Source of the DNA: Desulfobacterales bacterium
GTDB taxonomy: Bacteria > Desulfobacterota > Desulfobacteria > Desulfobacterales > JAIPEE01
NCBI GenBank assembly: GCA_021737275.1
Contig: JAIPEE010000003.1
Coordinates: 124,001-188,000 of the forward strand
Reading direction: 5' to 3'
DNA: 64,000 nucleotides
Within the stretch, counting starts at the first letter, position 1, and each line of letters opens with the position of its first letter. The notes below the pieces were generated by a model. The model was not told the origin of the DNA. It saw only the letters and a list, made by a program, of their open reading frames with translations, and made no database searches. Of this stretch, positions 1 to 64,000 are shown one piece after another. Made by a program: the position numbers and the translations under genes.

Positions 1-954
1 TTTATTTCAAAAACAAAACTTGTCCTGGCAACTGACGGAAGATTTGATATTCAGGCCAGATCAGAAGCACCTGATTATGATGTTGTAATCTACAGAGAGG
101 GTCTCCACAAAAGCATCAGTAATATTCTGAAAAATCTTGAGACAAACCGGATAGGCTTTGAAGGTGCCCGCCTTTCATTTATGCAGCACAAAAAAATTAA
201 CGAACAGCTCAAAGAAGAAAATTTTGATATCACATTCGTTGAGCTTGACGGTATTGTTGAACAACTTCGAATGATCAAATCACCTGATGAAATAGAATCC
301 ATCAGAAAGGCATTGCTTTTAGCTGAAGAGTCTTTCATTCTTTTTCAGGAAACATTTGAGCCCGGTATGACCGAAAAAGAAGCAGCGTGGGAACTGGAAA
401 AGATAATGCGGGAAAATGGCGCTGACCGTCTTTCATTTCCAACCATTGTTGCCTCCGGCCCTAACAGTGCCCTGCCTCATGCCGTTCCCGGCAACAGAAA
501 AATCAGGGAAAGCGAACCTGTTCTTTTTGACTGGGGAATTAAGTTGAACGGCTATTGTTCAGATATTTCCAGAACAACCGTTATCGGAAAACCTGATGAT
601 ATGTTTAGAAAAGTTTATCAGACTGTTTTTGATGCCCAGTATATGGCCATAGACGCGATTAAACCCGGCTCAAGCGCTAAAGCGGTTGATGCGGTTGCCA
701 GAAATTATATCCATAAAAAAGGATTCAAGGGAAAATTCGACCATAGTCTCGGCCATGGTGTAGGACTGGCTATCCATGAACTCCCCAGGTTAAGCCCGAT
801 TTCCGACGCTACCCTGGAACCGGGTATGGTCACCACTGTTGAACCGGGCATCTATATTGAAGGTTGGGGCGGCGTTAGAATTGAAAATATGGTTGCGGTC
901 ACTGATGATGGTGCCGACGTATTAAATGCATTTGAACCGGCCGGGCTTTTCTGA
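1..954 (+). CDS. Xaa-Pro aminopeptidase, M24 family (5' end outside window)
   Basis: Metallopeptidase that removes an N-terminal residue preceding proline; cytoplasmic. The reading frame is open from base 1, so the beginning of the creatinase-like N-terminal domain is cut off by the window edge. The M24 pita-bread domain is complete. Its dinuclear metal ligands are visible in order: FDWG, SDISRT, GHGVG with the His, HELPR, TTVEPG and RIEN. The TGA stop overlaps the ATG of the following xerD by one base (TGATG), so the two are probably co-transcribed. Assignment to the M24B aminopeptidase P branch is by motif; the exact substrate is not known. Confidence 0.92.
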   Translation, partial: FISKTKLVLATDGRFDIQARSEAPDYDVVIYREGLHKSISNILKNLETNRIGFEGARLSFMQHKKINEQLKEENFDITFVELDGIVEQLRMIKSPDEIESIRKALLLAEESFILFQETFEPGMTEKEAAWELEKIMRENGADRLSFPTIVASGPNSALPHAVPGNRKIRESEPVLFDWGIKLNGYCSDISRTTVIGKPDDMFRKVYQTVFDAQYMAIDAIKPGSSAKAVDAVARNYIHKKGFKGKFDHSLGHGVGLAIHELPRLSPISDATLEPGMVTTVEPGIYIEGWGGVRIENMVAVTDDGADVLNAFEPAGLF

Positions 955-1880
955 TGCCAACAAAGAGTGATTCGGATTTAAAAGTAACGCCTCTGGACAG
1001 ACTTGCAGACCGTTATTATAACTACATTCTTGTTGAAAAAGGGTTATCAAAAAAAACCCTCTCTTCCTACAGCCGGGATCTTTCCCGGTATTTTGATTAT
1101 CTGAGACAACAACACATCTCCAACGTGTCAAGTGAAGATACGCCGGTTATCATGAAACACCTGATTAAACTTAGGTCGGAAGGTTTAAACGCCAAATCAA
1201 GATCAAGACACCTTGTAACACTCAGGGGGTTTTATAGATTTCTTGTACAGGAAAAAGTGATTGATCATGACCCGGCACGAATTATTGATTTGCCCAAAAG
1301 CGGACTTAAACTTCCGGATGTTTTTTCAGTAGAAGAGATCAATTCATTATTGAGTGTACCCGATACAGACAAACCACTTGGTAATCGGGATGCCGCCATG
1401 ATGGAACTGCTTTATGCCGCCGGACTCCGGGTGTCTGAGCTGATTAATGTAAAGCTGCAGGATGTTAACCTTGAAGCCTGTTTTGTAAGAGTCCTCGGTA
1501 AGGGCTCAAAGGAGAGAATTGTTCCCATCGGCCTCCATGCCCGTGAGAAGATTGATGATTTCATTAAATCGGGCAGACCTTTATTGTTAAAGAAACATAT
1601 CAGTAAATTTCTTTTCGTGGCCAGAGCCGGAAAACCCATGACCAGACAGGGCTTCTGGAAACGCCTGAAAGAATATGCGCTCAGGGCCGGTATCAAAAAG
1701 AAAATTACGCCCCATAGCTTACGGCACTCTTTTGCCAGCCACCTGCTGGAAGGTGGCGCCGATCTGAGGTCCGTTCAGATCATGCTGGGACATGTTGATA
1801 TTTCAACAACCCAGATTTATACACATGTTGCCCGGGAACACTTGAGACAAATGCATACTAAATTTCATCCAAGGGGTTGA
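954..1880 (+). CDS. xerD: Tyrosine recombinase XerD/XerC
   Basis: Site-specific recombinase that resolves chromosome dimers at dif. The 308 residues are the usual Xer length. An N-terminal SAM-like core-binding domain (about residues 15-100) is followed by the catalytic domain. All catalytic residues are visible: Arg in AAGLRVSEL, Lys in GKGSKER, HxxR in HSLRHSF, His in LGHVDIS, and the Tyr in QIYTHV. The start overlaps the stop of the peptidase gene by one base. The general context (no phage or integron genes next to it) favours the housekeeping XerD/XerC role over a mobile-element integrase. Distinguishing XerC from XerD needs a phylogeny. Confidence 0.9.
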   Translation: MPTKSDSDLKVTPLDRLADRYYNYILVEKGLSKKTLSSYSRDLSRYFDYLRQQHISNVSSEDTPVIMKHLIKLRSEGLNAKSRSRHLVTLRGFYRFLVQEKVIDHDPARIIDLPKSGLKLPDVFSVEEINSLLSVPDTDKPLGNRDAAMMELLYAAGLRVSELINVKLQDVNLEACFVRVLGKGSKERIVPIGLHAREKIDDFIKSGRPLLLKKHISKFLFVARAGKPMTRQGFWKRLKEYALRAGIKKKITPHSLRHSFASHLLEGGADLRSVQIMLGHVDISTTQIYTHVAREHLRQMHTKFHPRG

Positions 1881-2011
1881 TTTTATTAAAACGCTATTAA
1901 TTGCACTCTCTTACCTTATCTTTCTTGACACTTAGAATCATTTTGTTTAAAATTATAAATTTAAAAATTAATATAGTCTATCTTTCTGATTTTTAAGAGG
2001 ATTTTTAACTT

Positions 2012-2056
2012 CCGGCTTGCTGTTATCACTTAATAACAATGCCGGTTGGAATTTTT
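2012..2056 (+). terminator. Rho-independent terminator between xerD and pfaD
   Basis: Outer arms CCGGC (2012-2016) and GCCGG (2041-2045) enclose an inner TGTTAT/ATAACA stem, and a TTTTT run follows at 2052-2056. It lies about 130 bases after xerD and 35 bases before pfaD, so it should separate the two transcripts or attenuate entry into pfaD. The rest of 1881-2090 is AT-rich with no other clear feature. Confidence 0.6.
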
Positions 2057-2090
2057 AGGCTTAAAAGAGATAAACGCGAGATAATCATAA

Positions 2091-3752
2091 ATGCTTCAGG
2101 CAATTAACAATAATCGTCCAGGCTGGTGGAAAAGGGGAAACAGTAATCCCGAGTTTGGCAATAAAGCTATCAGGGATGCTATTTTAAATGTTTCTCAACC
2201 TGTTTTCCTGCTTGATATGGGTGGAGATTTTGCGGTAGGTCATGGCGGCTCTATTACCATAGGAAGTGATCTGCCATTTGATACCGAAGGGCATCCATTA
2301 TGTGCTTACGTGCCGCCACTTACGCCTGAAGATCTTGGTGACAATGATTTTAAACGGTTTTATGGCATCCGGTATGCTTATATTGCCGGTGCGATGGCAA
2401 AAGGCATCACATCTGTCGAAATGGTTCAGGCAGCCGGGAAAGCCGGTATGCTGGGTTTTTTTGGTGCAGGCGGCCTCTCTGTCAGTGAGATCGAAAAGGC
2501 GATAGACCGTCTCCGGAATCCGGATAATGACTTTCCTTTTGGCTTCAATCTGATCCACAATCCCAGCGAACCGGATCAGGAGATGGCCGTTGTTAAACTC
2601 TATCTCGACAGAGGCATTGCCCTTGTCAGTGCTTCAGCATATCTGGACCTGACGCTCCCACTTGTTTTATACCGGGTAAAGGGCATTCACCGATCGTCTG
2701 ACAATCGAATCGTCTGCCCCAACAAAGTAATTGCAAAGGTTTCCAGAATTGAGGTTGCCAGAAAGTTTCTTTCACCACCTCCTGAAAAACTTCTTGCTCA
2801 GCTTGTTGAAAACAATCTGATTTCCGAAGAGGAAGCTGAACTGGCCGTATCAATTCCTATGGCAGATGATATTACAGCCGAGGCGGATTCCGGCGGACAC
2901 ACTGACAACAGACCCGCCATGTCTCTTCTTCCAACGCTGCTGGCATTGAGAGATGAGATGGTTGGCCAATACACATATCAGAGAATACCATGTATCGGTT
3001 TAGGCGGTGGAATAGCGACACCCGATTCTACAGCCGCAGCCTTTGCTATGGGTGCCGCCTATGTACTGACCGGCTCAGTTAATCAGGCGTGTATTGAGTC
3101 CGGCACATCGGAAACCGTTCGAAAAATGCTTTGTGATGCAAAACAGGCCGATGTTACAATGGCTCCTGCCGCCGATATGTTTGAAATGGGTGTAAAAGTT
3201 CAGGTATTAAAACGCGGTACAATGTTTCCATTTCGCGCATCCAGACTATATGATCTGTATAAAAAATATGACAGCCTTGAAAGTCTGCCTGAAAAAGAGA
3301 TTTTAACGCTTGAACGGGATTATTTCCGCTCCGGCCTCGAAAATGTATGGAGCCGGACGAAGGCTTTCTTTCTTGAACGGGACCCGAATATGGTGACACG
3401 CGCCGAGCAGGACCCGAAATTCAGGATGGCGCTTGTTTTCAGGTCATATCTCGGCCAGGCTACAGCCTGGGCAAACTGCGGTGAACCATCGCGTAAAATT
3501 GATTATCAGATCTGGTGTGGACCGGCTATCGGTGCTTTTAATGAATGGGTAAAGGGTTCTTTTCTTGAGAAATCCGAGAATCGCAAATTTGTGTCTGTCG
3601 CCATGAATCTTCTTTTTGGCGCAGCCTTTGCTACACGTATGAACTGGTTAAAATCTCAGAAGGTCTCGCTGCCTCCCGGGGTTGGAAAGTTCTCACCACT
3701 TGATCTTGATCAGATAAATAATTTCATGGAGGAACAGCAGCCTGTTTTGTAA
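2091..3752 (+). CDS. pfaD: PfaD-family trans-acting enoyl reductase
   Basis: FMN-dependent TIM-barrel enzyme of the 2-nitropropane-dioxygenase fold. In polyunsaturated-fatty-acid (PUFA) and polyketide synthases it acts in trans as enoyl reductase. The 553 residues match the PfaD family length. The N-terminal stretch with PVFLLDMGG, the KAGMLGFFGAGGL segment, SGGHTDNRPA and the flavin-binding IGLGGGIATP followed by GSVNQACIESGTS are family hallmarks. The gene lies 25 bases before the pfaA-like synthase and is surely its partner. In the canonical marine loci pfaD is last (pfaA-B-C-D), but here it comes first. The ribosome binding site is weak (GAGATA). Confidence 0.9.
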   Translation: MLQAINNNRPGWWKRGNSNPEFGNKAIRDAILNVSQPVFLLDMGGDFAVGHGGSITIGSDLPFDTEGHPLCAYVPPLTPEDLGDNDFKRFYGIRYAYIAGAMAKGITSVEMVQAAGKAGMLGFFGAGGLSVSEIEKAIDRLRNPDNDFPFGFNLIHNPSEPDQEMAVVKLYLDRGIALVSASAYLDLTLPLVLYRVKGIHRSSDNRIVCPNKVIAKVSRIEVARKFLSPPPEKLLAQLVENNLISEEEAELAVSIPMADDITAEADSGGHTDNRPAMSLLPTLLALRDEMVGQYTYQRIPCIGLGGGIATPDSTAAAFAMGAAYVLTGSVNQACIESGTSETVRKMLCDAKQADVTMAPAADMFEMGVKVQVLKRGTMFPFRASRLYDLYKKYDSLESLPEKEILTLERDYFRSGLENVWSRTKAFFLERDPNMVTRAEQDPKFRMALVFRSYLGQATAWANCGEPSRKIDYQIWCGPAIGAFNEWVKGSFLEKSENRKFVSVAMNLLFGAAFATRMNWLKSQKVSLPPGVGKFSPLDLDQINNFMEEQQPVL

Positions 3753-3777
3753 TTGGAACTGCTGAGAAAATTTTATA

Positions 3778-6700
3778 ATGAAGTCGAATGATCACATAGA
3801 TAATACAAATATACCCATTGCCATTATCGGCATGGAAAGTTTTTTCTCTAATGCTTCCGGCCTCAGGGAATTCTGGCGCCTGCTCTATCGCGGTGAAGAT
3901 GGTATAACAGATGTGCCTGAAACCCATTGGTCCCCGGAAGACTATTTCGATGAAAATCCCGATCGGCCGGACCATGTATATTGTAAGCGGGGTGGTTTTC
4001 TGTCACCCATCTCTTTTGATCCTCTTGAATTCGGGATACCACCGACAGCATTTGAAGCAACCGACACATCTCAACTACTCGGACTTGTTGCAGCCAAAAA
4101 AGCCCTTGATGATTCAGGATATGGAAACGGAAAAAAATTCAACCGTGATAAAACAAGTGTGATATTGGGTGTAACCGGTACTCAGGAACTTGTTATTCCG
4201 CTTGGCGCAAGGCTTGGGCATCCCAAATGGCGAAAAGCCCTGGAAGAATCCGGCATATCAAAAGAAAAGACTGAAGAGGTCGTTGAAAGAATTGCAAACT
4301 CTTATGTCTCCTGGCATGAAAATTCTTTTCCCGGACTTCTTGGCAATGTTGTTGCCGGACGTATCTGTAACCGACTTGACCTGGGTGGAACCAACTGTGT
4401 TGTTGATGCAGCATGCGCCAGCTCAATGAGCGCTATTCATCTTTCCCTGCTTGAACTGGTTTCCAAAAAAAGTGACATGGTCATCACCGGCGGTGTTGAC
4501 ATGCTTAATGATATTTTCATGCATATGTGTTTTTCGCGAACACAAATACTTTCTCCGACCGGCGACATCAGGCCTTTTTCAAAAGATGCAGACGGCACGG
4601 TACTGGGTGAAGGTATCGGCATGGTTGTCATAAAACGCCTTGAAGATGCTGAAAGAGACGGTGACAAGATTTATGCCGTCATCAAGGGTATGGGATCTTC
4701 CAGTGACGGAAAATCACAAAGTATTTATTCCCCGAGAGCTGATGGACAGGCAAAAGCGCTCAGGACGGCATATAAAAATGCCGGAATTTCACCTGAAACG
4801 GTTGAACTGATTGAGGCCCATGGTACCGGTACACGTGTCGGAGATATGGTGGAGTTTAATTCCTTATGTGATGTTTATGGTGAAATTAACCCCAATGGTA
4901 ACAGATGTGCTCTTGGTTCCGTGAAATCCATGATTGGCCACACAAAAGCGGCAGCAGGTTCAGCAGGCCTTATCAAAACCGCACTTTCTCTTTATCACAA
5001 GGCTTTGCCCCCTACCCTGAAGGCGAATGATCCTGACCCACGCCTGGGTATTGAAAATAGTCCATTTTATCTAAGCACACAAACCAGGCCCTGGCTTTCA
5101 AACAAAGAACACCCCAGGAGAGCCGGCGTAAGTGCTTTTGGCTTTGGCGGCAGTAACTTCCACATCGTTCTGGAAGAGTACTCGCCCCAAAAACAGGAGA
5201 TTTCATGGGACGGCTCTGTTGAAATTTTTGCTTTTTCTGCACAATCAAAAACAGATCTGACAATGGCTGTTAAAGCCGTTCAGGATAATTTAAAAAAGAA
5301 TGCGTCTGACAGTGAGATAGCCATATCAGCGTTTAATACCCGTTCTTCATTTTCCCATGGAGATAACATCAGGCTCCTGTTTATTCATGAACGAGGTCAG
5401 TCCATTGGTGATCTTTTTGAAAAAGCACTCTCTTCTCTAACTGAAAATTCAGACAAAAAAAACTGGAATGTCGGAAATATTTTTTATGGTGAATCCGGAC
5501 AACCCGGTAAAACTGCTTTTATTTTTCCCGGTCAGGGAAGCCAATACGTCGGTATGGCTCGTGACTATGTCTGTACATTTCCCGGGTCATCGTCCGCAGC
5601 GGAAACAGCCAACACTGTTTTTGGCGATAAAAATCGACTGAGTGATTTTATCTATCCCAAACCCGTTAATTCCGCTGAAGATAAGAAAGCCCAGGAATCT
5701 TCCCTTAGAAACACTGATATTGCTCAACCGGCTATCGGGCTTGCCAGCATGGCCATGCTTAAGGCATTAAACAGGTTTGGCCTGAAACCGGATGCAGCTT
5801 GCGGCCACAGTTTTGGTGAGCTGACAGCACTTTGCGCTGCCGGATGGATTGATATTGAAACCTTTTATACGCTTGCCTGTGAACGGGGTCGATTGATGGC
5901 TAAAGCCGGTGATGACAGCAAAAAAGGGGCAGGAACAATGCTGGCTGTCAAAGCACCGCTGGATGAGATTGATGCCATCGTTCAGTCCCTTGGCACCGAT
6001 GATATTGTTCTGGCCAACAGAAACAGTTATGATCAGGGTGTCCTGTCAGGAACGGAAGATGCTATTTCAAATGCGCAAAAAGTTATTAAAGAAAAGGGAT
6101 ATAAAACTGTAAAATTGCCGGTTGCAGCTGCTTTTCATAGCAAGCTTGTAGAAAATGCCAAAAAACCATTTAACAAAACGCTGGCCCGGGTTACCTTTAC
6201 CCCAACGGATATTCCCGTTTATGCCAATATAACGGGTGAACCCTATCCTGTTGATGAAAAAGCCGCTAAAAAACTTCTTGGAGAGCAGATTGTCTCTCCT
6301 GTAAATTTCGTAGGTGAAATCAACACGCTTTATGAACAAGGCGTTAGAACCTTTGTGGAAGTCGGACCGAAAACCGTTTTAACGGGCCTTGTTAAAAGTA
6401 TATTAAAAGATAAAGATATACATTCGATCGCTATGGACAGCTCTTCAGGTAAACAATTCGGAATTACAGATCTTGCAAAAACAATATGCGGCATGGCTTC
6501 GCTTTCATATCCGGCAGATATCAAACGCTGGAATGACACTTCAATCCCTGAAGTGAGTAAACAAAAAATGAGTGTGCCGGTAACCGGCGCCAATTTTCTA
6601 CCAACTGCCAAACCGCTCAAAAGCAAAACATCTGATAAAGAGCCTGTTTCCATAGAAAAAGAAAACAGGCCTGTTTCAACGGTCGCAAAAAAAGAGATAT

Positions 6701-9700
6701 TAAAAAGTGTTCAGTCACAAACAACAATCTCTGCGCCGGAGCAACCTTTACAACAATCGGTAAGCCATAAAATGAAAAAGGACAGCACAACAAACTCAAA
6801 TTTTATTTCCGAAGCGTTAAGTACCGTTCAGCAGGGGCTGAAGACCATGCAGGCCCTTCAGGCACAAACAGTCGATGCTCACAAGAAATTCCTTGATTCA
6901 CAGACCGAAGCAAGCCGTGTGCTTCAGCAAATGATGGAAAGCACAAAACGCCTCGCCGAAGCATCTATGGGAATCGCAGCAGCATCGCCAACAGCGCCTG
7001 AACATACCGCATATGTAACACCGCAAGTTCCGGATGCTATACAATCCGAGCCTGTTGCCACTGAAATGATTCAAAAAAATATCCAGGTAGATTCTGTTGA
7101 AACGCCTCAACAGGAACCTGCCCCTTCAGGAGCCGGCAATAATGAGATAAGTAATAATATTCTTGACGTGGTCAGTGCACTTACCGGTTACCCGTCGGAT
7201 ATGATCGGCCTTGATATGGATATTGAAGCCGACCTGGGTATTGATTCAATTAAGCGTGTTGAAATTTTCTCCGCACTTGAAGAGAAAATGCCCGGACTGC
7301 CGCCTGTTTCTCCCGAACAGATGGGTACCATGAGATCCCTTGGTGAGATTGTCGAATACCTGTCCGGCGTGCAGCAGACAAGTGCACCCGTTCAGGATAA
7401 CAAAACAATTCAAAACACAACTGCACCGGACAATGGTGACAGCGGCCTGATCAAAGAGAATATTCTTGACGTGGTCAGTGCACTTACCGGTTACCCGTCG
7501 GATATGATCGGCCTTGATATGGATATTGAAGCCGACCTGGGTATTGATTCAATTAAGCGTGTTGAAATTTTCTCCGCACTTGAAGAGAAAATGCCGGACC
7601 TCCCAACCGTTTCACCTGAACAAATGGGAACTATGAAAACACTTGAAGAGATTATTACGTTACTTTCAAAAGAGACTTCAAACAATATTTTAGAAACTAT
7701 ATATAATGAAAATTCAAATTCTTGTAATATTTTAAATAAAGTAACACATGATAATTCAAAATCATCCCGGATAGAAAGAAAAACGGTACGTGTAGCTGAA
7801 AAACCACTAAGCTCAGGCAAAAAAATATTGCTCCCAAAAGACACCGCTTTTTATGTGACAGGGGCACAAAATGAACTTTCTGAAGTGATCACAGAATCTC
7901 TTTTATCACAAAACATTAATGCAATATTTTTGTCATTTAGTGAACTGAAATCAAAAAAGAATCGCCAAAGCGCTGCCGGCCTTATCATTGTCTCAGGCAA
8001 GGTTGCGGGCAACGAGTTCCTTAAAACATCCTTCAGGATTTCTAAAAAACTTGCACCGGAACTTATTGAAAATGCCGCAATAGGCAATTCTGTTTTTGCC
8101 ACACTGACCTGTTTGGATGGTGCATTTGGATTTTCAGGAAATGCCATTGATAACCCGATACAGGGCGGGCTGGCAGGATTAACCAAAACGGCCGGGCTCG
8201 AATGGAAAAATGTTATTTGCCGTGCCATTGACACCGCACCGGACAGTAACATTCAGGATATTGCGGATGCCGTTGTCAGTGAACTGATAACACCCGATAT
8301 GAATGCGCCGGTTGAAATCGGTTTGAATGGAAATAAAAGACAGATTCTTGAACTTGAACATACTGATATTGATAATCAGACAGATGTCAATCTTGAAAAA
8401 AATGATGTTGTTGTTATCACCGGGGGAGCACGAGGTGTTACGGCTGAAGCAGCAAAAAGGCTTGCGGTTCAGTCAAAACCGGCTATCGCCTTGATAGGCC
8501 GATCCCAACTACCGGAAGCGGAACCGATCTGGCTTAATGGTATAAAAGATCCGTCTGCTGTTAAAAAAGCGATTCTTGACAATGAATTTTCAGGCAGAAA
8601 AGCAACACCTGCTCAGGTTGATCCGGCTTACAGAAAATACATAACTGCACGGGAGATCAAAGACAATCTGGATGCACTGAGAGCCGCCGGATCAACTGTC
8701 GCTTATTATGCTGCAGACATCAGATCAGCGCCGGATATCAAAACGGTTTTAAATAAAATCCATAATGAGTTGGGCCCTGTAAAAGCCCTGATTCATGGTG
8801 CGGGCGTTCTGGAAGACCGGCTGATCGTTGATAAAACCGTAAAACAGTATGAAACCGTTTTTGATACAAAAGTTAAAGGTCTGGAAGTTCTCCTGGAAGC
8901 ACTCAAAAATGACGATCTGAAATATATTGTCTTCTTCTCTTCTGTAAGTGCCCGTTTCGGTAACCAGGGCCAGGTTGATTATGCCATGGCCAATGAGGTT
9001 TTAAACAAGGTTGCCTGCAAGGAGGCTTCTACCCGTAAGTCTTGCAAGGTGATTTCCATTAACTGGGGTCCCTGGGACGGCGGCATGGTTACACCTGCGC
9101 TGAAACGAGAATTTATAAACAGAGGCATCGGATTGATTCCGATAAAAGCAGGTGCTGAAAGTATGATCAGGGAGATGGCATCTAATCCCGGCAACCAGCC
9201 GGAAGTGGTAATTGGAGCAAGTCTTAGCCCTGACGCACCCAATGTGCAAACACAAATAATACCCGTAAAGGAAAGGGCACCGCAAAGTAAGCTTTCCCTT
9301 GCCGCATCACGAGAAATTGATACCAAGCGTTTTCCCATACTTAAATCTCATGTGTTGAAAAAGACGCCTGTTGTACCCTTTGCCCTGATTACGGAGTGGC
9401 TTGGACATGGTGCGCTCCATGAAAATCCGGGATTGTCTCTTATCGGGCTTGATAATATGCGCATTCTCAACGGTATCAAGCTTAATGAAGAAAAAAAGGT
9501 ACTTCGACTCATGGCTGGAAAAGCCAGAAAAACAGGTAAAACATTTGAAGTAGATGTTGAAATTAGAAATGGTGTTAAAAACGACAAAGAGATTATTCAT
9601 TCGAAAGCAAAGGCGATTCTGGCCGGAAAACCATCATCTCCGCCTGACTTTATATCAAAACCATTGCTTGCCTCAAGCTCAGGGCTTGATGTTAAATATT

Positions 9701-10143
9701 TTTATGACAACATTCTCTTCCATGGCACTGATCTTCATGGAATAAGAGAAATAACAAACTATTCTGCAGAAGGAATGATCGCAAAGCTTATTTCTGCCCC
9801 ATCTCCGGACGTGTGGATGAAAGATCCCCTGAGAAGCAGATGGATCGGTGACCCGCTGGCGCTTGATGCCGCATACCAGATGGCGATCATCTGGAGTTAT
9901 GAAACGATGGGCATTTTATCATTACCCAGCTACACGGCCTCCTATCGACAGTACAGAGACAAGTTCCCGGCAGAGGGCATCACTGCGGTACTTGAAACTT
10001 TAGCGGCAACAGACCATAAGTTTACCGGCAACTTCACATTTCTGGATAGTGATAATATTGTGATAGCAACGATAAGCGGATATGAGGCTGTAATGGATGA
10101 ATCTCTTGCCGAGGCATTCAGACCGTTTCAGTCGGCCATATGA
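3778..10143 (+). CDS. PfaA-like multidomain polyketide/PUFA synthase (KS-AT-ACP-ACP-KR-DH)
   Basis: Iterative type I synthase of 2121 residues that should build a long-chain or polyunsaturated lipid. Domains by motif: ketosynthase about 10-460 (Cys213 in DAACASS, EAHGTGT, GHTKAAAGS); acyltransferase about 570-880 (Ser678 in GHSFGEL); a Gln/Ser/Pro-rich linker; two acyl carrier domains with phosphopantetheine serines Ser1157 and Ser1258 (LGIDSIKR); ketoreductase about 1540-1800 (VVVITGGARG, FFSSVSARFG, Tyr1735 in VDYAMAN); hot-dog dehydratase/product-template region about 1840-2110 (His1858 in SHVLKKT, Asp2030 in LALDAAYQ). The architecture matches PfaA, but with only two carriers instead of five to nine. 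No pfaB, pfaC or phosphopantetheinyl transferase is in the window. The product is unknown. Confidence 0.9.
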   Translation: MKSNDHIDNTNIPIAIIGMESFFSNASGLREFWRLLYRGEDGITDVPETHWSPEDYFDENPDRPDHVYCKRGGFLSPISFDPLEFGIPPTAFEATDTSQLLGLVAAKKALDDSGYGNGKKFNRDKTSVILGVTGTQELVIPLGARLGHPKWRKALEESGISKEKTEEVVERIANSYVSWHENSFPGLLGNVVAGRICNRLDLGGTNCVVDAACASSMSAIHLSLLELVSKKSDMVITGGVDMLNDIFMHMCFSRTQILSPTGDIRPFSKDADGTVLGEGIGMVVIKRLEDAERDGDKIYAVIKGMGSSSDGKSQSIYSPRADGQAKALRTAYKNAGISPETVELIEAHGTGTRVGDMVEFNSLCDVYGEINPNGNRCALGSVKSMIGHTKAAAGSAGLIKTALSLYHKALPPTLKANDPDPRLGIENSPFYLSTQTRPWLSNKEHPRRAGVSAFGFGGSNFHIVLEEYSPQKQEISWDGSVEIFAFSAQSKTDLTMAVKAVQDNLKKNASDSEIAISAFNTRSSFSHGDNIRLLFIHERGQSIGDLFEKALSSLTENSDKKNWNVGNIFYGESGQPGKTAFIFPGQGSQYVGMARDYVCTFPGSSSAAETANTVFGDKNRLSDFIYPKPVNSAEDKKAQESSLRNTDIAQPAIGLASMAMLKALNRFGLKPDAACGHSFGELTALCAAGWIDIETFYTLACERGRLMAKAGDDSKKGAGTMLAVKAPLDEIDAIVQSLGTDDIVLANRNSYDQGVLSGTEDAISNAQKVIKEKGYKTVKLPVAAAFHSKLVENAKKPFNKTLARVTFTPTDIPVYANITGEPYPVDEKAAKKLLGEQIVSPVNFVGEINTLYEQGVRTFVEVGPKTVLTGLVKSILKDKDIHSIAMDSSSGKQFGITDLAKTICGMASLSYPADIKRWNDTSIPEVSKQKMSVPVTGANFLPTAKPLKSKTSDKEPVSIEKENRPVSTVAKKEILKSVQSQTTISAPEQPLQQSVSHKMKKDSTTNSNFISEALSTVQQGLKTMQALQAQTVDAHKKFLDSQTEASRVLQQMMESTKRLAEASMGIAAASPTAPEHTAYVTPQVPDAIQSEPVATEMIQKNIQVDSVETPQQEPAPSGAGNNEISNNILDVVSALTGYPSDMIGLDMDIEADLGIDSIKRVEIFSALEEKMPGLPPVSPEQMGTMRSLGEIVEYLSGVQQTSAPVQDNKTIQNTTAPDNGDSGLIKENILDVVSALTGYPSDMIGLDMDIEADLGIDSIKRVEIFSALEEKMPDLPTVSPEQMGTMKTLEEIITLLSKETSNNILETIYNENSNSCNILNKVTHDNSKSSRIERKTVRVAEKPLSSGKKILLPKDTAFYVTGAQNELSEVITESLLSQNINAIFLSFSELKSKKNRQSAAGLIIVSGKVAGNEFLKTSFRISKKLAPELIENAAIGNSVFATLTCLDGAFGFSGNAIDNPIQGGLAGLTKTAGLEWKNVICRAIDTAPDSNIQDIADAVVSELITPDMNAPVEIGLNGNKRQILELEHTDIDNQTDVNLEKNDVVVITGGARGVTAEAAKRLAVQSKPAIALIGRSQLPEAEPIWLNGIKDPSAVKKAILDNEFSGRKATPAQVDPAYRKYITAREIKDNLDALRAAGSTVAYYAADIRSAPDIKTVLNKIHNELGPVKALIHGAGVLEDRLIVDKTVKQYETVFDTKVKGLEVLLEALKNDDLKYIVFFSSVSARFGNQGQVDYAMANEVLNKVACKEASTRKSCKVISINWGPWDGGMVTPALKREFINRGIGLIPIKAGAESMIREMASNPGNQPEVVIGASLSPDAPNVQTQIIPVKERAPQSKLSLAASREIDTKRFPILKSHVLKKTPVVPFALITEWLGHGALHENPGLSLIGLDNMRILNGIKLNEEKKVLRLMAGKARKTGKTFEVDVEIRNGVKNDKEIIHSKAKAILAGKPSSPPDFISKPLLASSSGLDVKYFYDNILFHGTDLHGIREITNYSAEGMIAKLISAPSPDVWMKDPLRSRWIGDPLALDAAYQMAIIWSYETMGILSLPSYTASYRQYRDKFPAEGITAVLETLAATDHKFTGNFTFLDSDNIVIATISGYEAVMDESLAEAFRPFQSAI
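7156..7595 (+). repeat. Tandem duplication of the acyl-carrier domain, 137 bp identical
   Basis: Bases 7156-7292 and 7459-7595 are identical over 137 bp (offset 303 bp, exactly 101 codons) and encode the carrier-protein core including the LGIDSIKR serine. The linkers between the copies differ. Identity at silent sites shows a recent duplication or gene conversion inside the synthase gene. Confidence 0.95.
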
Positions 10144-10200
10144 TAAGCGGAATAATTCAATCAGGTTTTAACCTTTTCACTACTGAATATTTAAAAAAAT

Positions 10201-12090
10201 ATGATCCAACGTATTCTTACACGCAATAAAAGAACGTACATCAAATATAACAATTTCAGAAAAAAGATCTTTGCAGAGCTTGCACCTAAAGACAGCGAAG
10301 CCATTCTGTATATGTTACCGTGGCTTCTGAGCGTAAACCATCCTTCATGTCCCGGTTACATCGAAAAACTGCAAACGCCTTTCAGGGTTTTCAATATTGA
10401 CAATGATACGGAAATCCGGCACCGGGAATCGGCATTCAAAAGACATTTTGGCGTAAAACAGAAGAGTTCACTGCTTATCCCTCCTGAAGAATATTGTGTA
10501 ATCAGCGGATTATATACCATCGGCAGTATCGGCACCATCAGCCAGACGTCCGGTTCCGACTGTGATATATGGGTCTGTTTCGATAAAAATGAGTTTGATC
10601 AGGGAACGTGGGATCAGCTAAATCAGAAGCTGTATCTTATTAAAGACTGGATCGACACATATCTTAAAATGCCGGTCTTCTTTTTCCTGTCCGATATTAA
10701 TGATATCAAACAGGGACATTATGGCAGCGTAGATGCTGAAAGTTCGGGCAGCACACAAAAAAATGTTCTCAAGGAAGAATTTTATCGAACCTGCATGTTG
10801 ATATGCGGCAAGATTCCTTTGTGGTGGCTCTGTTTTGATCCTACCCATCCGGTCGATTATGACAAGGCTGTTTCACTTGTAAATGCCAAAACCTTTGAAA
10901 CTTTTGATATAATTGATTTTGGGAACCTTGAAAAAATTGAGAATAACGAGTATTTCGGCGCTGCCCTCTGGCAGCTGCACAAGTCACTCACCCGCCCGCT
11001 GAAATCCATCATTAAGATGGTTCTTTTAAAAATGCTTCTTGATGCGCCCCAGGAAAGGCTTATCTGCCACCAGTTCCGAAATAATGTACTATCCAGTGGT
11101 AATGCCGCAAATTTTCAGGATTTCAGCGCCTTTACCATGGCGGCCATCTTTGATTATTATAAAAATAATGACAAAAGTGTGCTGGAATTTTTCAAGCAAT
11201 GCTGTTACCTGCGATGTGAAATTCACCCTTACGATTCTACTGTTACAATCAAGAAAAAACTCTCCGATGATCTATTTAAGGCATATCCCATAGATCGAAA
11301 AACAAAATTACGGTTAAGCAAATTCTCCGAATGGAACTTTGAGGACCAGATTGACCTTGGCAACCAGTTGTTCAAATTCTTATTGCATATCTACACTGAA
11401 ATATCCGCCTCGCAAGCCGGCGTGGCAACCGAAATTGACAAACAGGATATGACGATCATCGGCAGAAAAATTTCAGCCTGCTATCAACCCAAACCGGACA
11501 AAATAACCGTTATCAAAAAACCGACCGGCTCTCTGAATCTGACCAATCTGACGCTTATGCTTGAGAATTCCGTCTGGAATGTCTATTCAGGTACAGACCG
11601 AAAAACCCCGCTGGTATCAAGTCCGAATATAGTCTACAATATTACATTTATTGTGTGGAATAACCTCTTTATTCCAAACAATATCCAGATGGAACCCAAC
11701 GCCTCCAAAGTAACACTTCAGGAGATTATTAATATCGGCAATAAGATAAGAGATTTTATCGGTACATATGATGTTTCAGGTATAGATTATCCCCATTATC
11801 TTAAAAAAGAACGCATCTCAAAAATACTTATTTCCGTAAGCTTTGAAAAATCCCCATGGAATAAGGATATCAATGATTTCTGCATCGTCTACACAAACAC
11901 CTGGGGTGAAGTTTTTGTAAAACGTTTTAATTCTCCCGGAAAGCTGAAGAAATTCATCAGGGAAGCCGATACCAATCTGCTCAGCATTGCCACAACCTAT
12001 TATGTGCAAAGAAGTTGTACCTCGTATGAGAAAATAATTGAACGGACAAAAAAAGTGCTTTTCCCCACAACCGGCTTTGGACCGGTTTGA
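10201..12090 (+). CDS. Class I adenylate cyclase-like protein (CyaA N-terminal catalytic family)
   Basis: Predicted to make cyclic AMP from ATP. Near residue 105-125 it carries the class I nucleotidyltransferase signature, a Gly-Ser pair followed by SGSDCDIWVCFD, in which the two Asp of DCD bind the catalytic metal. The enterobacterial enzyme has the equivalent CSSDLDIWVC. Similarity continues over the N-terminal 400 residues (YLRCEIHPYD, Leu-rich segments). At 629 residues it is shorter than the roughly 850-residue enterobacterial CyaA, so the C-terminal regulatory part is reduced. It follows the pfaA-like gene by 57 bases on the same strand. No good Shine-Dalgarno is seen, but an in-frame stop just upstream (10192) makes this ATG the first possible start. 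A link between cAMP and the lipid synthase is only positional. Confidence 0.82.
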   Translation: MIQRILTRNKRTYIKYNNFRKKIFAELAPKDSEAILYMLPWLLSVNHPSCPGYIEKLQTPFRVFNIDNDTEIRHRESAFKRHFGVKQKSSLLIPPEEYCVISGLYTIGSIGTISQTSGSDCDIWVCFDKNEFDQGTWDQLNQKLYLIKDWIDTYLKMPVFFFLSDINDIKQGHYGSVDAESSGSTQKNVLKEEFYRTCMLICGKIPLWWLCFDPTHPVDYDKAVSLVNAKTFETFDIIDFGNLEKIENNEYFGAALWQLHKSLTRPLKSIIKMVLLKMLLDAPQERLICHQFRNNVLSSGNAANFQDFSAFTMAAIFDYYKNNDKSVLEFFKQCCYLRCEIHPYDSTVTIKKKLSDDLFKAYPIDRKTKLRLSKFSEWNFEDQIDLGNQLFKFLLHIYTEISASQAGVATEIDKQDMTIIGRKISACYQPKPDKITVIKKPTGSLNLTNLTLMLENSVWNVYSGTDRKTPLVSSPNIVYNITFIVWNNLFIPNNIQMEPNASKVTLQEIINIGNKIRDFIGTYDVSGIDYPHYLKKERISKILISVSFEKSPWNKDINDFCIVYTNTWGEVFVKRFNSPGKLKKFIREADTNLLSIATTYYVQRSCTSYEKIIERTKKVLFPTTGFGPV

Positions 12091-12140
12091 TAACATTCCA
12101 CAGCACGACCAAACAAAACTTTACAAAGACAGGAAAAAAG

Positions 12141-13523
12141 CTACGTCTTATAAACACCCTGCCGTGACCTGGCGGCTACCTTCAGCACATCAACATTTAC
12201 ATCAACATAATCATACACTCTGGCTTTTTCTTTACCCGGAGCCGGTCTCAACACCCGTCCAAGATATTGCAAAACTCTACCGTTAAACCGTATGGGCGTT
12301 GCCAAAAATAAAGTGGTAAGGTGCTTACAATCAAACCCCTCCCCTATCAGTTGCCCGGTTGCCAAGAGCACTTTTATCTTTTCATTGTTAAGTCCCTGAA
12401 AAATTTCCTTGCGCTCATTTACCGGAACATCCCCTGTCAGCAAAACCGCATCAATCTTATGTTTGAATTTTAAAAGGGACTGAATCACCTCGCAATGCTT
12501 TTTTCTGTCTGACAGAACGACACATATGCCGCTCTCTTCTCTGCCGGCCTCTTTGGCAACATCATCAGCAATAAGATGATTTCTGGCTTCATCCGCTGTT
12601 AATTCTGAAAGCATTTTTGTATATTCATTTACCGGATCAAAATACGGTGTAAAATCAGTTTCCCTGTAAACGATATCAGCGGTTAATACATCACCGCTTT
12701 CAACCAGGTCAGATTTTTTCATTTCATGAACCGTATCTCCCAGGTGCCAGAAAATCAGTTTTGATAATTTGTCCCGTCGCCAGGGTGTTGCACTGAGACC
12801 GGTCATATATTTTGAATCAAACTCCGTGACGGCATCCGTAAATGTCCGGCTGGGAATTCGATGGCACTCATCAACAATTACATAACCGATATGATCGGAG
12901 ACCTCTTCAGCACATTTGTAAAGGCTCTGGACAAGTGCAATTGTAATTTTCTCTCCTATTTTCTTTTTACCGCTGCCAATAAATCCGACCTCATCTTCCG
13001 GTATACCCAGAAAATCGGAAACCCTCTCAATCCACTGAATCCCGAGATCTTTGGTATGCACAACAATCAGTGCCGGCTGCTTTCTCATAGCAACCATATA
13101 AAGCGCCATCACCGTTTTGCCGCAGCCGGTTGGCGCGCTCAGTGTCCCGAACTCTCTTTCCAGCATGATATCAACCGCTTCCTGCTGAAATAGTTTGAGC
13201 CTGCCTGAAAACTCAAACGCAACTTCCGGCAAAACTCTCCGGCCGTCTTTTATTTCAAACAGAATACCATTTTTTCTGAACAGGTATATTAACTGACGTA
13301 CATATCCCCTTGGAACAAGGAGGCCGTCCGAAGTGGTTTTAAAATAAAACCGAAGAACCTTGGGCGTTTTCCGGTTCCATCGCCCCATACGTTCATTTTC
13401 AAACCATTTTGGGTTATCCAGTGTCAGACGCTCTACAAGATCCTGTCTGAGATCAGAAGAGAGCCCGGACAGCCGAAGATGTTTTGTAACTGTAATTTTA
13501 ACTAATTTGTCTGTTTTATTCAT
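12141..13523 (-). CDS. Superfamily 2 DNA/RNA helicase (DEAD/DEAH, XPB/UvsW-like)
   Basis: ATP-dependent helicase or translocase of 460 residues. An N-terminal domain of about 100 residues precedes the helicase core. Motif I is SAPTGCGKT, motif II is VDECH, motif III is GLSATPWR, and motif VI is YLGRVLRPAPG with the arginine finger. The compact size and the start of the core with RLKLFQQEAVD resemble phage UvsW and bacterial XPB-type helicases in DNA repair. It is convergent with the cyclase gene (50 bases apart) and sits 80 bases downstream of the YkgJ-like gene, with a terminator in that gap, so it probably has its own promoter. Confidence 0.85.
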   Translation of the reverse strand: MNKTDKLVKITVTKHLRLSGLSSDLRQDLVERLTLDNPKWFENERMGRWNRKTPKVLRFYFKTTSDGLLVPRGYVRQLIYLFRKNGILFEIKDGRRVLPEVAFEFSGRLKLFQQEAVDIMLEREFGTLSAPTGCGKTVMALYMVAMRKQPALIVVHTKDLGIQWIERVSDFLGIPEDEVGFIGSGKKKIGEKITIALVQSLYKCAEEVSDHIGYVIVDECHRIPSRTFTDAVTEFDSKYMTGLSATPWRRDKLSKLIFWHLGDTVHEMKKSDLVESGDVLTADIVYRETDFTPYFDPVNEYTKMLSELTADEARNHLIADDVAKEAGREESGICVVLSDRKKHCEVIQSLLKFKHKIDAVLLTGDVPVNERKEIFQGLNNEKIKVLLATGQLIGEGFDCKHLTTLFLATPIRFNGRVLQYLGRVLRPAPGKEKARVYDYVDVNVDVLKVAARSRQGVYKT

Positions 13524-13571
13524 ATAGTCAGGATATGTTATTTTGAAAATAAATATATCAACGCTGCCTGA

Positions 13572-13599
13572 AAAAAATGGGCAAATTCATAATCTGCCC
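13572..13599 (-). terminator. Rho-independent terminator after the YkgJ-like gene
   Basis: On the minus strand, arms GGGCA (13599-13595) and TGCCC (13583-13579), with an additional ATT/AAT pairing inside, are followed by ATTTTTTT (13578-13571). It ends the minus-strand YkgJ-like transcript. Confidence 0.65.
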
Positions 13600-13603
13600 T
13601 TAG

Positions 13604-14218
13604 TTAATCCATACCGGCCTTTGCCTTAACCCTTAAAAGTCCCGGGCTTTTGTTTAAGTGCATCAGGGAAGAGTCGTACCCGGCTTTTATAAAAATCTTT
13701 TCCAGATGGTCAAACAAAACCGGCCTGTCCGGCCATTTAAACAACTTTTCCCGTTGTCTGAGTGCTTTCCATATTTTTACAGTCTCAGGGTGTGCCTTAA
13801 AAACGAGGTCTGTTGCCTCATCACATAAAAACATTTTACAGACAATGGGTTTTATTTTCCAGATACAGCCCTCTTTTCCTAAAAAAACACACTTAAAGGT
13901 GTTGTTTTCCCTTTTCAATGCAACTCGTATCTTTTCAATATCTTCGATGCCGGATAAAATTGCATTAATAACAACATCTGCAAAAAAGATAATAATGCCG
14001 TCTTTGGAACAGCATGCACTATGATTGTTTTCATAACATTTTCTTGTGCAAATATCACTGCAGTATCTGACAAGAAAATCATCAACATCCTCTCTAAAAT
14101 CCTGATAAGGCTTTATCTGCTCAACAAGCACATCCTTTTCTTCTTTTTTTATCCCTGCCAGGTAGCTTATAGCGATATCGAGCGTATCAAGCTGCTCGGT
14201 CTGATATTCATTCGGCAT
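13604..14218 (-). CDS. YkgJ-like cysteine-cluster protein
   Basis: A 204-residue soluble protein with the spaced Cys pattern of the YkgJ (putative zinc- or iron-chelating) family. The Cys are in DICTRKCYENN, ACCSKDG, CVFLGKEGCIWKIKPIVCKMFLC. The last block, Cys-x(6)-Cys-x(7)-Cys-x(4)-Cys, is the typical family signature in which four cysteines could bind a metal or Fe-S cluster. The function is not known. The gene starts with a GGAGGAATTA ribosome-binding region just before the ATG at 14218. It appears to be a single-gene transcript ended by the hairpin at 13572-13599. Confidence 0.72.
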   Translation of the reverse strand: MPNEYQTEQLDTLDIAISYLAGIKKEEKDVLVEQIKPYQDFREDVDDFLVRYCSDICTRKCYENNHSACCSKDGIIIFFADVVINAILSGIEDIEKIRVALKRENNTFKCVFLGKEGCIWKIKPIVCKMFLCDEATDLVFKAHPETVKIWKALRQREKLFKWPDRPVLFDHLEKIFIKAGYDSSLMHLNKSPGLLRVKAKAGMD

Positions 14219-14358
14219 TAATTCCTCCGATAATGTTTTTAAAATTTTTACGAAAATACCACAATACCATCATGTTTAAAACATTTAATTTCGGATCACA
14301 TTTTACTTAAACGATTCCTCACTATCCGGAATATATTTCATTGTTTTCAAGAGATTAC

Positions 14359-14387
14359 TTGACATCTACAGCAATTTTACCTAATTT
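14359..14387 (+). promoter_or_regulatory. Sigma-70-type promoter for the small DNA-binding protein gene
   Basis: A perfect -35 TTGACA (14359-14364), 17 bases of spacing, and a -10 TAATTT (14382-14387) lie about 58 bases before the ATG at 14446. The rest of 14224-14445 is AT-rich with no gene. Confidence 0.6.
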
Positions 14388-14445
14388 CAAATTACTAACC
14401 TTGTTAATATTATAAGTTAAATAATTCATTATACAGGAGAACATA

Positions 14446-14823
14446 ATGGCAGGGAAAAAAACTAAATCGGTCAGTTTTGATGCGATGGTCAAATTTTTTA
14501 TGAATTCTTATAATATTCCCACCAAAAAGGATATAGATAAATTAATAATACGTTTGGACCGACTTGAAAAATTGATCAAATCCAAGGGTGCAGTTGTTCA
14601 AGACACACCACGCCCCGTCAAAAAACGCGCCGGCATTCGAGGGGCAATGACGGCTTCAGACACGGTCATGGACGCAATAAAGCGATCAAAAAAAAGTGTG
14701 ACATTTACAGACCTTCAGGCAAAAACAGGTTTTGAAGATAAAAAACTCCGCAATATTATATTCCGGCTTAGTAAGCTTGGAAAAATCAAACGAAAAAGCC
14801 GTGGTGAGTATATTTTAGCTTAA
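14446..14823 (+). CDS. Small winged-helix protein with N-terminal coiled coil
   Basis: A 125-residue basic protein. Residues 1-45 include an amphipathic helix (IDKLIIRLDRLEKLIKSKG) likely to form a coiled coil. A Lys/Pro/Arg linker follows. Residues 70-125 look like a winged-helix DNA-binding fold: a helix VMDAIKRS, FTDLQAKTGFEDKKLRNIIFRLSKLGKIKR, and a short wing ending SRGEYIL. No enzymatic motif is seen. A strong AGGAGA ribosome-binding site and a perfect -35 box suggest substantial expression. It could be a nucleoid-associated or regulatory protein; the target is unknown. Confidence 0.7.
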   Translation: MAGKKTKSVSFDAMVKFFMNSYNIPTKKDIDKLIIRLDRLEKLIKSKGAVVQDTPRPVKKRAGIRGAMTASDTVMDAIKRSKKSVTFTDLQAKTGFEDKKLRNIIFRLSKLGKIKRKSRGEYILA

Positions 14824-15021
14824 CGTTGGTTTTCTCCTTGCTGCATATGATTTAATGTCTAACTGATCGAACATTGATTAAAACAGGCTTCACGCTATAG
14901 TTGAGATGTGGTTTATTAAAATCTGATCTAAAAACTCATAAAAGAGTTTGATTCGGCAATCGGACCATGTAAAAATATCAGATTCAGATTAATTGAAGAC
15001 AAACCGGAGATAATTTATACT

Positions 15022-15171
15022 TTAAGGGTATCTCTAAAAATTAGGATTTCGCTATGAGTTCAAGGCATACTAAAAATTTCAACCGGAGGAATACTGAAGT
15101 ATTTCGAGGATTTAAAGTTTTAGCATAACGCAGAAATCAGAGTGAAAAACAATTTTTAGAGGTGCCCTTAA
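15022..15171. mobile_element. 150-bp MITE-like element with 21-bp terminal inverted repeats
   Basis: TTAAGGGTATCTCTAAAAAT begins at 15022, and its inverted counterpart ends at 15171 with ATTTTTAGAGGTGCCCTTAA. The 21-bp ends match at 19 positions. There is no coding capacity inside. TTAA at both outer edges may be a target duplication or part of the ends. The inside contains a short palindrome (GAATACTGAAGTATTT). Related sequence lies next to the IS4-type transposase relic at 61434 and, in decayed form, at 48674. It sits immediately upstream of the histidine kinase gene (start 15191) and so may supply part of its leader. Confidence 0.75.
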
Positions 15172-15190
15172 GAATTAATGGAGAAACAAG

Positions 15191-16906
15191 ATGCCTTCAA
15201 TCTTTAAAAATATTATCAATAACTTCCTGGAATTTCATTCTGATGAAGCATCACCGGACCGATACAAAAAGCTTCGGCGAAACATAACAATCCTGATGAT
15301 TATCATTACAACAGTACCGCTGCTTGTAATGGCATCCGTCAACTATCATCAGTATAATACCAGACTGACAGACGAAATCGTAAATCCGCTTCGTGCAATC
15401 TCAAACAAATCAAAACATTCTATTGAGCTGTTTCTTAACGAACGTCTCTCCACAATACGTTTCATTGAATCACTTTTTTCATTTGAACAGTTGTCTGACA
15501 AGAAAGCACTGAACAGCATTTTCCGGGTACTGAGTCTCGAGTTCAAAGGGTTTATCGATATATCACTCATTGATAAAACGGGTAAGCTCCGTAATTATGC
15601 CGGGCACTATGTTTTACCGACCGGTGATTATTCACAGGAAAAATGGTTCCACGAGGTCAGCATTCGAGGAACCTATGTCAGCGAAGTATTTACAGGGTAC
15701 CGTGGTTACCCTCATATATCCATGGCTGTACAGCATATGACAAAAAACGAAGAGATATGGATTCTTCGGGCCACCATTGATATCAAACAGTTTGAAAGCA
15801 TTATCAGGGCCATGGGCCTGGAAGCCGAAAGCGATGCTTTTCTTGTAAGAAATAATATTCTGCAGACACACTCAAAATACTACGGAAAAGTTCTCGAAAA
15901 GTGCCCTATTCCCATTCCCGAAAGAGGTTTCGGCACGACCATCACAGAGATTACAGACCCGGATGGCCGGAATATATTCATGTCTTCCATATATTTTGAG
16001 GAGAGCGACTATGTCCTTGTAATCATCAAACCCCGATCTGTTTTGTTCAAATCATGGTACACACTTAAAACCGATCTCTTCGCCATAACAATTATCAGCA
16101 TTATCATGATTATCATAATCGCATTTAAACTTTCGGAGGCGCTTGTCAAAAATATTCAGGAGGCGGATGAAAAAAGAGAAATGGCCTTCCGTGAAGTTCA
16201 GCACAGCCAGAAGCTTTCTTCAATAGGCCGGCTGGCGGCAGGTGTGGCTCATGAAATCAACAACCCAATGGCCATCATCAATGAAAAGGCCGGCCTGATG
16301 AACGATCTTATTGATTTTTCACCTGATTTCGAAAACAAGGAAAAGTTTCTAAACCTTACCGGTTCCATCATACAATCTGTGGAACGGTGTAAAAAAATCA
16401 CTCACCGTCTTCTGGGCTTTGCAAAACGCCTGGAGGTCGTTTTTGAAAACCTTGATCTCAACAATGTAATTACTGAAGGTCTGGGGTTTCTCGAAAGCGA
16501 AGCAAAACACAGAAATATTGAAATCCGTACCAATTTTTCTGAAAACCTTCCCCGGATTTCTGCAGATAAAGGCCAGTTACACCAGGTATTTTTAAATATT
16601 ATAACCAATGGCATGGTTGCCCTGGATGATGGCGGCACTATCACCATTGCAACCTGGGACCAGGATAAAGATACGGTCGGTGTTTCAATAACAGATAATG
16701 GTTGCGGTATGTCAAAAGAAACCATGAAACATATATTCGAACCTTTTTTCACAACAAAAAAGGACTATGGAACAGGGCTCGGCCTCCCAATTACATACGG
16801 TATTATCCAGAAGATCGGCGGCACTATCAAGGTGGAAAGCGAAGAAAATAAAGGCACAACTTTTTATATTTACCTGAAGAAAAATTTCGACAACCCGAAT
16901 ATTTGA
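15191..16906 (+). CDS. Membrane sensor histidine kinase (Cache-type sensor, HisKA, HATPase_c)
   Basis: A 571-residue inner-membrane kinase. Transmembrane helix 1 is about residues 31-50 and helix 2 about 295-315, leaving a periplasmic sensor of roughly 245 residues with Cache-like features (KWFHEVSIRGTYVSEVFTGYRG). A short coiled linker leads to HisKA with phospho-acceptor His354 in GVAHEINNPMAI, an NtrB-like H-box. The ATPase domain has an N-box (HQVFLNIITNG), G1 (DNGCGMS), F-box (IFEPFFTTK) and G2 (GTGLGL), all intact. A response regulator gene follows 9 bases downstream. It should start the signalling chain encoded by the next genes. The ligand may be an anion or carboxylate, judging only from the linked DASS transporter. 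Confidence 0.92.
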   Translation: MPSIFKNIINNFLEFHSDEASPDRYKKLRRNITILMIIITTVPLLVMASVNYHQYNTRLTDEIVNPLRAISNKSKHSIELFLNERLSTIRFIESLFSFEQLSDKKALNSIFRVLSLEFKGFIDISLIDKTGKLRNYAGHYVLPTGDYSQEKWFHEVSIRGTYVSEVFTGYRGYPHISMAVQHMTKNEEIWILRATIDIKQFESIIRAMGLEAESDAFLVRNNILQTHSKYYGKVLEKCPIPIPERGFGTTITEITDPDGRNIFMSSIYFEESDYVLVIIKPRSVLFKSWYTLKTDLFAITIISIIMIIIIAFKLSEALVKNIQEADEKREMAFREVQHSQKLSSIGRLAAGVAHEINNPMAIINEKAGLMNDLIDFSPDFENKEKFLNLTGSIIQSVERCKKITHRLLGFAKRLEVVFENLDLNNVITEGLGFLESEAKHRNIEIRTNFSENLPRISADKGQLHQVFLNIITNGMVALDDGGTITIATWDQDKDTVGVSITDNGCGMSKETMKHIFEPFFTTKKDYGTGLGLPITYGIIQKIGGTIKVESEENKGTTFYIYLKKNFDNPNI

Positions 16907-16915
16907 TGGAGAATC

Positions 16916-17278
16916 ATGGATAACTTGAAAATTCTGCTGGTTGATGACGAAGATGATTTTATCAACACCCTTGCCGAACGCCTTGAGCTCAGGGGGCTGA
17001 AAAGCCTGACCGTTCATGATGGCGAATCAGCAATCAGGTTACTTGATACAGAGCAGTTTGATATTATGCTGCTGGATGTGATGATGCCCGGAATGAGCGG
17101 TCTTGAAACGCTAAAACACGTAAAGATCGATCACCCTGATCTCCCTGTTATCCTGCTTACCGGCCACGGCTCAACCAAAGACGGCATGGAAGGGATGCGT
17201 ATGGGTGCATTTGATTATCTTGTTAAACCGGTTAATATCAAAGATCTTCTGAAAAAAATTGAAGCGGCATTAAAATAA
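16916..17278 (+). CDS. Single-domain response regulator (REC only), first of three
   Basis: A 120-residue CheY-like receiver with no output domain. Acidic pocket DDEDD near residue 10, phospho-acceptor Asp in MLLDVMMPG (about residue 54), the switch Thr in LLTGHG and Lys in YLVKPV are all present. It lies 9 bases after the histidine kinase with a clear GGAGAA ribosome-binding site, so it is the probable first phosphate acceptor from that kinase. With no DNA-binding domain it must pass the phosphate on or act by protein contact. Confidence 0.92.
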   Translation: MDNLKILLVDDEDDFINTLAERLELRGLKSLTVHDGESAIRLLDTEQFDIMLLDVMMPGMSGLETLKHVKIDHPDLPVILLTGHGSTKDGMEGMRMGAFDYLVKPVNIKDLLKKIEAALK

Positions 17279-17364
17279 GGAAAACCACTGTTTGGATTCG
17301 CATTTAACGGAGAACGCCAGTCAGTAGCGCCCGTTATTGATTAAAACCTGATAAAGGATAAGCC

Positions 17365-18033
17365 ATGAAGCAGCTACAAGACAGTAAACTTGTTTTTTTC
17401 GGTAAAATGACCGCCAGTACTACGCATGAAATGAAAAATGTTTTTGCCATTATCAAGGAGTCTTCCGGACTGATGGAAGATATTATGTCTTTTACGGATG
17501 ATATTCCGGAAACAGCAAAAATTAAACTTGCGAAAATAATCGATAAAATCAAAGGCCAGGTTGAACGGGGTAATAATCTGACACAACGGATCAACCGTTT
17601 TGCGCACAGCTCTGACGCCTTGATTGCAGATACGGATTTGAATGAAATTGTCTCACGGCTTGTAAATATGTCCGAACGCCTTGCTAAAATGAAAAACATC
17701 TCCCTTGAGTTGGTACCGGCAGCCGATCCGATAATGATCACAACCAAGCCGGTTGAACTTTTAATGGCACAGTTCTACTGCCTTGAGTACCTGTTTTACT
17801 TTTTGCCCGACGGGGGCAAGGTTTCAGCAACCATAAAAAATCCGGAATCAAAACCAACCATCCGTTTTCAAATAGAATCTTTACCATCAAACCCCGGTGG
17901 TAAAATAGATGATGCCACCTTATCTGGAAAATGGTCTGAGCTTGAAGAAATATGTAAGTGTCTGAATGCAAATGCAACCGTTGATGATAAGTTATGCATC
18001 ACCATTACATTACCTGTAAAACCGACCGGCTGA
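17365..18033 (+). CDS. Histidine phosphotransferase candidate (ChpT/Spo0B-like, degenerate kinase)
   Basis: A 222-residue soluble protein with an H-box helix, FGKMTASTTHEMKNVFAIIKE (His about residue 24), and a second long helix that together look like a four-helix dimerisation domain. The C-terminal part has the length of an ATPase domain, but none of the N, G1, F or G2 boxes can be found. This is the layout of Spo0B and ChpT, which relay phosphate between receivers without using ATP. It sits between the first and second single-receiver genes. Alternatives are an inactive kinase or a phosphatase. The relay role is inferred from the missing ATP motifs and the neighbours. Confidence 0.7.
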   Translation: MKQLQDSKLVFFGKMTASTTHEMKNVFAIIKESSGLMEDIMSFTDDIPETAKIKLAKIIDKIKGQVERGNNLTQRINRFAHSSDALIADTDLNEIVSRLVNMSERLAKMKNISLELVPAADPIMITTKPVELLMAQFYCLEYLFYFLPDGGKVSATIKNPESKPTIRFQIESLPSNPGGKIDDATLSGKWSELEEICKCLNANATVDDKLCITITLPVKPTG

Positions 18034-18094
18034 ATGCATTAAAGACAGCTGGTCAGACAGTTAAAACTGCATAATATATCACCTGGAGCAATAA

Positions 18095-18493
18095 ATGGAC
18101 AAAATAAAGATACTTTTAGTAGATGATGAGGAAGACTTTGTAGAGACGCTGTCTGAGCGGATTCAGATGCGAAATTTTGACGCTGAAATAGCATTTAACG
18201 GCCAGGAAGCGCTTCAACTGATCAAAAATAAAACCCCGGATGTAATGGTGCTCGATCTTAAAATGCCGGGTATGGAGGGCATGGAAGTTCTGCGTCGGGT
18301 AAAAAAGGATTTTCAGAATGTTCAGGTTGTCGTCCTTACAGGCCATGGATCTGAAAAAGATGAGGAGGAGGCCCGAAATCTGGGCGCATTTGAATACCAC
18401 CAGAAGCCGGTTGATTTCAATATCCTTGTCAAAACCATAAAAAACGCATACAAAAACAAAATTGATAACACCATGATATCATCGGCCCTTTAA
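18095..18493 (+). CDS. Single-domain response regulator, second of three
   Basis: A 132-residue receiver with the DDEED pocket, phospho-acceptor Asp in VMVLDLKMPG (about residue 54), Thr in VVLTGHG and Lys in YHQKPV. There is no output domain; a short C-terminal tail follows. It lies directly after the phosphotransferase candidate with a good ribosome-binding site (GGAGCA), so it could receive phosphate from that protein. Confidence 0.92.
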   Translation: MDKIKILLVDDEEDFVETLSERIQMRNFDAEIAFNGQEALQLIKNKTPDVMVLDLKMPGMEGMEVLRRVKKDFQNVQVVVLTGHGSEKDEEEARNLGAFEYHQKPVDFNILVKTIKNAYKNKIDNTMISSAL

Positions 18494-18557
18494 TTAATAA
18501 AGATAGGTTTGGATATTATGGATAAAAATATTAACAGCCTGAAAAGAGGTGATGGTA

Positions 18558-18986
18558 ATGGGAATAAAAGTTTTACTGGTAGATGATGAAGTTGAGTTTA
18601 TTGATACACTTGCACAACGCCTTGAAGTTCGGGATTTTGAGGTAACCACTGCAAATGATGGCGATACGGCTATCAAACTGGTCAGCGATCAGGATTTTGA
18701 TGTTATCGTTCTTGACGTCCTGATGCCGGGAAAAGACGGTATTGAAACCTTAAAGGAAATCAAAACCATAGAACCGCTTATTCATGTCATCATGCTTACA
18801 GGAAATGCAACGGTGGAAACCGCTATCAACGGCATGAAACTCGGTGCTTACGATTATCTCATGAAACCGACTGAAACTGAGGATCTTGTTGAAAAAATTA
18901 CAAATGCATACAAAATCAAAAATGAGCACGCGGAACGAATTCGCCAGGCCGAAATTTCCAGCCTGATTACACGACGCGGCTGGTAA
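18558..18986 (+). CDS. Single-domain response regulator, third of three
   Basis: A receiver of 142 residues with the DDEVE pocket, phospho-acceptor Asp in VIVLDVLMPG, Thr in IMLTGNA and Lys in YLMKPT. A helical tail of about 25 residues follows. I chose the ATG at 18558 because GAGGTG (18546-18551) sits 6 bases before it; an in-frame GTG at 18549 overlaps that ribosome-binding site and is unlikely. It is the last receiver before the CBS and transporter genes. Confidence 0.9.
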   Translation: MGIKVLLVDDEVEFIDTLAQRLEVRDFEVTTANDGDTAIKLVSDQDFDVIVLDVLMPGKDGIETLKEIKTIEPLIHVIMLTGNATVETAINGMKLGAYDYLMKPTETEDLVEKITNAYKIKNEHAERIRQAEISSLITRRGW

Positions 18987-19094
18987 TTTTTTTTAGAAGT
19001 GAATTTTTCTTGCATTTTTTGATTTACAATAATAGTTTTCCTTTTCCAATACTAGGATAATCTATCCTGGTTTTTTAATATGAGGAGGCAGGAT

Positions 19095-19643
19095 TTGGAC
19101 ACGATTACGGTAAAAGACCTGATGATCCCCCTTTCAGAGTATGCCACTACTTCTGAAGATGCATCTCTTGTTGATGCTATTCATTCCCTGGAGGCCGCTC
19201 AAAACGAGTTAAAAAAAGCTTACAAACACCGGGGTATTCTGGTTTATGATAATCATAATAGTAAAAAAATAGTCGGCAAAATAAGTCAATGGGATGTGCT
19301 CAAAGCCCTTGAACCAAAATATCGACAAATTGGTGATGGGCAACCGATGTCCCGTTATGGACTTAGTAAAAGCTTTATAAATTCCATGTTTGCCAACTTC
19401 AGCATACTTGATGAACCGTTTGTGGACGTCTGTAAAAAAGCAGCAAAAATAAAGGTAAAAGATGTCATGTGCACCCCCACGGAGGGTGAGTATGTTGATG
19501 AAAATGCAACGCTGACGGAAGCCATACATCAGCTTGTAATGGGACACCATATGTCTCTGCTGGTCACAAGGGACAGCGATATCGTAGGAATTGTAAGATT
19601 AACCGATGTATTCTTGGAAGTTTGTAAAACGATCAAGGATTAA
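19095..19643 (+). CDS. CBS-domain pair protein, probable TTG start
   Basis: A protein of about 182 residues with two CBS modules: the first around the N-terminal VKDLMIPLSEYATTSEDASL and the second at VKDVMCTPTEGEYVDENATL and MSLLVTRDSDIVGIVRLTD. CBS pairs bind adenine nucleotides and tune partner proteins. An in-frame ATG exists at 19080, but the strong GAGGAGG (19083-19089) lies downstream of it and 5 bases before the TTG at 19095, so TTG is the likelier start. It sits between the receiver genes and the DASS transporter gene, and may regulate that transporter or the signalling proteins. Confidence 0.82.
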   Translation: MDTITVKDLMIPLSEYATTSEDASLVDAIHSLEAAQNELKKAYKHRGILVYDNHNSKKIVGKISQWDVLKALEPKYRQIGDGQPMSRYGLSKSFINSMFANFSILDEPFVDVCKKAAKIKVKDVMCTPTEGEYVDENATLTEAIHQLVMGHHMSLLVTRDSDIVGIVRLTDVFLEVCKTIKD

Positions 19644-19712
19644 CCTGAACCTAAACCGATTTTAATTTCTAACAGATGTCAGATTTTTGAGTTTGCACCA
19701 GGAGTCTAAAAA

Positions 19713-21188
19713 ATGAGCAGCGACACCTTATCCGATGCCGCTTCGGCGAAATTCAATATAAAACGTTTTATTTTTCTTTCTATTGGTATTGTTCTTTTCT
19801 GCATTGTTAACTGGTCACCACCCTGGCCGGATGCCATTGATCCTGCAGGACAACATTTTCTTCTTTCAAAAGAGGCAAAAGGCGCACTGGCCGTTTTTCT
19901 GCTGGCCGGCACCTGGTGGGTTTTTGAAGTTGTCCCCATTGGCGTCACCAGTATTATGATTGGCGTACTCCAGACACTTTTCCTCATTCGCCCGGCAAGA
20001 GCCGCTTTTACCGATTTTATGGTTCCGTCGGTAATGTTTATTTTTGCATCTCTTATGATCGGTATGGTATTTACCAAAACGGGCCTGACAAAACGACTGG
20101 CTTATAAGATGCTGGTTATTGTGGGTGAAAAAACCAGTATGATATACCTCGGGTGCTTTGTCGTTACAGCCGCCCTTGCCCATATAATGGCCCATACGGC
20201 TGTTGCCGCAACTATTTATCCCCTCCTCCTTTCAATTTATGCACTTTATGGCGAAGGAGATAAAAAAACCAAATTCGGCAAAGGTCTTTTTATGGGTATG
20301 GCTTATGTGGCCGGTGCAGGCAGTATTGTTACCCTGCTTGGTGCCGCCCGCGGTGCTGTAGCCATTGGTTTTTATAAGGATGTAATCGGTGCGGATGTCA
20401 GCTTTTTTCAGCTTACATATTATATGTTCCCCATTGGATGGTTAATGACCTTCCTCCTCTGGGGCTTTTTCATGATTTATTACAAGCCTGAAAAAAAGGT
20501 TATTCCGGGCCTGAGAGAAAAGGCAAGGCAGCTTTATTCCGAGATGGGGGGTATTACCAAAAAAGAAATTTTAGCTTCCGTTATTGTTTTCGGATGTATC
20601 CTTATCATGTCCCTGAGATCATTTGTTCCTGCCCTTCAGGCTGTTGACAAAACCGGTATTATTCTGGTTTCGACCATTTTGTTTTTTGTGACCGGCATTA
20701 TGGATATTGATGATCTGGAAGCCATTCCATGGAATATCATTTTGCTGTTCGGCGGTGCCATGAGTATCGGATTCTGTCTGTGGGAAACCGGCGCAGCCAA
20801 ATGGCTGGCGGTTAACTGGCTGGTCATGTTCCAGAATGCCCATTGGTTCATCTTTGTAATGAGCATTGCATTCTTTGTCCTGATGATGACAAACTTTATT
20901 ATGAATGTTGCAGCCATTGCGATATCGTTACCGGTAGCACTTGTTATTGCACCATACCTCGGTGTTGCGCCCGATGTAATTCTTTTTGCATCCCTGGTAA
21001 CGGCCGGTATGCCATTCCTCCTTCTTGTCGGAGCGGCCCCCAATGCCATTGCCTATGATTCAAAACAGTTCTCTGTGGGTGAGTTTTTTATTGCCGGTAT
21101 ACCTGCAAGTATACTTCTGATGGTTGTGGTGGCTTTTGCCGTATTTATATTATGGCCGATAATGGGTATGCCCATTACCTTACCTTAA
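19713..21188 (+). CDS. DASS-family (SLC13-like) anion:sodium symporter
   Basis: A 491-residue inner-membrane transporter with about 11-12 hydrophobic helices, of the divalent anion:sodium symporter family. In sulfate reducers this family is used for sulfate or dicarboxylate uptake. It has a repeated-inverted topology, with the two conserved hairpin regions at AHTAVAATIYPLL and TNFIMNVAAIAISLP. At both places the usual Ser-Asn-Thr of the family is altered. A strong ribosome-binding site (AGGAGTC) precedes the ATG. It is the last gene of the kinase, receiver and CBS cluster, which suggests that uptake of its substrate is the regulated output. The substrate cannot be told from sequence alone. 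Confidence 0.85.
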   Translation: MSSDTLSDAASAKFNIKRFIFLSIGIVLFCIVNWSPPWPDAIDPAGQHFLLSKEAKGALAVFLLAGTWWVFEVVPIGVTSIMIGVLQTLFLIRPARAAFTDFMVPSVMFIFASLMIGMVFTKTGLTKRLAYKMLVIVGEKTSMIYLGCFVVTAALAHIMAHTAVAATIYPLLLSIYALYGEGDKKTKFGKGLFMGMAYVAGAGSIVTLLGAARGAVAIGFYKDVIGADVSFFQLTYYMFPIGWLMTFLLWGFFMIYYKPEKKVIPGLREKARQLYSEMGGITKKEILASVIVFGCILIMSLRSFVPALQAVDKTGIILVSTILFFVTGIMDIDDLEAIPWNIILLFGGAMSIGFCLWETGAAKWLAVNWLVMFQNAHWFIFVMSIAFFVLMMTNFIMNVAAIAISLPVALVIAPYLGVAPDVILFASLVTAGMPFLLLVGAAPNAIAYDSKQFSVGEFFIAGIPASILLMVVVAFAVFILWPIMGMPITLP

Positions 21189-21258
21189 CCGGACAAAATG
21201 ATCAGAAGTTCACGACAGGCTTTTGGTGAAATATCCATACGATTTTGAGGTAAAAAAA

Positions 21259-22704
21259 ATGAAAAGTGTATTAAAACTTATTGACAGGATTGCGAACAGG
21301 GTAAATATCTCTCTTGCAGATCTGGAATTTGAAGCCAGACCCATTATCTACAACATGACCAAACCGAATAAGTTTCTGAAATTTTATGCTTTTTACGGAG
21401 TTACGGATCATCACCCGCTATATTTTCATTTCAGTAATTCAAGTCTGGCCGGCAGTTATTTTTTTGGAAAGTGCCGTGTTGACAACTCAGTCCTCTATAA
21501 ATCCGATATCAGGGGCGATGAACTGAAGGAAAAGGGAGACCGGTTTCATTTTCACGGTATCGATTTCATGATAGAGCACGATGAATCCATCCACATCAAA
21601 GACAGCTACCTCAACAAAACACTTGTCCACAGCAGTTCGCATGATCCTGAATACCCGGAACTGTTTTTAATCAAAAACACAGCCGCAAGCCCGTATTCAA
21701 ACATTCACGGCTCCCCGTGCAGAGGTGTCTATATGGGGCATTTTTCAACCGCGGATTTTACGGTGATACATGACTGTATCCTTGACCGGTTTGCTTATGT
21801 ACAATCGGGAACGCTTTCCCATAAACATATTGAACCCGGCAGGATATGGGTCAAATCCGGTGATGATTTTGATTTCAGTTATAATTTTCCGACAGAAGTT
21901 ATTGATAAATATATCTCTTTTGAGCCGGGACATAAACCTGAAGGCATCTTCATGGATTTTATCACAGAAAAGAGAAAGGCTTTCCAGAGGATATTTGACG
22001 TCATCCATATCAAACCACATGAAAATGTTCCTTCAGGAACTGCTATCAGCAGATATTCCGTTATCAGGGGCAAGTGCCACTTTGAAGACAATGTGCTGGT
22101 TGCCCAGCGGGCCTATCTTGAAAATGCCTGGCTTGGCAAAGGTGCCAATGCCCAGGAGAACTGTTTCATTGTTAAATCCCGGCTTGAAGGATACAATGTG
22201 ACAGCCCACGGCGCCAAAATCATTTACACCCAACTGGGCAAAAATGTTTTTGTCGGTTTCAACTCGTTTCTGCGCGGCAAATTCGATACATTTGTTGAAG
22301 GCAAACTGGCATGCCCGCTGGTTATAGGAGAAAGCTCCATTGTTATGCCTCATACCATAATCGATCTTGAAGAGCCCGTCACAATACCGCCAAAACATCT
22401 GGTTTGGGGCTATATAACAAACAAAAGAGATCTTAAAAAGCACAGCATACCACTTGAAAAGCTTGCCGATATATCTGACGGCATTTCTCTTGGCGCAATG
22501 AAGTTTAGTGGCTCCGGGAAATTATTTGTAGATACTTTCAAAAACAGAATTACCAAAATTCTGGAACAAAACGGCGCTCATTTTAAGGACAAAAAACTTA
22601 AAGGACATGCGCAAAAGGGAAGAAATATCTCCTATAATATTATTCAACCATATTCAAAGGGACCGCGAAAAGGGCTGTATCCAACCATGGATATCAGCGT
22701 TTGA
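21259..22704 (+). CDS. Uncharacterised left-handed beta-helix (hexapeptide-like) protein
   Basis: About 481 residues and soluble. The middle (roughly residues 255-390) reads as imperfect hexapeptide coils, for example AISRYSVIRGKCHFEDNVLV, AYLENAWLGKGANAQENCFI and AKIIYTQLGKNVFVGFNSFL, as in LbH acyl- or nucleotidyl-transferases. An N-terminal domain of about 240 residues also has turns of short beta strands, and the C-terminus is basic. No clear catalytic His could be assigned. I chose the ATG at 21259 because GAGG lies 8 bases before it; a GTG at 21223 is possible. It overlaps the next gene by one base and forms a unit with the small membrane and radical SAM genes. Confidence 0.7.
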   Translation: MKSVLKLIDRIANRVNISLADLEFEARPIIYNMTKPNKFLKFYAFYGVTDHHPLYFHFSNSSLAGSYFFGKCRVDNSVLYKSDIRGDELKEKGDRFHFHGIDFMIEHDESIHIKDSYLNKTLVHSSSHDPEYPELFLIKNTAASPYSNIHGSPCRGVYMGHFSTADFTVIHDCILDRFAYVQSGTLSHKHIEPGRIWVKSGDDFDFSYNFPTEVIDKYISFEPGHKPEGIFMDFITEKRKAFQRIFDVIHIKPHENVPSGTAISRYSVIRGKCHFEDNVLVAQRAYLENAWLGKGANAQENCFIVKSRLEGYNVTAHGAKIIYTQLGKNVFVGFNSFLRGKFDTFVEGKLACPLVIGESSIVMPHTIIDLEEPVTIPPKHLVWGYITNKRDLKKHSIPLEKLADISDGISLGAMKFSGSGKLFVDTFKNRITKILEQNGAHFKDKKLKGHAQKGRNISYNIIQPYSKGPRKGLYPTMDISV

Positions 22705-22937
22705 TGAAACCACAGATAAATGAGATGTCACTGTTTCTCGGTCTTCTTGTAGCCGGATACGGCATCGTAATGTTTATCATCAGGCAGTATTTCCCGCAAA
22801 AATCAGGCAAACTGAATAAAATGAAACAGTTTTATGGCGATAAAAAAGGATATTGGCTCCATCTGGTAAGCTATACCATTCTTCCAGTCGTTATCGGTCT
22901 TTTCTGGATTTTAAGAGGTTTAAAACCTGTTTTTTAG
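22704..22937 (+). CDS. Small two-helix membrane protein
   Basis: A 77-residue protein starting at the ATG that overlaps the previous stop (TGATG). There are two transmembrane helices, about residues 8-27 (LFLGLLVAGYGIVMFII) and 50-70 (LVSYTILPVVIGLFWIL), with a basic loop between them. No known family was recognised. It is translationally coupled between the beta-helix protein and the radical SAM protein, so it may anchor one of them to the membrane. Confidence 0.65.
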   Translation: MKPQINEMSLFLGLLVAGYGIVMFIIRQYFPQKSGKLNKMKQFYGDKKGYWLHLVSYTILPVVIGLFWILRGLKPVF

Positions 22938-22944
22938 AAATCTT

Positions 22945-24558
22945 ATGCCAGACATTCTTCTTATTCAGCCCCCCATACGTGACTTTTATTTCACTGCAAA
23001 ACGAACAATCCCCTACGGGTTAACCTGTATTGCGGCCGCCCTTTCAAGATCAGGCTTTACCGTTGATATTTTTGACGGCCTTGCCACTTCAAAATCAAAG
23101 GCAATTGATATACCGGATGAAATGGCGTATCTGTCACCTTATTATGCCAAACCGGATGTTTCACCATTTGCTCTTTTTCATAAATATAAACACTACGGTT
23201 ACAGCTTTGAGCATATCGGACACATGGCAAAGGCGTCCGGCGCCGCTCTTATCGGCATATCATCACTTTTCACTGCATATAGTGAAGAGGCTCTCAAAAC
23301 GGCTGAAACGGTAAAAAAGTTCAACCCGTCATGTAAAGTAATCATGGGCGGCCACCACCCTACCGAGCTGCCGGAACAGGTGATGAATTGCTCCGCCGTT
23401 GATTATATTATCCGGGGTGAAGGTGAGTTATCGCTGCCGATGCTGGTAAATGCTTTAAACAAAGGTGAAAAGGTTGATCATATCCCCGGCATTGTTTTCC
23501 GCAAGGCTGATCATACGCTTCATATAAATGAACCTGCTGTGATGGATAACCTGGATAAGTACCCGTTACCGTCTGCCCATCTCGTTAAACATCAGTTTTA
23601 CAAAAGAAATAAAAAAGGTAGCACCGTTATCGTTTCGACCCGTGGCTGCCCGCTTAAATGCTCATACTGCTGCATCGGTTCGGGTTCCTGTTCAACATAT
23701 CGCAGAAGAAGCATTTCACAAGTTATCAGCGAAATTGATTTGGCGGTAAACAATCATGATGCCGGTTTTATTGATTTTGAAGATGAAAATATCTCTTATG
23801 ACCGAACCTGGTTTCTTGAGCTGATGAGTCAAATTGAACGACGATATATTTCACATGATCTTGAACTCAGGGCGATGAACGGCCTCTTCCCGCCAACTCT
23901 GGATGATGCTGTTATAACCGCTATGAAGCGGGCCGGTTTCAAAACGCTGAATCTCGCCCTTGGATCCATATCAAAAGAGCAATTGAAAAGATTCAGGCGG
24001 CCGGATGTCAGAAAATCATTTGAAACTGCCGTGGCTTTCGCAAAAGAAAATGGTCTTGACTGTGTATCCTATATCATCGTCAGTGCACCGGGACAGGATG
24101 CCATAGAATCTGTTAATGATTTGATGTACTTATTTAAAAAAGAGGTACTGGCAGGTGTTTCGGTTTTTTATCCGGCGCCCGGAAGCCCTGATTATAAATT
24201 ATGCGAAACCCTTGGCATTCTTCCAGACACATTCTCCCTGATGCGTTCAAGTGCCCTGCCCCTTTCACATAAAACCTCACGGCTTGAAAGTGTAACACTT
24301 CTCAGGCTTGGCAGGATTTTAAATTTCATTAAATCGCTTATTGATAATAGCCACAAAATTCCATCGCCGGCACCTTGTGAAATATCATCTTTTGACAAAC
24401 TTGCTGACCGAAAAGAGATGGGCACCCGCCTTCTTAAATGGTTATTTTTTGATGGAAAGATTCGGGGCGTAACTCCGGACGGAATAATTTACGACCATTA
24501 TTCGGATAAAAATTTAGTTAACCATTTCCTTAAACTTCTGCCTCACCAACAATCCTGA
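22945..24558 (+). CDS. B12-binding radical SAM protein
   Basis: A 537-residue radical SAM enzyme. The N-terminal region has a Rossmann-like B12-binding domain, with MPDILLIQPPIRD at the start and MGGHHPTELPEQVM further in. The core carries the cluster motif Cys-x3-Cys-x2-Cys in RGCPLKCSYCC (about residue 235) and a typical TIM-barrel, with EDENISYD and LGSISKEQLKRFRRPD. It belongs to the broad class of B12-dependent radical SAM methyltransferases or related enzymes. The substrate is unknown. It starts 7 bases after the small membrane gene, so the three genes are one operon. Confidence 0.85.
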   Translation: MPDILLIQPPIRDFYFTAKRTIPYGLTCIAAALSRSGFTVDIFDGLATSKSKAIDIPDEMAYLSPYYAKPDVSPFALFHKYKHYGYSFEHIGHMAKASGAALIGISSLFTAYSEEALKTAETVKKFNPSCKVIMGGHHPTELPEQVMNCSAVDYIIRGEGELSLPMLVNALNKGEKVDHIPGIVFRKADHTLHINEPAVMDNLDKYPLPSAHLVKHQFYKRNKKGSTVIVSTRGCPLKCSYCCIGSGSCSTYRRRSISQVISEIDLAVNNHDAGFIDFEDENISYDRTWFLELMSQIERRYISHDLELRAMNGLFPPTLDDAVITAMKRAGFKTLNLALGSISKEQLKRFRRPDVRKSFETAVAFAKENGLDCVSYIIVSAPGQDAIESVNDLMYLFKKEVLAGVSVFYPAPGSPDYKLCETLGILPDTFSLMRSSALPLSHKTSRLESVTLLRLGRILNFIKSLIDNSHKIPSPAPCEISSFDKLADRKEMGTRLLKWLFFDGKIRGVTPDGIIYDHYSDKNLVNHFLKLLPHQQS

Positions 24559-24569
24559 AATGATGTTGA

Positions 24570-24635
24570 AAAGGCTTACCCCAATAACCCATGAATTATC
24601 GGTTATGGCTAATTTTGGGATTTTCTAAAATTTAC
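24570..24635 (+). terminator. Possible terminator after the radical SAM gene
   Basis: An imperfect hairpin with TAACC/GGTTA inside CCCCAA/TTTTGGG is followed by ATTTTCT. The arms are asymmetrical, so this is a weak candidate. It lies in the 265-base gap before the Ehr operon. Confidence 0.35.
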
Positions 24636-24680
24636 AGGGCCTGCAGGATCGGGGCCATTGAAAGACACAAAATAAATCTG

Positions 24681-24710
24681 TTGACTAAAAAATGCTATAA
24701 CTGCTAATTA
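24681..24710 (+). promoter_or_regulatory. Possible sigma-70 promoter for the Ehr operon
   Basis: TTGACT (24681-24686), an 18-base spacer and TAATTA (24705-24710) lie about 114 bases upstream of the first Ehr gene. It is the best match in the gap; one mismatch at -35 and an AT-rich context leave it tentative. Confidence 0.4.
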
Positions 24711-24823
24711 ATCCACTTAATTTTATAGATGCATTCAAATCGGCCTTTGGAAACTAATTAAACTGGTATGAATTTGCAAATACTGGCTATCGATTTTTTG
24801 GATAAACTTTTAAAAGGTGATGT

Positions 24824-26782
24824 ATGAATCATTTTTTTCTGGCAATACTGATAATCGCTTCCGGTGGTGCTTTAACCCTGATCCTGCAGAAACAGTTTAC
24901 CTTTATGAAGGCTGTTGGTGTTCTGGGTATAAGTACCGGATGTCTCATTGGATTGATTGATGCCCTGTTCAAGCTTTTTAATCCGGTATCCCACCACCTC
25001 TCTTTCAACTACCTGAATTCATTATCCCTTACATTTCAAATTGATGGTCTTTCGGCATTTTTCCTGGTTGCCATTTTTGCTGTTTCCCTGCTTGCTTCAA
25101 TTTTCAGCTTTCATTACATGAGCAAACCGGAAAAATCTCTGCGAACAGCCGTAAATTACCTTTTTTTCAGCCTCCTGATTGCTTCAATGGCACTGGTTGT
25201 AACGGCAAGCAACATACTTGCCTTTATGCTTTCATGGGAGATTATGTCACTGTCATCCTTCTTCCTGGTGATATATGATTATCAATCACCGGAAAACAGA
25301 AGAGCCGGTTATCTCTATTTTATTTTTTCACATGTCGGTGCCATGTTCATATTTGCGGCATTTGGTCTTATTTATGGCTATACCGGCAGTTTAGGGTTTA
25401 ACATTACGGCTGAAATCCCTGAAACAGTAAAAATCCTGGTTTTTATTTTCTCTTTTATCGGATTTGGGTCAAAGGCCGGTGTTTTTCCTTTTCACATCTG
25501 GCTGCCCCATGCACATCCGGCAGCACCCAGCCATATTTCTGCTGTCATGTCCGGCGTTATGATTAAAACGGGTATTTACGGTATTTTAAGAATATACACG
25601 CTTCTTGACCTGAGTACACCGCTGTTCGGTCAAATTGTTGTGATTGCCGGAATGGTTTCCGGGATACTCGGCATCGTTTATGCCCTGGGCCAAAATGACC
25701 TCAAACGCCTGCTGGCCTATTGCAGTGTTGAAAACATCGGCATTATTCTCATTGGACTTGGTATCGGAATGATCGGTGTGTCTTCCGGTAACCCGTCCAT
25801 GGCTGTACTTGGCTTTACCGGTGGACTGCTCCATGTTCTGAATCATTCTATTTTCAAGTCACTTCTGTTTATGGGCGCCGGCATTGTGATTCAGAAAACC
25901 GGAAGCCGTTCCATCAATGTACTTGGCGGCCTTCTGAAATCCATGAAAATTACAGGCACTACTTTCATTATCGGATCAATTGCCATTTCAGGGCTCCCAC
26001 CCTTTAATGGTTTTGTAAGTGAATTTTTTATTTATCTGGGCGGATTCCAGGGTGTTGCACTTGATAAAGCATCATTTGTGCTGAGTATTCTTGCCATCGT
26101 CAGCCTTGCCGTAATAGGAGGCCTTGCCCTGGCCTGCTTTACGAAAGTTGTGGGCGTGGCTTTTCAGGGCGAACCAAGAAGTAATGCTGCAGCGGATGTA
26201 GATGAAAAAGGACCGTCAATGCTTCTTCCGTTGATTATTCTTTCCGGTGCTTGTCTGGTTATCGGTGTATTGCCGGGAGTTTTTATTAATATGGCCGTTA
26301 ATGCGCTGTCATCTGTTGGCCTGGCCTTTACGCCTGATACCATTGAACCGTTTACAAAGATTACCGGTAATATCTCAATGGCGGCATTGATATTCTTTAT
26401 CTTTCTGCTTTCGGTTCTGGCACTACGGACAATTCTATACAAAGGAAAAACCATTAGCCGATCCGGCACGTGGGGCTGCGGTTTTACACAGCCTACAGTC
26501 AAAATGCAATATACGGGAACATCCTACGCGTCTTTTATTCTTGAGTTTTTTAAACCGATTGCACCAAACCACGAAGTACTTAAGTCGGTGCAGGGACGAT
26601 TTCCGGAGAAAACAAAATACAGCAGCCGAATCAATGACATTGCCGAGCTGCACATGGAAAATGTAATTGTTCGCCCGGTACTATGGCTGTTTGATAAATT
26701 GCGATGGATTCAGCATGGCGATATCCATCTTTATATTGGTTATATTCTACTGGCCATCATTGTATTGTTGTTTTTTGTATAA
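24824..26782 (+). CDS. Ehr complex antiporter-like subunit (HyfB/HycC-like)
   Basis: A 652-residue integral membrane protein of the NuoL/M/N and Mrp antiporter family, as found in group 4 hydrogenases (HyfB, HycC). There are about 15 transmembrane helices. The conserved core has the family Glu in SWEIMSLSSFFLV, Lys in GFGSKAGVFPFHIWLPHAHPAAPSHISAVMSG and the Lys-His region GGLLHVLNHSIFKSLLFM. It probably translocates H+ or Na+. The C-terminal cytoplasmic extension has RSGTWGCGF, typical of HyfB/HycC. It is the first gene of the operon, with AAGGTGAT as ribosome-binding site. Confidence 0.92.
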   Translation: MNHFFLAILIIASGGALTLILQKQFTFMKAVGVLGISTGCLIGLIDALFKLFNPVSHHLSFNYLNSLSLTFQIDGLSAFFLVAIFAVSLLASIFSFHYMSKPEKSLRTAVNYLFFSLLIASMALVVTASNILAFMLSWEIMSLSSFFLVIYDYQSPENRRAGYLYFIFSHVGAMFIFAAFGLIYGYTGSLGFNITAEIPETVKILVFIFSFIGFGSKAGVFPFHIWLPHAHPAAPSHISAVMSGVMIKTGIYGILRIYTLLDLSTPLFGQIVVIAGMVSGILGIVYALGQNDLKRLLAYCSVENIGIILIGLGIGMIGVSSGNPSMAVLGFTGGLLHVLNHSIFKSLLFMGAGIVIQKTGSRSINVLGGLLKSMKITGTTFIIGSIAISGLPPFNGFVSEFFIYLGGFQGVALDKASFVLSILAIVSLAVIGGLALACFTKVVGVAFQGEPRSNAAADVDEKGPSMLLPLIILSGACLVIGVLPGVFINMAVNALSSVGLAFTPDTIEPFTKITGNISMAALIFFIFLLSVLALRTILYKGKTISRSGTWGCGFTQPTVKMQYTGTSYASFILEFFKPIAPNHEVLKSVQGRFPEKTKYSSRINDIAELHMENVIVRPVLWLFDKLRWIQHGDIHLYIGYILLAIIVLLFFV

Positions 26783-26856
26783 ATAATGCCTTTTGTTAAA
26801 CCCGGCCTTGAGGGTTTCAACCGGCTCAGTATTAATTTAAAAAAAGAGAAGATGTT

Positions 26857-27777
26857 ATGATTAAATCCATTATTCTGTGGGCACTTGCGATTCTTCTGGC
26901 ACCGTTTTTCTCTGCTGTCATTCTTAAGGTGAAAGCATTCTTTGGCGGACGAAAAGGCTCTCCTCTGCTGATTAACTATTATACACTGATCAAGCTTTTC
27001 AAAAAGGGATCGGTATACAGTACGAGTACGACACCTGTTTTTAAAATGGGGCCGATTGTCTCCATGGCTGCTTCCGCCATCATATTGCTGTTTATTCCCA
27101 TTGCAGGTCAAAACCCGGTCATTTCATTTAATGGTGATATTATCTTCATTCTCTACCTGCTGGGGCTGGCGCGCTTTTTTACCATTGCTGCCGCCATGGA
27201 TACGGCATCACCTTTTGAAGGAATGGGTGCAGCAAGGGAAGCATATTTCCCCATCATTTGTGAAGCCACCATGTTCATGATCCTGATTCTGTTTTACAGA
27301 CTCTCCGGGGAATTGACGCTTTCCGCTTATTTGTCAGGCGACCAACCTTTATCACTCTGGCATGGTGCAGGCTCACCGCTGCTGTTCGTTATATTCGCCC
27401 TTTTCATTGTCCTGCTAACTGAAAATTCCAGGGTACCGGTAGATGATCCCGCTACACATCTGGAACTGACCATGATCCATGAAGTCATGGTGCTGGATCA
27501 CAGCGGACCTGATTTAGGGCTCATCGAACTGGGATCATTCTGCAAACTGTTTTTCTACTCTACTTTTATTGCCGGGCTGATTTCACCTTTTGATCTCGGT
27601 CATCCGTTAATGAATGCGGCGCTGTTTGGTGCAGCACTTTTTGTTATTTATATTTCTGTCGGCATCACTGAATCTGTCATGGCCCGTTACAGAATGGACA
27701 GGGTTCCCAAATTCGTACTGACATCTTTTGCTCTGGCCCTTTTTGCAACCATCATAACATTGGAGTTTATGAAATGA
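26857..27777 (+). CDS. Ehr complex membrane subunit (HyfC/HycD, NuoH-like)
   Basis: A 306-residue membrane protein with about 8 helices, of the NuoH/HycD/EchB family that connects the membrane arm to the catalytic arm. Family motifs seen: FFSAVILKVKAFFGGRKGSP near the N-terminus, FFTIAAAMDTASPFEGMGAARE in the middle, and TENSRVPVDDPATHLELTMIHE. The Glu/Asp residues of these loops form the ion-entry region. The stop overlaps the next start by 4 bases (ATGA). Confidence 0.93.
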   Translation: MIKSIILWALAILLAPFFSAVILKVKAFFGGRKGSPLLINYYTLIKLFKKGSVYSTSTTPVFKMGPIVSMAASAIILLFIPIAGQNPVISFNGDIIFILYLLGLARFFTIAAAMDTASPFEGMGAAREAYFPIICEATMFMILILFYRLSGELTLSAYLSGDQPLSLWHGAGSPLLFVIFALFIVLLTENSRVPVDDPATHLELTMIHEVMVLDHSGPDLGLIELGSFCKLFFYSTFIAGLISPFDLGHPLMNAALFGAALFVIYISVGITESVMARYRMDRVPKFVLTSFALALFATIITLEFMK

Positions 27778-28415
27778 TCCATCCGGTTGATACATTGTTA
27801 TCTCTTGTGCTGCTGTCAATTCTGTTCTCTTTTGGTTCCAGCCGTCTTCCCGGACTTATCAAGGCGCTGGCCTTTCAGGGTATCATCGTGTCTGTTGTAC
27901 CGTTATTTATAGGTCATGGTGTTACCGGCGAGGGTGTCCTGTTTACTTCAGTCACCTTAATTATTCGGGGTATTGCCATTCCGCTTTGCATCTATCTGGC
28001 TATCAAAAAAGTCGGTATTAAAAGAGAAGTTGAGCCGATCATCGGTTACAATGCGTCCATGCTGATCGGGCTGTTCCTGATTCTGGCTTCAATTTTTGCC
28101 GGAAAAAAATTCAATATAAATGCAATCGGTGACGTCTCTCTACTGGTACCAACTGCCATTACAGTGCTCATCGGCGGAATCTACCTGCTCATCGCCCGCA
28201 GAAACGCGATTGCAATGGTTCTGGGATATATCATGATGGAAAACGGTATTTACCTTGTGGGCACATCATTTTCGGTGCGTGTCCGGCATATTGTGGAGTT
28301 TGGTATCCTTCTTGACGTTCTTGCAGGCGTTATGATCATGGCTGTAATCCTGCAGAACATCAAACAGGAATTTGATGATGTGGATACGGCTTTACTCAGA
28401 ACATTAAAGGAATAG
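27774..28415 (+). CDS. Ehr complex membrane subunit (HyfE-like)
   Basis: A 213-residue membrane protein with about 6-7 helices. It resembles the HyfE subunit of hydrogenase-4, which has a NuoK-like C-terminal part: GYIMMENGIYLVGTSF followed by FGILLDVLAGVMIMAVILQNI. It is translationally coupled with the preceding gene (4-base overlap) and lies 10 bases before the next. The N-terminal third is divergent, as is usual for this subunit. Confidence 0.9.
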   Translation: MIHPVDTLLSLVLLSILFSFGSSRLPGLIKALAFQGIIVSVVPLFIGHGVTGEGVLFTSVTLIIRGIAIPLCIYLAIKKVGIKREVEPIIGYNASMLIGLFLILASIFAGKKFNINAIGDVSLLVPTAITVLIGGIYLLIARRNAIAMVLGYIMMENGIYLVGTSFSVRVRHIVEFGILLDVLAGVMIMAVILQNIKQEFDDVDTALLRTLKE

Positions 28416-28425
28416 GTGATTTTTC

Positions 28426-29847
28426 ATGGTTGAAATTATTATTCTAATCCCGCTGCTGACAGGAATCCTCGCTTTTTTCCTTCCCCGGAGTCCCGGACGT
28501 CAGCTGCTGGTGCTTACCGGTGTACTTCACCTGCTGCTCTCAATTTTTTTGTGGGCCAAACAACCGGAAGCGCTGTTGCCTGATTATTTTGCGATAACAT
28601 CGGAAGGCCTTTTATCTCTGATTGTGATATCGTTATTATTTTTCATGATCTCCATTTACACAACGACCTACCTTAAAATATCCAATTATAAATCTGAAAA
28701 AATGTTTACCGGCTCAATGCTGATGTTTCTGGCCACCATGACGATGGTAACACTCTCTGATCACATTATGGTGATGTGGATCGCCATTGAAGCAACAACA
28801 CTGGCCAGCGCACCGTTGATATTTACCCATAAAACACCGTCATCTCTTGAAGCCACCTGGAAATATGTACTGGTCTGTTCCGTGGGCATTGCCATGGCGC
28901 TGCTGGGTTCCGTACTGATTACGGTTTCCATGGAAGTGGCCAATATTGATGCACCGCTCTCTTTTTCTGCGCTGAGCAATGTTGCAAAGGGGCTTGATCC
29001 CATGTGGCTCAAAACCGGATTTATTTTCATTCTTGTCGGATACGGCACAAAAATGGGCCTGGCGCCCATGCACACATGGCTTCCGGATGCCCATAGTGAA
29101 GCTCCCAGCCCGGCATCAGCCCTTTTATCAGGTGTGTTGCTCAACTGTGCTTATCTTGGCATTTTTAAAACCAACAAAATAATGATGGCCGCAGGCCTTG
29201 GTGATTTTTCCGGAGCAATCCTGATGGTATTCGGCCTGATTTCCATTCTGGCCGCTGCCACCTTTATTTTAAAGCAGACTGAATACAAAAGACTGCTGGC
29301 ATACTCCAGTATTGAGAATATGGGGATTATCGCCTTTGGAACCGGAATCGGCGGCATAGGCGCTTACGGCGCTGTTTTATGTCTGATCCATCACAGTCTG
29401 ATCAAGTCATCGCTGTTCCTGACGTCAGGTAATATCTTGCTGGGTTACGGCAGCAAACTGATTGATAAAACCGGTGGCCTGGTAAAACGCATGCCCAAAT
29501 CCTTTGTCGCATTTTTTGCCGGGTTTGCCGCTATATCAGGATTTCCGCCCTTTGGTATATTTATCGGTGAACTGTTTATCATCATTGGTGCTTTCCGCTC
29601 AGGCCATTATACGGCTGCCACATTATTTATACTGAGCCTTTGCGTTATTTTTGCCGGATTTGCCAACCAGGCCATGAAGATTTCTTTTGGTGATTCAGCC
29701 GAAGCTGCCCGTATAGAAGAAAAAATAACAATGGTCTGGCCACAATATGCACTTCTCTTAACCTCACTGGTATTGACCTTCTGGATTCCGGATACACTCT
29801 ACCAGACAATTGTTCATGCGGTAACTTCCATCAGTGGAGGATTTTAA
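28426..29847 (+). CDS. Ehr complex antiporter-like subunit (HyfF-like)
   Basis: A 473-residue membrane protein of the NuoL/M/N family (HyfF type) with about 14 helices. Conserved residues include the Glu in WIAIEATTLASAPLIF, the Lys/His region YGTKMGLAPMHTWLPDAHSEAPSPASALLSG, and LIHHSLIKSSLFLTSGNI. It would form a second ion channel in the membrane arm. The stop TAA overlaps the ATG of the large subunit by one base (TAATG). Confidence 0.92.
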   Translation: MVEIIILIPLLTGILAFFLPRSPGRQLLVLTGVLHLLLSIFLWAKQPEALLPDYFAITSEGLLSLIVISLLFFMISIYTTTYLKISNYKSEKMFTGSMLMFLATMTMVTLSDHIMVMWIAIEATTLASAPLIFTHKTPSSLEATWKYVLVCSVGIAMALLGSVLITVSMEVANIDAPLSFSALSNVAKGLDPMWLKTGFIFILVGYGTKMGLAPMHTWLPDAHSEAPSPASALLSGVLLNCAYLGIFKTNKIMMAAGLGDFSGAILMVFGLISILAAATFILKQTEYKRLLAYSSIENMGIIAFGTGIGGIGAYGAVLCLIHHSLIKSSLFLTSGNILLGYGSKLIDKTGGLVKRMPKSFVAFFAGFAAISGFPPFGIFIGELFIIIGAFRSGHYTAATLFILSLCVIFAGFANQAMKISFGDSAEAARIEEKITMVWPQYALLLTSLVLTFWIPDTLYQTIVHAVTSISGGF

Positions 29848-31355
29848 TGAAGAGTGATTTTTTAGAAATTTCAAATGGTGAAGCATTAATCAGGAGCAGG
29901 ATCCCTCACCTTCCCTTTGATCTTTTTCGTAAGGAAGCATTGGATATTGTCGGAAACGGGGGCAAAGTGGTTCAGTTTTTTGCCTATCAGGATGGAGAAG
30001 CAGTCAAACTACTTACTGTTTTAAGAACAGATAAGCTGCTTGTCGCCGGCACGGATGCACCTGAGTCATACCCATCTTTAACGAACGAGTGTGAACCGTT
30101 TCATATGTTTGAGCGAGAGATTGCCGAACAGTTCGGTATTCGGCCCGAGGGCCACCCGTGGCTTAAAATGGTTCGCTATCATGCCAACTGTCAGGGCAAA
30201 CCGGATGTATTTGGAAATGACTATAAAAAAGATATTCCCGGACAATATGACTACTATTCCGTGGAAGGTGATGCCATTCATGAAGTCGCTGTTGGTCCGG
30301 TCCATGCCGGTGTTATTGAGCCCGGACACTTTCGTTTCAACTGTATCGGTGAACGTGTCCTGAATCTTGAAATTCAGTTGGGATACCAGCACAGGGGTAT
30401 TGAAAATCTCTTTTTAAATATTGATAACAAGCGTCTTCCGATTATCACCGAAGGCATTGCCGGGGATACAGCCGTCGGCAACAGTCTCTGTATGGCTCAG
30501 GCGCTGGAGGCCCTTTCCTCTGTTACTCCGGATAACGGTGCAAAGATTATCCGGACCATAGGTCTTGAATTTGAACGCATCGCCAACCATGTTGGGGATC
30601 TGGGTGCATTGAGCGGTGATGTTGCCTTTTTACCGCCTGCCAATTATTGCGGCAGAATGAGAGGTGATTTTCTCAATATGACCTTGTGGATGTGCGGAAA
30701 CAGATTTGGTAAAGGGCTGGTTCGACCCGGCGGCGTCCGATTTGAGATGACCGATGATGACCGAAAAACACTGCAGGAACGTATCGATGTATTGAAACCG
30801 CAAGTCCGGCACACCATAGATCTTATTTTATCCACGTCCAGTGTTCGTTCCCGTTTTGAAGGCTGCGGTACCGTCAGCACATCGGATGCTGAAAAACTCG
30901 GCCTGGTCGGGCCTGCAGGTCGGGCCTGTACAATGCCTTATGATGTCAGGAGATGTTTTCCAACAGAACATTATGTGAATCTGGATATTCCTGAAAATGC
31001 AGAACCAACCGGTGATGTATATGCCCGTGCAAAAGTAAGGGGGGATGAAGTAATGCAATCCATCAGCATTATTGAATCTCTGCTCGCTGACCCTGTTGAG
31101 ACAAATATCGTAGATACGGCCGAACTGAAACCGGCACCATCTTCATTTGTTGTGACGCTGAATGAAGCCTGGCGAGGTGAACTGTCTCACTGTATTCTGA
31201 CAGATGAGAAAGGTAATATCCTCAGACATAAGGTTAAAGATCCTTCCTTTCATAACTGGAATGGACTGTCCATGTCTTTGAGGGATACCGGGATTTCCGA
31301 TTTCCCGTTAAATAACAAAAGTTTTAATCTGTCCTATTGCGGATTCGACCTTTAA
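29847..31355 (+). CDS. Ehr complex large subunit (NuoCD/HyfG-like) lacking Ni ligands
   Basis: A 502-residue fusion of a NuoC-like domain (about 1-135) and a NuoD/hydrogenase-large domain (about 150-502). The order and the ending match HyfG/HycE, but the Ni-Fe ligands are gone. The first CxxC of group 4 hydrogenases aligns with EGIAGDT: Ala205 and Thr208 replace the cysteines, and Asn212 replaces the His. The last CxxC aligns with SFNLSYCGFDL at the very C-terminus, with Ser496 and Gly499. It therefore belongs to the Ehr (energy-converting hydrogenase-related) group. It probably transfers electrons to or from an unknown partner, not H2. A one-base overlap links it to the preceding gene. Confidence 0.9.
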   Translation: MKSDFLEISNGEALIRSRIPHLPFDLFRKEALDIVGNGGKVVQFFAYQDGEAVKLLTVLRTDKLLVAGTDAPESYPSLTNECEPFHMFEREIAEQFGIRPEGHPWLKMVRYHANCQGKPDVFGNDYKKDIPGQYDYYSVEGDAIHEVAVGPVHAGVIEPGHFRFNCIGERVLNLEIQLGYQHRGIENLFLNIDNKRLPIITEGIAGDTAVGNSLCMAQALEALSSVTPDNGAKIIRTIGLEFERIANHVGDLGALSGDVAFLPPANYCGRMRGDFLNMTLWMCGNRFGKGLVRPGGVRFEMTDDDRKTLQERIDVLKPQVRHTIDLILSTSSVRSRFEGCGTVSTSDAEKLGLVGPAGRACTMPYDVRRCFPTEHYVNLDIPENAEPTGDVYARAKVRGDEVMQSISIIESLLADPVETNIVDTAELKPAPSSFVVTLNEAWRGELSHCILTDEKGNILRHKVKDPSFHNWNGLSMSLRDTGISDFPLNNKSFNLSYCGFDL

Positions 31356-31411
31356 GTTTAGATGCTTTTGTTTTTTTGGATTTTTCTAAATGAATTAAAA
31401 GAGGAACCACA

Positions 31412-32155
31412 ATGCTCAAAGTACTGAAAAACAGATTCGAACAGGGTTGCAAAACCAGCAGTTATCCCAAAAGTAAAGTTGAATTACCGCCGCGCTATCG
31501 CGGCATACCGAAAATAAATAAAGACGCGTCATCAGATATTGTTGCAGAATGTGTAGCGGCCTGCCCGCAGGATGCCATTGATGCAGACAGCAAAATGATT
31601 AACTTGGGGCGTTGTGTATTTTGTGGAACCTGTGAGCGTATATCTAAAGGTGATTTCATCACCTTTACCGGAGATTTCGAACTTTCCGTATCTGAAAAAG
31701 AACATCTGATAACAGACGGCAATCTTGCATCACTGGCCGACCATTCAAAGCAGCACTTTAAAAAACTTTTTGGCCGGTCACTTCAGTTAAGACAGGTATC
31801 CGCAGCAGGCTGCAATGCATGTGAAGCCGACCTGAATGTTCTGGCAACGCCCTTTTTTGATCTGGCACGATTCGGAATCAATTTTGTGGCATCTCCCCGC
31901 CATGCTGATGGTCTTGTCGTAACAGGCCCGATTTCAAGGAATATGAAAACAGCGCTCCTGCAAACTTATGAAGCCATCCCTGACCCCAAAGTTGTTATTG
32001 CTGTCGGAAGCTGTTCGATATCCGGCGGGCCTTTCAGGGGAAGTCCTGAAATTACAGAAGGCCTTGATACGCTGATTCCTGTGGATCTTTTTATTCCGGG
32101 GTGTCCACCTCACCCGATGACGAACCTGCATGCGTTGCTGACATATTTTAAATAA
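31412..32155 (+). CDS. Ehr complex electron-transfer subunit: ferredoxin fused to NuoB-like small subunit
   Basis: A 247-residue protein. The N-terminal ~95 residues are a degenerate 2[4Fe-4S] ferredoxin. The first motif keeps only its last two cysteines (ECVAACP) and the second keeps its first three (RCVFCGTCER), so just one cluster can form. The C-terminal domain is a NuoB/HyfI-type small subunit with proximal-cluster cysteines in GCNACEADL, GSCSISGG and PGCPPHP. It resembles HyfH and HyfI joined in one protein. AGAGGAACC is a strong ribosome-binding site. This is the last gene of the operon, and it would pass electrons from the membrane-bound site to a soluble carrier. Confidence 0.88.
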   Translation: MLKVLKNRFEQGCKTSSYPKSKVELPPRYRGIPKINKDASSDIVAECVAACPQDAIDADSKMINLGRCVFCGTCERISKGDFITFTGDFELSVSEKEHLITDGNLASLADHSKQHFKKLFGRSLQLRQVSAAGCNACEADLNVLATPFFDLARFGINFVASPRHADGLVVTGPISRNMKTALLQTYEAIPDPKVVIAVGSCSISGGPFRGSPEITEGLDTLIPVDLFIPGCPPHPMTNLHALLTYFK

Positions 32156-32255
32156 GGGCTACTTTGCCGCATATGTGCTTTTGAAGAGCAGTCGAAAGTC
32201 CGGATTCATAATAGGACTCATAACTTCCGATCTTTGTAGAACTGAATAAAAAAAA

Positions 32256-32279
32256 GGCAGGATCATTGATAATCCTGCC
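32256..32279 (-). terminator. Rho-independent terminator after the first PEP-CTERM gene
   Basis: On the minus strand an 8-bp stem GGCAGGAT/ATCCTGCC (32279-32272 and 32263-32256) is followed by a T run (32255-32249). It ends the minus-strand PEP-CTERM gene, whose stop is at 32307. Between 32156 and 32255 there is no other feature. Confidence 0.8.
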
Positions 32280-32306
32280 ATAGTGCGCTTGATGTAAAAT
32301 ACCGGT

Positions 32307-33143
32307 TTATTTTTTATATTTTCGTCTGACAACTCCGGCAAATCCAACTAATCCAAGCCCTAAAAGGAGCATTGTTGCCGGTTCGGGTACAGGAGCCGGA
32401 GAATATGCACTTGCAGAATTATAAGTATGCATCTCTATGGAATATTGTGTATCGGTTGCAAAATCAGAAAATATAGAAAGCGACCCTTCACCGGTTGTCG
32501 GGTAGTTTATATCTCCGGATGTGATGACAAGCTCTTGAATTTTAGTCCAGGAAGTGGTGAAAGCACTTAGTATCAAACTACCGTGGTGATACCAGTCAGC
32601 CCACTCTGTCGACATATCATCCATAAAATAACTGTCGGAAAACAGATAATCGACATCAAAATTATACGTACCTGATGTCGAGACTTTAAAATTTCTCACC
32701 AGGTGCGATGTTCCGGACGCATTAAGAATAACCCCTGTATTATTATTTGCAACATCTGCCGAGGAATGTACACTATTGCCGGTAGTTGAAGCATACCCGA
32801 CAATGTCACCACCATTATTAGCCGTTGAACTACGCTCAACATCATCAAGAGAATTTACCCAACCGCCATTATAATCACTGACGATTGAATTATATTCTCT
32901 TCCGCCACCTTCTAATTCAGTATAATTTTCAGTATCCCGGATGGCATCGGCACCATTCATCCCGAAAACAGGATATGTGCCGGTATTTGTATTCAACTCC
33001 CAGATAAAGGCATCACCGTTTTGATTCCAGTCAACAGTGAGTGTGCCGGAGCTTTGGGTTGTGACAAATGCGAATGAACTGTTGGTTACAAATAAAATAA
33101 AAAAAGAAGAAATAATAATAGTAAAACATAAAATACGCCGCAT
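32307..33143 (-). CDS. PEP-CTERM sorting-domain protein
   Basis: A 278-residue exported protein. The signal peptide is about residues 1-26 (CFTIIISSFFILFVTNSSFA). The body has no recognised catalytic motif but has secreted beta-sandwich character, rich in Ser, Asn, Asp and aromatic residues. The C-terminus is a typical PEP-CTERM sorting signal: VPEPATMLLLGLGLVGF followed by the basic tail RRKYKK, recognised by an exosortase. No exosortase gene is in the window. It is monocistronic with its own terminator (32256-32279), and its upstream region shares a motif with the second PEP-CTERM gene. Confidence 0.88.
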   Translation of the reverse strand: MRRILCFTIIISSFFILFVTNSSFAFVTTQSSGTLTVDWNQNGDAFIWELNTNTGTYPVFGMNGADAIRDTENYTELEGGGREYNSIVSDYNGGWVNSLDDVERSSTANNGGDIVGYASTTGNSVHSSADVANNNTGVILNASGTSHLVRNFKVSTSGTYNFDVDYLFSDSYFMDDMSTEWADWYHHGSLILSAFTTSWTKIQELVITSGDINYPTTGEGSLSIFSDFATDTQYSIEMHTYNSASAYSPAPVPEPATMLLLGLGLVGFAGVVRRKYKK

Positions 33144-33222
33144 AAGTGACCTCCTGTTCCAGATAAATCTAATTTTATGATGTTACTTTTATCAAAATTA
33201 TTTAAATACACAATCAGTCATA

Positions 33223-33274
33223 AGTATGAAAAAAGTCCTATTTTTCACCTGTTGTTCTCATACTAAAGTATGAG
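33223..33274 (-). promoter_or_regulatory. Upstream element shared by the two PEP-CTERM genes (copy 1), with palindrome
   Basis: Positions 33223-33258 match 63657-63692 at 29 of 36 aligned positions with no gap (shared parts AGTATGAAAAAAG, TATTTTT and TTGTTCT). Directly beside it is an 8-bp palindrome CTCATACT-AA-AGTATGAG (33257-33274). The motif lies about 80 bases upstream of the minus-strand start at 33143. It could be the promoter or an operator. I see no sigma-54 -24/-12 signature. Confidence 0.6.
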
Positions 33275-33297
33275 AATACATTACAAACCCTCTAATG

Positions 33298-34227
33298 CTA
33301 CTCATCTGACTCTCCATTTTTTACTCTTTCCAGTGCAATCAAAACATTCCGATGGAATAGATTGTAAGGAATATCCGTATTCAGATGGCCAAGTTTTTCT
33401 CTGTAGCTTTCTTCTGACAAATTAACCAAATCCGGTAAATAAAAAAACGTCTCCCAGTCTTCAATTTTCTTTTGGAAAGATTCCGTCATATTTGTTGTTA
33501 AAGGGTGATCGATATGTTTTTTGTTCCACGGACAGGCCTCCTGGCATATTTCACAATCACCCACTCTGTTTTCCATTACTGCTTTAGCTTCCCTGGGCAG
33601 ATGTTCAATCTGCAACATGTTCGAAAGGCAGCTGTTTCTGTTTAAAACATATGGTTGATCCAGGGCCCCCAAAGGGCATGCCTGTTGGCACTTGTCGCAT
33701 TTATCACATTGATTGGATTCCTGTTCGGTGTTGTGTTCCAGGGGGGCATCGGTTATGATTCCTCCAAGTGCTAAAAAAGTTCCATACTTTTTTGATATGA
33801 GCAACGTATGCTTGCCTTGCCAACCTAAGCCTGCTCTTACTGCGGCAAGTTTCAGCGGAATGACGGATCCGTCTTCCTGAGCGCCGTCACAAACTATGGC
33901 TTGATAGCCTTGGTTTCGTAGTAAATTGACAATCGGTTCAAGCGGTTTTACAACATCAAGAAAAAACGCTGAAAGATAGAGCCTGCTTGTTCGGCCATAC
34001 CGGGGATTCATCCAGGCGGGAAGAGTTAACCCGCCTATGTAGATGCCTGCCACAATAATTGTTTTTGCGCCCGATAACGATAGCTTTGGATCCCGTCGTT
34101 GCGAGTGGTTTAAGGCATAGTCTGAAAATTCGGCTGCTTCAGCAAATCCCAACGCATCTAAACCTGAGGAATCAGCAAGATTTCTGATCTTTTCCGAAAG
34201 CAAATCCATATCCATTTTTCTTGTCAT
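33298..34227 (-). CDS. QueG-like 4Fe-4S double-cluster protein
   Basis: A 309-residue cytoplasmic iron-sulfur protein of the epoxyqueuosine-reductase family. The substrate-side motif is LAAVRAGLGWQGKHTLLIS. Two [4Fe-4S] motifs are visible, CDKCDKCQQACP and CEICQEACPWN. True QueG reduces epoxyqueuosine in tRNA with cobalamin. This protein lacks the C-terminal HEAT domain and departs from typical QueG around the active site (DGSVIPLKLAAVRAG instead of DTAPVLEKAWA), so it may be a paralogue with another substrate. It starts with GGGGAGG 5 bases before the ATG. It is a single-gene unit upstream of the PEP-CTERM gene on the same strand. Confidence 0.7.
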   Translation of the reverse strand: MTRKMDMDLLSEKIRNLADSSGLDALGFAEAAEFSDYALNHSQRRDPKLSLSGAKTIIVAGIYIGGLTLPAWMNPRYGRTSRLYLSAFFLDVVKPLEPIVNLLRNQGYQAIVCDGAQEDGSVIPLKLAAVRAGLGWQGKHTLLISKKYGTFLALGGIITDAPLEHNTEQESNQCDKCDKCQQACPLGALDQPYVLNRNSCLSNMLQIEHLPREAKAVMENRVGDCEICQEACPWNKKHIDHPLTTNMTESFQKKIEDWETFFYLPDLVNLSEESYREKLGHLNTDIPYNLFHRNVLIALERVKNGESDE

Positions 34228-34335
34228 GAACGCCTCCCCTGTAAAATTTTTTGTCAGCAGTTAATTCAAGAATGCAGTTAAACTCTTTCGGTATCAATCA
34301 TTTTTCTGTTACGTTTTATCGAAAAAGAACGCAAT

Positions 34336-36468
34336 TTAAAGGCGGATCTGATTTTTATCAAGAACTTCACGGATTTTTTTAGCAAGTCCACTCTTAATAG
34401 CGGGTTTCGTTATATAGGCAGCGATTCCCATTTCCCTTGCTGTCTCCTCATCTATTTGAGGGCTATAACCTGTGCAAATAAGAACAGGTATATCGGAACG
34501 AATTTTTTTTAACTTCTCAAACAACTTAACACCGGTCATCTGCGGCATGGTCATGTCGGTAATGACCAGATCGAATTGATCCGGTTTTGACCGAAACAGA
34601 GCCAGTGCTTCTTCGGGATCGGTTTTGGTTTCAACTTTATATCCCAGGCGTTCCAGAACCCTTTGTGTCATTTTCACAATAGATTTTTCATCATCTACAA
34701 AAAGTATTATTTCCGAACCAACAGGGATTTCATCGGGCGTTTCAATCTCAACGCCAGGCTTCTCCATCGTTGCAGGAATAAAAATACTGAAAGTTGAACC
34801 TTTTCCAGGCCGGCTGTCCACAGTAATGGTACCATTATGGTTTTTAACAATACCAAGAACAACAGATAATCCCAGGCCTGAACTTTTCCCAAATGCTTTG
34901 GTTGTAAAATAGGGGTCAAAAATCCGGTCGATGCACTCCGGGCTTATCCCCGATCCTGTATCTTTTATCATTATTTTGACATATTCACCCGGTGCCAGGT
35001 CATTATAAATATCAGCTGTTTCACCACCTGAGATTACACTTTCTACACTTACGTCCAATACACCGCCATCCGCCATTTCCTGGGAGGCATTGATAAAGAG
35101 ATTCATTAGCACCTGGTTGATCTGGGTTGCATCAGCAAAGATATTTACTTCAGTGTCCGGAAGATGTTGACAAATTTCTATGGTGGCTGGAATCATCGAT
35201 CGTAAAAATTTGAGCGTATCCTTAATAACAGCAATAACGTTGATGGCTACCAGCATCGGGTCTGTCTTGCAGCTGAATTTGAGTAACTGTTTTATAATGT
35301 CTGCCGCCCTGAGACTGGCATTTTGAATCTCTTTCAGATGGGTATGAGCGGGATGCAATTCCGGAATATCTTCAAGGGCAAGTTCCGTGTTTCCGACAAT
35401 CATGTATAGTATATTATTAAAATCATGGGCAACGCCGCCTGCCAGAGTGCCGATTGACTCCATTTTATGCGCCTGGCGAAGCTGGGCCTCAGCCTTTCTT
35501 TTCCCCTCCTCAGCTCGTTTGAGCTCGGTGATGTCGATAGATACGACGATGATATATTCAATTCGGTCTTCATCATCTTTAACGGGTACGAGTGTTGAAT
35601 AAGTCCATAATTCATTCCCGTTTATATCAATTACAGAACCTTCCTGTTTGATAATTTTACCGGTTTTTTTAACTTTTCCCAAATTTATCGTCATAAGATT
35701 TCGAAACGGCTCAGGATAAAAATCAAACGGATACGGTTGCCCATAAAACGGTGTAATATCGTCAGTGTTGAGACACTTTATGCCTGTAGCACTCATATAT
35801 TGCAGATTGAAATCAAGATCAACCACCTTGGTACAAACCGGTGAATGTTCAAGGTAGGCGAAGCATTTTTTCTCTGAGTCCCTTAATTTCTTTTCCGTCT
35901 GTTTGAGGTCAATCTCTGCCTGTTTGCGTTCGGTAATATCCATTACCGCTAGTTGAAATTGTATGCAGTTTTTATCATCGTCTATTACGGAAGTACTTTC
36001 CAGACATGCATCAAATTGAGTGCTGTTTCTTTTTAAAGAAAGTTCACAAGTCTGTTGGGTTCCGGTTTCAATCAATTTCCGGCGGTGATGATAAAACACA
36101 TCTTGTGTATCGCTTGTAATGAAATTGGAGAAAGGCTTTCCGGTCAATGCGCTTCGATCAACACCCAACATGCCTGCACCGGTCAGGTTTGCCTGAATAA
36201 TTATATTTTTTTCGTTGAGCGTGAAAAATCCGACCGGGGCATAATCGTACAGATCAGAATATTTATTCCGCGACATTTCAAGTTCAAGCTGTGTTTTTCG
36301 CAGTTCCTCGTTTTGCAGTTCCAGTTCTATCTGGTGGACCTGAAGTTCTTGAACAAGCCGGTGTGTTTCATCTGGTGAACGTTTTGATGAGTCGGGATCT
36401 TCATCAGCTTGCCCCTGCAGTATCTTTTCAGCAAGGTTGCGCAGTTCGGAGTTTTTTTTATTTTTCAT
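34336..36468 (-). CDS. Hybrid histidine kinase: two PAS domains, HisKA, HATPase_c, receiver
   Basis: A 710-residue cytoplasmic kinase with no transmembrane segment. An N-terminal helical segment precedes PAS domains at about 75-185 and 195-320. HisKA has its phospho-His in GVAHDFNNILYMI. The ATPase motifs are MNLFINASQEM (N-box), DTGSGIS (G1), PYFTTKAFGKSSGLGLSV (F and G2). A C-terminal receiver (about 590-705) has the Asp in LVITDMTMPQMTG. The start ATG overlaps the stop of the CheB-CheR fusion by four bases, so they are co-translated and probably work together. It is a sensor for a cytoplasmic or redox signal; the target is unknown. Confidence 0.9.
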   Translation of the reverse strand: MKNKKNSELRNLAEKILQGQADEDPDSSKRSPDETHRLVQELQVHQIELELQNEELRKTQLELEMSRNKYSDLYDYAPVGFFTLNEKNIIIQANLTGAGMLGVDRSALTGKPFSNFITSDTQDVFYHHRRKLIETGTQQTCELSLKRNSTQFDACLESTSVIDDDKNCIQFQLAVMDITERKQAEIDLKQTEKKLRDSEKKCFAYLEHSPVCTKVVDLDFNLQYMSATGIKCLNTDDITPFYGQPYPFDFYPEPFRNLMTINLGKVKKTGKIIKQEGSVIDINGNELWTYSTLVPVKDDEDRIEYIIVVSIDITELKRAEEGKRKAEAQLRQAHKMESIGTLAGGVAHDFNNILYMIVGNTELALEDIPELHPAHTHLKEIQNASLRAADIIKQLLKFSCKTDPMLVAINVIAVIKDTLKFLRSMIPATIEICQHLPDTEVNIFADATQINQVLMNLFINASQEMADGGVLDVSVESVISGGETADIYNDLAPGEYVKIMIKDTGSGISPECIDRIFDPYFTTKAFGKSSGLGLSVVLGIVKNHNGTITVDSRPGKGSTFSIFIPATMEKPGVEIETPDEIPVGSEIILFVDDEKSIVKMTQRVLERLGYKVETKTDPEEALALFRSKPDQFDLVITDMTMPQMTGVKLFEKLKKIRSDIPVLICTGYSPQIDEETAREMGIAAYITKPAIKSGLAKKIREVLDKNQIRL

Positions 36469-39452
36469 TGCAGCAGCATCTCCTGACTCTTCTTCAATTT
36501 TGTGACATCACGCTCAGTTGTGGCTATGGCCTCTATTTTCCCCTGGTCATCAACCAGTTTTGTCACTGTCAGCCACACATCCAGTATCCGACCGTCTTTG
36601 GTTATACGCCGGGTATAAAAAGAGTCCACTTCTTTATCTTCTTGCATTTTTTGTACAAAAGCCAATGCTTCTTTTCTCTTGTCATCCGGTACAATGTCTC
36701 GAATATTCATGGAAAGAGCCTCGGCCTCACTGTAGCCGAACATTTTTTCGGCACCTTTGTTCCAGGCAGTAATATTGCCTTCAAGATCCTGAACGGTGAT
36801 TGCATCGTTTGAATCTTTCACTACCGCTGCCAGTCTTCGGTTTTCTTTAATTTTCGTGATTTCAATAAAAGTTATGACAATACCGTCAATCACATTTTCT
36901 ATTGTCCGATATGGCGAAATTCGCATGGAAAACCAGTTACCATTATCGGCCTGCATCTCCATCTCTTTTGGCGTCAATGTCCTGAGAACTTCAGCGCCGT
37001 CTCTGTTTAGATTTTCGTTTCTGATTTTTGATGTAATATCGCTGATGGGTCGCCCAATATCTGAATTTATCAGATTAAAAATATTGGTCATGGCCGGAGT
37101 AAAACGCTTGATGGCAAGATTGGTATCTAAAAATACAGTACCTATATCCGTACTTGCAAGAAGATTGTTGATGTCATTATTTACTGTAGAAAGCTCATCT
37201 ACCTTGTTTTGAAGCTCTGTGTTTACCGTAACCAGCTCCTCATTGGAAGATTGCAGTTCCTCTTTGGAAGTTTCCAGCTCCTCATTGCTGCTCTGCAGTT
37301 CCTCATTTACCGACTGCATCTCTTCATTGGTAGATTTAAGTTCTTCATTGGCGGTTTCCATCTCTTCAATAGTGGTCTGGAGGTGCTCCCTGGTGGACGC
37401 CAGCTCTTTTTCAAGGCTGGTTATTACCGGATCGGTATCACTTTTTGCCGTCTTTTTACCTTTTTTTTTCAAACCTTTATCTAAAGGTGTTTTATCATCA
37501 AACAGGATCAGTATATAATTTTGAGGCCTGTTTATCTCGAGGAGGGGCCTGACCGTCAAATTAACGGTTCGAAAACTATCATTATATTTAACCCGCAAAT
37601 TTTCAATTACGGTCGTCTTTTTTTGCCGTAAGGCATTATGGAGTGCTGTGGTCAGTTTAAAGCGCAGGCCTTCACGTGCCATCTGCTGTATATTGAAGCT
37701 TGCTTTACCCACAGGGGTCTCCAGGTACTTATCTGTTTTACCCATAAACTGAACAATCTCATATTTCTCATTTACAAGAACACCCGGTGGCGCATAGCTC
37801 TCAAGGATAATCCTTTCCGCTGCATTTTGGATCTCAATCTCTGATGACGGTTGTTTTTCCTCACTACCTGATCGTGCAGATTCCTGATAGAATGGCGTGA
37901 TGGGGTAGTCCACAGGCCTTTCAATATAAAAATCTTTCCGTTTGAAAATCTTCAATTTGTTATCAATGGGATGAAAAAGGTCTGTAAATTCTCCAATGCT
38001 TTCAGATGTGCCTAGGAAAAGGACACCTTCCGAATTAAGTGTGTAGTGAAAAAGAGGCAGTACTTTTTTCTGCAGCTCGGAATCCATATATATCAGGAGA
38101 TTCCGACAGCTCACCATGTCTATTTTAGAAAAAGGTGGATCTTTAATTACGTTTTGAACGGCAAATATGATCATCTCCCGGATATGCTTCTTAACCCTGT
38201 AGGAATTATCCTCTTTTATAAAATATTTATTAAGAATCTCCGGCAAGATATCGGCAGCAATGCTGTCCGGATAAATACCCGAACGGGCATAATCAATAGC
38301 ATTTTCGTCAATATCACTGGCAAAAATCTGAATTTCCATATTTTGTTTTAACTTTTCAATGGCTTCAGTAAAAAAAATTGCCAGAGAATATGCCTCTTCA
38401 CCGGTTGAACATCCGATTATCCAGATACGGATTGTTGAATGTGTTAACCTTCTTTTCAGCAGGTCAGGTATTACCCGGTCTTTTAAAATTTTAAAAGCTT
38501 CGGGATCTCTGAAAAAATTAGTTACGCCGATGAGCATGTCTTTGAATAAAATATCTACTTCAGTCGAAGTTTTTTGGAGAAAATCCACATAGCCCGAAAC
38601 TCTGTCAATCTGATGAACAGCCATACGCCGCTCGATTCTTCTTAGAATGGTTGTCTGCTTGTAATGGGAAAGGTCGTGACCGGTGGCGGTACGTATCAGG
38701 GCAAATATCTTTTGGATATAGTTTGTAAACTGATTATCCTTAACCCTGGTTTGTGAGGGAGTGCTTATATAGGGAGCTTTTACGAATTTTATGAGCTGCT
38801 CCGGAAGCTTCTCAACCGGCAGTATAAAATCTACAATACCAGTAGCCATTGCACTTCTTGGCATACCATCGTACCTGGCCGAATCCGGATCCTGAACCAT
38901 GGCAATACCCCCTTCACCTTTAACCGCTCTTAAGCCCAACGTGCCGTCTGTTGCAGTACCGGAGAGGATAATACAGATGGCTTTTTCCCCTAAGTCTTCG
39001 GCCATGGACCTGAAAAAAAAATCAATAGGCAGGTTAATACCACTGGTCTTAACAGGCGTCATTAACTGGAACACACCGTTTATGATTACCACATTTTTAT
39101 CCGGTGGATTGAGATACACTTGGTTGGGCTGAATCTTCATACCATCTTCCAGATCCAGAACCGCCATTTCAGTATATTTCGACAAAAGTGAGCTCATAAT
39201 GCTTTTATGTTTAGGGCTGAGATGTTGTATGATGACAAAAGCAATGCCGCTGTCAGAAGGCGTGTGTGTGAAAAATGTTTCAAGTGCCTCAAGCCCTCCT
39301 GCTGATGCACCTAATCCTACTATTGGAAAACCGGTGCCATTTTTTAATGCGCGAATTGCCGTCTTTTTCTCTTCCACACTTTTTTTTACAGATAATGGGG
39401 TGCTTGGTTCGGTTTTGTTTTTTCCGACAGATCGTTTCTTTTTTTCAACCAT
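36465..39452 (-). CDS. CheB-CheR fusion with coiled coil and PAS domains
   Basis: A 995-residue fusion protein. The CheB methylesterase domain comes first (about 45-235) with catalytic Ser in VGLGASAGGL, His in QHLSPKHKS and Asp in SGTATDGTLG. The CheR methyltransferase follows (about 265-520), with SAM-binding IWIIGCSTGEEAYSLAI and the RNLLIYM motif. Next comes a long Glu-rich coiled coil repeating ELQSSNEEL-like heptads, then PAS domains (about 730-850 and 865-985). This resembles chemotaxis-like or stress signalling systems in which methylation is linked to a kinase. The downstream overlapping hybrid kinase is the partner. No chemoreceptor, CheA or CheW gene lies in the window. Confidence 0.92.
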   Translation of the reverse strand: MVEKKKRSVGKNKTEPSTPLSVKKSVEEKKTAIRALKNGTGFPIVGLGASAGGLEALETFFTHTPSDSGIAFVIIQHLSPKHKSIMSSLLSKYTEMAVLDLEDGMKIQPNQVYLNPPDKNVVIINGVFQLMTPVKTSGINLPIDFFFRSMAEDLGEKAICIILSGTATDGTLGLRAVKGEGGIAMVQDPDSARYDGMPRSAMATGIVDFILPVEKLPEQLIKFVKAPYISTPSQTRVKDNQFTNYIQKIFALIRTATGHDLSHYKQTTILRRIERRMAVHQIDRVSGYVDFLQKTSTEVDILFKDMLIGVTNFFRDPEAFKILKDRVIPDLLKRRLTHSTIRIWIIGCSTGEEAYSLAIFFTEAIEKLKQNMEIQIFASDIDENAIDYARSGIYPDSIAADILPEILNKYFIKEDNSYRVKKHIREMIIFAVQNVIKDPPFSKIDMVSCRNLLIYMDSELQKKVLPLFHYTLNSEGVLFLGTSESIGEFTDLFHPIDNKLKIFKRKDFYIERPVDYPITPFYQESARSGSEEKQPSSEIEIQNAAERIILESYAPPGVLVNEKYEIVQFMGKTDKYLETPVGKASFNIQQMAREGLRFKLTTALHNALRQKKTTVIENLRVKYNDSFRTVNLTVRPLLEINRPQNYILILFDDKTPLDKGLKKKGKKTAKSDTDPVITSLEKELASTREHLQTTIEEMETANEELKSTNEEMQSVNEELQSSNEELETSKEELQSSNEELVTVNTELQNKVDELSTVNNDINNLLASTDIGTVFLDTNLAIKRFTPAMTNIFNLINSDIGRPISDITSKIRNENLNRDGAEVLRTLTPKEMEMQADNGNWFSMRISPYRTIENVIDGIVITFIEITKIKENRRLAAVVKDSNDAITVQDLEGNITAWNKGAEKMFGYSEAEALSMNIRDIVPDDKRKEALAFVQKMQEDKEVDSFYTRRITKDGRILDVWLTVTKLVDDQGKIEAIATTERDVTKLKKSQEMLLQ

Positions 39453-39832
39453 TTTGGGAAATCCCTGTACAACTGATTGAGGTATGATGTGTTGATGGAA
39501 TAATGCTTACATATGGGTATTTGGTTTATATTTTAAATTACACCTTTTTGATGGAAAATCAATACGTTTTGAATAAAGCCGGAAAGAGGCAGATATTGAG
39601 CCATATTCAACTCGACAAAAAGTGTAGCTTACTTGCCATAAAACGTAACAAGTTCTGATATTTTTACTCTTTGATATTTTTATAAGGATTAGAGTTTATC
39701 CCGCAGTTTCCCCGAACTTTTAAACGTAACAACTTTTCGCTCTCTAAGCATCAGATCATTACCTGGAGCCGGCATTTGGGCTCCTTATGGAAATGCCTTC
39801 AGCACTATCTAACTCATTACTCAGAATTCTCC
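39453..39832. other. Intergenic region between mttB and the CheB-CheR gene
   Basis: 380 bases without an ORF. It should contain the promoter of the CheB-CheR/kinase operon and the 3' end of mttB on the minus strand. I see no strong hairpin and no repeat that I can support. Confidence 0.5.
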
Positions 39833-41350
39833 TCAACCCCATCTCCCATTACCAGGTTTCATATCTTCAGGTTTAAGCTTAATGGGAAACGTCTCCCGGA
39901 TACGTGCATCCGCCGCAGGGTCTATATGATCAGGATAATGGCTGGAAAGCATCTGTTTTACTTTTTCATGGGCCCGATCATAAATTGTTTTACTACCATC
40001 TTTTTGCCACTCTTCAGGTAAGCGTCGGTCAGCTATTTCAGGATAAGTGAACTCGCTTCTCATCAGTTTATAAGTCTGGGGATGATCAAGATAGTGGCCC
40101 TGGCCATAAACGGCCTCCTTGATGACGTCATATGATAATGTTTCATCGGTGACCTCAATGCCCCGGACAATCCGAAGCACATTGCCCAGCATATCATTAT
40201 CAATAACCAACCCTTCAAACGACTGGGCTATCAGGCTGCCGACCATACCCGGGAAACAGCTGATAATATTACAGCCGGCTAACGCTGCGGTAGATGTTGT
40301 AATGCCTTTTTCATATCCGGCCTGGGCATCCATAGTTTTAGAATCTGTCATTCCCGACGGTCCACTAACAATCAATCCATAATAATTGCATAACTGTGCG
40401 GTTGCAGCAGTAACCAACGCCTCTTCACCGTTGCCGCCGGTAAAGTTTCCGGTTCGCAGATCCGTAATGAACGGCCACATGCTAAAAAGCATCGGCATAC
40501 CCGGACGGACAAAGTTGACAGCGCACAGTCCAGCCAGTGTTTCTGCAAATGTTTGAACCATTGCACCGGCAAGAGCCGCAGGTGCTGTTGAACCGGCCTG
40601 GGGGGCAACACATGCGTCTGTCGGTAGGCCAAGCTGGGCGGTTTTAATCAATACCGCCAGGTTGTCTTTACTGAACGCAAGGGGAGACAGGATCGGGCAT
40701 CCAAGCATATAGCAGAATGGACGCTCCAGAAACGCGCCCTCTTTTCCTAGAAAAGTATCAAACAAAGAGATAATGGGGTCAATATGTGTTGGCTCTGAAA
40801 TGGACAGGGTAAACGGTTTCGTATTTCCTGCCAGCTGGGTATAAGCAATATTGATATCATGCAGAAACAGATCTTCACTATGTTCGGTAGCAATAAAAGG
40901 CTGCTCGAAGATATGAATATTATCCAGTTGATCAACCATGCGGGATGCATCATACAGGTCAAGCAGCGTAGATGGTCGATATGTCTGAGTTTCATAATCC
41001 AGTATACTGACAGCTTCACCGCCTGTACATGTATAAATATCTTCTCCACTTACTTCCAAATCATATTTTGAATCAACGCCATAATAAGAAATCTTTTTCC
41101 CGGCATTGGCTATAATATCTTCAACCAGCGCCCTGGGGAACTTAAGTCGGCCATCATCACCCATAATACATCCCTTGGGCAGTGCATATTCAAGCAACTC
41201 CGATGTAGGGTTTGCGATGCCAATATTTTCAAGCACATCAAGCGCTGTACTATGAATTCGCTCAATGTCTTTTCTGCTGAGTGGTTTAAAGGCACCGCCG
41301 GTCATTCCGGACCAAATTGGCTTATCGGTTGGTTTTTTTTGATTTACCAT
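39833..41350 (-). CDS. MttB-superfamily methylamine-type methyltransferase, non-pyrrolysine
   Basis: A 505-residue TIM-barrel protein of the trimethylamine methyltransferase (MttB) family. These enzymes move a methyl group from a quaternary or tertiary amine (glycine betaine, proline betaine, carnitine and others) to a corrinoid protein. The frame has no internal amber codon, so it is the pyrrolysine-free type like MtgB. Segments such as KPIWSGMTGG, SEPTHIDPIISLFDTF and TDSKTMDAQAGYEKG fit the family. I chose the ATG at 41350 because AGGAGGA lies 7 bases before it; a longer frame from 41380 has no good site. No corrinoid protein or MtrH/MtvA-like partner is adjacent, so the partner must be elsewhere. 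The substrate is unknown. Confidence 0.85.
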   Translation of the reverse strand: MVNQKKPTDKPIWSGMTGGAFKPLSRKDIERIHSTALDVLENIGIANPTSELLEYALPKGCIMGDDGRLKFPRALVEDIIANAGKKISYYGVDSKYDLEVSGEDIYTCTGGEAVSILDYETQTYRPSTLLDLYDASRMVDQLDNIHIFEQPFIATEHSEDLFLHDINIAYTQLAGNTKPFTLSISEPTHIDPIISLFDTFLGKEGAFLERPFCYMLGCPILSPLAFSKDNLAVLIKTAQLGLPTDACVAPQAGSTAPAALAGAMVQTFAETLAGLCAVNFVRPGMPMLFSMWPFITDLRTGNFTGGNGEEALVTAATAQLCNYYGLIVSGPSGMTDSKTMDAQAGYEKGITTSTAALAGCNIISCFPGMVGSLIAQSFEGLVIDNDMLGNVLRIVRGIEVTDETLSYDVIKEAVYGQGHYLDHPQTYKLMRSEFTYPEIADRRLPEEWQKDGSKTIYDRAHEKVKQMLSSHYPDHIDPAADARIRETFPIKLKPEDMKPGNGRWG

Positions 41351-41652
41351 CGTTTTGTCCTCCTGAGATCTGCTTTGCAAAGGTTTAATATGCTATCAGA
41401 TTATGCCTGATACGCAACTAATTTTCATTTTTTTAAAAAAGAATATAATGAGAATGGCTATTGTCTCAAGGGGTTGTCGGATAAATGGCGAGTCTTTTTT
41501 CGTGTGGGAAAGCAAGCTTGCTTGCCATAAGTATTTACTTTGGGGAAAGTACACATAAAATTATACAAATCACAACAAAATGCTTTGATTTTACCGGGTT
41601 TGTGCTAACGTAGCGGACCTAAGATAATTCTGAGGAATCTATAGGAAATAAT
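41351..41652. other. Intergenic region between selD-1 and mttB
   Basis: 302 bases without a gene. It contains the palindromic core GCAAGCTTGC near 41513-41522. I see no convincing terminator for selD-1 or promoter for mttB. Confidence 0.4.
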
Positions 41653-42714
41653 TTATTTTCTGAATACAAGATTCACATCATTTTCAACTTCCTCCACACA
41701 CCCGATAATCGCAGCATTCTCGATACCGGCATCATGAAGTTTCTCTACCAGCGATGCTCCCTGCTCGGCGGGAACGGCAGAAAGAAGACCACCGTTGGTT
41801 TGTGGATCAAAAACAATTTCGGTTTCCCATGATGGCAGAATTGTCTCAAAACGGGTATGCGGTTCGACCATTTTCCGGTTATGCATGTTAACGCCTGTGG
41901 TGACGCCCTTTTTATACATCTCCACCGCTTCACGCATAATCGGTAGTGTACTTAAATTTATAACCAGTTTTTTTTCTGAAGCCCTGGCCATTTCGTAACA
42001 GTGCCCGGCTAATGCAAAACCGGTCACATCTGTAGCCGCATGGACGTCAAACGCAGCCATAATTTCTGCGGCTTTTCGGTTAAGCGTCGTCAGGCAGGAA
42101 GTACATTCATCCATCGCTGTTTTGGAAACATAGTTTTTAATATTGGCATTAAATAACACACCACTTCCAAGCGGCTTGGTTAAAATCAGGACATCCCCTG
42201 CCCTTGCCCCTGCATTGGTCCAAATTTTTTGAGGATGGACAATTCCGTTAACGGAAAGGCCAAACTTGGGTTCAGTATCTTCAATACTGTGGCCGCCGGC
42301 CAGCACTGCACCGGATTCCGTTATTTTACTCATTGCCCCGGCAATTATTTCATGCAAAACTTCAGGTGCCAGTTTTTTGGAAGGAAAGGCAACAAGGTTA
42401 AGACATGTAATCGGTTTGCCACCCATGGCGTAAACATCGCTGATGGCATTTGCTGCTGCAATCTGGCCGAATATATAGGGATCATTTACAGGCGGCGTAA
42501 TAAAATCCGCAGTAGTGACAATCGCCATTTCATCATTCAGACGATATACACCTGCGTCATCACTTTTTCCAAATCCGACCAGCAGATCAGGATCAAGATT
42601 TTTGGGGAGACTTTTCAAAAGTTTGTCGAGCCCGACCGGGTCGATTTTAGCAGCTCAACCGCAGGTCTTTGACAAATTCATGAGCGTCGGTTTTTGAAAA
42701 AATTTCCAGATCAA
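41653..42714 (-). CDS. selD: Selenophosphate synthetase with selenocysteine (selD-1, in-frame TGA)
   Basis: Makes monoselenophosphate from selenide and ATP. The frame runs through a TGA at 42657-42655 in TGC-GGT-TGA-GCT-GCT-AAA, giving the active-site signature Cys-Gly-Sec-Ala-Ala-Lys with the essential Lys. Downstream residues include FGKSDDAGVY, AIVTTADFITPPV, the FGQIAAANAISDVYAMGG block and GGHSIED, all typical of SelD. With the TTG at 42714 (GAGG six bases upstream) the product has 353 residues and Sec at position 20; ATG at 42681 is an alternative. The N-terminus before the motif is atypical. Another frame here reads IFSKTDAHEFVKDLRLSC and then stops, so a frameshift cannot be excluded. 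It follows the C_GCAxxG_C_C gene by about 40 bases. Confidence 0.85.
42626..42657 (-). promoter_or_regulatory. Candidate bacterial SECIS element of selD-1
   Basis: Directly after the TGA (42657-42655) comes an 11-base spacer, then an imperfect hairpin. Its arms are TCGA-CCC (42644-42638) and GGG-C-TCGA (42633-42626), with a GGTC loop (42637-42634) and a bulged C. The GGTC loop about 18 bases after the TGA recalls the GGUCU loop of the E. coli fdhF SECIS. The fold was judged by eye. Confidence 0.5.
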
Positions 42715-42754
42715 TATTTACCTCAGTTTAGTTTGCAATAAGAAATGTTCGGCT

Positions 42755-43303
42755 TTATTGAAAGAAGCCGGATGCTTTTTTAAAAAATGCTGAAACACGT
42801 GTATCTTTCCGATCAAGATATTCCAGATCGGCCGTTTTTACAAGATCCGGTTTTTTCTTAAGTATTATGACAGCTGCCATTTCCGCTGTTTTGCCGGTAA
42901 GCTCAGCACAAAACCTGAAATGCCTGTCCGGATCAGATATTACCTTTTTTGTCAGTACTCTGCAACAGGCAGACCCGAATCTTTTTTTAAACTCATCATG
43001 AAGCTGATTGGTTACAGTCAGCGCATTATTACCATTTCCAAAACCGCACCCGTTTCTGCCAAAAAATAAGCCGGCAGCAAGTACACTGCCATTGAGCGCA
43101 CCGCAGATACAACCACTGCCGCCAAGGCCGTTTGGTAAACCGGTGGCAATCCGAATAGCCAAATCTTCCGGCATTCCACCGCGCAGTCCTCCGTTAAGTA
43201 CCGTCAGCACTGATTCGGTACAAAGGAGCTGCCGGGTCAGAAAAAGATTCTCTGCACGATCTTTTATCTTAAGCAAAAGTTCTTGATATTTTTCTTCCTT
43301 CAA
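42755..43303 (-). CDS. C_GCAxxG_C_C family protein
   Basis: A 182-residue cytoplasmic protein of the C_GCAxxG_C_C family, named after its cysteine pattern: CICGALNGSVLA, ACCRVLTKKV, and the Cys in HFRFCAELTGKTAEMA. The Cys residues probably bind a metal, a cluster or a chalcogen. Such proteins are often near redox and oxyanion-handling genes, but no molecular role is known. The start is a TTG at 43303, with AAGG 7 bases before it. It lies directly upstream of selD-1 on the same strand, which suggests a part in selenium handling. Confidence 0.8.
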   Translation of the reverse strand: MKEEKYQELLLKIKDRAENLFLTRQLLCTESVLTVLNGGLRGGMPEDLAIRIATGLPNGLGGSGCICGALNGSVLAAGLFFGRNGCGFGNGNNALTVTNQLHDEFKKRFGSACCRVLTKKVISDPDRHFRFCAELTGKTAEMAAVIILKKKPDLVKTADLEYLDRKDTRVSAFFKKASGFFQ

Positions 43304-43319
43304 ATGAAAACCTTATTCT

Positions 43320-43575
43320 ACTTTCTCTACTGACAAATCTGCACCTTTTAAGGCATATACGCAGCCCGGGTAACTCATAACCTTGTATCGACAAAAACAA
43401 GATTCTTACCTGATTTTATAAGCACATCAAGTTTCGTAATCGTAATCACGTTATAGTTATCGTTTACGACTTCACATGTCAATTTAACACTAATGGTCTC
43501 ATTATCCACTTCTTTTTCAAATTTATACTTTGCGAATACAGCACTTGTAAAAGAAAAAAATCAAAACCGGTAATA
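43320..43575 (-). pseudogene. Decayed rhodanese-like protein gene fragment
   Basis: On the minus strand one frame is open from about 43575 to the stop at 43377-43375. It reads with a hydrophobic start (FFSFTSAVFA), a beta-rich part and ITKLDVLIKSGKNLVFVDTR, close to the LID-SGK-VDTR beginning of rhodanese domains. A frameshift follows; the frame then continues with SYPGCVYALKGADLSVEK up to about 43320. The remaining two thirds of a rhodanese are missing. No intact start is left. It lies between the C_GCAxxG_C_C gene and a selD remnant. The similarity is judged by eye. Confidence 0.5.
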
Positions 43576-43586
43576 ACATTGTATTT

Positions 43587-43775
43587 TTATTGAAACATCA
43601 GGCTGGTGCCGTCTTCTAACTGTTCCATGCACCTGATTATTGCTGAACGCTCAATACCGGCATTATGAAATTTCCTTATCAACCTTTCTCTCTGTGTATC
43701 ATACAAAGAAATTATAAGCCCACCGCTGCTAAGGATAACAAAAATTCAGTTTCCCTTGTTCGATTGCGATCATCT
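43587..43775 (-). pseudogene. Remnant of a third selD gene (C-terminal part)
   Basis: Reading the minus strand up to the TAA at 43589-43587 gives SSGGLIISLYDTQRERLIRK, FHNAGIERSAIIRCMEQLED and GTSLMFQ. This aligns with the end of selD-1 (NGGLLSAVPAEQGASLVEKL and DAGIENAAIIGCVEEVENDV) residue by residue. Upstream of about 43725 another frame continues with TRETEF, corresponding to WETEIVFD of selD-1, so a frameshift and a small deletion lie between. About 55 C-terminal residues remain. It shows that selD had at least three copies in this locus and that one has decayed. Confidence 0.8.
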
Positions 43776-43809
43776 TATTTAATCGGATTGTTTCCCTAAA
43801 AGATAAATA

Positions 43810-44406
43810 CTATATATTAATCACCTTGTCAGCCAATTGCATTGCGGTGACGATGTCCAGCATATTAGTGGTCTCACCGACCTGCTTCTTCTCCAATATA
43901 TTGAAGTGATCCAGGCATGTACCGCAGACCAGTATTTTAAGTCCTTCAGATTCATAGACTTTCAGGTCTTCAAGCACTTCAGAGCCATCGGTGGTGAGTT
44001 TTACACCATTGTTTACGAACACGAGCCGCCACAGTTCATCACCCATTTCCTTTAGAGTGCGCAGAAAATTTACCATAAGTTTTATACCCAGCACATCGTC
44101 GCCAAACCCAATCCGGTCTGTGGCGCACATGACCATGATCTTCCTGGCATCGCTGAAGGGCTTCGGAACAGGTCGGGATTGTTCCAAAGTCATCGAATCA
44201 CAACTCCCGATGACAGCGTAGTCAGATCCGACATGTTCCAATGCCGTTTGAAAGCCCCGGGATTCCAAAAATCGCTGAACATTTTGCTGAGAAGCGGCAT
44301 TGTCGATAATAACCTTCAGGGTTTTGTAGCTTTCTTCCTGCAGAGCAACCTTTGTTTGAAGTACGGGTAACGGGCATGCCAGGCCCCGAGCATCAATTTC
44401 TTTCAT
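43810..44406 (-). CDS. yedF: Selenium metabolism protein YedF (TusA-DsrE fusion)
   Basis: A 198-residue protein. The N-terminal TusA/SirA domain (1-75) has the conserved CPxP cysteine in GLACPLPVLQTK. The C-terminal DsrE/F-like domain (about 90-198) has the cysteine pair in LVCGTCLDHFNI. YedF is recurrently found next to selenoprotein-synthesis genes and is thought to carry or deliver selenium or sulfur. AGGAGGT lies 7 bases before the ATG. It follows selD-2 with about 50 bases between them, so they are co-transcribed. Confidence 0.88.
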   Translation of the reverse strand: MKEIDARGLACPLPVLQTKVALQEESYKTLKVIIDNAASQQNVQRFLESRGFQTALEHVGSDYAVIGSCDSMTLEQSRPVPKPFSDARKIMVMCATDRIGFGDDVLGIKLMVNFLRTLKEMGDELWRLVFVNNGVKLTTDGSEVLEDLKVYESEGLKILVCGTCLDHFNILEKKQVGETTNMLDIVTAMQLADKVINI

Positions 44407-44455
44407 TTAAATACCTCCTGTTTGAGCCCATCGTGCTTTTCAGAATCACATGGCG

Positions 44456-45505
44456 CTATACAATCCGGATTCTCTCTTCCCGGCTGTCAATAATATCCCC
44501 AATTTGAGCGGCATCTGCGATACCCCCGGCTTTCAAGGCTGAAACCAGATCAGCGCAATGAACGTTACTGACGCTGATCAGCAGTCCACCGGACGTTTGA
44601 GGGTCGAAAAGCAGATCCTGTATAGTGCGCGGGACTGTTTCGGCAAACGTAATCATATGTTCACGAAATTCCCTGTTTTTGTAAGCACCGGCCGGAATGA
44701 GACCCATGGCGGCAAATTCTTCCGCTTCAGGAATGACCGGCACATTGCCGGAAACAATCCTGGCACTGCAATCCGATCCGCTTATCATTTCTGCAAGATG
44801 ACCAAGAAGACCGAAACCCGTAACGTCCGTACAGGCGCTGATGTTAAAATCCGCCATTATTCGGGCAGCCTCACGATTGAGCGTGGCCATCAGGAGCGTC
44901 ACTTTTTCGGATAATTGTTCAGAAACCATTGCCGCCTTTATGGCTGTATTGACGATACCGGTACCAAGCGGCTTGGTCAGGACCAGTCGGTCTCCCGGCC
45001 TCAAACTATTCTTGGCCAACACCCGCTCCGGATGAATGAAGCCGGTCACAGACAGTCCGTATTTGATTTCCTTGTCCTCAATACTGTGACCGCCAATAAG
45101 TACCACCCCGGCATCCCTGAGCTTGTCGATACCGCCCTGAATGATTTGCCGAAGAATACTCATATCCATTGTCCTGGCCGGAAAAGCCACAAGATTCAAG
45201 GCGGTTTTCGGTGTTCCGCCCATGGCATAAATATCGCTCAGGGCATTTGCAGCGGCAATCTGCCCAAACCAGTAGGGGTCATCCACAATAGGCGTAAAAA
45301 AATCAACTGTCTGAATCAGCGCCAGTTCATCAGATATTCGATAAACACCGGCATCATCGGCCTTGTCTAACCCGATAATGACATTTTCGTCGACAGGAAA
45401 AATTATACCGCTCAGAGCCTTCTCCAGGTCCCCCGGAGGTAGTTTAGAGGCTCAGCCGGAGCCGGTTACTGTTCTGGTCAGTCGGATTTTCTTGCTATCT
45501 TCCAT
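44456..45505 (-). CDS. selD: Selenophosphate synthetase with selenocysteine (selD-2, in-frame TGA)
   Basis: Intact SelD of 349 residues. It begins MEDSKKIRLTRTVTGSG, then Sec18 at the TGA 45454-45452, followed by ASKLPPGDLEKAL. The pattern Gly-Ser-Gly-Sec-Ala-Ser-Lys matches the SelD active site, with the essential Lys three residues after the Sec. The rest has LIQTVDFFTPIVDDP, FGQIAAANALSDIYAMGG and GGHSIEDKEIKYG. The ATG at 45505 has GGGGAGGA 5 bases before it and overlaps the end of the kinase gene by 11 bases. Standard gene callers would start it downstream of the TGA, near 45286, and lose the active site. Confidence 0.93.
45422..45454 (-). promoter_or_regulatory. Candidate SECIS region of selD-2
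   Basis: After the TGA (45454-45452) and 12-13 bases of spacing, CTCC (45438-45435) pairs with GGAG (45425-45422) around a 9-base GGGGGACCT loop. The position suits a bacterial SECIS, but the stem is short and the loop has no GU. This is a weaker case than selD-1; structure prediction is needed. Confidence 0.35.
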
Positions 45506-46379
45506 TGTTATCCTCCCCGTTGCGTTCATTAAGCAGCTTAACCAAGGCCTGCGGAATTTTTTCAATCAGTTCGATAACCTGGGTGGCAGGTGTTGGATTG
45601 GCATAATAGCCGGTCCAGCGGTTAACCCTGGCAGCCAGAACCGCAGCCGCCGTCAGCTTGAAATCCGCGCCGCACAGGACGGAAAGCAATCCGGTTAAGG
45701 TATCACCCGTACCGCCGATCGCTTCCATTGCCTCAAAGGAAGGAGAATCCACTTTTCCGATCACCTGTTTTTCATCGGCAATGTAATCCGATTCACCTTT
45801 GACCAGCAGGTATTTAGCTGCGTTTTGGTGCTGATAGGCCTGCCGGATCAAGTCGGGCACATTGTTGTTGTGATGAAGAATAAATCCGCGCGTATAAAAA
45901 GGGTGAGGTGCCAGCTCATCTGCAAGAAACGCCAATTCACCGCCATCCGGTGTGAAAATATCATAGGATTTTGATTGGCCACTCATTTTAGCGGCGTACA
46001 TAAAACCGGCATCGGCGATCAGGATAGGTCGCTTTCGCATCGTTTCGACGGCAAATAGGACCTTGTTGTGCCAGTCCACATCCGGTTGCAGGTAGTGAAA
46101 GGTCAGAACCTTAAAATCAAATTCGTGCAAATGCCGGGTGAGAAATTCATACAATTTACGACTACCGTCTCCCTTGCCGATATCACCGACCAGGAATGCA
46201 TATATCTCCGGGCAGTCAAGGCACTCGGAAGCTTTCAGGGCAGCGCCGATGAGTGCCGGGGTGCATCGATTGACGGTGATGCGTCGTCCTTTAATTTCAA
46301 TATGGTTGTCGACCAAACGGGCTTTGCCATGAATCAAGGGCAATTGAAGGTCCGGAACCGTACCGACAATACCTATCAT
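45495..46379 (-). CDS. Ribokinase/NNRD-fold kinase-like protein of the selenium cluster
   Basis: A 294-residue cytoplasmic protein with the C-terminal signature GGTGDTLTGLLS of the ribokinase superfamily, as in ADP-dependent NAD(P)H-hydrate dehydratases. That glycine-rich Asp motif holds the catalytic base and the nucleotide. Other segments are LIADAGFMYAAKM, DIFTPDGGELAFLADE and LLVKGESDYIADE. Its own substrate is unknown. It overlaps the DUF3343-like gene upstream by 4 bases and selD-2 downstream by 11 bases, so it belongs to the selenium operon. A small molecule linked to selenium or a nicotinamide hydrate could be its target; both are guesses. Confidence 0.75.
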   Translation of the reverse strand: MIGIVGTVPDLQLPLIHGKARLVDNHIEIKGRRITVNRCTPALIGAALKASECLDCPEIYAFLVGDIGKGDGSRKLYEFLTRHLHEFDFKVLTFHYLQPDVDWHNKVLFAVETMRKRPILIADAGFMYAAKMSGQSKSYDIFTPDGGELAFLADELAPHPFYTRGFILHHNNNVPDLIRQAYQHQNAAKYLLVKGESDYIADEKQVIGKVDSPSFEAMEAIGGTGDTLTGLLSVLCGADFKLTAAAVLAARVNRWTGYYANPTPATQVIELIEKIPQALVKLLNERNGEDNNGR

Positions 46380-46921
46380 CTTACAAGTAACTCTTCATAT
46401 GCCAGCTCAAGGGCGTACCCACAAAGGGTGTGCCCCAAATCTCCGGGTCTGGGAGATTCAGCCAAAGTTTTGCCTACCATTTCCTGAGCTAAATAGGGAA
46501 CATCCGGACACCCGCCGCCGGAAATGTTCACAATTATCATATCCCTTTTATCAATGGTAATTTTCATGTTGGCCGCCCGCACCATCAGGTAGTCTCCAAA
46601 GTCTTTTGTATGAAACAGGCTGACAGGTTTGAGAAGTGGTGCCGTCACCGGAACCACCTGCAGAGGTAAAACATTTATGTTGCCGAGTTCCCGCAGAATG
46701 TTCAGTTCTTCCATCAACGGAAATTCGATGACCAGATCGCACCCGGTTTGGATTTCCGGAGGCGGCCCCATGACCCGAACGGACCATCCTGCCTTTTTCA
46801 GATTTTTTTCCGCCTGGATCACTTCACTGGTATTTTCGAAAACCAGAATTCCGAGATCAGCGGATGCAAATCGTGCCTTTTTATCTGGCGTCCGCTTTTG
46901 CTTATTGAAGAATCCGAGCAC
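46376..46921 (-). CDS. DUF3343-like two-domain protein, probable GTG start
   Basis: About 181 residues. The N-terminal part (about 20-95) resembles DUF3343, a family often located near SelD, YedF and YedE and suspected to carry selenium or sulfur: LGILVFENTSEVIQAEKNLK then GWSVRVMGPPPEIQTGCDLV. The C-terminal ~85 residues contain NISGGGCPDVPYLAQEMVG and Cys in HTLCGYALELAYEE; I do not recognise that domain. A GTG at 46921 has AAAGGG 6 bases before it and is the likeliest start; a TTG at 46927 overlaps the ribosome-binding site. It lies between the TusA-like and kinase genes, with overlaps at its 3' end. Confidence 0.7.
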   Translation of the reverse strand: MLGFFNKQKRTPDKKARFASADLGILVFENTSEVIQAEKNLKKAGWSVRVMGPPPEIQTGCDLVIEFPLMEELNILRELGNINVLPLQVVPVTAPLLKPVSLFHTKDFGDYLMVRAANMKITIDKRDMIIVNISGGGCPDVPYLAQEMVGKTLAESPRPGDLGHTLCGYALELAYEELLVR

Positions 46922-46923
46922 TT

Positions 46924-47142
46924 TCAACCCTTTGTAAATATAATACGATAACCTTCTCCTTCCGGAGATACCTCATTGATCCTGCAACCCTGGCTTTCGG
47001 CGGCTCTGATCACGTTTTCTTTTGAGGTGTCGGTATCTACAAGGACAATGATTTCTTTTTCATTTCCCTTTTTGATTTCATCAAGTGTCATTATCACCGG
47101 CTGAGGGCACGAAAGTCCCCTTGCATCAACTGTAGCGGCCAT
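46924..47142 (-). CDS. TusA/SirA-like sulfur (selenium) carrier protein
   Basis: A 72-residue TusA-fold protein, starting MAATVDARGLSCPQPVIMTL with the conserved Cys-Pro-x-Pro. These proteins carry a persulfide (or perhaps perselenide) on that cysteine. I chose the ATG at 47142 because AAGGAGGG lies 6 bases before it; the longer frame to 47196 would include the end of yedE. It sits between yedE and the DUF3343-like gene, the common place for such a carrier next to a YedE transporter. Confidence 0.88.
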   Translation of the reverse strand: MAATVDARGLSCPQPVIMTLDEIKKGNEKEIIVLVDTDTSKENVIRAAESQGCRINEVSPEGEGYRIIFTKG

Positions 47143-47153
47143 TTTAACCCTCC

Positions 47154-48245
47154 TTATGCGCTTTTCTTTTTCATGGTAAATCCAATGAACAGACAAACCG
47201 GAAGACCAATAATCACTGCGGCAATACCGTGTGGTCCGACACCATTGGGTGAGCTGGCCAGACCAAAGTTATGGGCAAAACCGGCACCCACGATCATTCC
47301 AAGGACAAATACTGCTGCGTCTCCATCCCCCTCACCGGACAGAAAAAGTTGTCTGCCAGGGCAACCACCAGCCAAAGCAAATGCCAGACCGGCCAGCGTC
47401 ATTCCGGCAAAATTCCAGATATGCTGAGTATGGGCCACCGGTTGGCCGGCAAAGCCAACCTTAAACTGACCGAGGATTAAATTGGTCAAAAATGCAAAAA
47501 CGACCAGGCTGATAAACCCGCTCAGCAGGTGGGTCTGACCGAACAGTACGGTGTCACGAATCGCTCCCATGGTGCAGAACCGGCTTCGCTGGGCCAGGAA
47601 GCCGATACCTAAACCCACAGCTAGCGATAAAAGCAAAGGCGCATGCATAGCGCCGGGCCCTTTTAAACTATAGAACAGTTCGCCGCTTTTATCCTGACCT
47701 TCTACTTGGGGAAAAATAAGCATCAGTATGAATAAACCGATCATGATCAACGGCAACATCCAACCAACGGTCGTGTGTGTGGTTTGGGTGCGTCCCAGAT
47801 TGAAGCCGTTTTTCAGAAAAAGCGTTCCGATCCAGATTCCGAAGGTCAGACCCACCAGGCCCAGGATGGCATTAGCGTCCCCACCGGCCAGACGAAGCAC
47901 GGCCCGCCAGGGACACCCTAAAAAAACCAATGCACCGATCATGGCAAAAACACCTAAAACAAACCGGACGATGGGTGCCGATCCGACTCTTGGCCTGTAC
48001 TCCTTAAACATATAGGCGGCAATCAGCGATCCGAGTACAAATCCGATAATCTCTGGACGAATGTATTGTACTACCCCCGCCCGATGCAGACCGAGTGCGC
48101 CGGCGATATCTCTTTCAAAACAGGCCACGCATATGCCCATGTTCCCCGGATTACCCAGTTTCTGCAACAGAGATGCCAGAATGCCGATACAGGCACCGAC
48201 ACCGATGATGCCCCATCTTGTCGCAAAAATGTTTTTTCCTTTCAT
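47154..48245 (-). CDS. yedE: YedE-type selenium/sulfur membrane transporter
   Basis: A 363-residue inner-membrane protein of the YeeE/YedE family with about 10 helices. Conserved cysteine motifs lie in the repeated halves: NMGICVACFERDIAG, LGCPWRAVLRLAGGDANAI, RSRFCTMGAIRDTVLF and GGCPGRQLFLSGEGD. YedE in selenium clusters is proposed to import a selenium compound, by analogy with YeeE, which takes up thiosulfate. I chose the ATG at 48245 because AAGGAGGAG lies 7 bases before it. It is followed 11 bases later by the TusA-like gene. Confidence 0.88.
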   Translation of the reverse strand: MKGKNIFATRWGIIGVGACIGILASLLQKLGNPGNMGICVACFERDIAGALGLHRAGVVQYIRPEIIGFVLGSLIAAYMFKEYRPRVGSAPIVRFVLGVFAMIGALVFLGCPWRAVLRLAGGDANAILGLVGLTFGIWIGTLFLKNGFNLGRTQTTHTTVGWMLPLIMIGLFILMLIFPQVEGQDKSGELFYSLKGPGAMHAPLLLSLAVGLGIGFLAQRSRFCTMGAIRDTVLFGQTHLLSGFISLVVFAFLTNLILGQFKVGFAGQPVAHTQHIWNFAGMTLAGLAFALAGGCPGRQLFLSGEGDGDAAVFVLGMIVGAGFAHNFGLASSPNGVGPHGIAAVIIGLPVCLFIGFTMKKKSA

Positions 48246-48282
48246 CAAGATTCTCCTCCTTACCAATATCAGTATGATTTTA

Positions 48283-48501
48283 TCATGCAAATGGGCACGG
48301 TAACTCGCTGGCATGGTACACATGCTTTTGGCCGCAGAACGGACAACGTTTTCCGAGGGCCACCTTTGCATCAAGGGTTTTGTTGCCGGCTTTGTCGGTG
48401 ACGATACCCCTGTTATCGATTATTTTGAAATCTGAACTTTCAAAAATCTCGTTTTTACTCGGGCAGACAAATATAAATTTTACTTCCTTTGCATCCGTCA
48501 T
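48283..48501 (-). CDS. Small zinc-ribbon-like protein
   Basis: A 72-residue protein from the ATG at 48501. It has a single Cys near the N-terminus (FVCPSKNEIFES) and a C-terminal RCPFCGQKHVYHASELPC, so three or four Cys plus His could bind zinc. No family was recognised. It lies 37 bases upstream of yedE on the same strand and could be the first gene of the selenium operon. The ribosome-binding site is weak (GAGGA, 13 bases away). Confidence 0.6.
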   Translation of the reverse strand: MTDAKEVKFIFVCPSKNEIFESSDFKIIDNRGIVTDKAGNKTLDAKVALGKRCPFCGQKHVYHASELPCPFA

Positions 48502-49010
48502 TATAAAAAAGATTCCTCTATCAAAAAAACAATGAAGCAAACAACGGATCAGGCACCATTAACGACAGTTCAACCGATCATCATTTTTTTCCTCATTATT
48601 TAGTGTGGCAAAATAAAAAAGTCCAATTGGTAATTTAAATAATATTCGCTCTGTTACATAGATAAAAACTATAGGATATCTCTCAAAATTAGATTTTAAT
48701 TCGAGTACAAATCATGTAATAATAGAGATCAGACTTCAGGGCAAGACACATGGACCGATGCTGCCCTTCTGACAACGGGATGAGCATTTTGGGTCGACAT
48801 GTAATCCCGCCATGGCGTGGCCATGTGGCCTTAAACATGTTTTTGAAATGACTTCTAATATTATTTCCTGTGAGCTTATTCTGGTTGCGACAACCCTTTC
48901 ATTATGTATTATTCATAATTTTACTGGACACTTATGTCCTTATAAGCTATAAGTTTTCACAGAGTTTCTATTCATATTACTTGCATTAAATTATTTAAAG
49001 AGGTTGTCTG
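48502..49010. other. Intergenic region with a decayed MITE-like end
   Basis: 509 bases without a gene, between the divergent selenium operon and the PilZ gene. At 48674-48712, GGATATCTCTCAAAATTAG and the following bases match the left end of the 15022 element with several substitutions. No matching right end is found. The rest holds a GC-rich patch around 48810-48835 and no other support for a gene. Confidence 0.45.
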
Positions 49011-49355
49011 ATGTGCGGTGATGATAAAAATTCGTCTGAAAAAAGAAAAGAAGACAGGCTTTTACCTGAAAAATATTCCAATATTGAGTTTTCTCTGAAA
49101 ATTGATGACTTTCCGTCAACATACAAATTCAAACTGAGGGATCTTTCAGCAAACGGCATCGGCATGCTCATCAAGGAAGATTCCGACCTTGTGGAACTTA
49201 TCCATGAAGAAGATGTACTTGATATGACCTACTTTTCAGATGATGTTGCCGAAGACCCCAAATCAATTAAAACAAAAATCAGACATATTAGTAAGGGGAC
49301 AGCAGAATACTTCCAGGGACACTACCTGGTGGGATTTGAAACAATAGATGAATAG
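49011..49355 (+). CDS. PilZ-domain protein
   Basis: A 114-residue protein with the two PilZ motifs, an Arg-rich start RKEDRLLPEK (RxxxR-like) and the LRDLSANGIGMLI stretch (D-x-S-x-x-G). PilZ domains bind cyclic di-GMP and act as adaptors in motility, adhesion or exopolysaccharide control. It has AGAGGTT 6 bases before the ATG. It is first of a run of plus-strand genes, followed 79 bases later by a YbjQ gene. Its partner is unknown. Confidence 0.8.
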   Translation: MCGDDKNSSEKRKEDRLLPEKYSNIEFSLKIDDFPSTYKFKLRDLSANGIGMLIKEDSDLVELIHEEDVLDMTYFSDDVAEDPKSIKTKIRHISKGTAEYFQGHYLVGFETIDE

Positions 49356-49434
49356 TTCTGACTTGGTTATTGGTGATTTGATAACTTTTAATATCTGTGT
49401 TCATGCTGCTCTGTTAATAATCCAGGAGGAAATA

Positions 49435-49749
49435 ATGTTTATCACCAACGTTCAGTCAGTACCCGGTAAAACCATTGTTGATCATTTTGGTCTTGTGTCT
49501 GGTAGTACGGTCCGGGCAAAGCATATTGGCCGTGATATCATGGCCTCTTTTAAGAATATTGTCGGAGGAGAATTAAAAGGTTATAGTGAACTTTTAGATG
49601 AAGCCCGAAAACAGGCTACGGAAAGAATGACTGATCAGGCTAAATCACTCGGTGCCAATGCGGTTATCAATGTACGGTATTCAACGTCATCTGTTGCCCA
49701 GGGCGCCTCTGAAATATACGTTTACGGCACAGCTGTTCGTGTAGAATAA
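49435..49749 (+). CDS. YbjQ family protein
   Basis: A 104-residue soluble protein of the YbjQ family (formerly DUF74; pentameric in solved structures). Family features are the start MFITNVQSVPGK, GSTVRAKHIGRDIMASFKN and the Gly-Ala region GANAVINVRYSTSS. The longer frame from 49348 has no good start; the ATG at 49435 has AGGAGG 6 bases before it. The function of YbjQ is not firmly known; a metal-binding or envelope role has been suggested. A second YbjQ gene with a membrane helix follows 17 bases later. Confidence 0.85.
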   Translation: MFITNVQSVPGKTIVDHFGLVSGSTVRAKHIGRDIMASFKNIVGGELKGYSELLDEARKQATERMTDQAKSLGANAVINVRYSTSSVAQGASEIYVYGTAVRVE

Positions 49750-49766
49750 CCTTTCCGGAGGAAACC

Positions 49767-50225
49767 ATGGAACAACTCATACTATTTGTCGTTCTGGTTG
49801 TATCCGGCTACATGGTCGGCACCTTTCTTGAAAAGCGGCATTACCGGTCCATCGAAAAAAGGGAAACAGACCTAATCCGCCTTCCCGTTGTTACCCTTGA
49901 AGAAGATGTTATTGATGAAACAAAAAAGATACGCTATGCCGTCCTTGCCAAAGGCAATGCCGTTATTTCCATCGACTATTTCAAACGGTTTCTCTCCTCT
50001 CTTCAAAATATTTTTGGCGGAAACGTAACCGCCTATCAGACACTGGTTGATCGTGCCCGCAGGGAAGCGGTTTTGAGAATGATAGAACAAGCCCCGCCGT
50101 CAGATATTATTACCAATGCCAGGATAGAAACCTCCGCTATCGGCCAGTCTGCCAACAGGAGAAAATCCGTTGGCAGTGTTGAGGCCTTTGCATACGGAAC
50201 TGCTGTTAAATATAAAGATGATTAA
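49767..50225 (+). CDS. YbjQ-like protein with N-terminal membrane helix
   Basis: A 152-residue protein. Residues 3-20 (QLILFVVLVVSGYMVG) form a transmembrane helix, and a YbjQ-like domain follows (about 70-148: FKRFLSSLQNIFGGNVTAYQ and AFAYGTAVKYKDD). It looks like a membrane-tethered paralogue of the preceding protein. Its 3' end overlaps the M48 protease gene by 8 bases, so the three are co-translated. Confidence 0.75.
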   Translation: MEQLILFVVLVVSGYMVGTFLEKRHYRSIEKRETDLIRLPVVTLEEDVIDETKKIRYAVLAKGNAVISIDYFKRFLSSLQNIFGGNVTAYQTLVDRARREAVLRMIEQAPPSDIITNARIETSAIGQSANRRKSVGSVEAFAYGTAVKYKDD

Positions 50226-50997
50226 ATTCACACCAAAAACGGTTACTGAAAATCTAAACATCGTAAAAACATCCCCTCTGAAGCAGTGTTTTATACTTTT
50301 AGCCGGACTTCTGGCAATTATCTTTGTCTTTTATTTTCTCCTTGGCCTTTCCGTTTCATGGATTGCGCCGCACATCTCTCCTGCCTTTGAAAAAAAAATA
50401 GGCCGCCTTTTTGAAGACAGATTTTACCAAAATGAAAATATGGATGAATCAAAAAGACTCCGGGCAATACTCAATAATCTGCTGAAAGGTGTTGATGAAG
50501 AAACTAAAGCGTTTGGCATTGAGGTTCGTGTTGAAAACAATCCCATGATTAACGCGGTTGCCCTGCCCGGCGGTACAATTGTCGTTTTTTCCGGTTTATT
50601 GAAAGAGATAAAATCAGACAACGAGGCCGCCTTTGTTTTAGCGCATGAGATAGGTCACTTCAAAAACAGAGACCACCTGAAAGGCTTGGGACGTGGGCTT
50701 GTTCTTCTGACAGCATCTGTCTTTTTAACCGGTAACGACAGCATCGCTACCAATTTTATTTTCAGTCAGATCGGCAACCTGGAAATGAAATTCAGCCGGA
50801 AACAGGAAAAAGAGGCGGACCTGTTTGCACTTCATCTTATTTATGATATGACCGGTCAAGCTGACGGTGCGGCATCTTTTATGAAAGTAATTGCATCGCA
50901 GGATAAACGGAGCAACCTGTCATACTATTTTGCATCTCATCCGCACCCTGAAACACGAATGGAATACATTAACGAAGAAATTGCCGGATTAAGGTAA
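50218..50997 (+). CDS. M48-family membrane-associated metalloprotease
   Basis: A 259-residue zinc protease. A transmembrane helix lies about residues 20-45 (CFILLAGLLAIIFVFYFLLGL). The HExxH motif is in VLAHEIGHFKNRDHL and the third zinc ligand Glu in QEKEADLFALHL. The core resembles HtpX/BepA-type M48 peptidases involved in envelope quality control. The start overlaps the YbjQ gene by 8 bases, linking it to the two YbjQ proteins. Confidence 0.88.
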   Translation: MIKFTPKTVTENLNIVKTSPLKQCFILLAGLLAIIFVFYFLLGLSVSWIAPHISPAFEKKIGRLFEDRFYQNENMDESKRLRAILNNLLKGVDEETKAFGIEVRVENNPMINAVALPGGTIVVFSGLLKEIKSDNEAAFVLAHEIGHFKNRDHLKGLGRGLVLLTASVFLTGNDSIATNFIFSQIGNLEMKFSRKQEKEADLFALHLIYDMTGQADGAASFMKVIASQDKRSNLSYYFASHPHPETRMEYINEEIAGLR

Positions 50998-51062
50998 CCC
51001 GCATGTCAGATAAAAGTTTTGCAGGAGATAAAAAGGATTTATAACCCATAAGGAGGTTTAAC

Positions 51063-51599
51063 ATGGCTGCAGTTTCCAGGGAAAATCGTAAAAAAAAAGT
51101 AATTGATGTTCTTAACAATGCCCGTTCTATGGAACTCAGGGCGATTCACCAATACATGAACCAGCATTATAATCTTGATGATATGGATTATGGTGAGATG
51201 GCCGCCAAGGTCAAACTTATCGCCATTGATGAAATGCGTCATGCAGAGATGTTCGCAGAGCGAATCAAGGAGCTGGGTGGCGAACCGGTTGCTGCATATG
51301 ATGGTAAGGTTGAAAAAGGGCAGGCAGTTGAATCTGTCTTCAAGTTTGATTCAGACCTTGAAGATGATGCAATAGATGCCTATAACCGATTTCTGCTGGT
51401 ATGCAGAGATTGTGGTGACAGTGTCAGCGTGAAGCTTTTTGAAGGCATTATTGATGAAGAGCAGATTCACTATAACTATTTCGACAGCGTAAACGACCAT
51501 ATTAATAAACTTGGCGATGTTTATCTTGCACAGATTGCCGGAACTTCCGCCTCCACAGGCGGAACAACCAAAGGGTTTGTTATCGGTGGAGAGGCTTGA
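51063..51599 (+). CDS. Bacterioferritin-like ferritin protein
   Basis: A 178-residue four-helix ferritin-like protein. Metal-site residues are in ARSMELRAIHQYMNQHY, IAIDEMRHAEMFAER, and the Glu-His in GIIDEEQIHYNYFDSV. These give the E...ExxH...E...ExxH pattern of a di-iron site. The heme-ligand Met of typical bacterioferritin is not obvious, so it may store or detoxify iron without heme. A strong AAGGAGGTT site precedes the ATG. It is probably a separate transcription unit. Confidence 0.82.
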   Translation: MAAVSRENRKKKVIDVLNNARSMELRAIHQYMNQHYNLDDMDYGEMAAKVKLIAIDEMRHAEMFAERIKELGGEPVAAYDGKVEKGQAVESVFKFDSDLEDDAIDAYNRFLLVCRDCGDSVSVKLFEGIIDEEQIHYNYFDSVNDHINKLGDVYLAQIAGTSASTGGTTKGFVIGGEA

Positions 51600-51681
51600 A
51601 AGACGCTTGCAACTCAAACATCTCAGTCATATATATAAACATGTTCAATTCTTACGCAGTTTTACTTGAAACCGGACAAAT

Positions 51682-52983
51682 ATGAATATCATATTTTTTG
51701 CGATTGTACTGATCGCCTTTCTTGTCGCAGGATGGTTTCAGATCAACTGGATTCCTGCTGAGGGTATCACCGCACCAATTGAAGCTCTTTCTAAAGCCAT
51801 GGTGGACTCTGCTGCCGGATCTGTTGAACTGGCAATCGGTCTTGTCGGTATTATGACACTCTTTCTTGGACTGATGAAAGTTGCTGAAGCCGGTGGTATG
51901 CTGAAGATTTTATCCCGTCTGATCAGGCCTTTAATGGTAAAACTTTTTCCGGAAGTACCGCCCGATCATCCGGCTATGGGTGCTATGATTCTAAATATTT
52001 CAGCAAACGCGCTCGGGCTCGGCAATGCAGCGACACCTTTCGGCATTCGGGCAATGCAGGAATTGGATAAGCTTAATCCTACACCCGGTACGGCGACTGA
52101 TCCTATGGTACTGTTTCTGGCGATTAATACCTCAAGTGTCACCCTTCTGCCGACCGGTGTTATTGCCATTCGTGCAGCAGCAGGTTCTGCCGATCCGGCC
52201 GGTATTCTGCCCACCACGCTTTTTGCAACTTTCTGTTCAACCATTATTGCCATTATTGCTGCAAAACTTTATTCCCGTTTTTTCCCGGTTAATGGGAAAG
52301 ACAACCTCATCGAATCCGGCGAAACAAAACAGGGTCGTGAACATGAAGACGTTGAATCCGATCCTGCCGATAATACGGATAAACCCTATCCGCTCTGGGT
52401 AAGCTGGGCTGCGCTCGGCACACTGGTAAGCTTTATTCCGATTACCGTTACATATGGAAAAACAATATCGCCATGGATCATCCCCGGCCTGATGGTTTTC
52501 TTCCTGGGATTTGGAATGATTCGGCGGGTAAGAATTTATGAAGTTTTTGTTGAAGGTGCCAAAGAGGGTTTTCAGGTTGCCATCAAAATTATTCCATACC
52601 TGGTTGCCATTCTTGTATCGGTAGGCATGTTCAGGGCAAGCGGCGCAATGGGAATCCTCGTCAAATGGCTGGGTGCATTAACCGGCAGATTCGGCATGCC
52701 GGCAGAAGCGCTTCCCATGGCCCTGTTGCGACCGTTATCAGGTTCAGGTGCCTATGGTATTATGGCATCAATAATTAATGATCCATCCATAGGGCCGGAT
52801 AGTTACACCGGGTACCTTGTCTCTACCCTGCAGGGGTCAACGGAAACAACCTTTTATGTATTGGCTGTATATTTTGGTGCTGTTCAGATCAAACGGATTC
52901 GGCATGGCATGGCAGCAGCACTGACGGCCGATGCTGCCGGAATTGCCGCTGCTGTTGCGGCCTGTCTTTTTCTTTATGGATAA
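51682..52983 (+). CDS. Fused SpmA-SpmB (nucleoside recognition domain) membrane protein
   Basis: A 433-residue membrane protein with two homologous halves, as in a fusion of spore maturation proteins SpmA and SpmB. The first half contains ILNISANALGLGNAATPFG, and the second contains MALLRPLSGSGAYGIMAS with GSTETTFYVLAVYFG. They resemble nucleoside-recognition (Gate) domains, with about 8-9 helices in total. Fused forms occur in non-spore-forming bacteria. The transport role and substrate are not known. It is 82 bases after the ferritin gene. Confidence 0.85.
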   Translation: MNIIFFAIVLIAFLVAGWFQINWIPAEGITAPIEALSKAMVDSAAGSVELAIGLVGIMTLFLGLMKVAEAGGMLKILSRLIRPLMVKLFPEVPPDHPAMGAMILNISANALGLGNAATPFGIRAMQELDKLNPTPGTATDPMVLFLAINTSSVTLLPTGVIAIRAAAGSADPAGILPTTLFATFCSTIIAIIAAKLYSRFFPVNGKDNLIESGETKQGREHEDVESDPADNTDKPYPLWVSWAALGTLVSFIPITVTYGKTISPWIIPGLMVFFLGFGMIRRVRIYEVFVEGAKEGFQVAIKIIPYLVAILVSVGMFRASGAMGILVKWLGALTGRFGMPAEALPMALLRPLSGSGAYGIMASIINDPSIGPDSYTGYLVSTLQGSTETTFYVLAVYFGAVQIKRIRHGMAAALTADAAGIAAAVAACLFLYG

Positions 52984-53063
52984 CATTGAAAATATTCATT
53001 AAGTTGTGTATTAAGAAACAACACTGTTAATACTCACCACATGCCTGAAATATGGGAGCAACC

Positions 53064-53891
53064 ATGTATAAAAAGCTAAATTTATTTTTGATCTGTCTTA
53101 TGACACTATCCATAGGCAGCTGTGCATCTCTTCAGCAGCTTATCCAGGAACCGGTTGTAGAGTTTGAAACAATGTCGGTAGAGGACATGACACTTTTTGA
53201 CGGCACATTTCTCTTCAACTTCAAAATAACAAACCCAAACCCCCTTGGCATAAGTGTACGGCGGGTTAATTATGATCTGAAAATTAATGGAAAACCTTTT
53301 ATTAAAAGCATATTGAGTGAAGGCATCAGGCTCCCTGCAGGTGGATCAGGCTTTATGGAACTGCCGGTTTCGATCAGCTATATGGATATTTTTGAAACAG
53401 TCTCTGACTTTATTAATAATGATACGGTAAAATATGATCTGGCCTGTGATTTTACAATTGGCTCTTTTACAATACCCTATCAAACATCCGGAGAAATAAA
53501 TGTCCCTAAACTGCCCAAAGTTTCACTAAAGAATGTTGATCTTACCAGTATTTCATTTTCCGGCGCTTCCATGGTCTTTGCCCTTGAACTTATAAATAAA
53601 AACGATTTTACTGTTTTAATAAATAGCCTTGATTACAACATTAATCTGGCGGGCGCTGAATTTGTAAACGGTGCAACAAAAAGCATCTCACCCATAGATA
53701 GCAACGGCAAAACCCGGCTTGAAATACCCGTCAACATAAGCTTTCTGGAGCTTGGTATGTCTGCTTATAATATCTTAAAAGATAACAATACTGATTATGA
53801 ACTGGGCGGAGACATGAAATTTCAAATTCCGGGTCTGGGAGAAAAGAGCTTTCCCTTCAACAGATCCGGAAATGTACGGCTAAATAAATAA
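53064..53891 (+). CDS. LEA type 2 (WHy domain) lipoprotein
   Basis: A 275-residue lipoprotein. The signal peptide ends in a lipobox (SIGSC, about residue 18). Two WHy/LEA14-like beta domains follow, with TFLFNFKITNPNPLGISVRR in the first and FALELINKNDFTVLINSLDY in the second. These domains are linked to desiccation or envelope stress. I chose the ATG at 53064 because GGGAG lies 6 bases before it; the ATG at 53052 has no site. Its neighbour is a small outer-membrane protein. Confidence 0.82.
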   Translation: MYKKLNLFLICLMTLSIGSCASLQQLIQEPVVEFETMSVEDMTLFDGTFLFNFKITNPNPLGISVRRVNYDLKINGKPFIKSILSEGIRLPAGGSGFMELPVSISYMDIFETVSDFINNDTVKYDLACDFTIGSFTIPYQTSGEINVPKLPKVSLKNVDLTSISFSGASMVFALELINKNDFTVLINSLDYNINLAGAEFVNGATKSISPIDSNGKTRLEIPVNISFLELGMSAYNILKDNNTDYELGGDMKFQIPGLGEKSFPFNRSGNVRLNK

Positions 53892-53923
53892 TCTATTTTA
53901 AATAGTTTCAGGGGGGGTTTTAA

Positions 53924-54376
53924 ATGAAAAAATTATTGATCGTGATGGTTCTGGCCGCTTTGTTAATTACCGGTAACGCCTTTGCCCGGGAAAAAAAATT
54001 GGGACTGGGTATTATTATCGGTGAGCCCACCGGCTTTTCAGGAAAATACTGGCTTTCTGATACGACTGCAATAGATGGGGCCGTAGCATGGTCATTTGAT
54101 GGAGAAGATAAAGTCCAGATCCATGCGGATTACCTGTGGCACAAGCCTGACCTGATCAAGGTAGGCAATCACCAACTTCCACTTTATTATGGTGTCGGCG
54201 GCAGGTTAAAGTTTGCCGATGACACAAAAGCCGGCCTTCGCATACCTGTCGGCCTGACCTATATGATACCGGACACGCAGCTTGATGTATTTGGTGAAGT
54301 GGCACCGATCATGGATGTTGCACCGGATACGGACCTTCATGTTAATGTTGCTGCCGGTGTCCGTTTTTATTTCTAA
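53924..54376 (+). CDS. Small outer-membrane beta-barrel-like protein
   Basis: A 150-residue exported protein. The signal peptide is about 1-21 (LLIVMVLAALLITGNAFA). The rest is alternating beta strands with Gly and aromatic residues and ends in GVRFYF, whose terminal Phe is typical of outer-membrane barrels. It begins LGLGIIIGEPTGFSGKYWLS. No family name was recognised. It has a GGGGGG ribosome-binding region before the ATG and follows the lipoprotein gene by 32 bases. Confidence 0.75.
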   Translation: MKKLLIVMVLAALLITGNAFAREKKLGLGIIIGEPTGFSGKYWLSDTTAIDGAVAWSFDGEDKVQIHADYLWHKPDLIKVGNHQLPLYYGVGGRLKFADDTKAGLRIPVGLTYMIPDTQLDVFGEVAPIMDVAPDTDLHVNVAAGVRFYF

Positions 54377-54385
54377 ATATCCTGG

Positions 54386-54406
54386 CCCAAAGAGTCAGGC
54401 TTTGGG
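54386..54406 (+). terminator. Hairpin after the outer-membrane protein gene
   Basis: CCCAAAG (54386-54392) and CTTTGGG (54400-54406) form a 7-bp stem with a 7-base loop, 9 bases after the stop, followed by TTAAGTCT. No true T run, so a weak terminator. A second hairpin GGCGCGC/GCGCGCC lies at 54511-54537, with no T run on either side; its role is unclear. 54377-54603 has no gene. Confidence 0.45.
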
Positions 54407-54603
54407 TTAAGTCTATAGGGCATGGAGCTGTAAAAACCTATAAATTGGAATAGTTGCAGATGGCACTCCTTGAGAGGTTAAGATTTTCCTGCGGCATTGG
54501 AAAGTGATAAGGCGCGCCGACTCTATGTCAGCGCGCCCTATCTCAGGATTGGAGAACTTATGAGAAAGTAAGCATTAGCTATGGAGCAAAAGCTTTCTCA
54601 TAT

Positions 54604-55986
54604 TTATGAAAATTCGGAACTCCTTGAGGCAGGAATATCCGTACTTTCTACTTCATTGTCGCCAATTACCAGCGCTTTGTCGAGAATATCAATTGCTTCA
54701 TCGACCTGTTCTTTGGTGATAATCAACGGTGGTGCAATAACCAGTGTATCATACCAAGCATTCAGGAAAAGTCCGTTCGCCATCGCTTCACCGGATATTT
54801 TGGCGGTCATTAAAGGTTTGCCGGTAATTTTATCGGCTTTTACATTAAAAGGCTCTTTGGTTTTACGGTTTTTAACCAGTTCCAGTGCCCAGAAATGTCC
54901 GATACCCCTGACATCGCCAATACATTCATGCTTGTCAGCCAGCTCGTTAAGTTTCACTTTAAGATGATCGGAAACTTCCTTAAGAAGCCCTGATGCTTCC
55001 AGTCTCCTGTATTCAGAAACAGAAGGTTTAACGGCCGAAGCAGCCAGTGCATGGTATGCATATGTATGGCCGTGACAAAACATATTTTCTTCAAAATGGT
55101 CTGATACGCTGTCAGCAGCAGCCGTAACACCCAGTGGGGTATAAGCGGCTGTGGCGCCTTTAGCGGTTGTCATAATATCGGGCTTAACATTCCAGTGTTC
55201 CATTGCAAATGCTTTACCGGTTCTAAACCAGCCAGACATAACTTCATCTGCAATAAGGAAAACATCATTATCATCACAAATTTTTCTCAGCAGCGGGAAA
55301 TATTCCGGTGGCGGAACAATACGACCGTTGGTACCAACAACTGGCTCAACAACCATTGCTGCAATATTACCCTCTTCTTTAAACATATAATCCAGGTAGC
55401 GGGCACACTGTATGTTGCAGGAAGGATATTCCATTGCAAAAGGACAGCGGTAACAGTAGCAGTCCGGTGCAAAACGAACGCCAGGTACAACGCAACGTGC
55501 CTGCTCTGAAGGCCCGCGTCTATGATCACCTGTAAGTGCCGCAGCAGTAGGTGTTGCGCCATGGTAAGAATGATATCTGGAAATCAGTTTATAGGCCGGC
55601 GCTTTTGCCTGGCGTACCAGTTTTGCAGCGGCTTCATTGGCCTCCGTACCACTGGAAGAGATAAAAAACTTATTCAGCCCTTCAGGCATAATTGAATTTA
55701 GTGCCTCAATCGCTTCCATCTGTGACTCTGTTGCAAAACCCGGTGCCATATAAGGCAGTTTTTCAGCCTGTTTTACAATTGCTTCAATAACCACCTTATT
55801 TTTATGACCCAGATTGGAACACATTAACTGGGAAGAAAAATCGATATAGGTTTTGCCCTTGTCATCATAAAAATAGATACCCTCAGCATCTGTAATCAGT
55901 TTCGGGCTTTTATATGCATTTTGTTTACTCCATGTGCCAAATGCATGGGCTGCCAACTCTTTAACTCTTTTTTCTGCGTCAGTCAT
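54604..55986 (-). CDS. Class III pyridoxal-phosphate aminotransferase
   Basis: A 460-residue aminotransferase of the omega-amino-acid family. The catalytic Lys is in IMTTAKGATAAYTPLG. Other fold-type I features are SSGTEANEAAAKLVRQA, YHSYHGATPTAAALTG, and DEVMSGWFRTGKAF with the Asp for the pyridine nitrogen. A cluster of Cys (CYCYRCPF and CNIQCARY) is unusual. The class covers taurine, beta-alanine, diamine and similar donors, and the substrate is not clear. It starts with CAGGAGG 7 bases before the ATG. It is a single-gene unit behind its own promoter. Confidence 0.88.
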   Translation of the reverse strand: MTDAEKRVKELAAHAFGTWSKQNAYKSPKLITDAEGIYFYDDKGKTYIDFSSQLMCSNLGHKNKVVIEAIVKQAEKLPYMAPGFATESQMEAIEALNSIMPEGLNKFFISSSGTEANEAAAKLVRQAKAPAYKLISRYHSYHGATPTAAALTGDHRRGPSEQARCVVPGVRFAPDCYCYRCPFAMEYPSCNIQCARYLDYMFKEEGNIAAMVVEPVVGTNGRIVPPPEYFPLLRKICDDNDVFLIADEVMSGWFRTGKAFAMEHWNVKPDIMTTAKGATAAYTPLGVTAAADSVSDHFEENMFCHGHTYAYHALAASAVKPSVSEYRRLEASGLLKEVSDHLKVKLNELADKHECIGDVRGIGHFWALELVKNRKTKEPFNVKADKITGKPLMTAKISGEAMANGLFLNAWYDTLVIAPPLIITKEQVDEAIDILDKALVIGDNEVESTDIPASRSSEFS

Positions 55987-56121
55987 AAGATTTCCTCCTG
56001 AAAATCTTTAAAATCCTGTTCCGGAATCACCATTCACAATGTAATTTAGAAAATATCTGAAAACAGGAAAATTAATAAATACTATTACATATTACCGGTT
56101 AAATCTCCCAAAGATTCGTTT

Positions 56122-56190
56122 CACATATAAAAACAAAATTTGATATGTGATATATCTAGCTGCATTATTAGAATTGATATGCCTTGTCAA
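56122..56190 (-). promoter_or_regulatory. Sigma-70 promoter and operator-like inverted repeat of the aminotransferase gene
   Basis: On the minus strand TTGACA (56190-56185), a 17-base spacer and TAATGC (56167-56162) form a good promoter. Just downstream, arms CACATAT (56122-56128) and ATATGTG (56143-56149) make an inverted repeat where a regulator could bind. The leader to the ATG at 55986 is about 170 bases. Confidence 0.6.
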
Positions 56191-56365
56191 GCGAAATATA
56201 CAAATGCGCAAACATTGTAATGTTAGAAGCTTATAGGCCAATAAATATTTGATTTAATTATCTATTCTAAAAATATTATGAATAACCTAAAGGTTCGGGC
56301 TTATAAGAAAAACGATATTACAATTTGGCAAAATTTTTTATGATGATCTTTTTTTCCGAAAAGGA

Positions 56366-56578
56366 TTAAGGTATGTACACATCTCCGAAATGATCACCGG
56401 TTCGGGAAAGAGATATAATTTTATCATCTGGTTTTCGCATTTTCATAACCAATATCGTTGTTATAAAAAAGAGTGTAACCCAGATTATTATCTCAGACAC
56501 ATAAAACCAGTAGGATTCATCCCAGCGCCCCCGGCTGACAAAAAAATATGCATAGCTGCATAATATGCCGCCATCCAT
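56366..56578 (-). CDS. Small single-helix membrane protein
   Basis: A 70-residue hypothetical protein with one transmembrane helix, about residues 28-46 (EIIIWVTLFFITTILVMKM), a short aromatic N-terminus and a hydrophilic tail. No family is recognised and no strong ribosome-binding site is seen. It could be a real small protein or a fragment of a decayed larger one. It lies between the aminotransferase and the cassette-like region. Confidence 0.4.
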   Translation of the reverse strand: MDGGILCSYAYFFVSRGRWDESYWFYVSEIIIWVTLFFITTILVMKMRKPDDKIISLSRTGDHFGDVYIP

Positions 56579-56680
56579 CCTAAATAGACTTATTATGTCA
56601 TTAAATCATATAATTACTTAATTCTATTTTTAAACATACCGTCATAAATACCGTCAATTAGTTTTCCTGACCTAAAAAAT

Positions 56681-56745
56681 AACGGCTAAATCAGGCGGCG
56701 CGGCTGTTTGCGCTCGCTTGTATTTTTTTGTTCGGCGCAGCCGTT
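56681..56745 (-). repeat. attC-like imperfect inverted repeat
   Basis: AACGGCT (56681-56687) and AGCCGTT (56739-56745) form outer arms of a 65-base imperfect hairpin, with GC-rich inner parts (GGCGGCGCGGCTG and CGGCGCAGCCG). It starts 7 bases after the stop of the minus-strand broken gene, the usual place of an integron attC site. The core sites depart from the GTTRRRY consensus, so this is only attC-like. Confidence 0.4.
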
Positions 56746-56752
56746 CATTTAA

Positions 56753-57096
56753 TTATTTGCCCTGTCTTTCTTTAATTATTTGGATGACTTCTCTATTAAA
56801 TGCGCATTCACAAAAAGCATCGCAACGATCTAATTGTTCTTCATCAAGACAATACCCAGGACATTCTTCCATACCTGTTCCACGTTCGGTGTATTTTTTC
56901 TCTGAATATAGACTTAGAAAAGACCCCATTCCAGTTTTTCAAAATCGGCTTTGTAACCATTTAATTTTAAAGATTGATCATCCAGAAATTGATCCCTTGT
57001 TTCCCATTCTTTAGAGCACATCGGGTATACCTTGAATTTTTCGTTTTCTGTCATATTGGCTTCATTCAACAATTTGTTAACTATTCTGACGGTCAT
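56753..57096 (-). pseudogene. Broken small Cys-containing protein gene (possible integron cassette gene)
   Basis: Minus strand. The first part (from ATG 57096 or 57054) reads MTENEKFKVYPMCSKEWETR, DQFLDDQSLKLNGYKADFEK and LEWGLF, then stops. In another frame the sequence goes on with SLYSEKKYTERGTGMEECPG and YCLDEEQLDRCDAFCECAFN up to the TAA at 56755-56753. The two halves look like one small conserved protein with a piece (probably holding more Cys) deleted in the middle. The attC-like hairpin follows directly. I recall similar N-terminal sequences in uncharacterised deltaproteobacterial proteins, but this could not be checked. Confidence 0.55.
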
Positions 57097-57188
57097 AGAA
57101 TGATCTATTTTTTACATGGATTGTAAGGGCGAACACAAGCTGTATCTATGGATATTATTATTGTTTATCAGTCGTACGTAAAGCTAAG

Positions 57189-57259
57189 CTTCGCCACACT
57201 AGGCTATCCGAAGCCGTCCGGACGTTCTCTTGGCGTCGGCTTAAGTGCATTGTTGGCAA
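57189..57259 (-). repeat. Decayed attC-like site upstream of the broken gene
   Basis: On the minus strand TGCCAACAATGCACTTAAGC followed by CGACGCC resembles the left half of known attC sites such as that of aadA1. The right half (57189-57210) is poorly preserved, without a clean GTTRRRY core. With the site at 56681-56745 it would bracket one cassette. Similarity to aadA1 attC is from memory. Confidence 0.4.
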
Positions 57260-57342
57260 TCCTGATTCTGTAATTCCTGCCGCTTTGCCGGCAACTTTCG
57301 TGAACCAATGCAAAGGTAAAAAAGTAAGCATTGGCAAACCGG

Positions 57343-57777
57343 TCAGTGCATGTAGATGCCTGATCCTATATAGAGAGTTGTTCCTGGAATAGCTTCAACG
57401 TAACCGAGCTTTTTTTCTTCTTTCTTCGTCTCGGGGTTATTCCAATAGTAGATAAGGCTGGACCACTTACTGCGATAATAGGGGATCTGTCCATTTGAAA
57501 AATTGGTATCATTTCCATAGTACCTGATATATCGCTCTTTTATATCCCTGTCAGTAAAGTCAGTATACGGAAGCATGCGGACAAGAAGATGAAAATGGTT
57601 ACCCATTACGCAAAAACCGATAACATCAGTAAAATACAGCTTTCCCGGCTTTTTCAGTAGCTTTACGAAAAAGTCCTTTTCAATATCTCCAAACGGCAGA
57701 CCGTCCAGAGCCGTTCTGGACAACGCATGGTAAACTGCCTGCTCAACTGTTACCACCATATGGGATATTCGAGGCAT
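57343..57777 (-). pseudogene. Truncated REP-associated (RAYT) / IS200-like transposase
   Basis: 144 residues of a Y1 transposase of the RAYT type. The N-terminus is typical (MPRISHMVVTVEQAVYHALS, then RTALDG). The HUH motif is seen in CVMGNHFHLLVRM. The catalytic Tyr region is displaced, and from about residue 105 the sequence (KWSSLIYYWNNPETKKEEKK) no longer follows the family, ending early. Family members are usually 200-300 residues. No REP palindromes were recognised nearby. It is probably inactive. Confidence 0.65.
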
Positions 57778-57869
57778 AATTTACCTGTCCCCCTATTGTG
57801 GTCCTTAACAGATGACCGGACATGGAGCGCGGAGTGTGTGGCCGAAATCAAGCGGAATGTCCATGATGT

Positions 57870-59468
57870 TTAATAATCCACAAAACGATCGTCTTTCCAG
57901 CTGACAAACTTAATATCTTGTGTAAGTTCATCTTCTCCTAATTCCACAGGAAAAAAATGAGCTGCGCTATTTCCCATCTTAATTTCATCGGCCCAGATGG
58001 CGCCATAAAGGTCTCCTTGGGTATGGATATGAACATCTGTGTATGGGGCATAAATTGAACCGATAAAATGGCCTGAAGTACCGGCATAAATTGTTTCATC
58101 ATCGTCAGTACTATTAGAGTTTATTTTAAAATTTAATGGATTTGTATACTCGGGAAATCCGCTTGTACCATGCAAATCTAAGTCCTCGTAAATATACTCA
58201 CAATTGTCAGTTGTTGTAAATGTACTGTTGTCACCCCTTAGGTAAATATTTACGGCATGACCATTGTCATTTATAATTTGTAAATTTCCTTTTTTAAGGT
58301 CAAAATCTCCATCGTCAATAACTATATTAACGTCCCCATCATATCCATCAATTACAATTATTGAGTTATCCATAAACTCATTTTCAAAGGTATCGAAGTA
58401 ATAAAAACCACCACTGGTTCCCTGGGAATGAAGAACATATATTTCGCCGTCATGATAATCGTAGGTTGAGTCAAGTGTAGTGTTATTTTTCATCTTTGTA
58501 GTAGGGTCTAATATTGCATCGTTAGCAATTTCAGAATAGGATGAATCAAGAATCCTAATTTCATTATCAGCACCATCATTAGCCTGAGATTTGATGTAAT
58601 CACACATTTCGTCATATGTGTCCACGCCGGCAATATTATCGTTAGGATCCCACGGATCTTCAAAGTTAGCAGAAGCAATGCCCTTAGGGTCTCGCGGGAT
58701 TTCCTCATTAATATATTCAACACCGTAATATTGTGCTCCAGGCGTGCCCAGATCTGTAAAAGAGGCATCTACTCCGGCTATCTGGCCTAAATAGACAAAG
58801 CCGTCAATAATGGTTTTATTATTAAGATAAACCAGCTCATTTGAGCCGACTCCGGCTAAGCCAACCTTAGCGTCTCTATACGTCTGGTAAGCCGCGGTAA
58901 AACTGTCGGATGACACCGTGCCATCATATGGATTTCCAAAAGGATGGGGCCCGGCGTTATGACTGTATGCGTAAATACCCATGTCATTTACACCTGTATA
59001 ATTCTCATAAGCAAAAGCAGCATACGCTTTTTGTGGGATTCTTCTGAATTTTACAGTTAGTTTAGTGGTTGAACTCGCATATGCGCTCAAGGCGCCCGCA
59101 TGGCTGTAACCTGTAACTGTATATTGGTAAAAATTGCCGCCAACAAGCTTTATTATTGGCCCAAGAATAAAATTGTACCCTGAAGGAACGGTGTGAGTTG
59201 GGAAATTTACTGTCGGGGTAGTATCATCCGGAAGGGCAAGCGTACTGTCAGATAATCCTTTTTCTATGAGAAAACGGCCAAAATGGACACCAGCAGAAGC
59301 ATCATAATATGACATTTTTGAGGTTGCATAATTTCTGGCAACATGATGTTCACCGGTTGTCATAAGATAGCCGGTTGTTCCTAGTATGAGAAGGACACCT
59401 AACAGCATTACGCTGGCAACGAATACAATGCCCTGATTATTATTGATTATTGATATATATTTTTTCAT
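57870..59468 (-). CDS. PilX-like minor pilin assembly protein
   Basis: A 532-residue protein with a PilX-type N-terminus: NNQGIVFVASVMLLGVLLIL with a transmembrane helix, then TTGEHHVARNYATSKMSYYD. A large extracellular part follows. Its C-terminal region (GSIYAPYTDVHIHTQGDLYG) resembles domains of adhesive or pilus-associated PilX proteins. It is last of the fimT-pilV-pilW-pilX order. The gene normally next to it, pilY1, is missing; the following DNA holds a transposase relic. Confidence 0.75.
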   Translation of the reverse strand: MKKYISIINNNQGIVFVASVMLLGVLLILGTTGYLMTTGEHHVARNYATSKMSYYDASAGVHFGRFLIEKGLSDSTLALPDDTTPTVNFPTHTVPSGYNFILGPIIKLVGGNFYQYTVTGYSHAGALSAYASSTTKLTVKFRRIPQKAYAAFAYENYTGVNDMGIYAYSHNAGPHPFGNPYDGTVSSDSFTAAYQTYRDAKVGLAGVGSNELVYLNNKTIIDGFVYLGQIAGVDASFTDLGTPGAQYYGVEYINEEIPRDPKGIASANFEDPWDPNDNIAGVDTYDEMCDYIKSQANDGADNEIRILDSSYSEIANDAILDPTTKMKNNTTLDSTYDYHDGEIYVLHSQGTSGGFYYFDTFENEFMDNSIIVIDGYDGDVNIVIDDGDFDLKKGNLQIINDNGHAVNIYLRGDNSTFTTTDNCEYIYEDLDLHGTSGFPEYTNPLNFKINSNSTDDDETIYAGTSGHFIGSIYAPYTDVHIHTQGDLYGAIWADEIKMGNSAAHFFPVELGEDELTQDIKFVSWKDDRFVDY

Positions 59469-59513
59469 TCTGGCTCCTTTACCCGATTATAAGGATTATG
59501 GAGAGCTTTTTAA

Positions 59514-60125
59514 CTAAAACTCTAACATGTTTTTAATTGTCACATCAGTACTTAACGATCTGGAAGATCCACCACCATAGACAATATTATTATCAACCGT
59601 TGCCGTAATATTTATCCGGACCATGACAAGGTCACCGATAGCAGTAGCAGCGCTACCATCATTATCCAGATATTCAAATTCAAGATCAGTAATGTCATTT
59701 GCGAGTATTGTGGGAGATGAGGGGATATAAGATAAAGAAGTTATGTCCCAACTATACTCGGTTTTTTCAAGGTCCGTACCGTTTAATGCAAATTTGATCA
59801 TGTGGCTGACGCCGGAATTAGTTGCTGCCCCTGTGTTGAGGTTGTACTGAATAATCATTTCGTTGGCATCACCGAAAGATGTAATTGTAGGTTCAGGAGC
59901 TAAAATGGTTGCGGCATCGTACCCTGCCATCCTGATCTCAGATGTCATGTAATACATTGCAGACCTTAATATTGACTGAAGCTGGAGCTGCTGAGATTGA
60001 GCCGCATTGGTTTTTTGCTGAGCATTAACTGACAGAATAACAGCTGCAAAAACAATTGATGCAATTGCCATGGCAATCAACAATTCAATCAGTGTAAAAC
60101 CATTATTTGATTTAATTTGTTTCAT
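59514..60125 (-). CDS. PilW-like minor prepilin
   Basis: A 203-residue type IV prepilin. Its N-terminus has the leader cleavage motif and helix: KSNNGFTLIELLIAMAIASI, cleaved between Gly and Phe, with the Glu5 of pilins. The C-terminal domain is rich in beta strands. Its place in the operon (after PilV, before PilX) suggests PilW, which helps start pilus assembly. A 45-base gap separates it from the PilX-like gene. Confidence 0.82.
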   Translation of the reverse strand: MKQIKSNNGFTLIELLIAMAIASIVFAAVILSVNAQQKTNAAQSQQLQLQSILRSAMYYMTSEIRMAGYDAATILAPEPTITSFGDANEMIIQYNLNTGAATNSGVSHMIKFALNGTDLEKTEYSWDITSLSYIPSSPTILANDITDLEFEYLDNDGSAATAIGDLVMVRINITATVDNNIVYGGGSSRSLSTDVTIKNMLEF

Positions 60126-60144
60126 TAGGGTTATCCTTTTGGAA

Positions 60145-60576
60145 TTATTTAGCTGTTATTATTGTCCTGAGGACAATTTCTTTAGAACCGGCATTAACCG
60201 CATCCCATTCTATAGTAAATGTAACTAATTTAGTATCAGAAACAGCTCCGAGCGTAGGATCAACATAATTTTCGACGTCAAATTTGTAAGCATAAGACCT
60301 GTTACCGTCAGGAGATTCCGTAAAGGGGCCATGGGTGCCTGTAGACCACACTGTTAAAAAATTTTCATAACCATCAGCAATCAATTGCTCCAGTTTTTGT
60401 TCCGCAAAAGTCATAGCAACTGTAGACTCATTGGCAGTACGATTATACTTGGCATTTGTTGTTGCTAACAAACCCATGCCGGCAATACCCACGGCCAGTA
60501 TTACGATGGTTATCATCACCTCTATAAGGGTAAAACCCTGTTGATTTGAATTTAACTGATTATATAACTTTCTCAT
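60145..60576 (-). CDS. PilV-like minor prepilin
   Basis: A 143-residue type IV prepilin with the class III signal NQQGFTLIEVMITIVILAVG and a conserved segment AMTFAEQKLEQLIADGYENF. It is cleaved before Phe by the prepilin peptidase. The position between FimT and PilW fits PilV. It has AGGAGAT before the ATG. Confidence 0.82.
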   Translation of the reverse strand: MRKLYNQLNSNQQGFTLIEVMITIVILAVGIAGMGLLATTNAKYNRTANESTVAMTFAEQKLEQLIADGYENFLTVWSTGTHGPFTESPDGNRSYAYKFDVENYVDPTLGAVSDTKLVTFTIEWDAVNAGSKEIVLRTIITAK

Positions 60577-60595
60577 TATAATCTCCTGAAAAGGG

Positions 60596-61051
60596 TTAAT
60601 CTATAGAAACATGCCCTGTGATTGATACATTGATTGTTTGTCTGTGATCAGTTGTGTTTATTGGCTTAACTACAATTTCACCTGATTTTGGCCCATCTGT
60701 AAGTCCGGTTGGTAAAAAACTAATTACATTAGTTGGGGCGGTGCCGAAATCAACTGATTCAATTTCTGCTCCCGGAAAAGAGTTGCTAATATTAATAGTT
60801 TCTGTATTTGAGCCATCTGAAACGGTAAAGGTTTCATTGCCTGTATTAAAAGTTATTGTATATGTTGTATTTTCGGAAGCAGCTTTCATTTTTGCAAGAT
60901 ACAGTTTTGTAAAAACTTGCCGGGCTGCACCTTGCGCTCTATGTTTGGGTCTGGCGGAAAGGTAATTTGGTACGGCAATGGCCGACAGAATTCCAATAAT
61001 GGCTATGACAATCATTAACTCTAGGAGTGTAAAGCCGGATTTGTTTTTCAT
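60596..61051 (-). CDS. FimT/GspH-like minor prepilin
   Basis: A 151-residue type IV prepilin. The N-terminus has KNKSGFTLLELMIVIAIIGI, with cleavage before Phe. A GspH/FimT-like C-terminal beta domain follows (SARPKHRAQGAARQVFTKLY). It is the first gene of the minor-pilin operon (FimT, PilV, PilW, PilX, running right to left). The gap to the right contains the operon's promoter and IS relics. Confidence 0.82.
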   Translation of the reverse strand: MKNKSGFTLLELMIVIAIIGILSAIAVPNYLSARPKHRAQGAARQVFTKLYLAKMKAASENTTYTITFNTGNETFTVSDGSNTETINISNSFPGAEIESVDFGTAPTNVISFLPTGLTDGPKSGEIVVKPINTTDHRQTINVSITGHVSID

Positions 61052-61199
61052 TTTTTTAATCCTTGGTTGTTGTTTAAAAATGCTAAAACAAATAAATTAT
61101 AACAGGTGCCCGGTTAAGACTTTAAAAATTTCTATAAAGTGTTAACATAATGATAAACAAATATTAAATTAAGAAGAATTAATTTAAAACTATCTATTT

Positions 61200-61433
61200 T
61201 TGCTTGATATAACTTTCGTAGGGATATTTTCTCGAGCTATCGTTCTTTTAAATGTTATGATCATTTTATGCCTTTCAGTGTTTCCATGGGCTAAGTTTCG
61301 AAGATCTAAGGAAGCTGTCAAACTGCACAAATTATTGGATTTCCGTGGAAACATTCTATCCTTTTATTACAGATCTCAATCGAAATTACAACCAAAAAGA
61401 ACACACACTGACACCGGAATTTTACCCCCCTAA
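61200..61433 (+). pseudogene. Remnant of an IS4-type transposase (first relic)
   Basis: The plus-strand frame reads CLSVFPWAKFRRSKEAVKLH and KLLDFRGNILSF, which match the middle of a group of IS4-type transposases (around the second catalytic Asp, with LCLSVFPWA-FRK-KAAIKLHTLLDLRG in intact members). Both ends are missing and the rest has drifted. The family pattern is recalled, not searched. Confidence 0.5.
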
Positions 61434-62195
61434 GACCACCTCTAAAAATTGCTCTTTGGTAGCGATTACGGCGTTATGTAAAAATTTGAACCCTCTAAAT
61501 ATATAATATATTCATAAAGATGCAATATCTGACAAAAGTCCGTGACGGCAGCAAGGATACGATTGGAAACGGATACCGGTTATGCGAAATTGTCGGTTGT
61601 GAAGTCGGATCCAATGAGATCACGCCGCCGGCGCAAGAACTATGGTCTCAGGATGCGCCTGATTTTATAAGCAATAATGATCAGAGCCTGTCCCTGGTTC
61701 AGCGTATTCGAAAAGCCACCGGTGGCCGGTGTATCATTGTGTATGACCGTGGCAGCGACCGTCGCAGACTTCTGGTTCCATGGGCTCAGGACAAAACCTG
61801 CCATTATCTGGTCCGGCAATGCGGGGATCGTCATCTGATTTACAAGCGAAAGATGAAAAGCGGCCTGGAGTTGGCTGCTTTACGTAATACGCCATATGCC
61901 GAAACAATAATCAAAGAGAAAGACGGCGAGGAAAAGGCCTGTTTTATTCAGTATGGTTTTTACCGGCCGGATTGCCTGAGTGTCCGGATCGTTCTTTGTG
62001 GCTTGTCGTTGTTAAAGGCCTGGGTAAAAAACCATTGATGCTTTTGGCCACCGAACCGATGCGTAGAAACCGAAAGGTATGATGGTGGGCTGTTGATGCA
62101 TATTTAACCCGCTGGAGAGTGTAAGATACCATCCATTTTATTAAACAAAGCTATGATTTTGAAGATGTTCGGGTTTTAACTTACAGAAGGTTAAA
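61434..62195 (+). pseudogene. Decayed IS4-family element (second relic) with MITE-related end
   Basis: The left end at 61434 (TAAGACCACCTCTAAAAATT) matches the terminal repeat of the 15022 element. The transposase frame begins inside the gene at 61520 (MQYLTKVRDGSKDTIGNGYR) and contains IIVYDRGSDRRRLLVPWAQD with the catalytic Asp. Around 62035-62110 the frame has shifted (LVVVKGLGKKPLMLLATEPM), and then YLTRWRV is followed by a stop where the catalytic Glu of YLTRWR-E-DT should be, then HFIKQSYDFEDVRVLTYRRL. It has an internal deletion of its N-terminal region, a frameshift and stops, so it is dead. Confidence 0.75.
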
Positions 62196-62420
62196 AAAGA
62201 AGATATTAATAAATATATCAGTTGCTTAATAAAGACTCATGAAGATTGGCAGGTAAAGCAGGCTGAAGAGGCTATTCTAATATATTTATTCTTTATGCTT
62301 TTAATGCCTATTATACCTCTGGTGCAAGCTATAAGCATTTGAAAAGGAAGGTTACGCTGAATGAAATTGACGCTTTGCAGATGGTTAGTTCCGGACAGAT
62401 AGCGTGGTTTTTTTGTCATT
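62196..62420 (+). pseudogene. Possible remnant of a tyrosine-recombinase N-terminal domain
   Basis: From about 62202 the frame reads INKYISCLIKTHEDWQVKQA and EEAI, which suits the SAM-like domain of integrases. After a one-base shift it continues with ILYAFNAYYTSGASYKHLKR and KVTLNEIDALQMVSSGQIAW. The match to recombinases is by feel and weak; the second part is unrecognised. Confidence 0.3.
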
Positions 62421-62423
62421 TCA

Positions 62424-62463
62424 CAAAAAAACAGGGGAGCAGAAAAAAGTCCTGCTCTCCTGT
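62424..62463 (-). terminator. Rho-independent terminator after the second PEP-CTERM gene
   Basis: On the minus strand a 12-bp stem (62463-62452 with 62442-62431, one mismatch) is followed by seven T (62430-62424). It ends the gene whose stop is at 62480. Confidence 0.8.
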
Positions 62464-62479
62464 CTCCTGTGTCAATTTT

Positions 62480-63559
62480 TTAATCTTCTTTTTTTTTCTT
62501 CAAAGCCTTCCGCCTGGTGGCAAGCCCCGCCCCCAAAATACCAAAACCCAAAAGTAAAAGACTTGTCGGTTCGGGTATAATTTGGATGGATGTTCCGGAC
62601 CGGATGAACAACTGCTCAAATCCATTGGAAAGTCCAAGCAGGATTTGATCATTCGGTTCCCCCAGATAAAATGTAGTCTGCATTGCCACGGCATCGTCCG
62701 TACCATCCCAGATAGCCAGATATGCATTCAATTCCGGTGAGGTTATGGCAAAGGCCGCTTGATTGGCACCCAGATTATGGTTAATGTTTTCATCTACCTC
62801 ACCATCGCCGTCATAATCAACCTCAAGACCACCAGGAGAGATAACATAAAACTCATCGGGTGGCACCGAAAGGTCAGGCGGCAAATGGGTATCCGAGTCT
62901 TCCGGCGCTGGAAGTCCATGGATTTGAGTCGGTGATGCATAGAAGTAATATGCATCCAATACGGAATCAGTCGCATCTACGATCTCGACTTTACCCCATG
63001 ACTGAAGAATCTGACTTTCACCGGACTCAGCATTAACTTCGTTATTATTAAAGAAAAATATTAATTGATTGCCGTTCAGATAGTTGGTCATTGCCGTTAA
63101 AGATGTATCCCAGCTTGTACCCACATCACCTGAAAATTCACCTGGGCCACCGGGGTCATCAGTAGAAGGAGTACTGAAAAACGGCGTTTTTTTACTGTTG
63201 GGTGATGGATACGCATTATCCATACCGTCCGGGTTTGTCATAACCCCGGTACCTGAAGAACCCGTGTACAAAACGATATCATCCTTAATGGCTCCGGGTG
63301 TGGATGTCACATAATATGGATTACCGGGACCTGTCCCGCCACCGTTGGCCAAATCAAAATCTATCGCCAGAAATGGGAGCGAATAAGTATAGAAATCTCC
63401 ATATTCATGATAGATAGGATAGGGGCTACCATATGGATCATAAAAGCTGAGGTCGCCATTCGTTTCCGGCAAAATGGTAAGCGCCAGTACCGAATTCGGA
63501 ACACCAAAGAGAAAACATGCTGTTGAAAGCAATAAAAATATTTTTAATATTTTAAACAT
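62480..63559 (-). CDS. PEP-CTERM sorting-domain protein (second)
   Basis: A 359-residue exported protein. The signal peptide is about 1-26 (LLLSTACFLFGVPNSVLA). The middle is rich in Asp, Pro and Gly without a recognised catalytic fold. It ends in the PEP-CTERM motif IPEPTSLLLLGFGILGAGLA and the basic tail RRKALKKKKED. It is monocistronic with a terminator (62424-62463). The upstream region shares an element with the other PEP-CTERM gene. ATTAGGAGATAGCC contains a good ribosome-binding site before the ATG. Confidence 0.88.
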   Translation of the reverse strand: MFKILKIFLLLSTACFLFGVPNSVLALTILPETNGDLSFYDPYGSPYPIYHEYGDFYTYSLPFLAIDFDLANGGGTGPGNPYYVTSTPGAIKDDIVLYTGSSGTGVMTNPDGMDNAYPSPNSKKTPFFSTPSTDDPGGPGEFSGDVGTSWDTSLTAMTNYLNGNQLIFFFNNNEVNAESGESQILQSWGKVEIVDATDSVLDAYYFYASPTQIHGLPAPEDSDTHLPPDLSVPPDEFYVISPGGLEVDYDGDGEVDENINHNLGANQAAFAITSPELNAYLAIWDGTDDAVAMQTTFYLGEPNDQILLGLSNGFEQLFIRSGTSIQIIPEPTSLLLLGFGILGAGLATRRKALKKKKED

Positions 63560-63656
63560 GGCTATCTCCTAATATTAAAACAATTATAAAGATTTTATTA
63601 TTTGTTCAAAATTAACATGCTCTGAAAACAAATACAACAAGATAACACAAGCTAAT

Positions 63657-63692
63657 AGTATGAAAAAAGCATTATTTTTGAATTATTGTTCT
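63657..63692 (-). promoter_or_regulatory. Upstream element shared by the two PEP-CTERM genes (copy 2)
   Basis: Matches 33223-33258 at 29 of 36 positions without gaps. It lies 98 bases upstream of the minus-strand start at 63559. The remainder of 63560-64000 is AT-rich and holds no gene that I can support. Confidence 0.55.
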
Positions 63693-64000
63693 AATGAAAA
63701 AGTATTAAACAATTATTGGCTTTTCGTTGGTACCGGAAAATAAAAACCCTGCTGCAAGCCGTAGGAGATTAAATCCGGAAAGTATTCAAATCATGTCACA
63801 CTTAGCAATAAATATTATTAGGGTTTTATAATGCCCCTATAAGAAAAAAACTCTACCCGCTCATTTTTTTAAACTATGAGTTACTGATATAATAGCTTGA
63901 GATAAATTTCGAAACACATTGTTATTTTTTTATACATTTGGACTATCTCGTTAATACTCCGAACTGGTGCTCCTTTGAATTCATTTTTTCTGTAGCCTTG

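Follow-up and report, generated by a model that had tools for sequence, protein, structure and literature searches.

The window examined here, a stretch of 64,000 nucleotides of Desulfobacterales DNA, carries a complete six-gene Ehr operon (24824-32155, + strand), in whose large subunit, EhrL, the [NiFe] site of hydrogenases appears from its sequence to have been rebuilt as a conserved polar pocket, rather than being the remnant of a decayed hydrogenase. The genes follow the order B-C-E-F-L-S, with HyfB-, HyfC-, HyfE- and HyfF-like membrane subunits preceding EhrL and EhrS. Their positions, and those of the motifs discussed below, are as follows:

24824..26782, + strand: EhrA, 652 aa, HyfB/NuoL-like antiporter subunit (Pfam Proton_antipo_M; NCBIfam hydrogenase 4 subunit B, E=4e-171)
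26857..27777, + strand: EhrB, 306 aa, HyfC/NuoH-like (Pfam NADHdh, E=1e-32)
27774..28415, + strand: EhrC, 213 aa, HyfE-like, NuoK-type (NCBIfam hydrogenase 4 membrane subunit, E=5e-23)
28426..29847, + strand: EhrD, 473 aa, HyfF-like second antiporter subunit (NCBIfam hydrogenase 4 subunit F, E=2.5e-102)
29847..31355, + strand: EhrL, 502 aa, large subunit, fused NuoC+NuoD / HycE-like, without Ni ligands
30450..30470, + strand: apparently rebuilt loop 1 of EhrL, residues 202-208 (E-G-I-A-G-D-T), in place of the CxxC that supplies the first two Ni ligands
31314..31352, + strand: apparently rebuilt C-terminus of EhrL, residues 490-502 (NKSFNLSYCGFDL-stop), in place of DPCxxC
31412..32155, + strand: EhrS, 247 aa, HyfH-like ferredoxin domain fused to a HyfI/NuoB-like small subunit
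31562..31633, + strand: sole [4Fe-4S] motif of the EhrS ferredoxin domain (C51, C68, C71, C74), the ligands of the other cluster being lost (S40, V44, S78)

The EhrL reading frame and the preceding HyfF-like gene overlap by one base, at the stop codon of the latter, and the operon contains no genes for NuoEFG, formate dehydrogenase or HycB/HyfA. Group 4-like large and small subunits are encoded in one operon with antiporter-like membrane subunits, and the Ni ligands are absent, which supports the identification of an Ehr complex made in the original prediction. The family is already known and the window complex is a further member of it: its EhrL is homologous to that of the Geobacter-type Ehr, with 46-47% identity over nearly the full length to the proteins of two Geomonas loci (L083 and L114). 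Related complexes occur in 67 of 297 genomes of the window phylum and in about 30% of 387 Verrucomicrobiota genomes. Ehr is among the most widespread complex I relatives without a known reaction, and its function is stated as unknown in the literature (PMC6349859, PMC10284858). As regards the surroundings of the operon, a gene for a B12-binding radical SAM protein lies just upstream (22945-24558), and a homologue of it adjoins ehr in one other locus (L039). The window also encodes a short QueG-like iron-sulfur protein (33298-34227, - strand; 140.8 bits against a QueG cut-off of 200) and, as read by eye from the translations, an MttB-like methyltransferase (39833-41380, - strand), then a SelD-like gene (41653-42618, - strand).

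It had been predicted that the four cysteines of group 4 [NiFe] hydrogenases are replaced in EhrL by Ala205, Thr208, Ser496 and Gly499, and alignment with HycE and HyfG had been named beforehand as the check. When aligned with these two E. coli proteins, the Ni-binding cysteines of the RVCGIC and DPCYSC motifs indeed fall on A205, T208, S496 and G499. The alignment to the solved structure of HycE (7z0s_E) reaches E=7e-35, and the same chain is the top PDB match (TM 0.88) of the AlphaFold model of EhrL, which was built with 79 relatives and has a pLDDT of 92.3. The combination A-T-S-G is found at the four positions in 126 of 151 EhrL relatives, and none of the 151 carries more than one cysteine there, the first position being Cys in three of them. 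The case that would speak against the prediction, namely that cysteines are conserved at the Ni positions and had been misplaced, is not what the alignments show. C498 sits one residue ahead of the last Ni site; it was rejected as a shifted ligand because it is replaced by S or A in 14 of the 151 relatives.

The genome content agrees with the alignments. EhrL is the sole Complex1_49kDa (PF00346), i.e. NuoD-like, protein in the window genome (G000; 4.26 Mb, 96% complete), and HypD, required for [NiFe] maturation, was not found in that genome. Missing maturation as a rule for Ehr-bearing genomes was rejected, since HypD is present in 39 of 45 Desulfobacterota genomes with Ehr. Two NiFe-binding CxxC motifs, HypD and a cleavable C-terminal extension, by which a group 4 [NiFe] hydrogenase is recognised, are all missing, and from sequence and genome content the EhrL complex is not a hydrogenase.

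The residues that stand in place of the metal site are invariant across many phyla. The replacement reads E-x-x-A-G-D-T ... N-K-S-F-N-L-S-Y-C-G-x-D-L in the 151 EhrL proteins, with G206, D207, N490, K491, S492, Y497, G499 and D501 present in all of them, S496 in 150, and T or S at position 208 in 149. In a diverse set of 79 sequences, the two site loops hold 10 invariant columns where 2.8 are expected (P=1e-4). The cleavable C-terminal extension of HycE and HyfG is absent: the window EhrL ends at L502, all 151 chains terminate at this same leucine, and residue 502 aligns to R537 of HycE, where the HycI protease cuts. Hence, ehrL appears to code for a C-terminus that is already mature. Furthermore, E158 aligns to the proton-gate residue E21 of MbhL and is a glutamate in all 151 proteins. 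I157 and G206, both likewise fixed in 151 of 151, align to H38 and Y87 of Nqo4, which in complex I are ligands of the quinone headgroup (PMC7684303); by alignment, EhrL lacks these quinone ligands.

In the membrane arm, invariant positions comprise E139, K217, K294, H341 and K345 of EhrA (92 relatives), R106, E136, R192, D196, E203, E209 and E272 of EhrB (142 relatives), and K146, K209 and K327 of EhrD (124 relatives). The arm is predicted to move ions, either H+ or Na+. The further claim that the other subunits are intact holds for the antiporter subunits and for the proximal [4Fe-4S] ligands of EhrS (C134, C137, C201 and C231), but not for the ferredoxin domain of EhrS, which keeps one of its two [4Fe-4S] clusters. 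This loss is common to 34 loci of the window clade, while all eight cysteines are kept in 90 loci. As the proximal ligands are retained in about 144 of 147 EhrS relatives, it seems that electrons usually matter to these complexes.

The proximal ligands have been lost in three separate places in the EhrS tree: in Planctomycetota (L072 and L214/L267), in Verrucomicrobiota (L105 and L244/L266) and in Allomeiothermus (L203). They have become N, E, E and W in L072 and D, A and S in its sister L214/L267, where the contig end cuts off the last ligand; the verrucomicrobial sequences have D, V, C and W (L105) or S, E, E and W (L244/L266), and in Allomeiothermus silvanus all are lost. Apart from this loss, the operons are complete as far as their contigs reach, and the ferredoxin-domain cysteines are still carried in four of the five cases. 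The C-terminal pocket of EhrL is intact in all five sequences, and the GD of loop 1 is kept in the planctomycete and verrucomicrobial cases, with T208 changed to A in two of these. For the planctomycete and verrucomicrobial pairs, dN is about 0.13-0.30 and dS about 1.1-1.4 in both EhrL and EhrS, which indicates purifying selection. Since the proximal ligands have been lost and the pocket has been kept under such selection, electron delivery to the pocket appears not to be essential in these two lineages. The A. silvanus locus lies on plasmid pMESIL01; its loop 1 is altered (GGE-P) and the C-terminus of its EhrL, NKSFDLSYAGCDL, is kept. A different arrangement is seen in type 2 Ehr, found on plasmids of aerobic bacteria, where the proximal cluster is kept and EhrS has no ferredoxin domain. 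One verrucomicrobial locus (L266, genome G846, 1-13100) holds two Ehr complexes. The first has an EhrS without the proximal cysteines, and a type 2 operon separates its F gene from its L gene.

The original prediction that the complex pumps ions with an unknown redox partner is therefore upheld in part. The ion-pumping arm is conserved, and a redox partner is possible in the window complex, which retains its proximal cluster as well as one in the ferredoxin domain. As a general rule, however, a redox partner is an unsafe assumption, because three lineages have lost the proximal ligands and two of them have retained the pocket.

The explanation that we favour, though tentatively and with rather less than even weight, is that Ehr is a machine of the complex I / formate-hydrogenlyase type, in which two antiporter-like subunits, a NuoH-like and a NuoK-like subunit are joined to EhrL and EhrS and the [NiFe] site has given way to a conserved pocket. 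This pocket would be a polar acid-base site made up of E158, D207, N490, K491, S492, S496, Y497, D501 and the free C-terminus. The membrane arm, moving H+ or Na+, would be coupled via the NuoH-like subunit to the uptake or release of protons by a small substrate in the pocket, and in EhrL a small molecule may undergo a reaction that is linked to protons and, in some lineages, independent of electrons. With an unbroken Fe-S chain, which the window complex has, the machine would probably be driven or tuned by a low-potential donor, for instance ferredoxin; in the lineages without the proximal cluster, the ion gradient itself would have to be the driver. The candidate substrate is CO2/HCO3-, by analogy with NDH-1MS and DAB, which act as vectorial carbonic anhydrases. 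It appears to be the leading candidate, on evidence from a minority of loci.

This evidence comes from gene neighbours, among them carbonic anhydrases that belong to unrelated families. A homologue of LCIB-type carbonic anhydrases adjoins ehr in eight loci. It matches the profile of PtLCIB4 (E=1e-4) with aligned Cys-Asp, His and Cys motifs, and PF18599 is recognised in seven of ten members; its AlphaFold model is of low confidence (pLDDT 62), and the top PDB matches are still carbonic anhydrases of the LCIB family. The 297 genomes contain four close copies. Three are encoded upstream of ehr and in the same orientation; the remaining one belongs to a genome that lacks ehr, lies beside a SulP transporter and has one flanking gene in common with an ehr locus. 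The slot directly after ehrS is occupied by an LCIB-type gene in L055 and by a Pro_CA gene in L057. CsoSCA-like proteins are encoded near ehr in two loci, L115 (E=1e-6) and, as a weak match, L066 (E=0.003). SulP transporters, one of them fused to a P-II domain, occur close to ehr in about eight loci. Five Pro_CA genes were counted in the ehr flanks, 1.48 Mb in all, where the genome-wide density predicts 0.43; a within-genome comparison of the 12 kb around ehr gave three against 0.59 expected (P=0.02), a statistically modest excess. Ehr proteins of G. sulfurreducens are, in addition, abundant in growth with formate or H2 plus CO2 (PMC7894505). It is the carbonic anhydrase and SulP neighbours together with this abundance that make CO2/HCO3- the most specific substrate candidate.

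Carbonic anhydrase neighbours are nonetheless a minority among Ehr loci. A further set of 46 loci, including 40 new ones from Verrucomicrobiota, contained none, and the link was rejected as a general rule, being unsupported in that phylum and modest for Pro_CA alone. The window operon is flanked by a DASS transporter and by no carbonic anhydrase, and the CO2 link is only a hypothesis because the window genome contains no protein of the three families searched (Pro_CA, LCIB and CsoSCA). The DASS transporter gene stands side by side with one for a left-handed beta-helix (LbH) protein (19713-22704). The LbH protein (21223-22704) was considered as a gamma-carbonic anhydrase partner of Ehr and rejected, since it occurs in 26 of the 297 genomes, mostly without Ehr, beside DASS or SulP transporters. 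DabA was likewise rejected as a neighbour, the large neighbouring reading frames that were checked being MMPL, Omp85, LeuRS and HerA. A GAPDH-like protein with an N-terminal extension is encoded directly after ehrS in five Geobacter-like loci (L097, L118, L121, L136 and L137). Taken together, the genes around ehr suggest a role in HCO3-/CO2 or ion homeostasis rather than a link with any recognisable redox enzyme. In its strongest form, the proposal would make Ehr complexes energy-coupled inorganic-carbon machines that use a non-metal pocket for CO2/HCO3- and protons and are driven by ferredoxin or, where the Fe-S chain is lost, by the ion gradient; stated so broadly, we consider it unlikely.

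A ferredoxin-driven redox ion pump is a serious possibility and, for the window complex, nearly as likely as the CO2/HCO3- reading, which it follows closely. In this view, in essence that of the original prediction, the ferredoxin domain of EhrS would hand electrons via the proximal cluster to a small acceptor at EhrL, and H+ or Na+ would be pumped. The near-universal proximal ligands, the presence of the ferredoxin domain in most EhrS proteins and the retained proton-gate residue E158 all fit such a pump, and the polysulfide-reducing MBS offers a precedent in which Ni ligands were lost and another substrate is reduced (PMC7684303). It is harder to reconcile with the loss of the proximal ligands in three lineages, of which two have an intact pocket, with the type 2 complexes of aerobes, and with the neighbour clusters inspected, among which no redox enzyme recurs.

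A non-redox cation/proton antiporter or pH-homeostasis machine, in which EhrL and EhrS form a PTS-controlled module for gating or regulation and the carbonic anhydrases and anion transporters are incidental neighbours, is rather improbable. Directly upstream of ehr, 75 of the loci examined have a gene combining HTH_17 and PTS_EIIA_2 domains, as do 26 of 46 further loci; the gene accompanies most of the wider Ehr family though not the window clade. HPr genes are found near plasmid Ehr, and variants without the proximal cluster exist. Such a machine leaves the invariant, catalytic-looking pocket and the conserved clusters of the majority unexplained. More doubtful still is the reverse mode suggested for G. 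sulfurreducens, which we regard as very improbable and in which the ion gradient would serve to reduce ferredoxin for CO2 fixation. Cultures growing autotrophically with formate and with H2 contain Ehr in abundance (PMC7894505). The carbonic anhydrase neighbours would fit a demand for carboxylation, but the quinone ligands are absent and variants without the proximal cluster could not operate in this manner. Moreover, we know of no electron donor for this reaction.

The view that Ehr is a decayed, non-functional hydrogenase, as a 2026 paper assumes for Geobacter (G. sulfurreducens) in expecting relaxed selection (PMC13194489), fits the lost Ni ligands but can hardly be right, as it is contradicted by the invariant replacement site, the conserved pump residues, the low dN/dS and the wide distribution. 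Judging from the sequences compared, Ehr is conserved and almost certainly functional.

Within the openly licensed literature, we found no description of an invariant rebuilt site with a fixed C-terminus, of repeated loss of the proximal ligands or of an association with carbonic anhydrases, nor any published link between Ehr and these enzymes. An invariant pocket in place of the metal site, together with the loss of the feeding cluster in three lineages, narrows the range of chemistry to be considered, and the carbonic anhydrase and SulP neighbours make the function of Ehr specifically testable. Ehr also bears on how hydrogenases became complex I.

Among known systems, the closest are the Ehr of Geobacter (GSU0739-0745) and its relatives, which have the same subunit set B-C-E-F-L-S and no Ni ligands. 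The Geomonas loci differ from the window operon in having an extra HyfB copy, and most Ehr relatives carry two ferredoxin-domain clusters, whereas the window clade has one and is without the HTH-EIIA gene. EhrL resembles HycE and HyfG of E. coli (group 4a) in fold and in its proton-gate Glu, and Ehr shares with formate hydrogenlyase and hydrogenase-4 a CxxC-type proximal cluster and a HyfB/C/E/F-like membrane arm; it differs in having neither Ni ligands nor the C-terminal extension, and the window genome differs in lacking HypD. The architecture is also that of complex I, with homologues of NuoB/C/D/H/K/L/M and with D258 of EhrL corresponding to Nqo4 D139, but H38 and Y87 of Nqo4 are replaced by I157 and G206, and NuoEFG are absent from the operon. 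The archaeal sulfane reductase MBS/MBX is, likewise, a hydrogenase relative that has lost Ni ligands and performs another reaction (PMC7684303). MBS retains two of the four NiFe-site cysteines, has a three-Cys proximal cluster and lacks the E21 of MbhL (PMC7684303), whereas the window Ehr has none of the four cysteines, a four-Cys proximal cluster and the glutamate. Finally, Ehr shares an antiporter-like subunit of the NuoL family with the vectorial carbonic anhydrases DAB/DAC and NDH-1MS (PMC13144422), and the carbonic anhydrase-family genes of some Ehr operons are a further point of likeness. Unlike DAB/DAC, the window operon has no DabA-type gene, and Ehr possesses the redox-type subunits EhrL and EhrS. 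That Ehr operates like DAB and NDH-1MS is proposed as a hypothesis, with no claim of membership.
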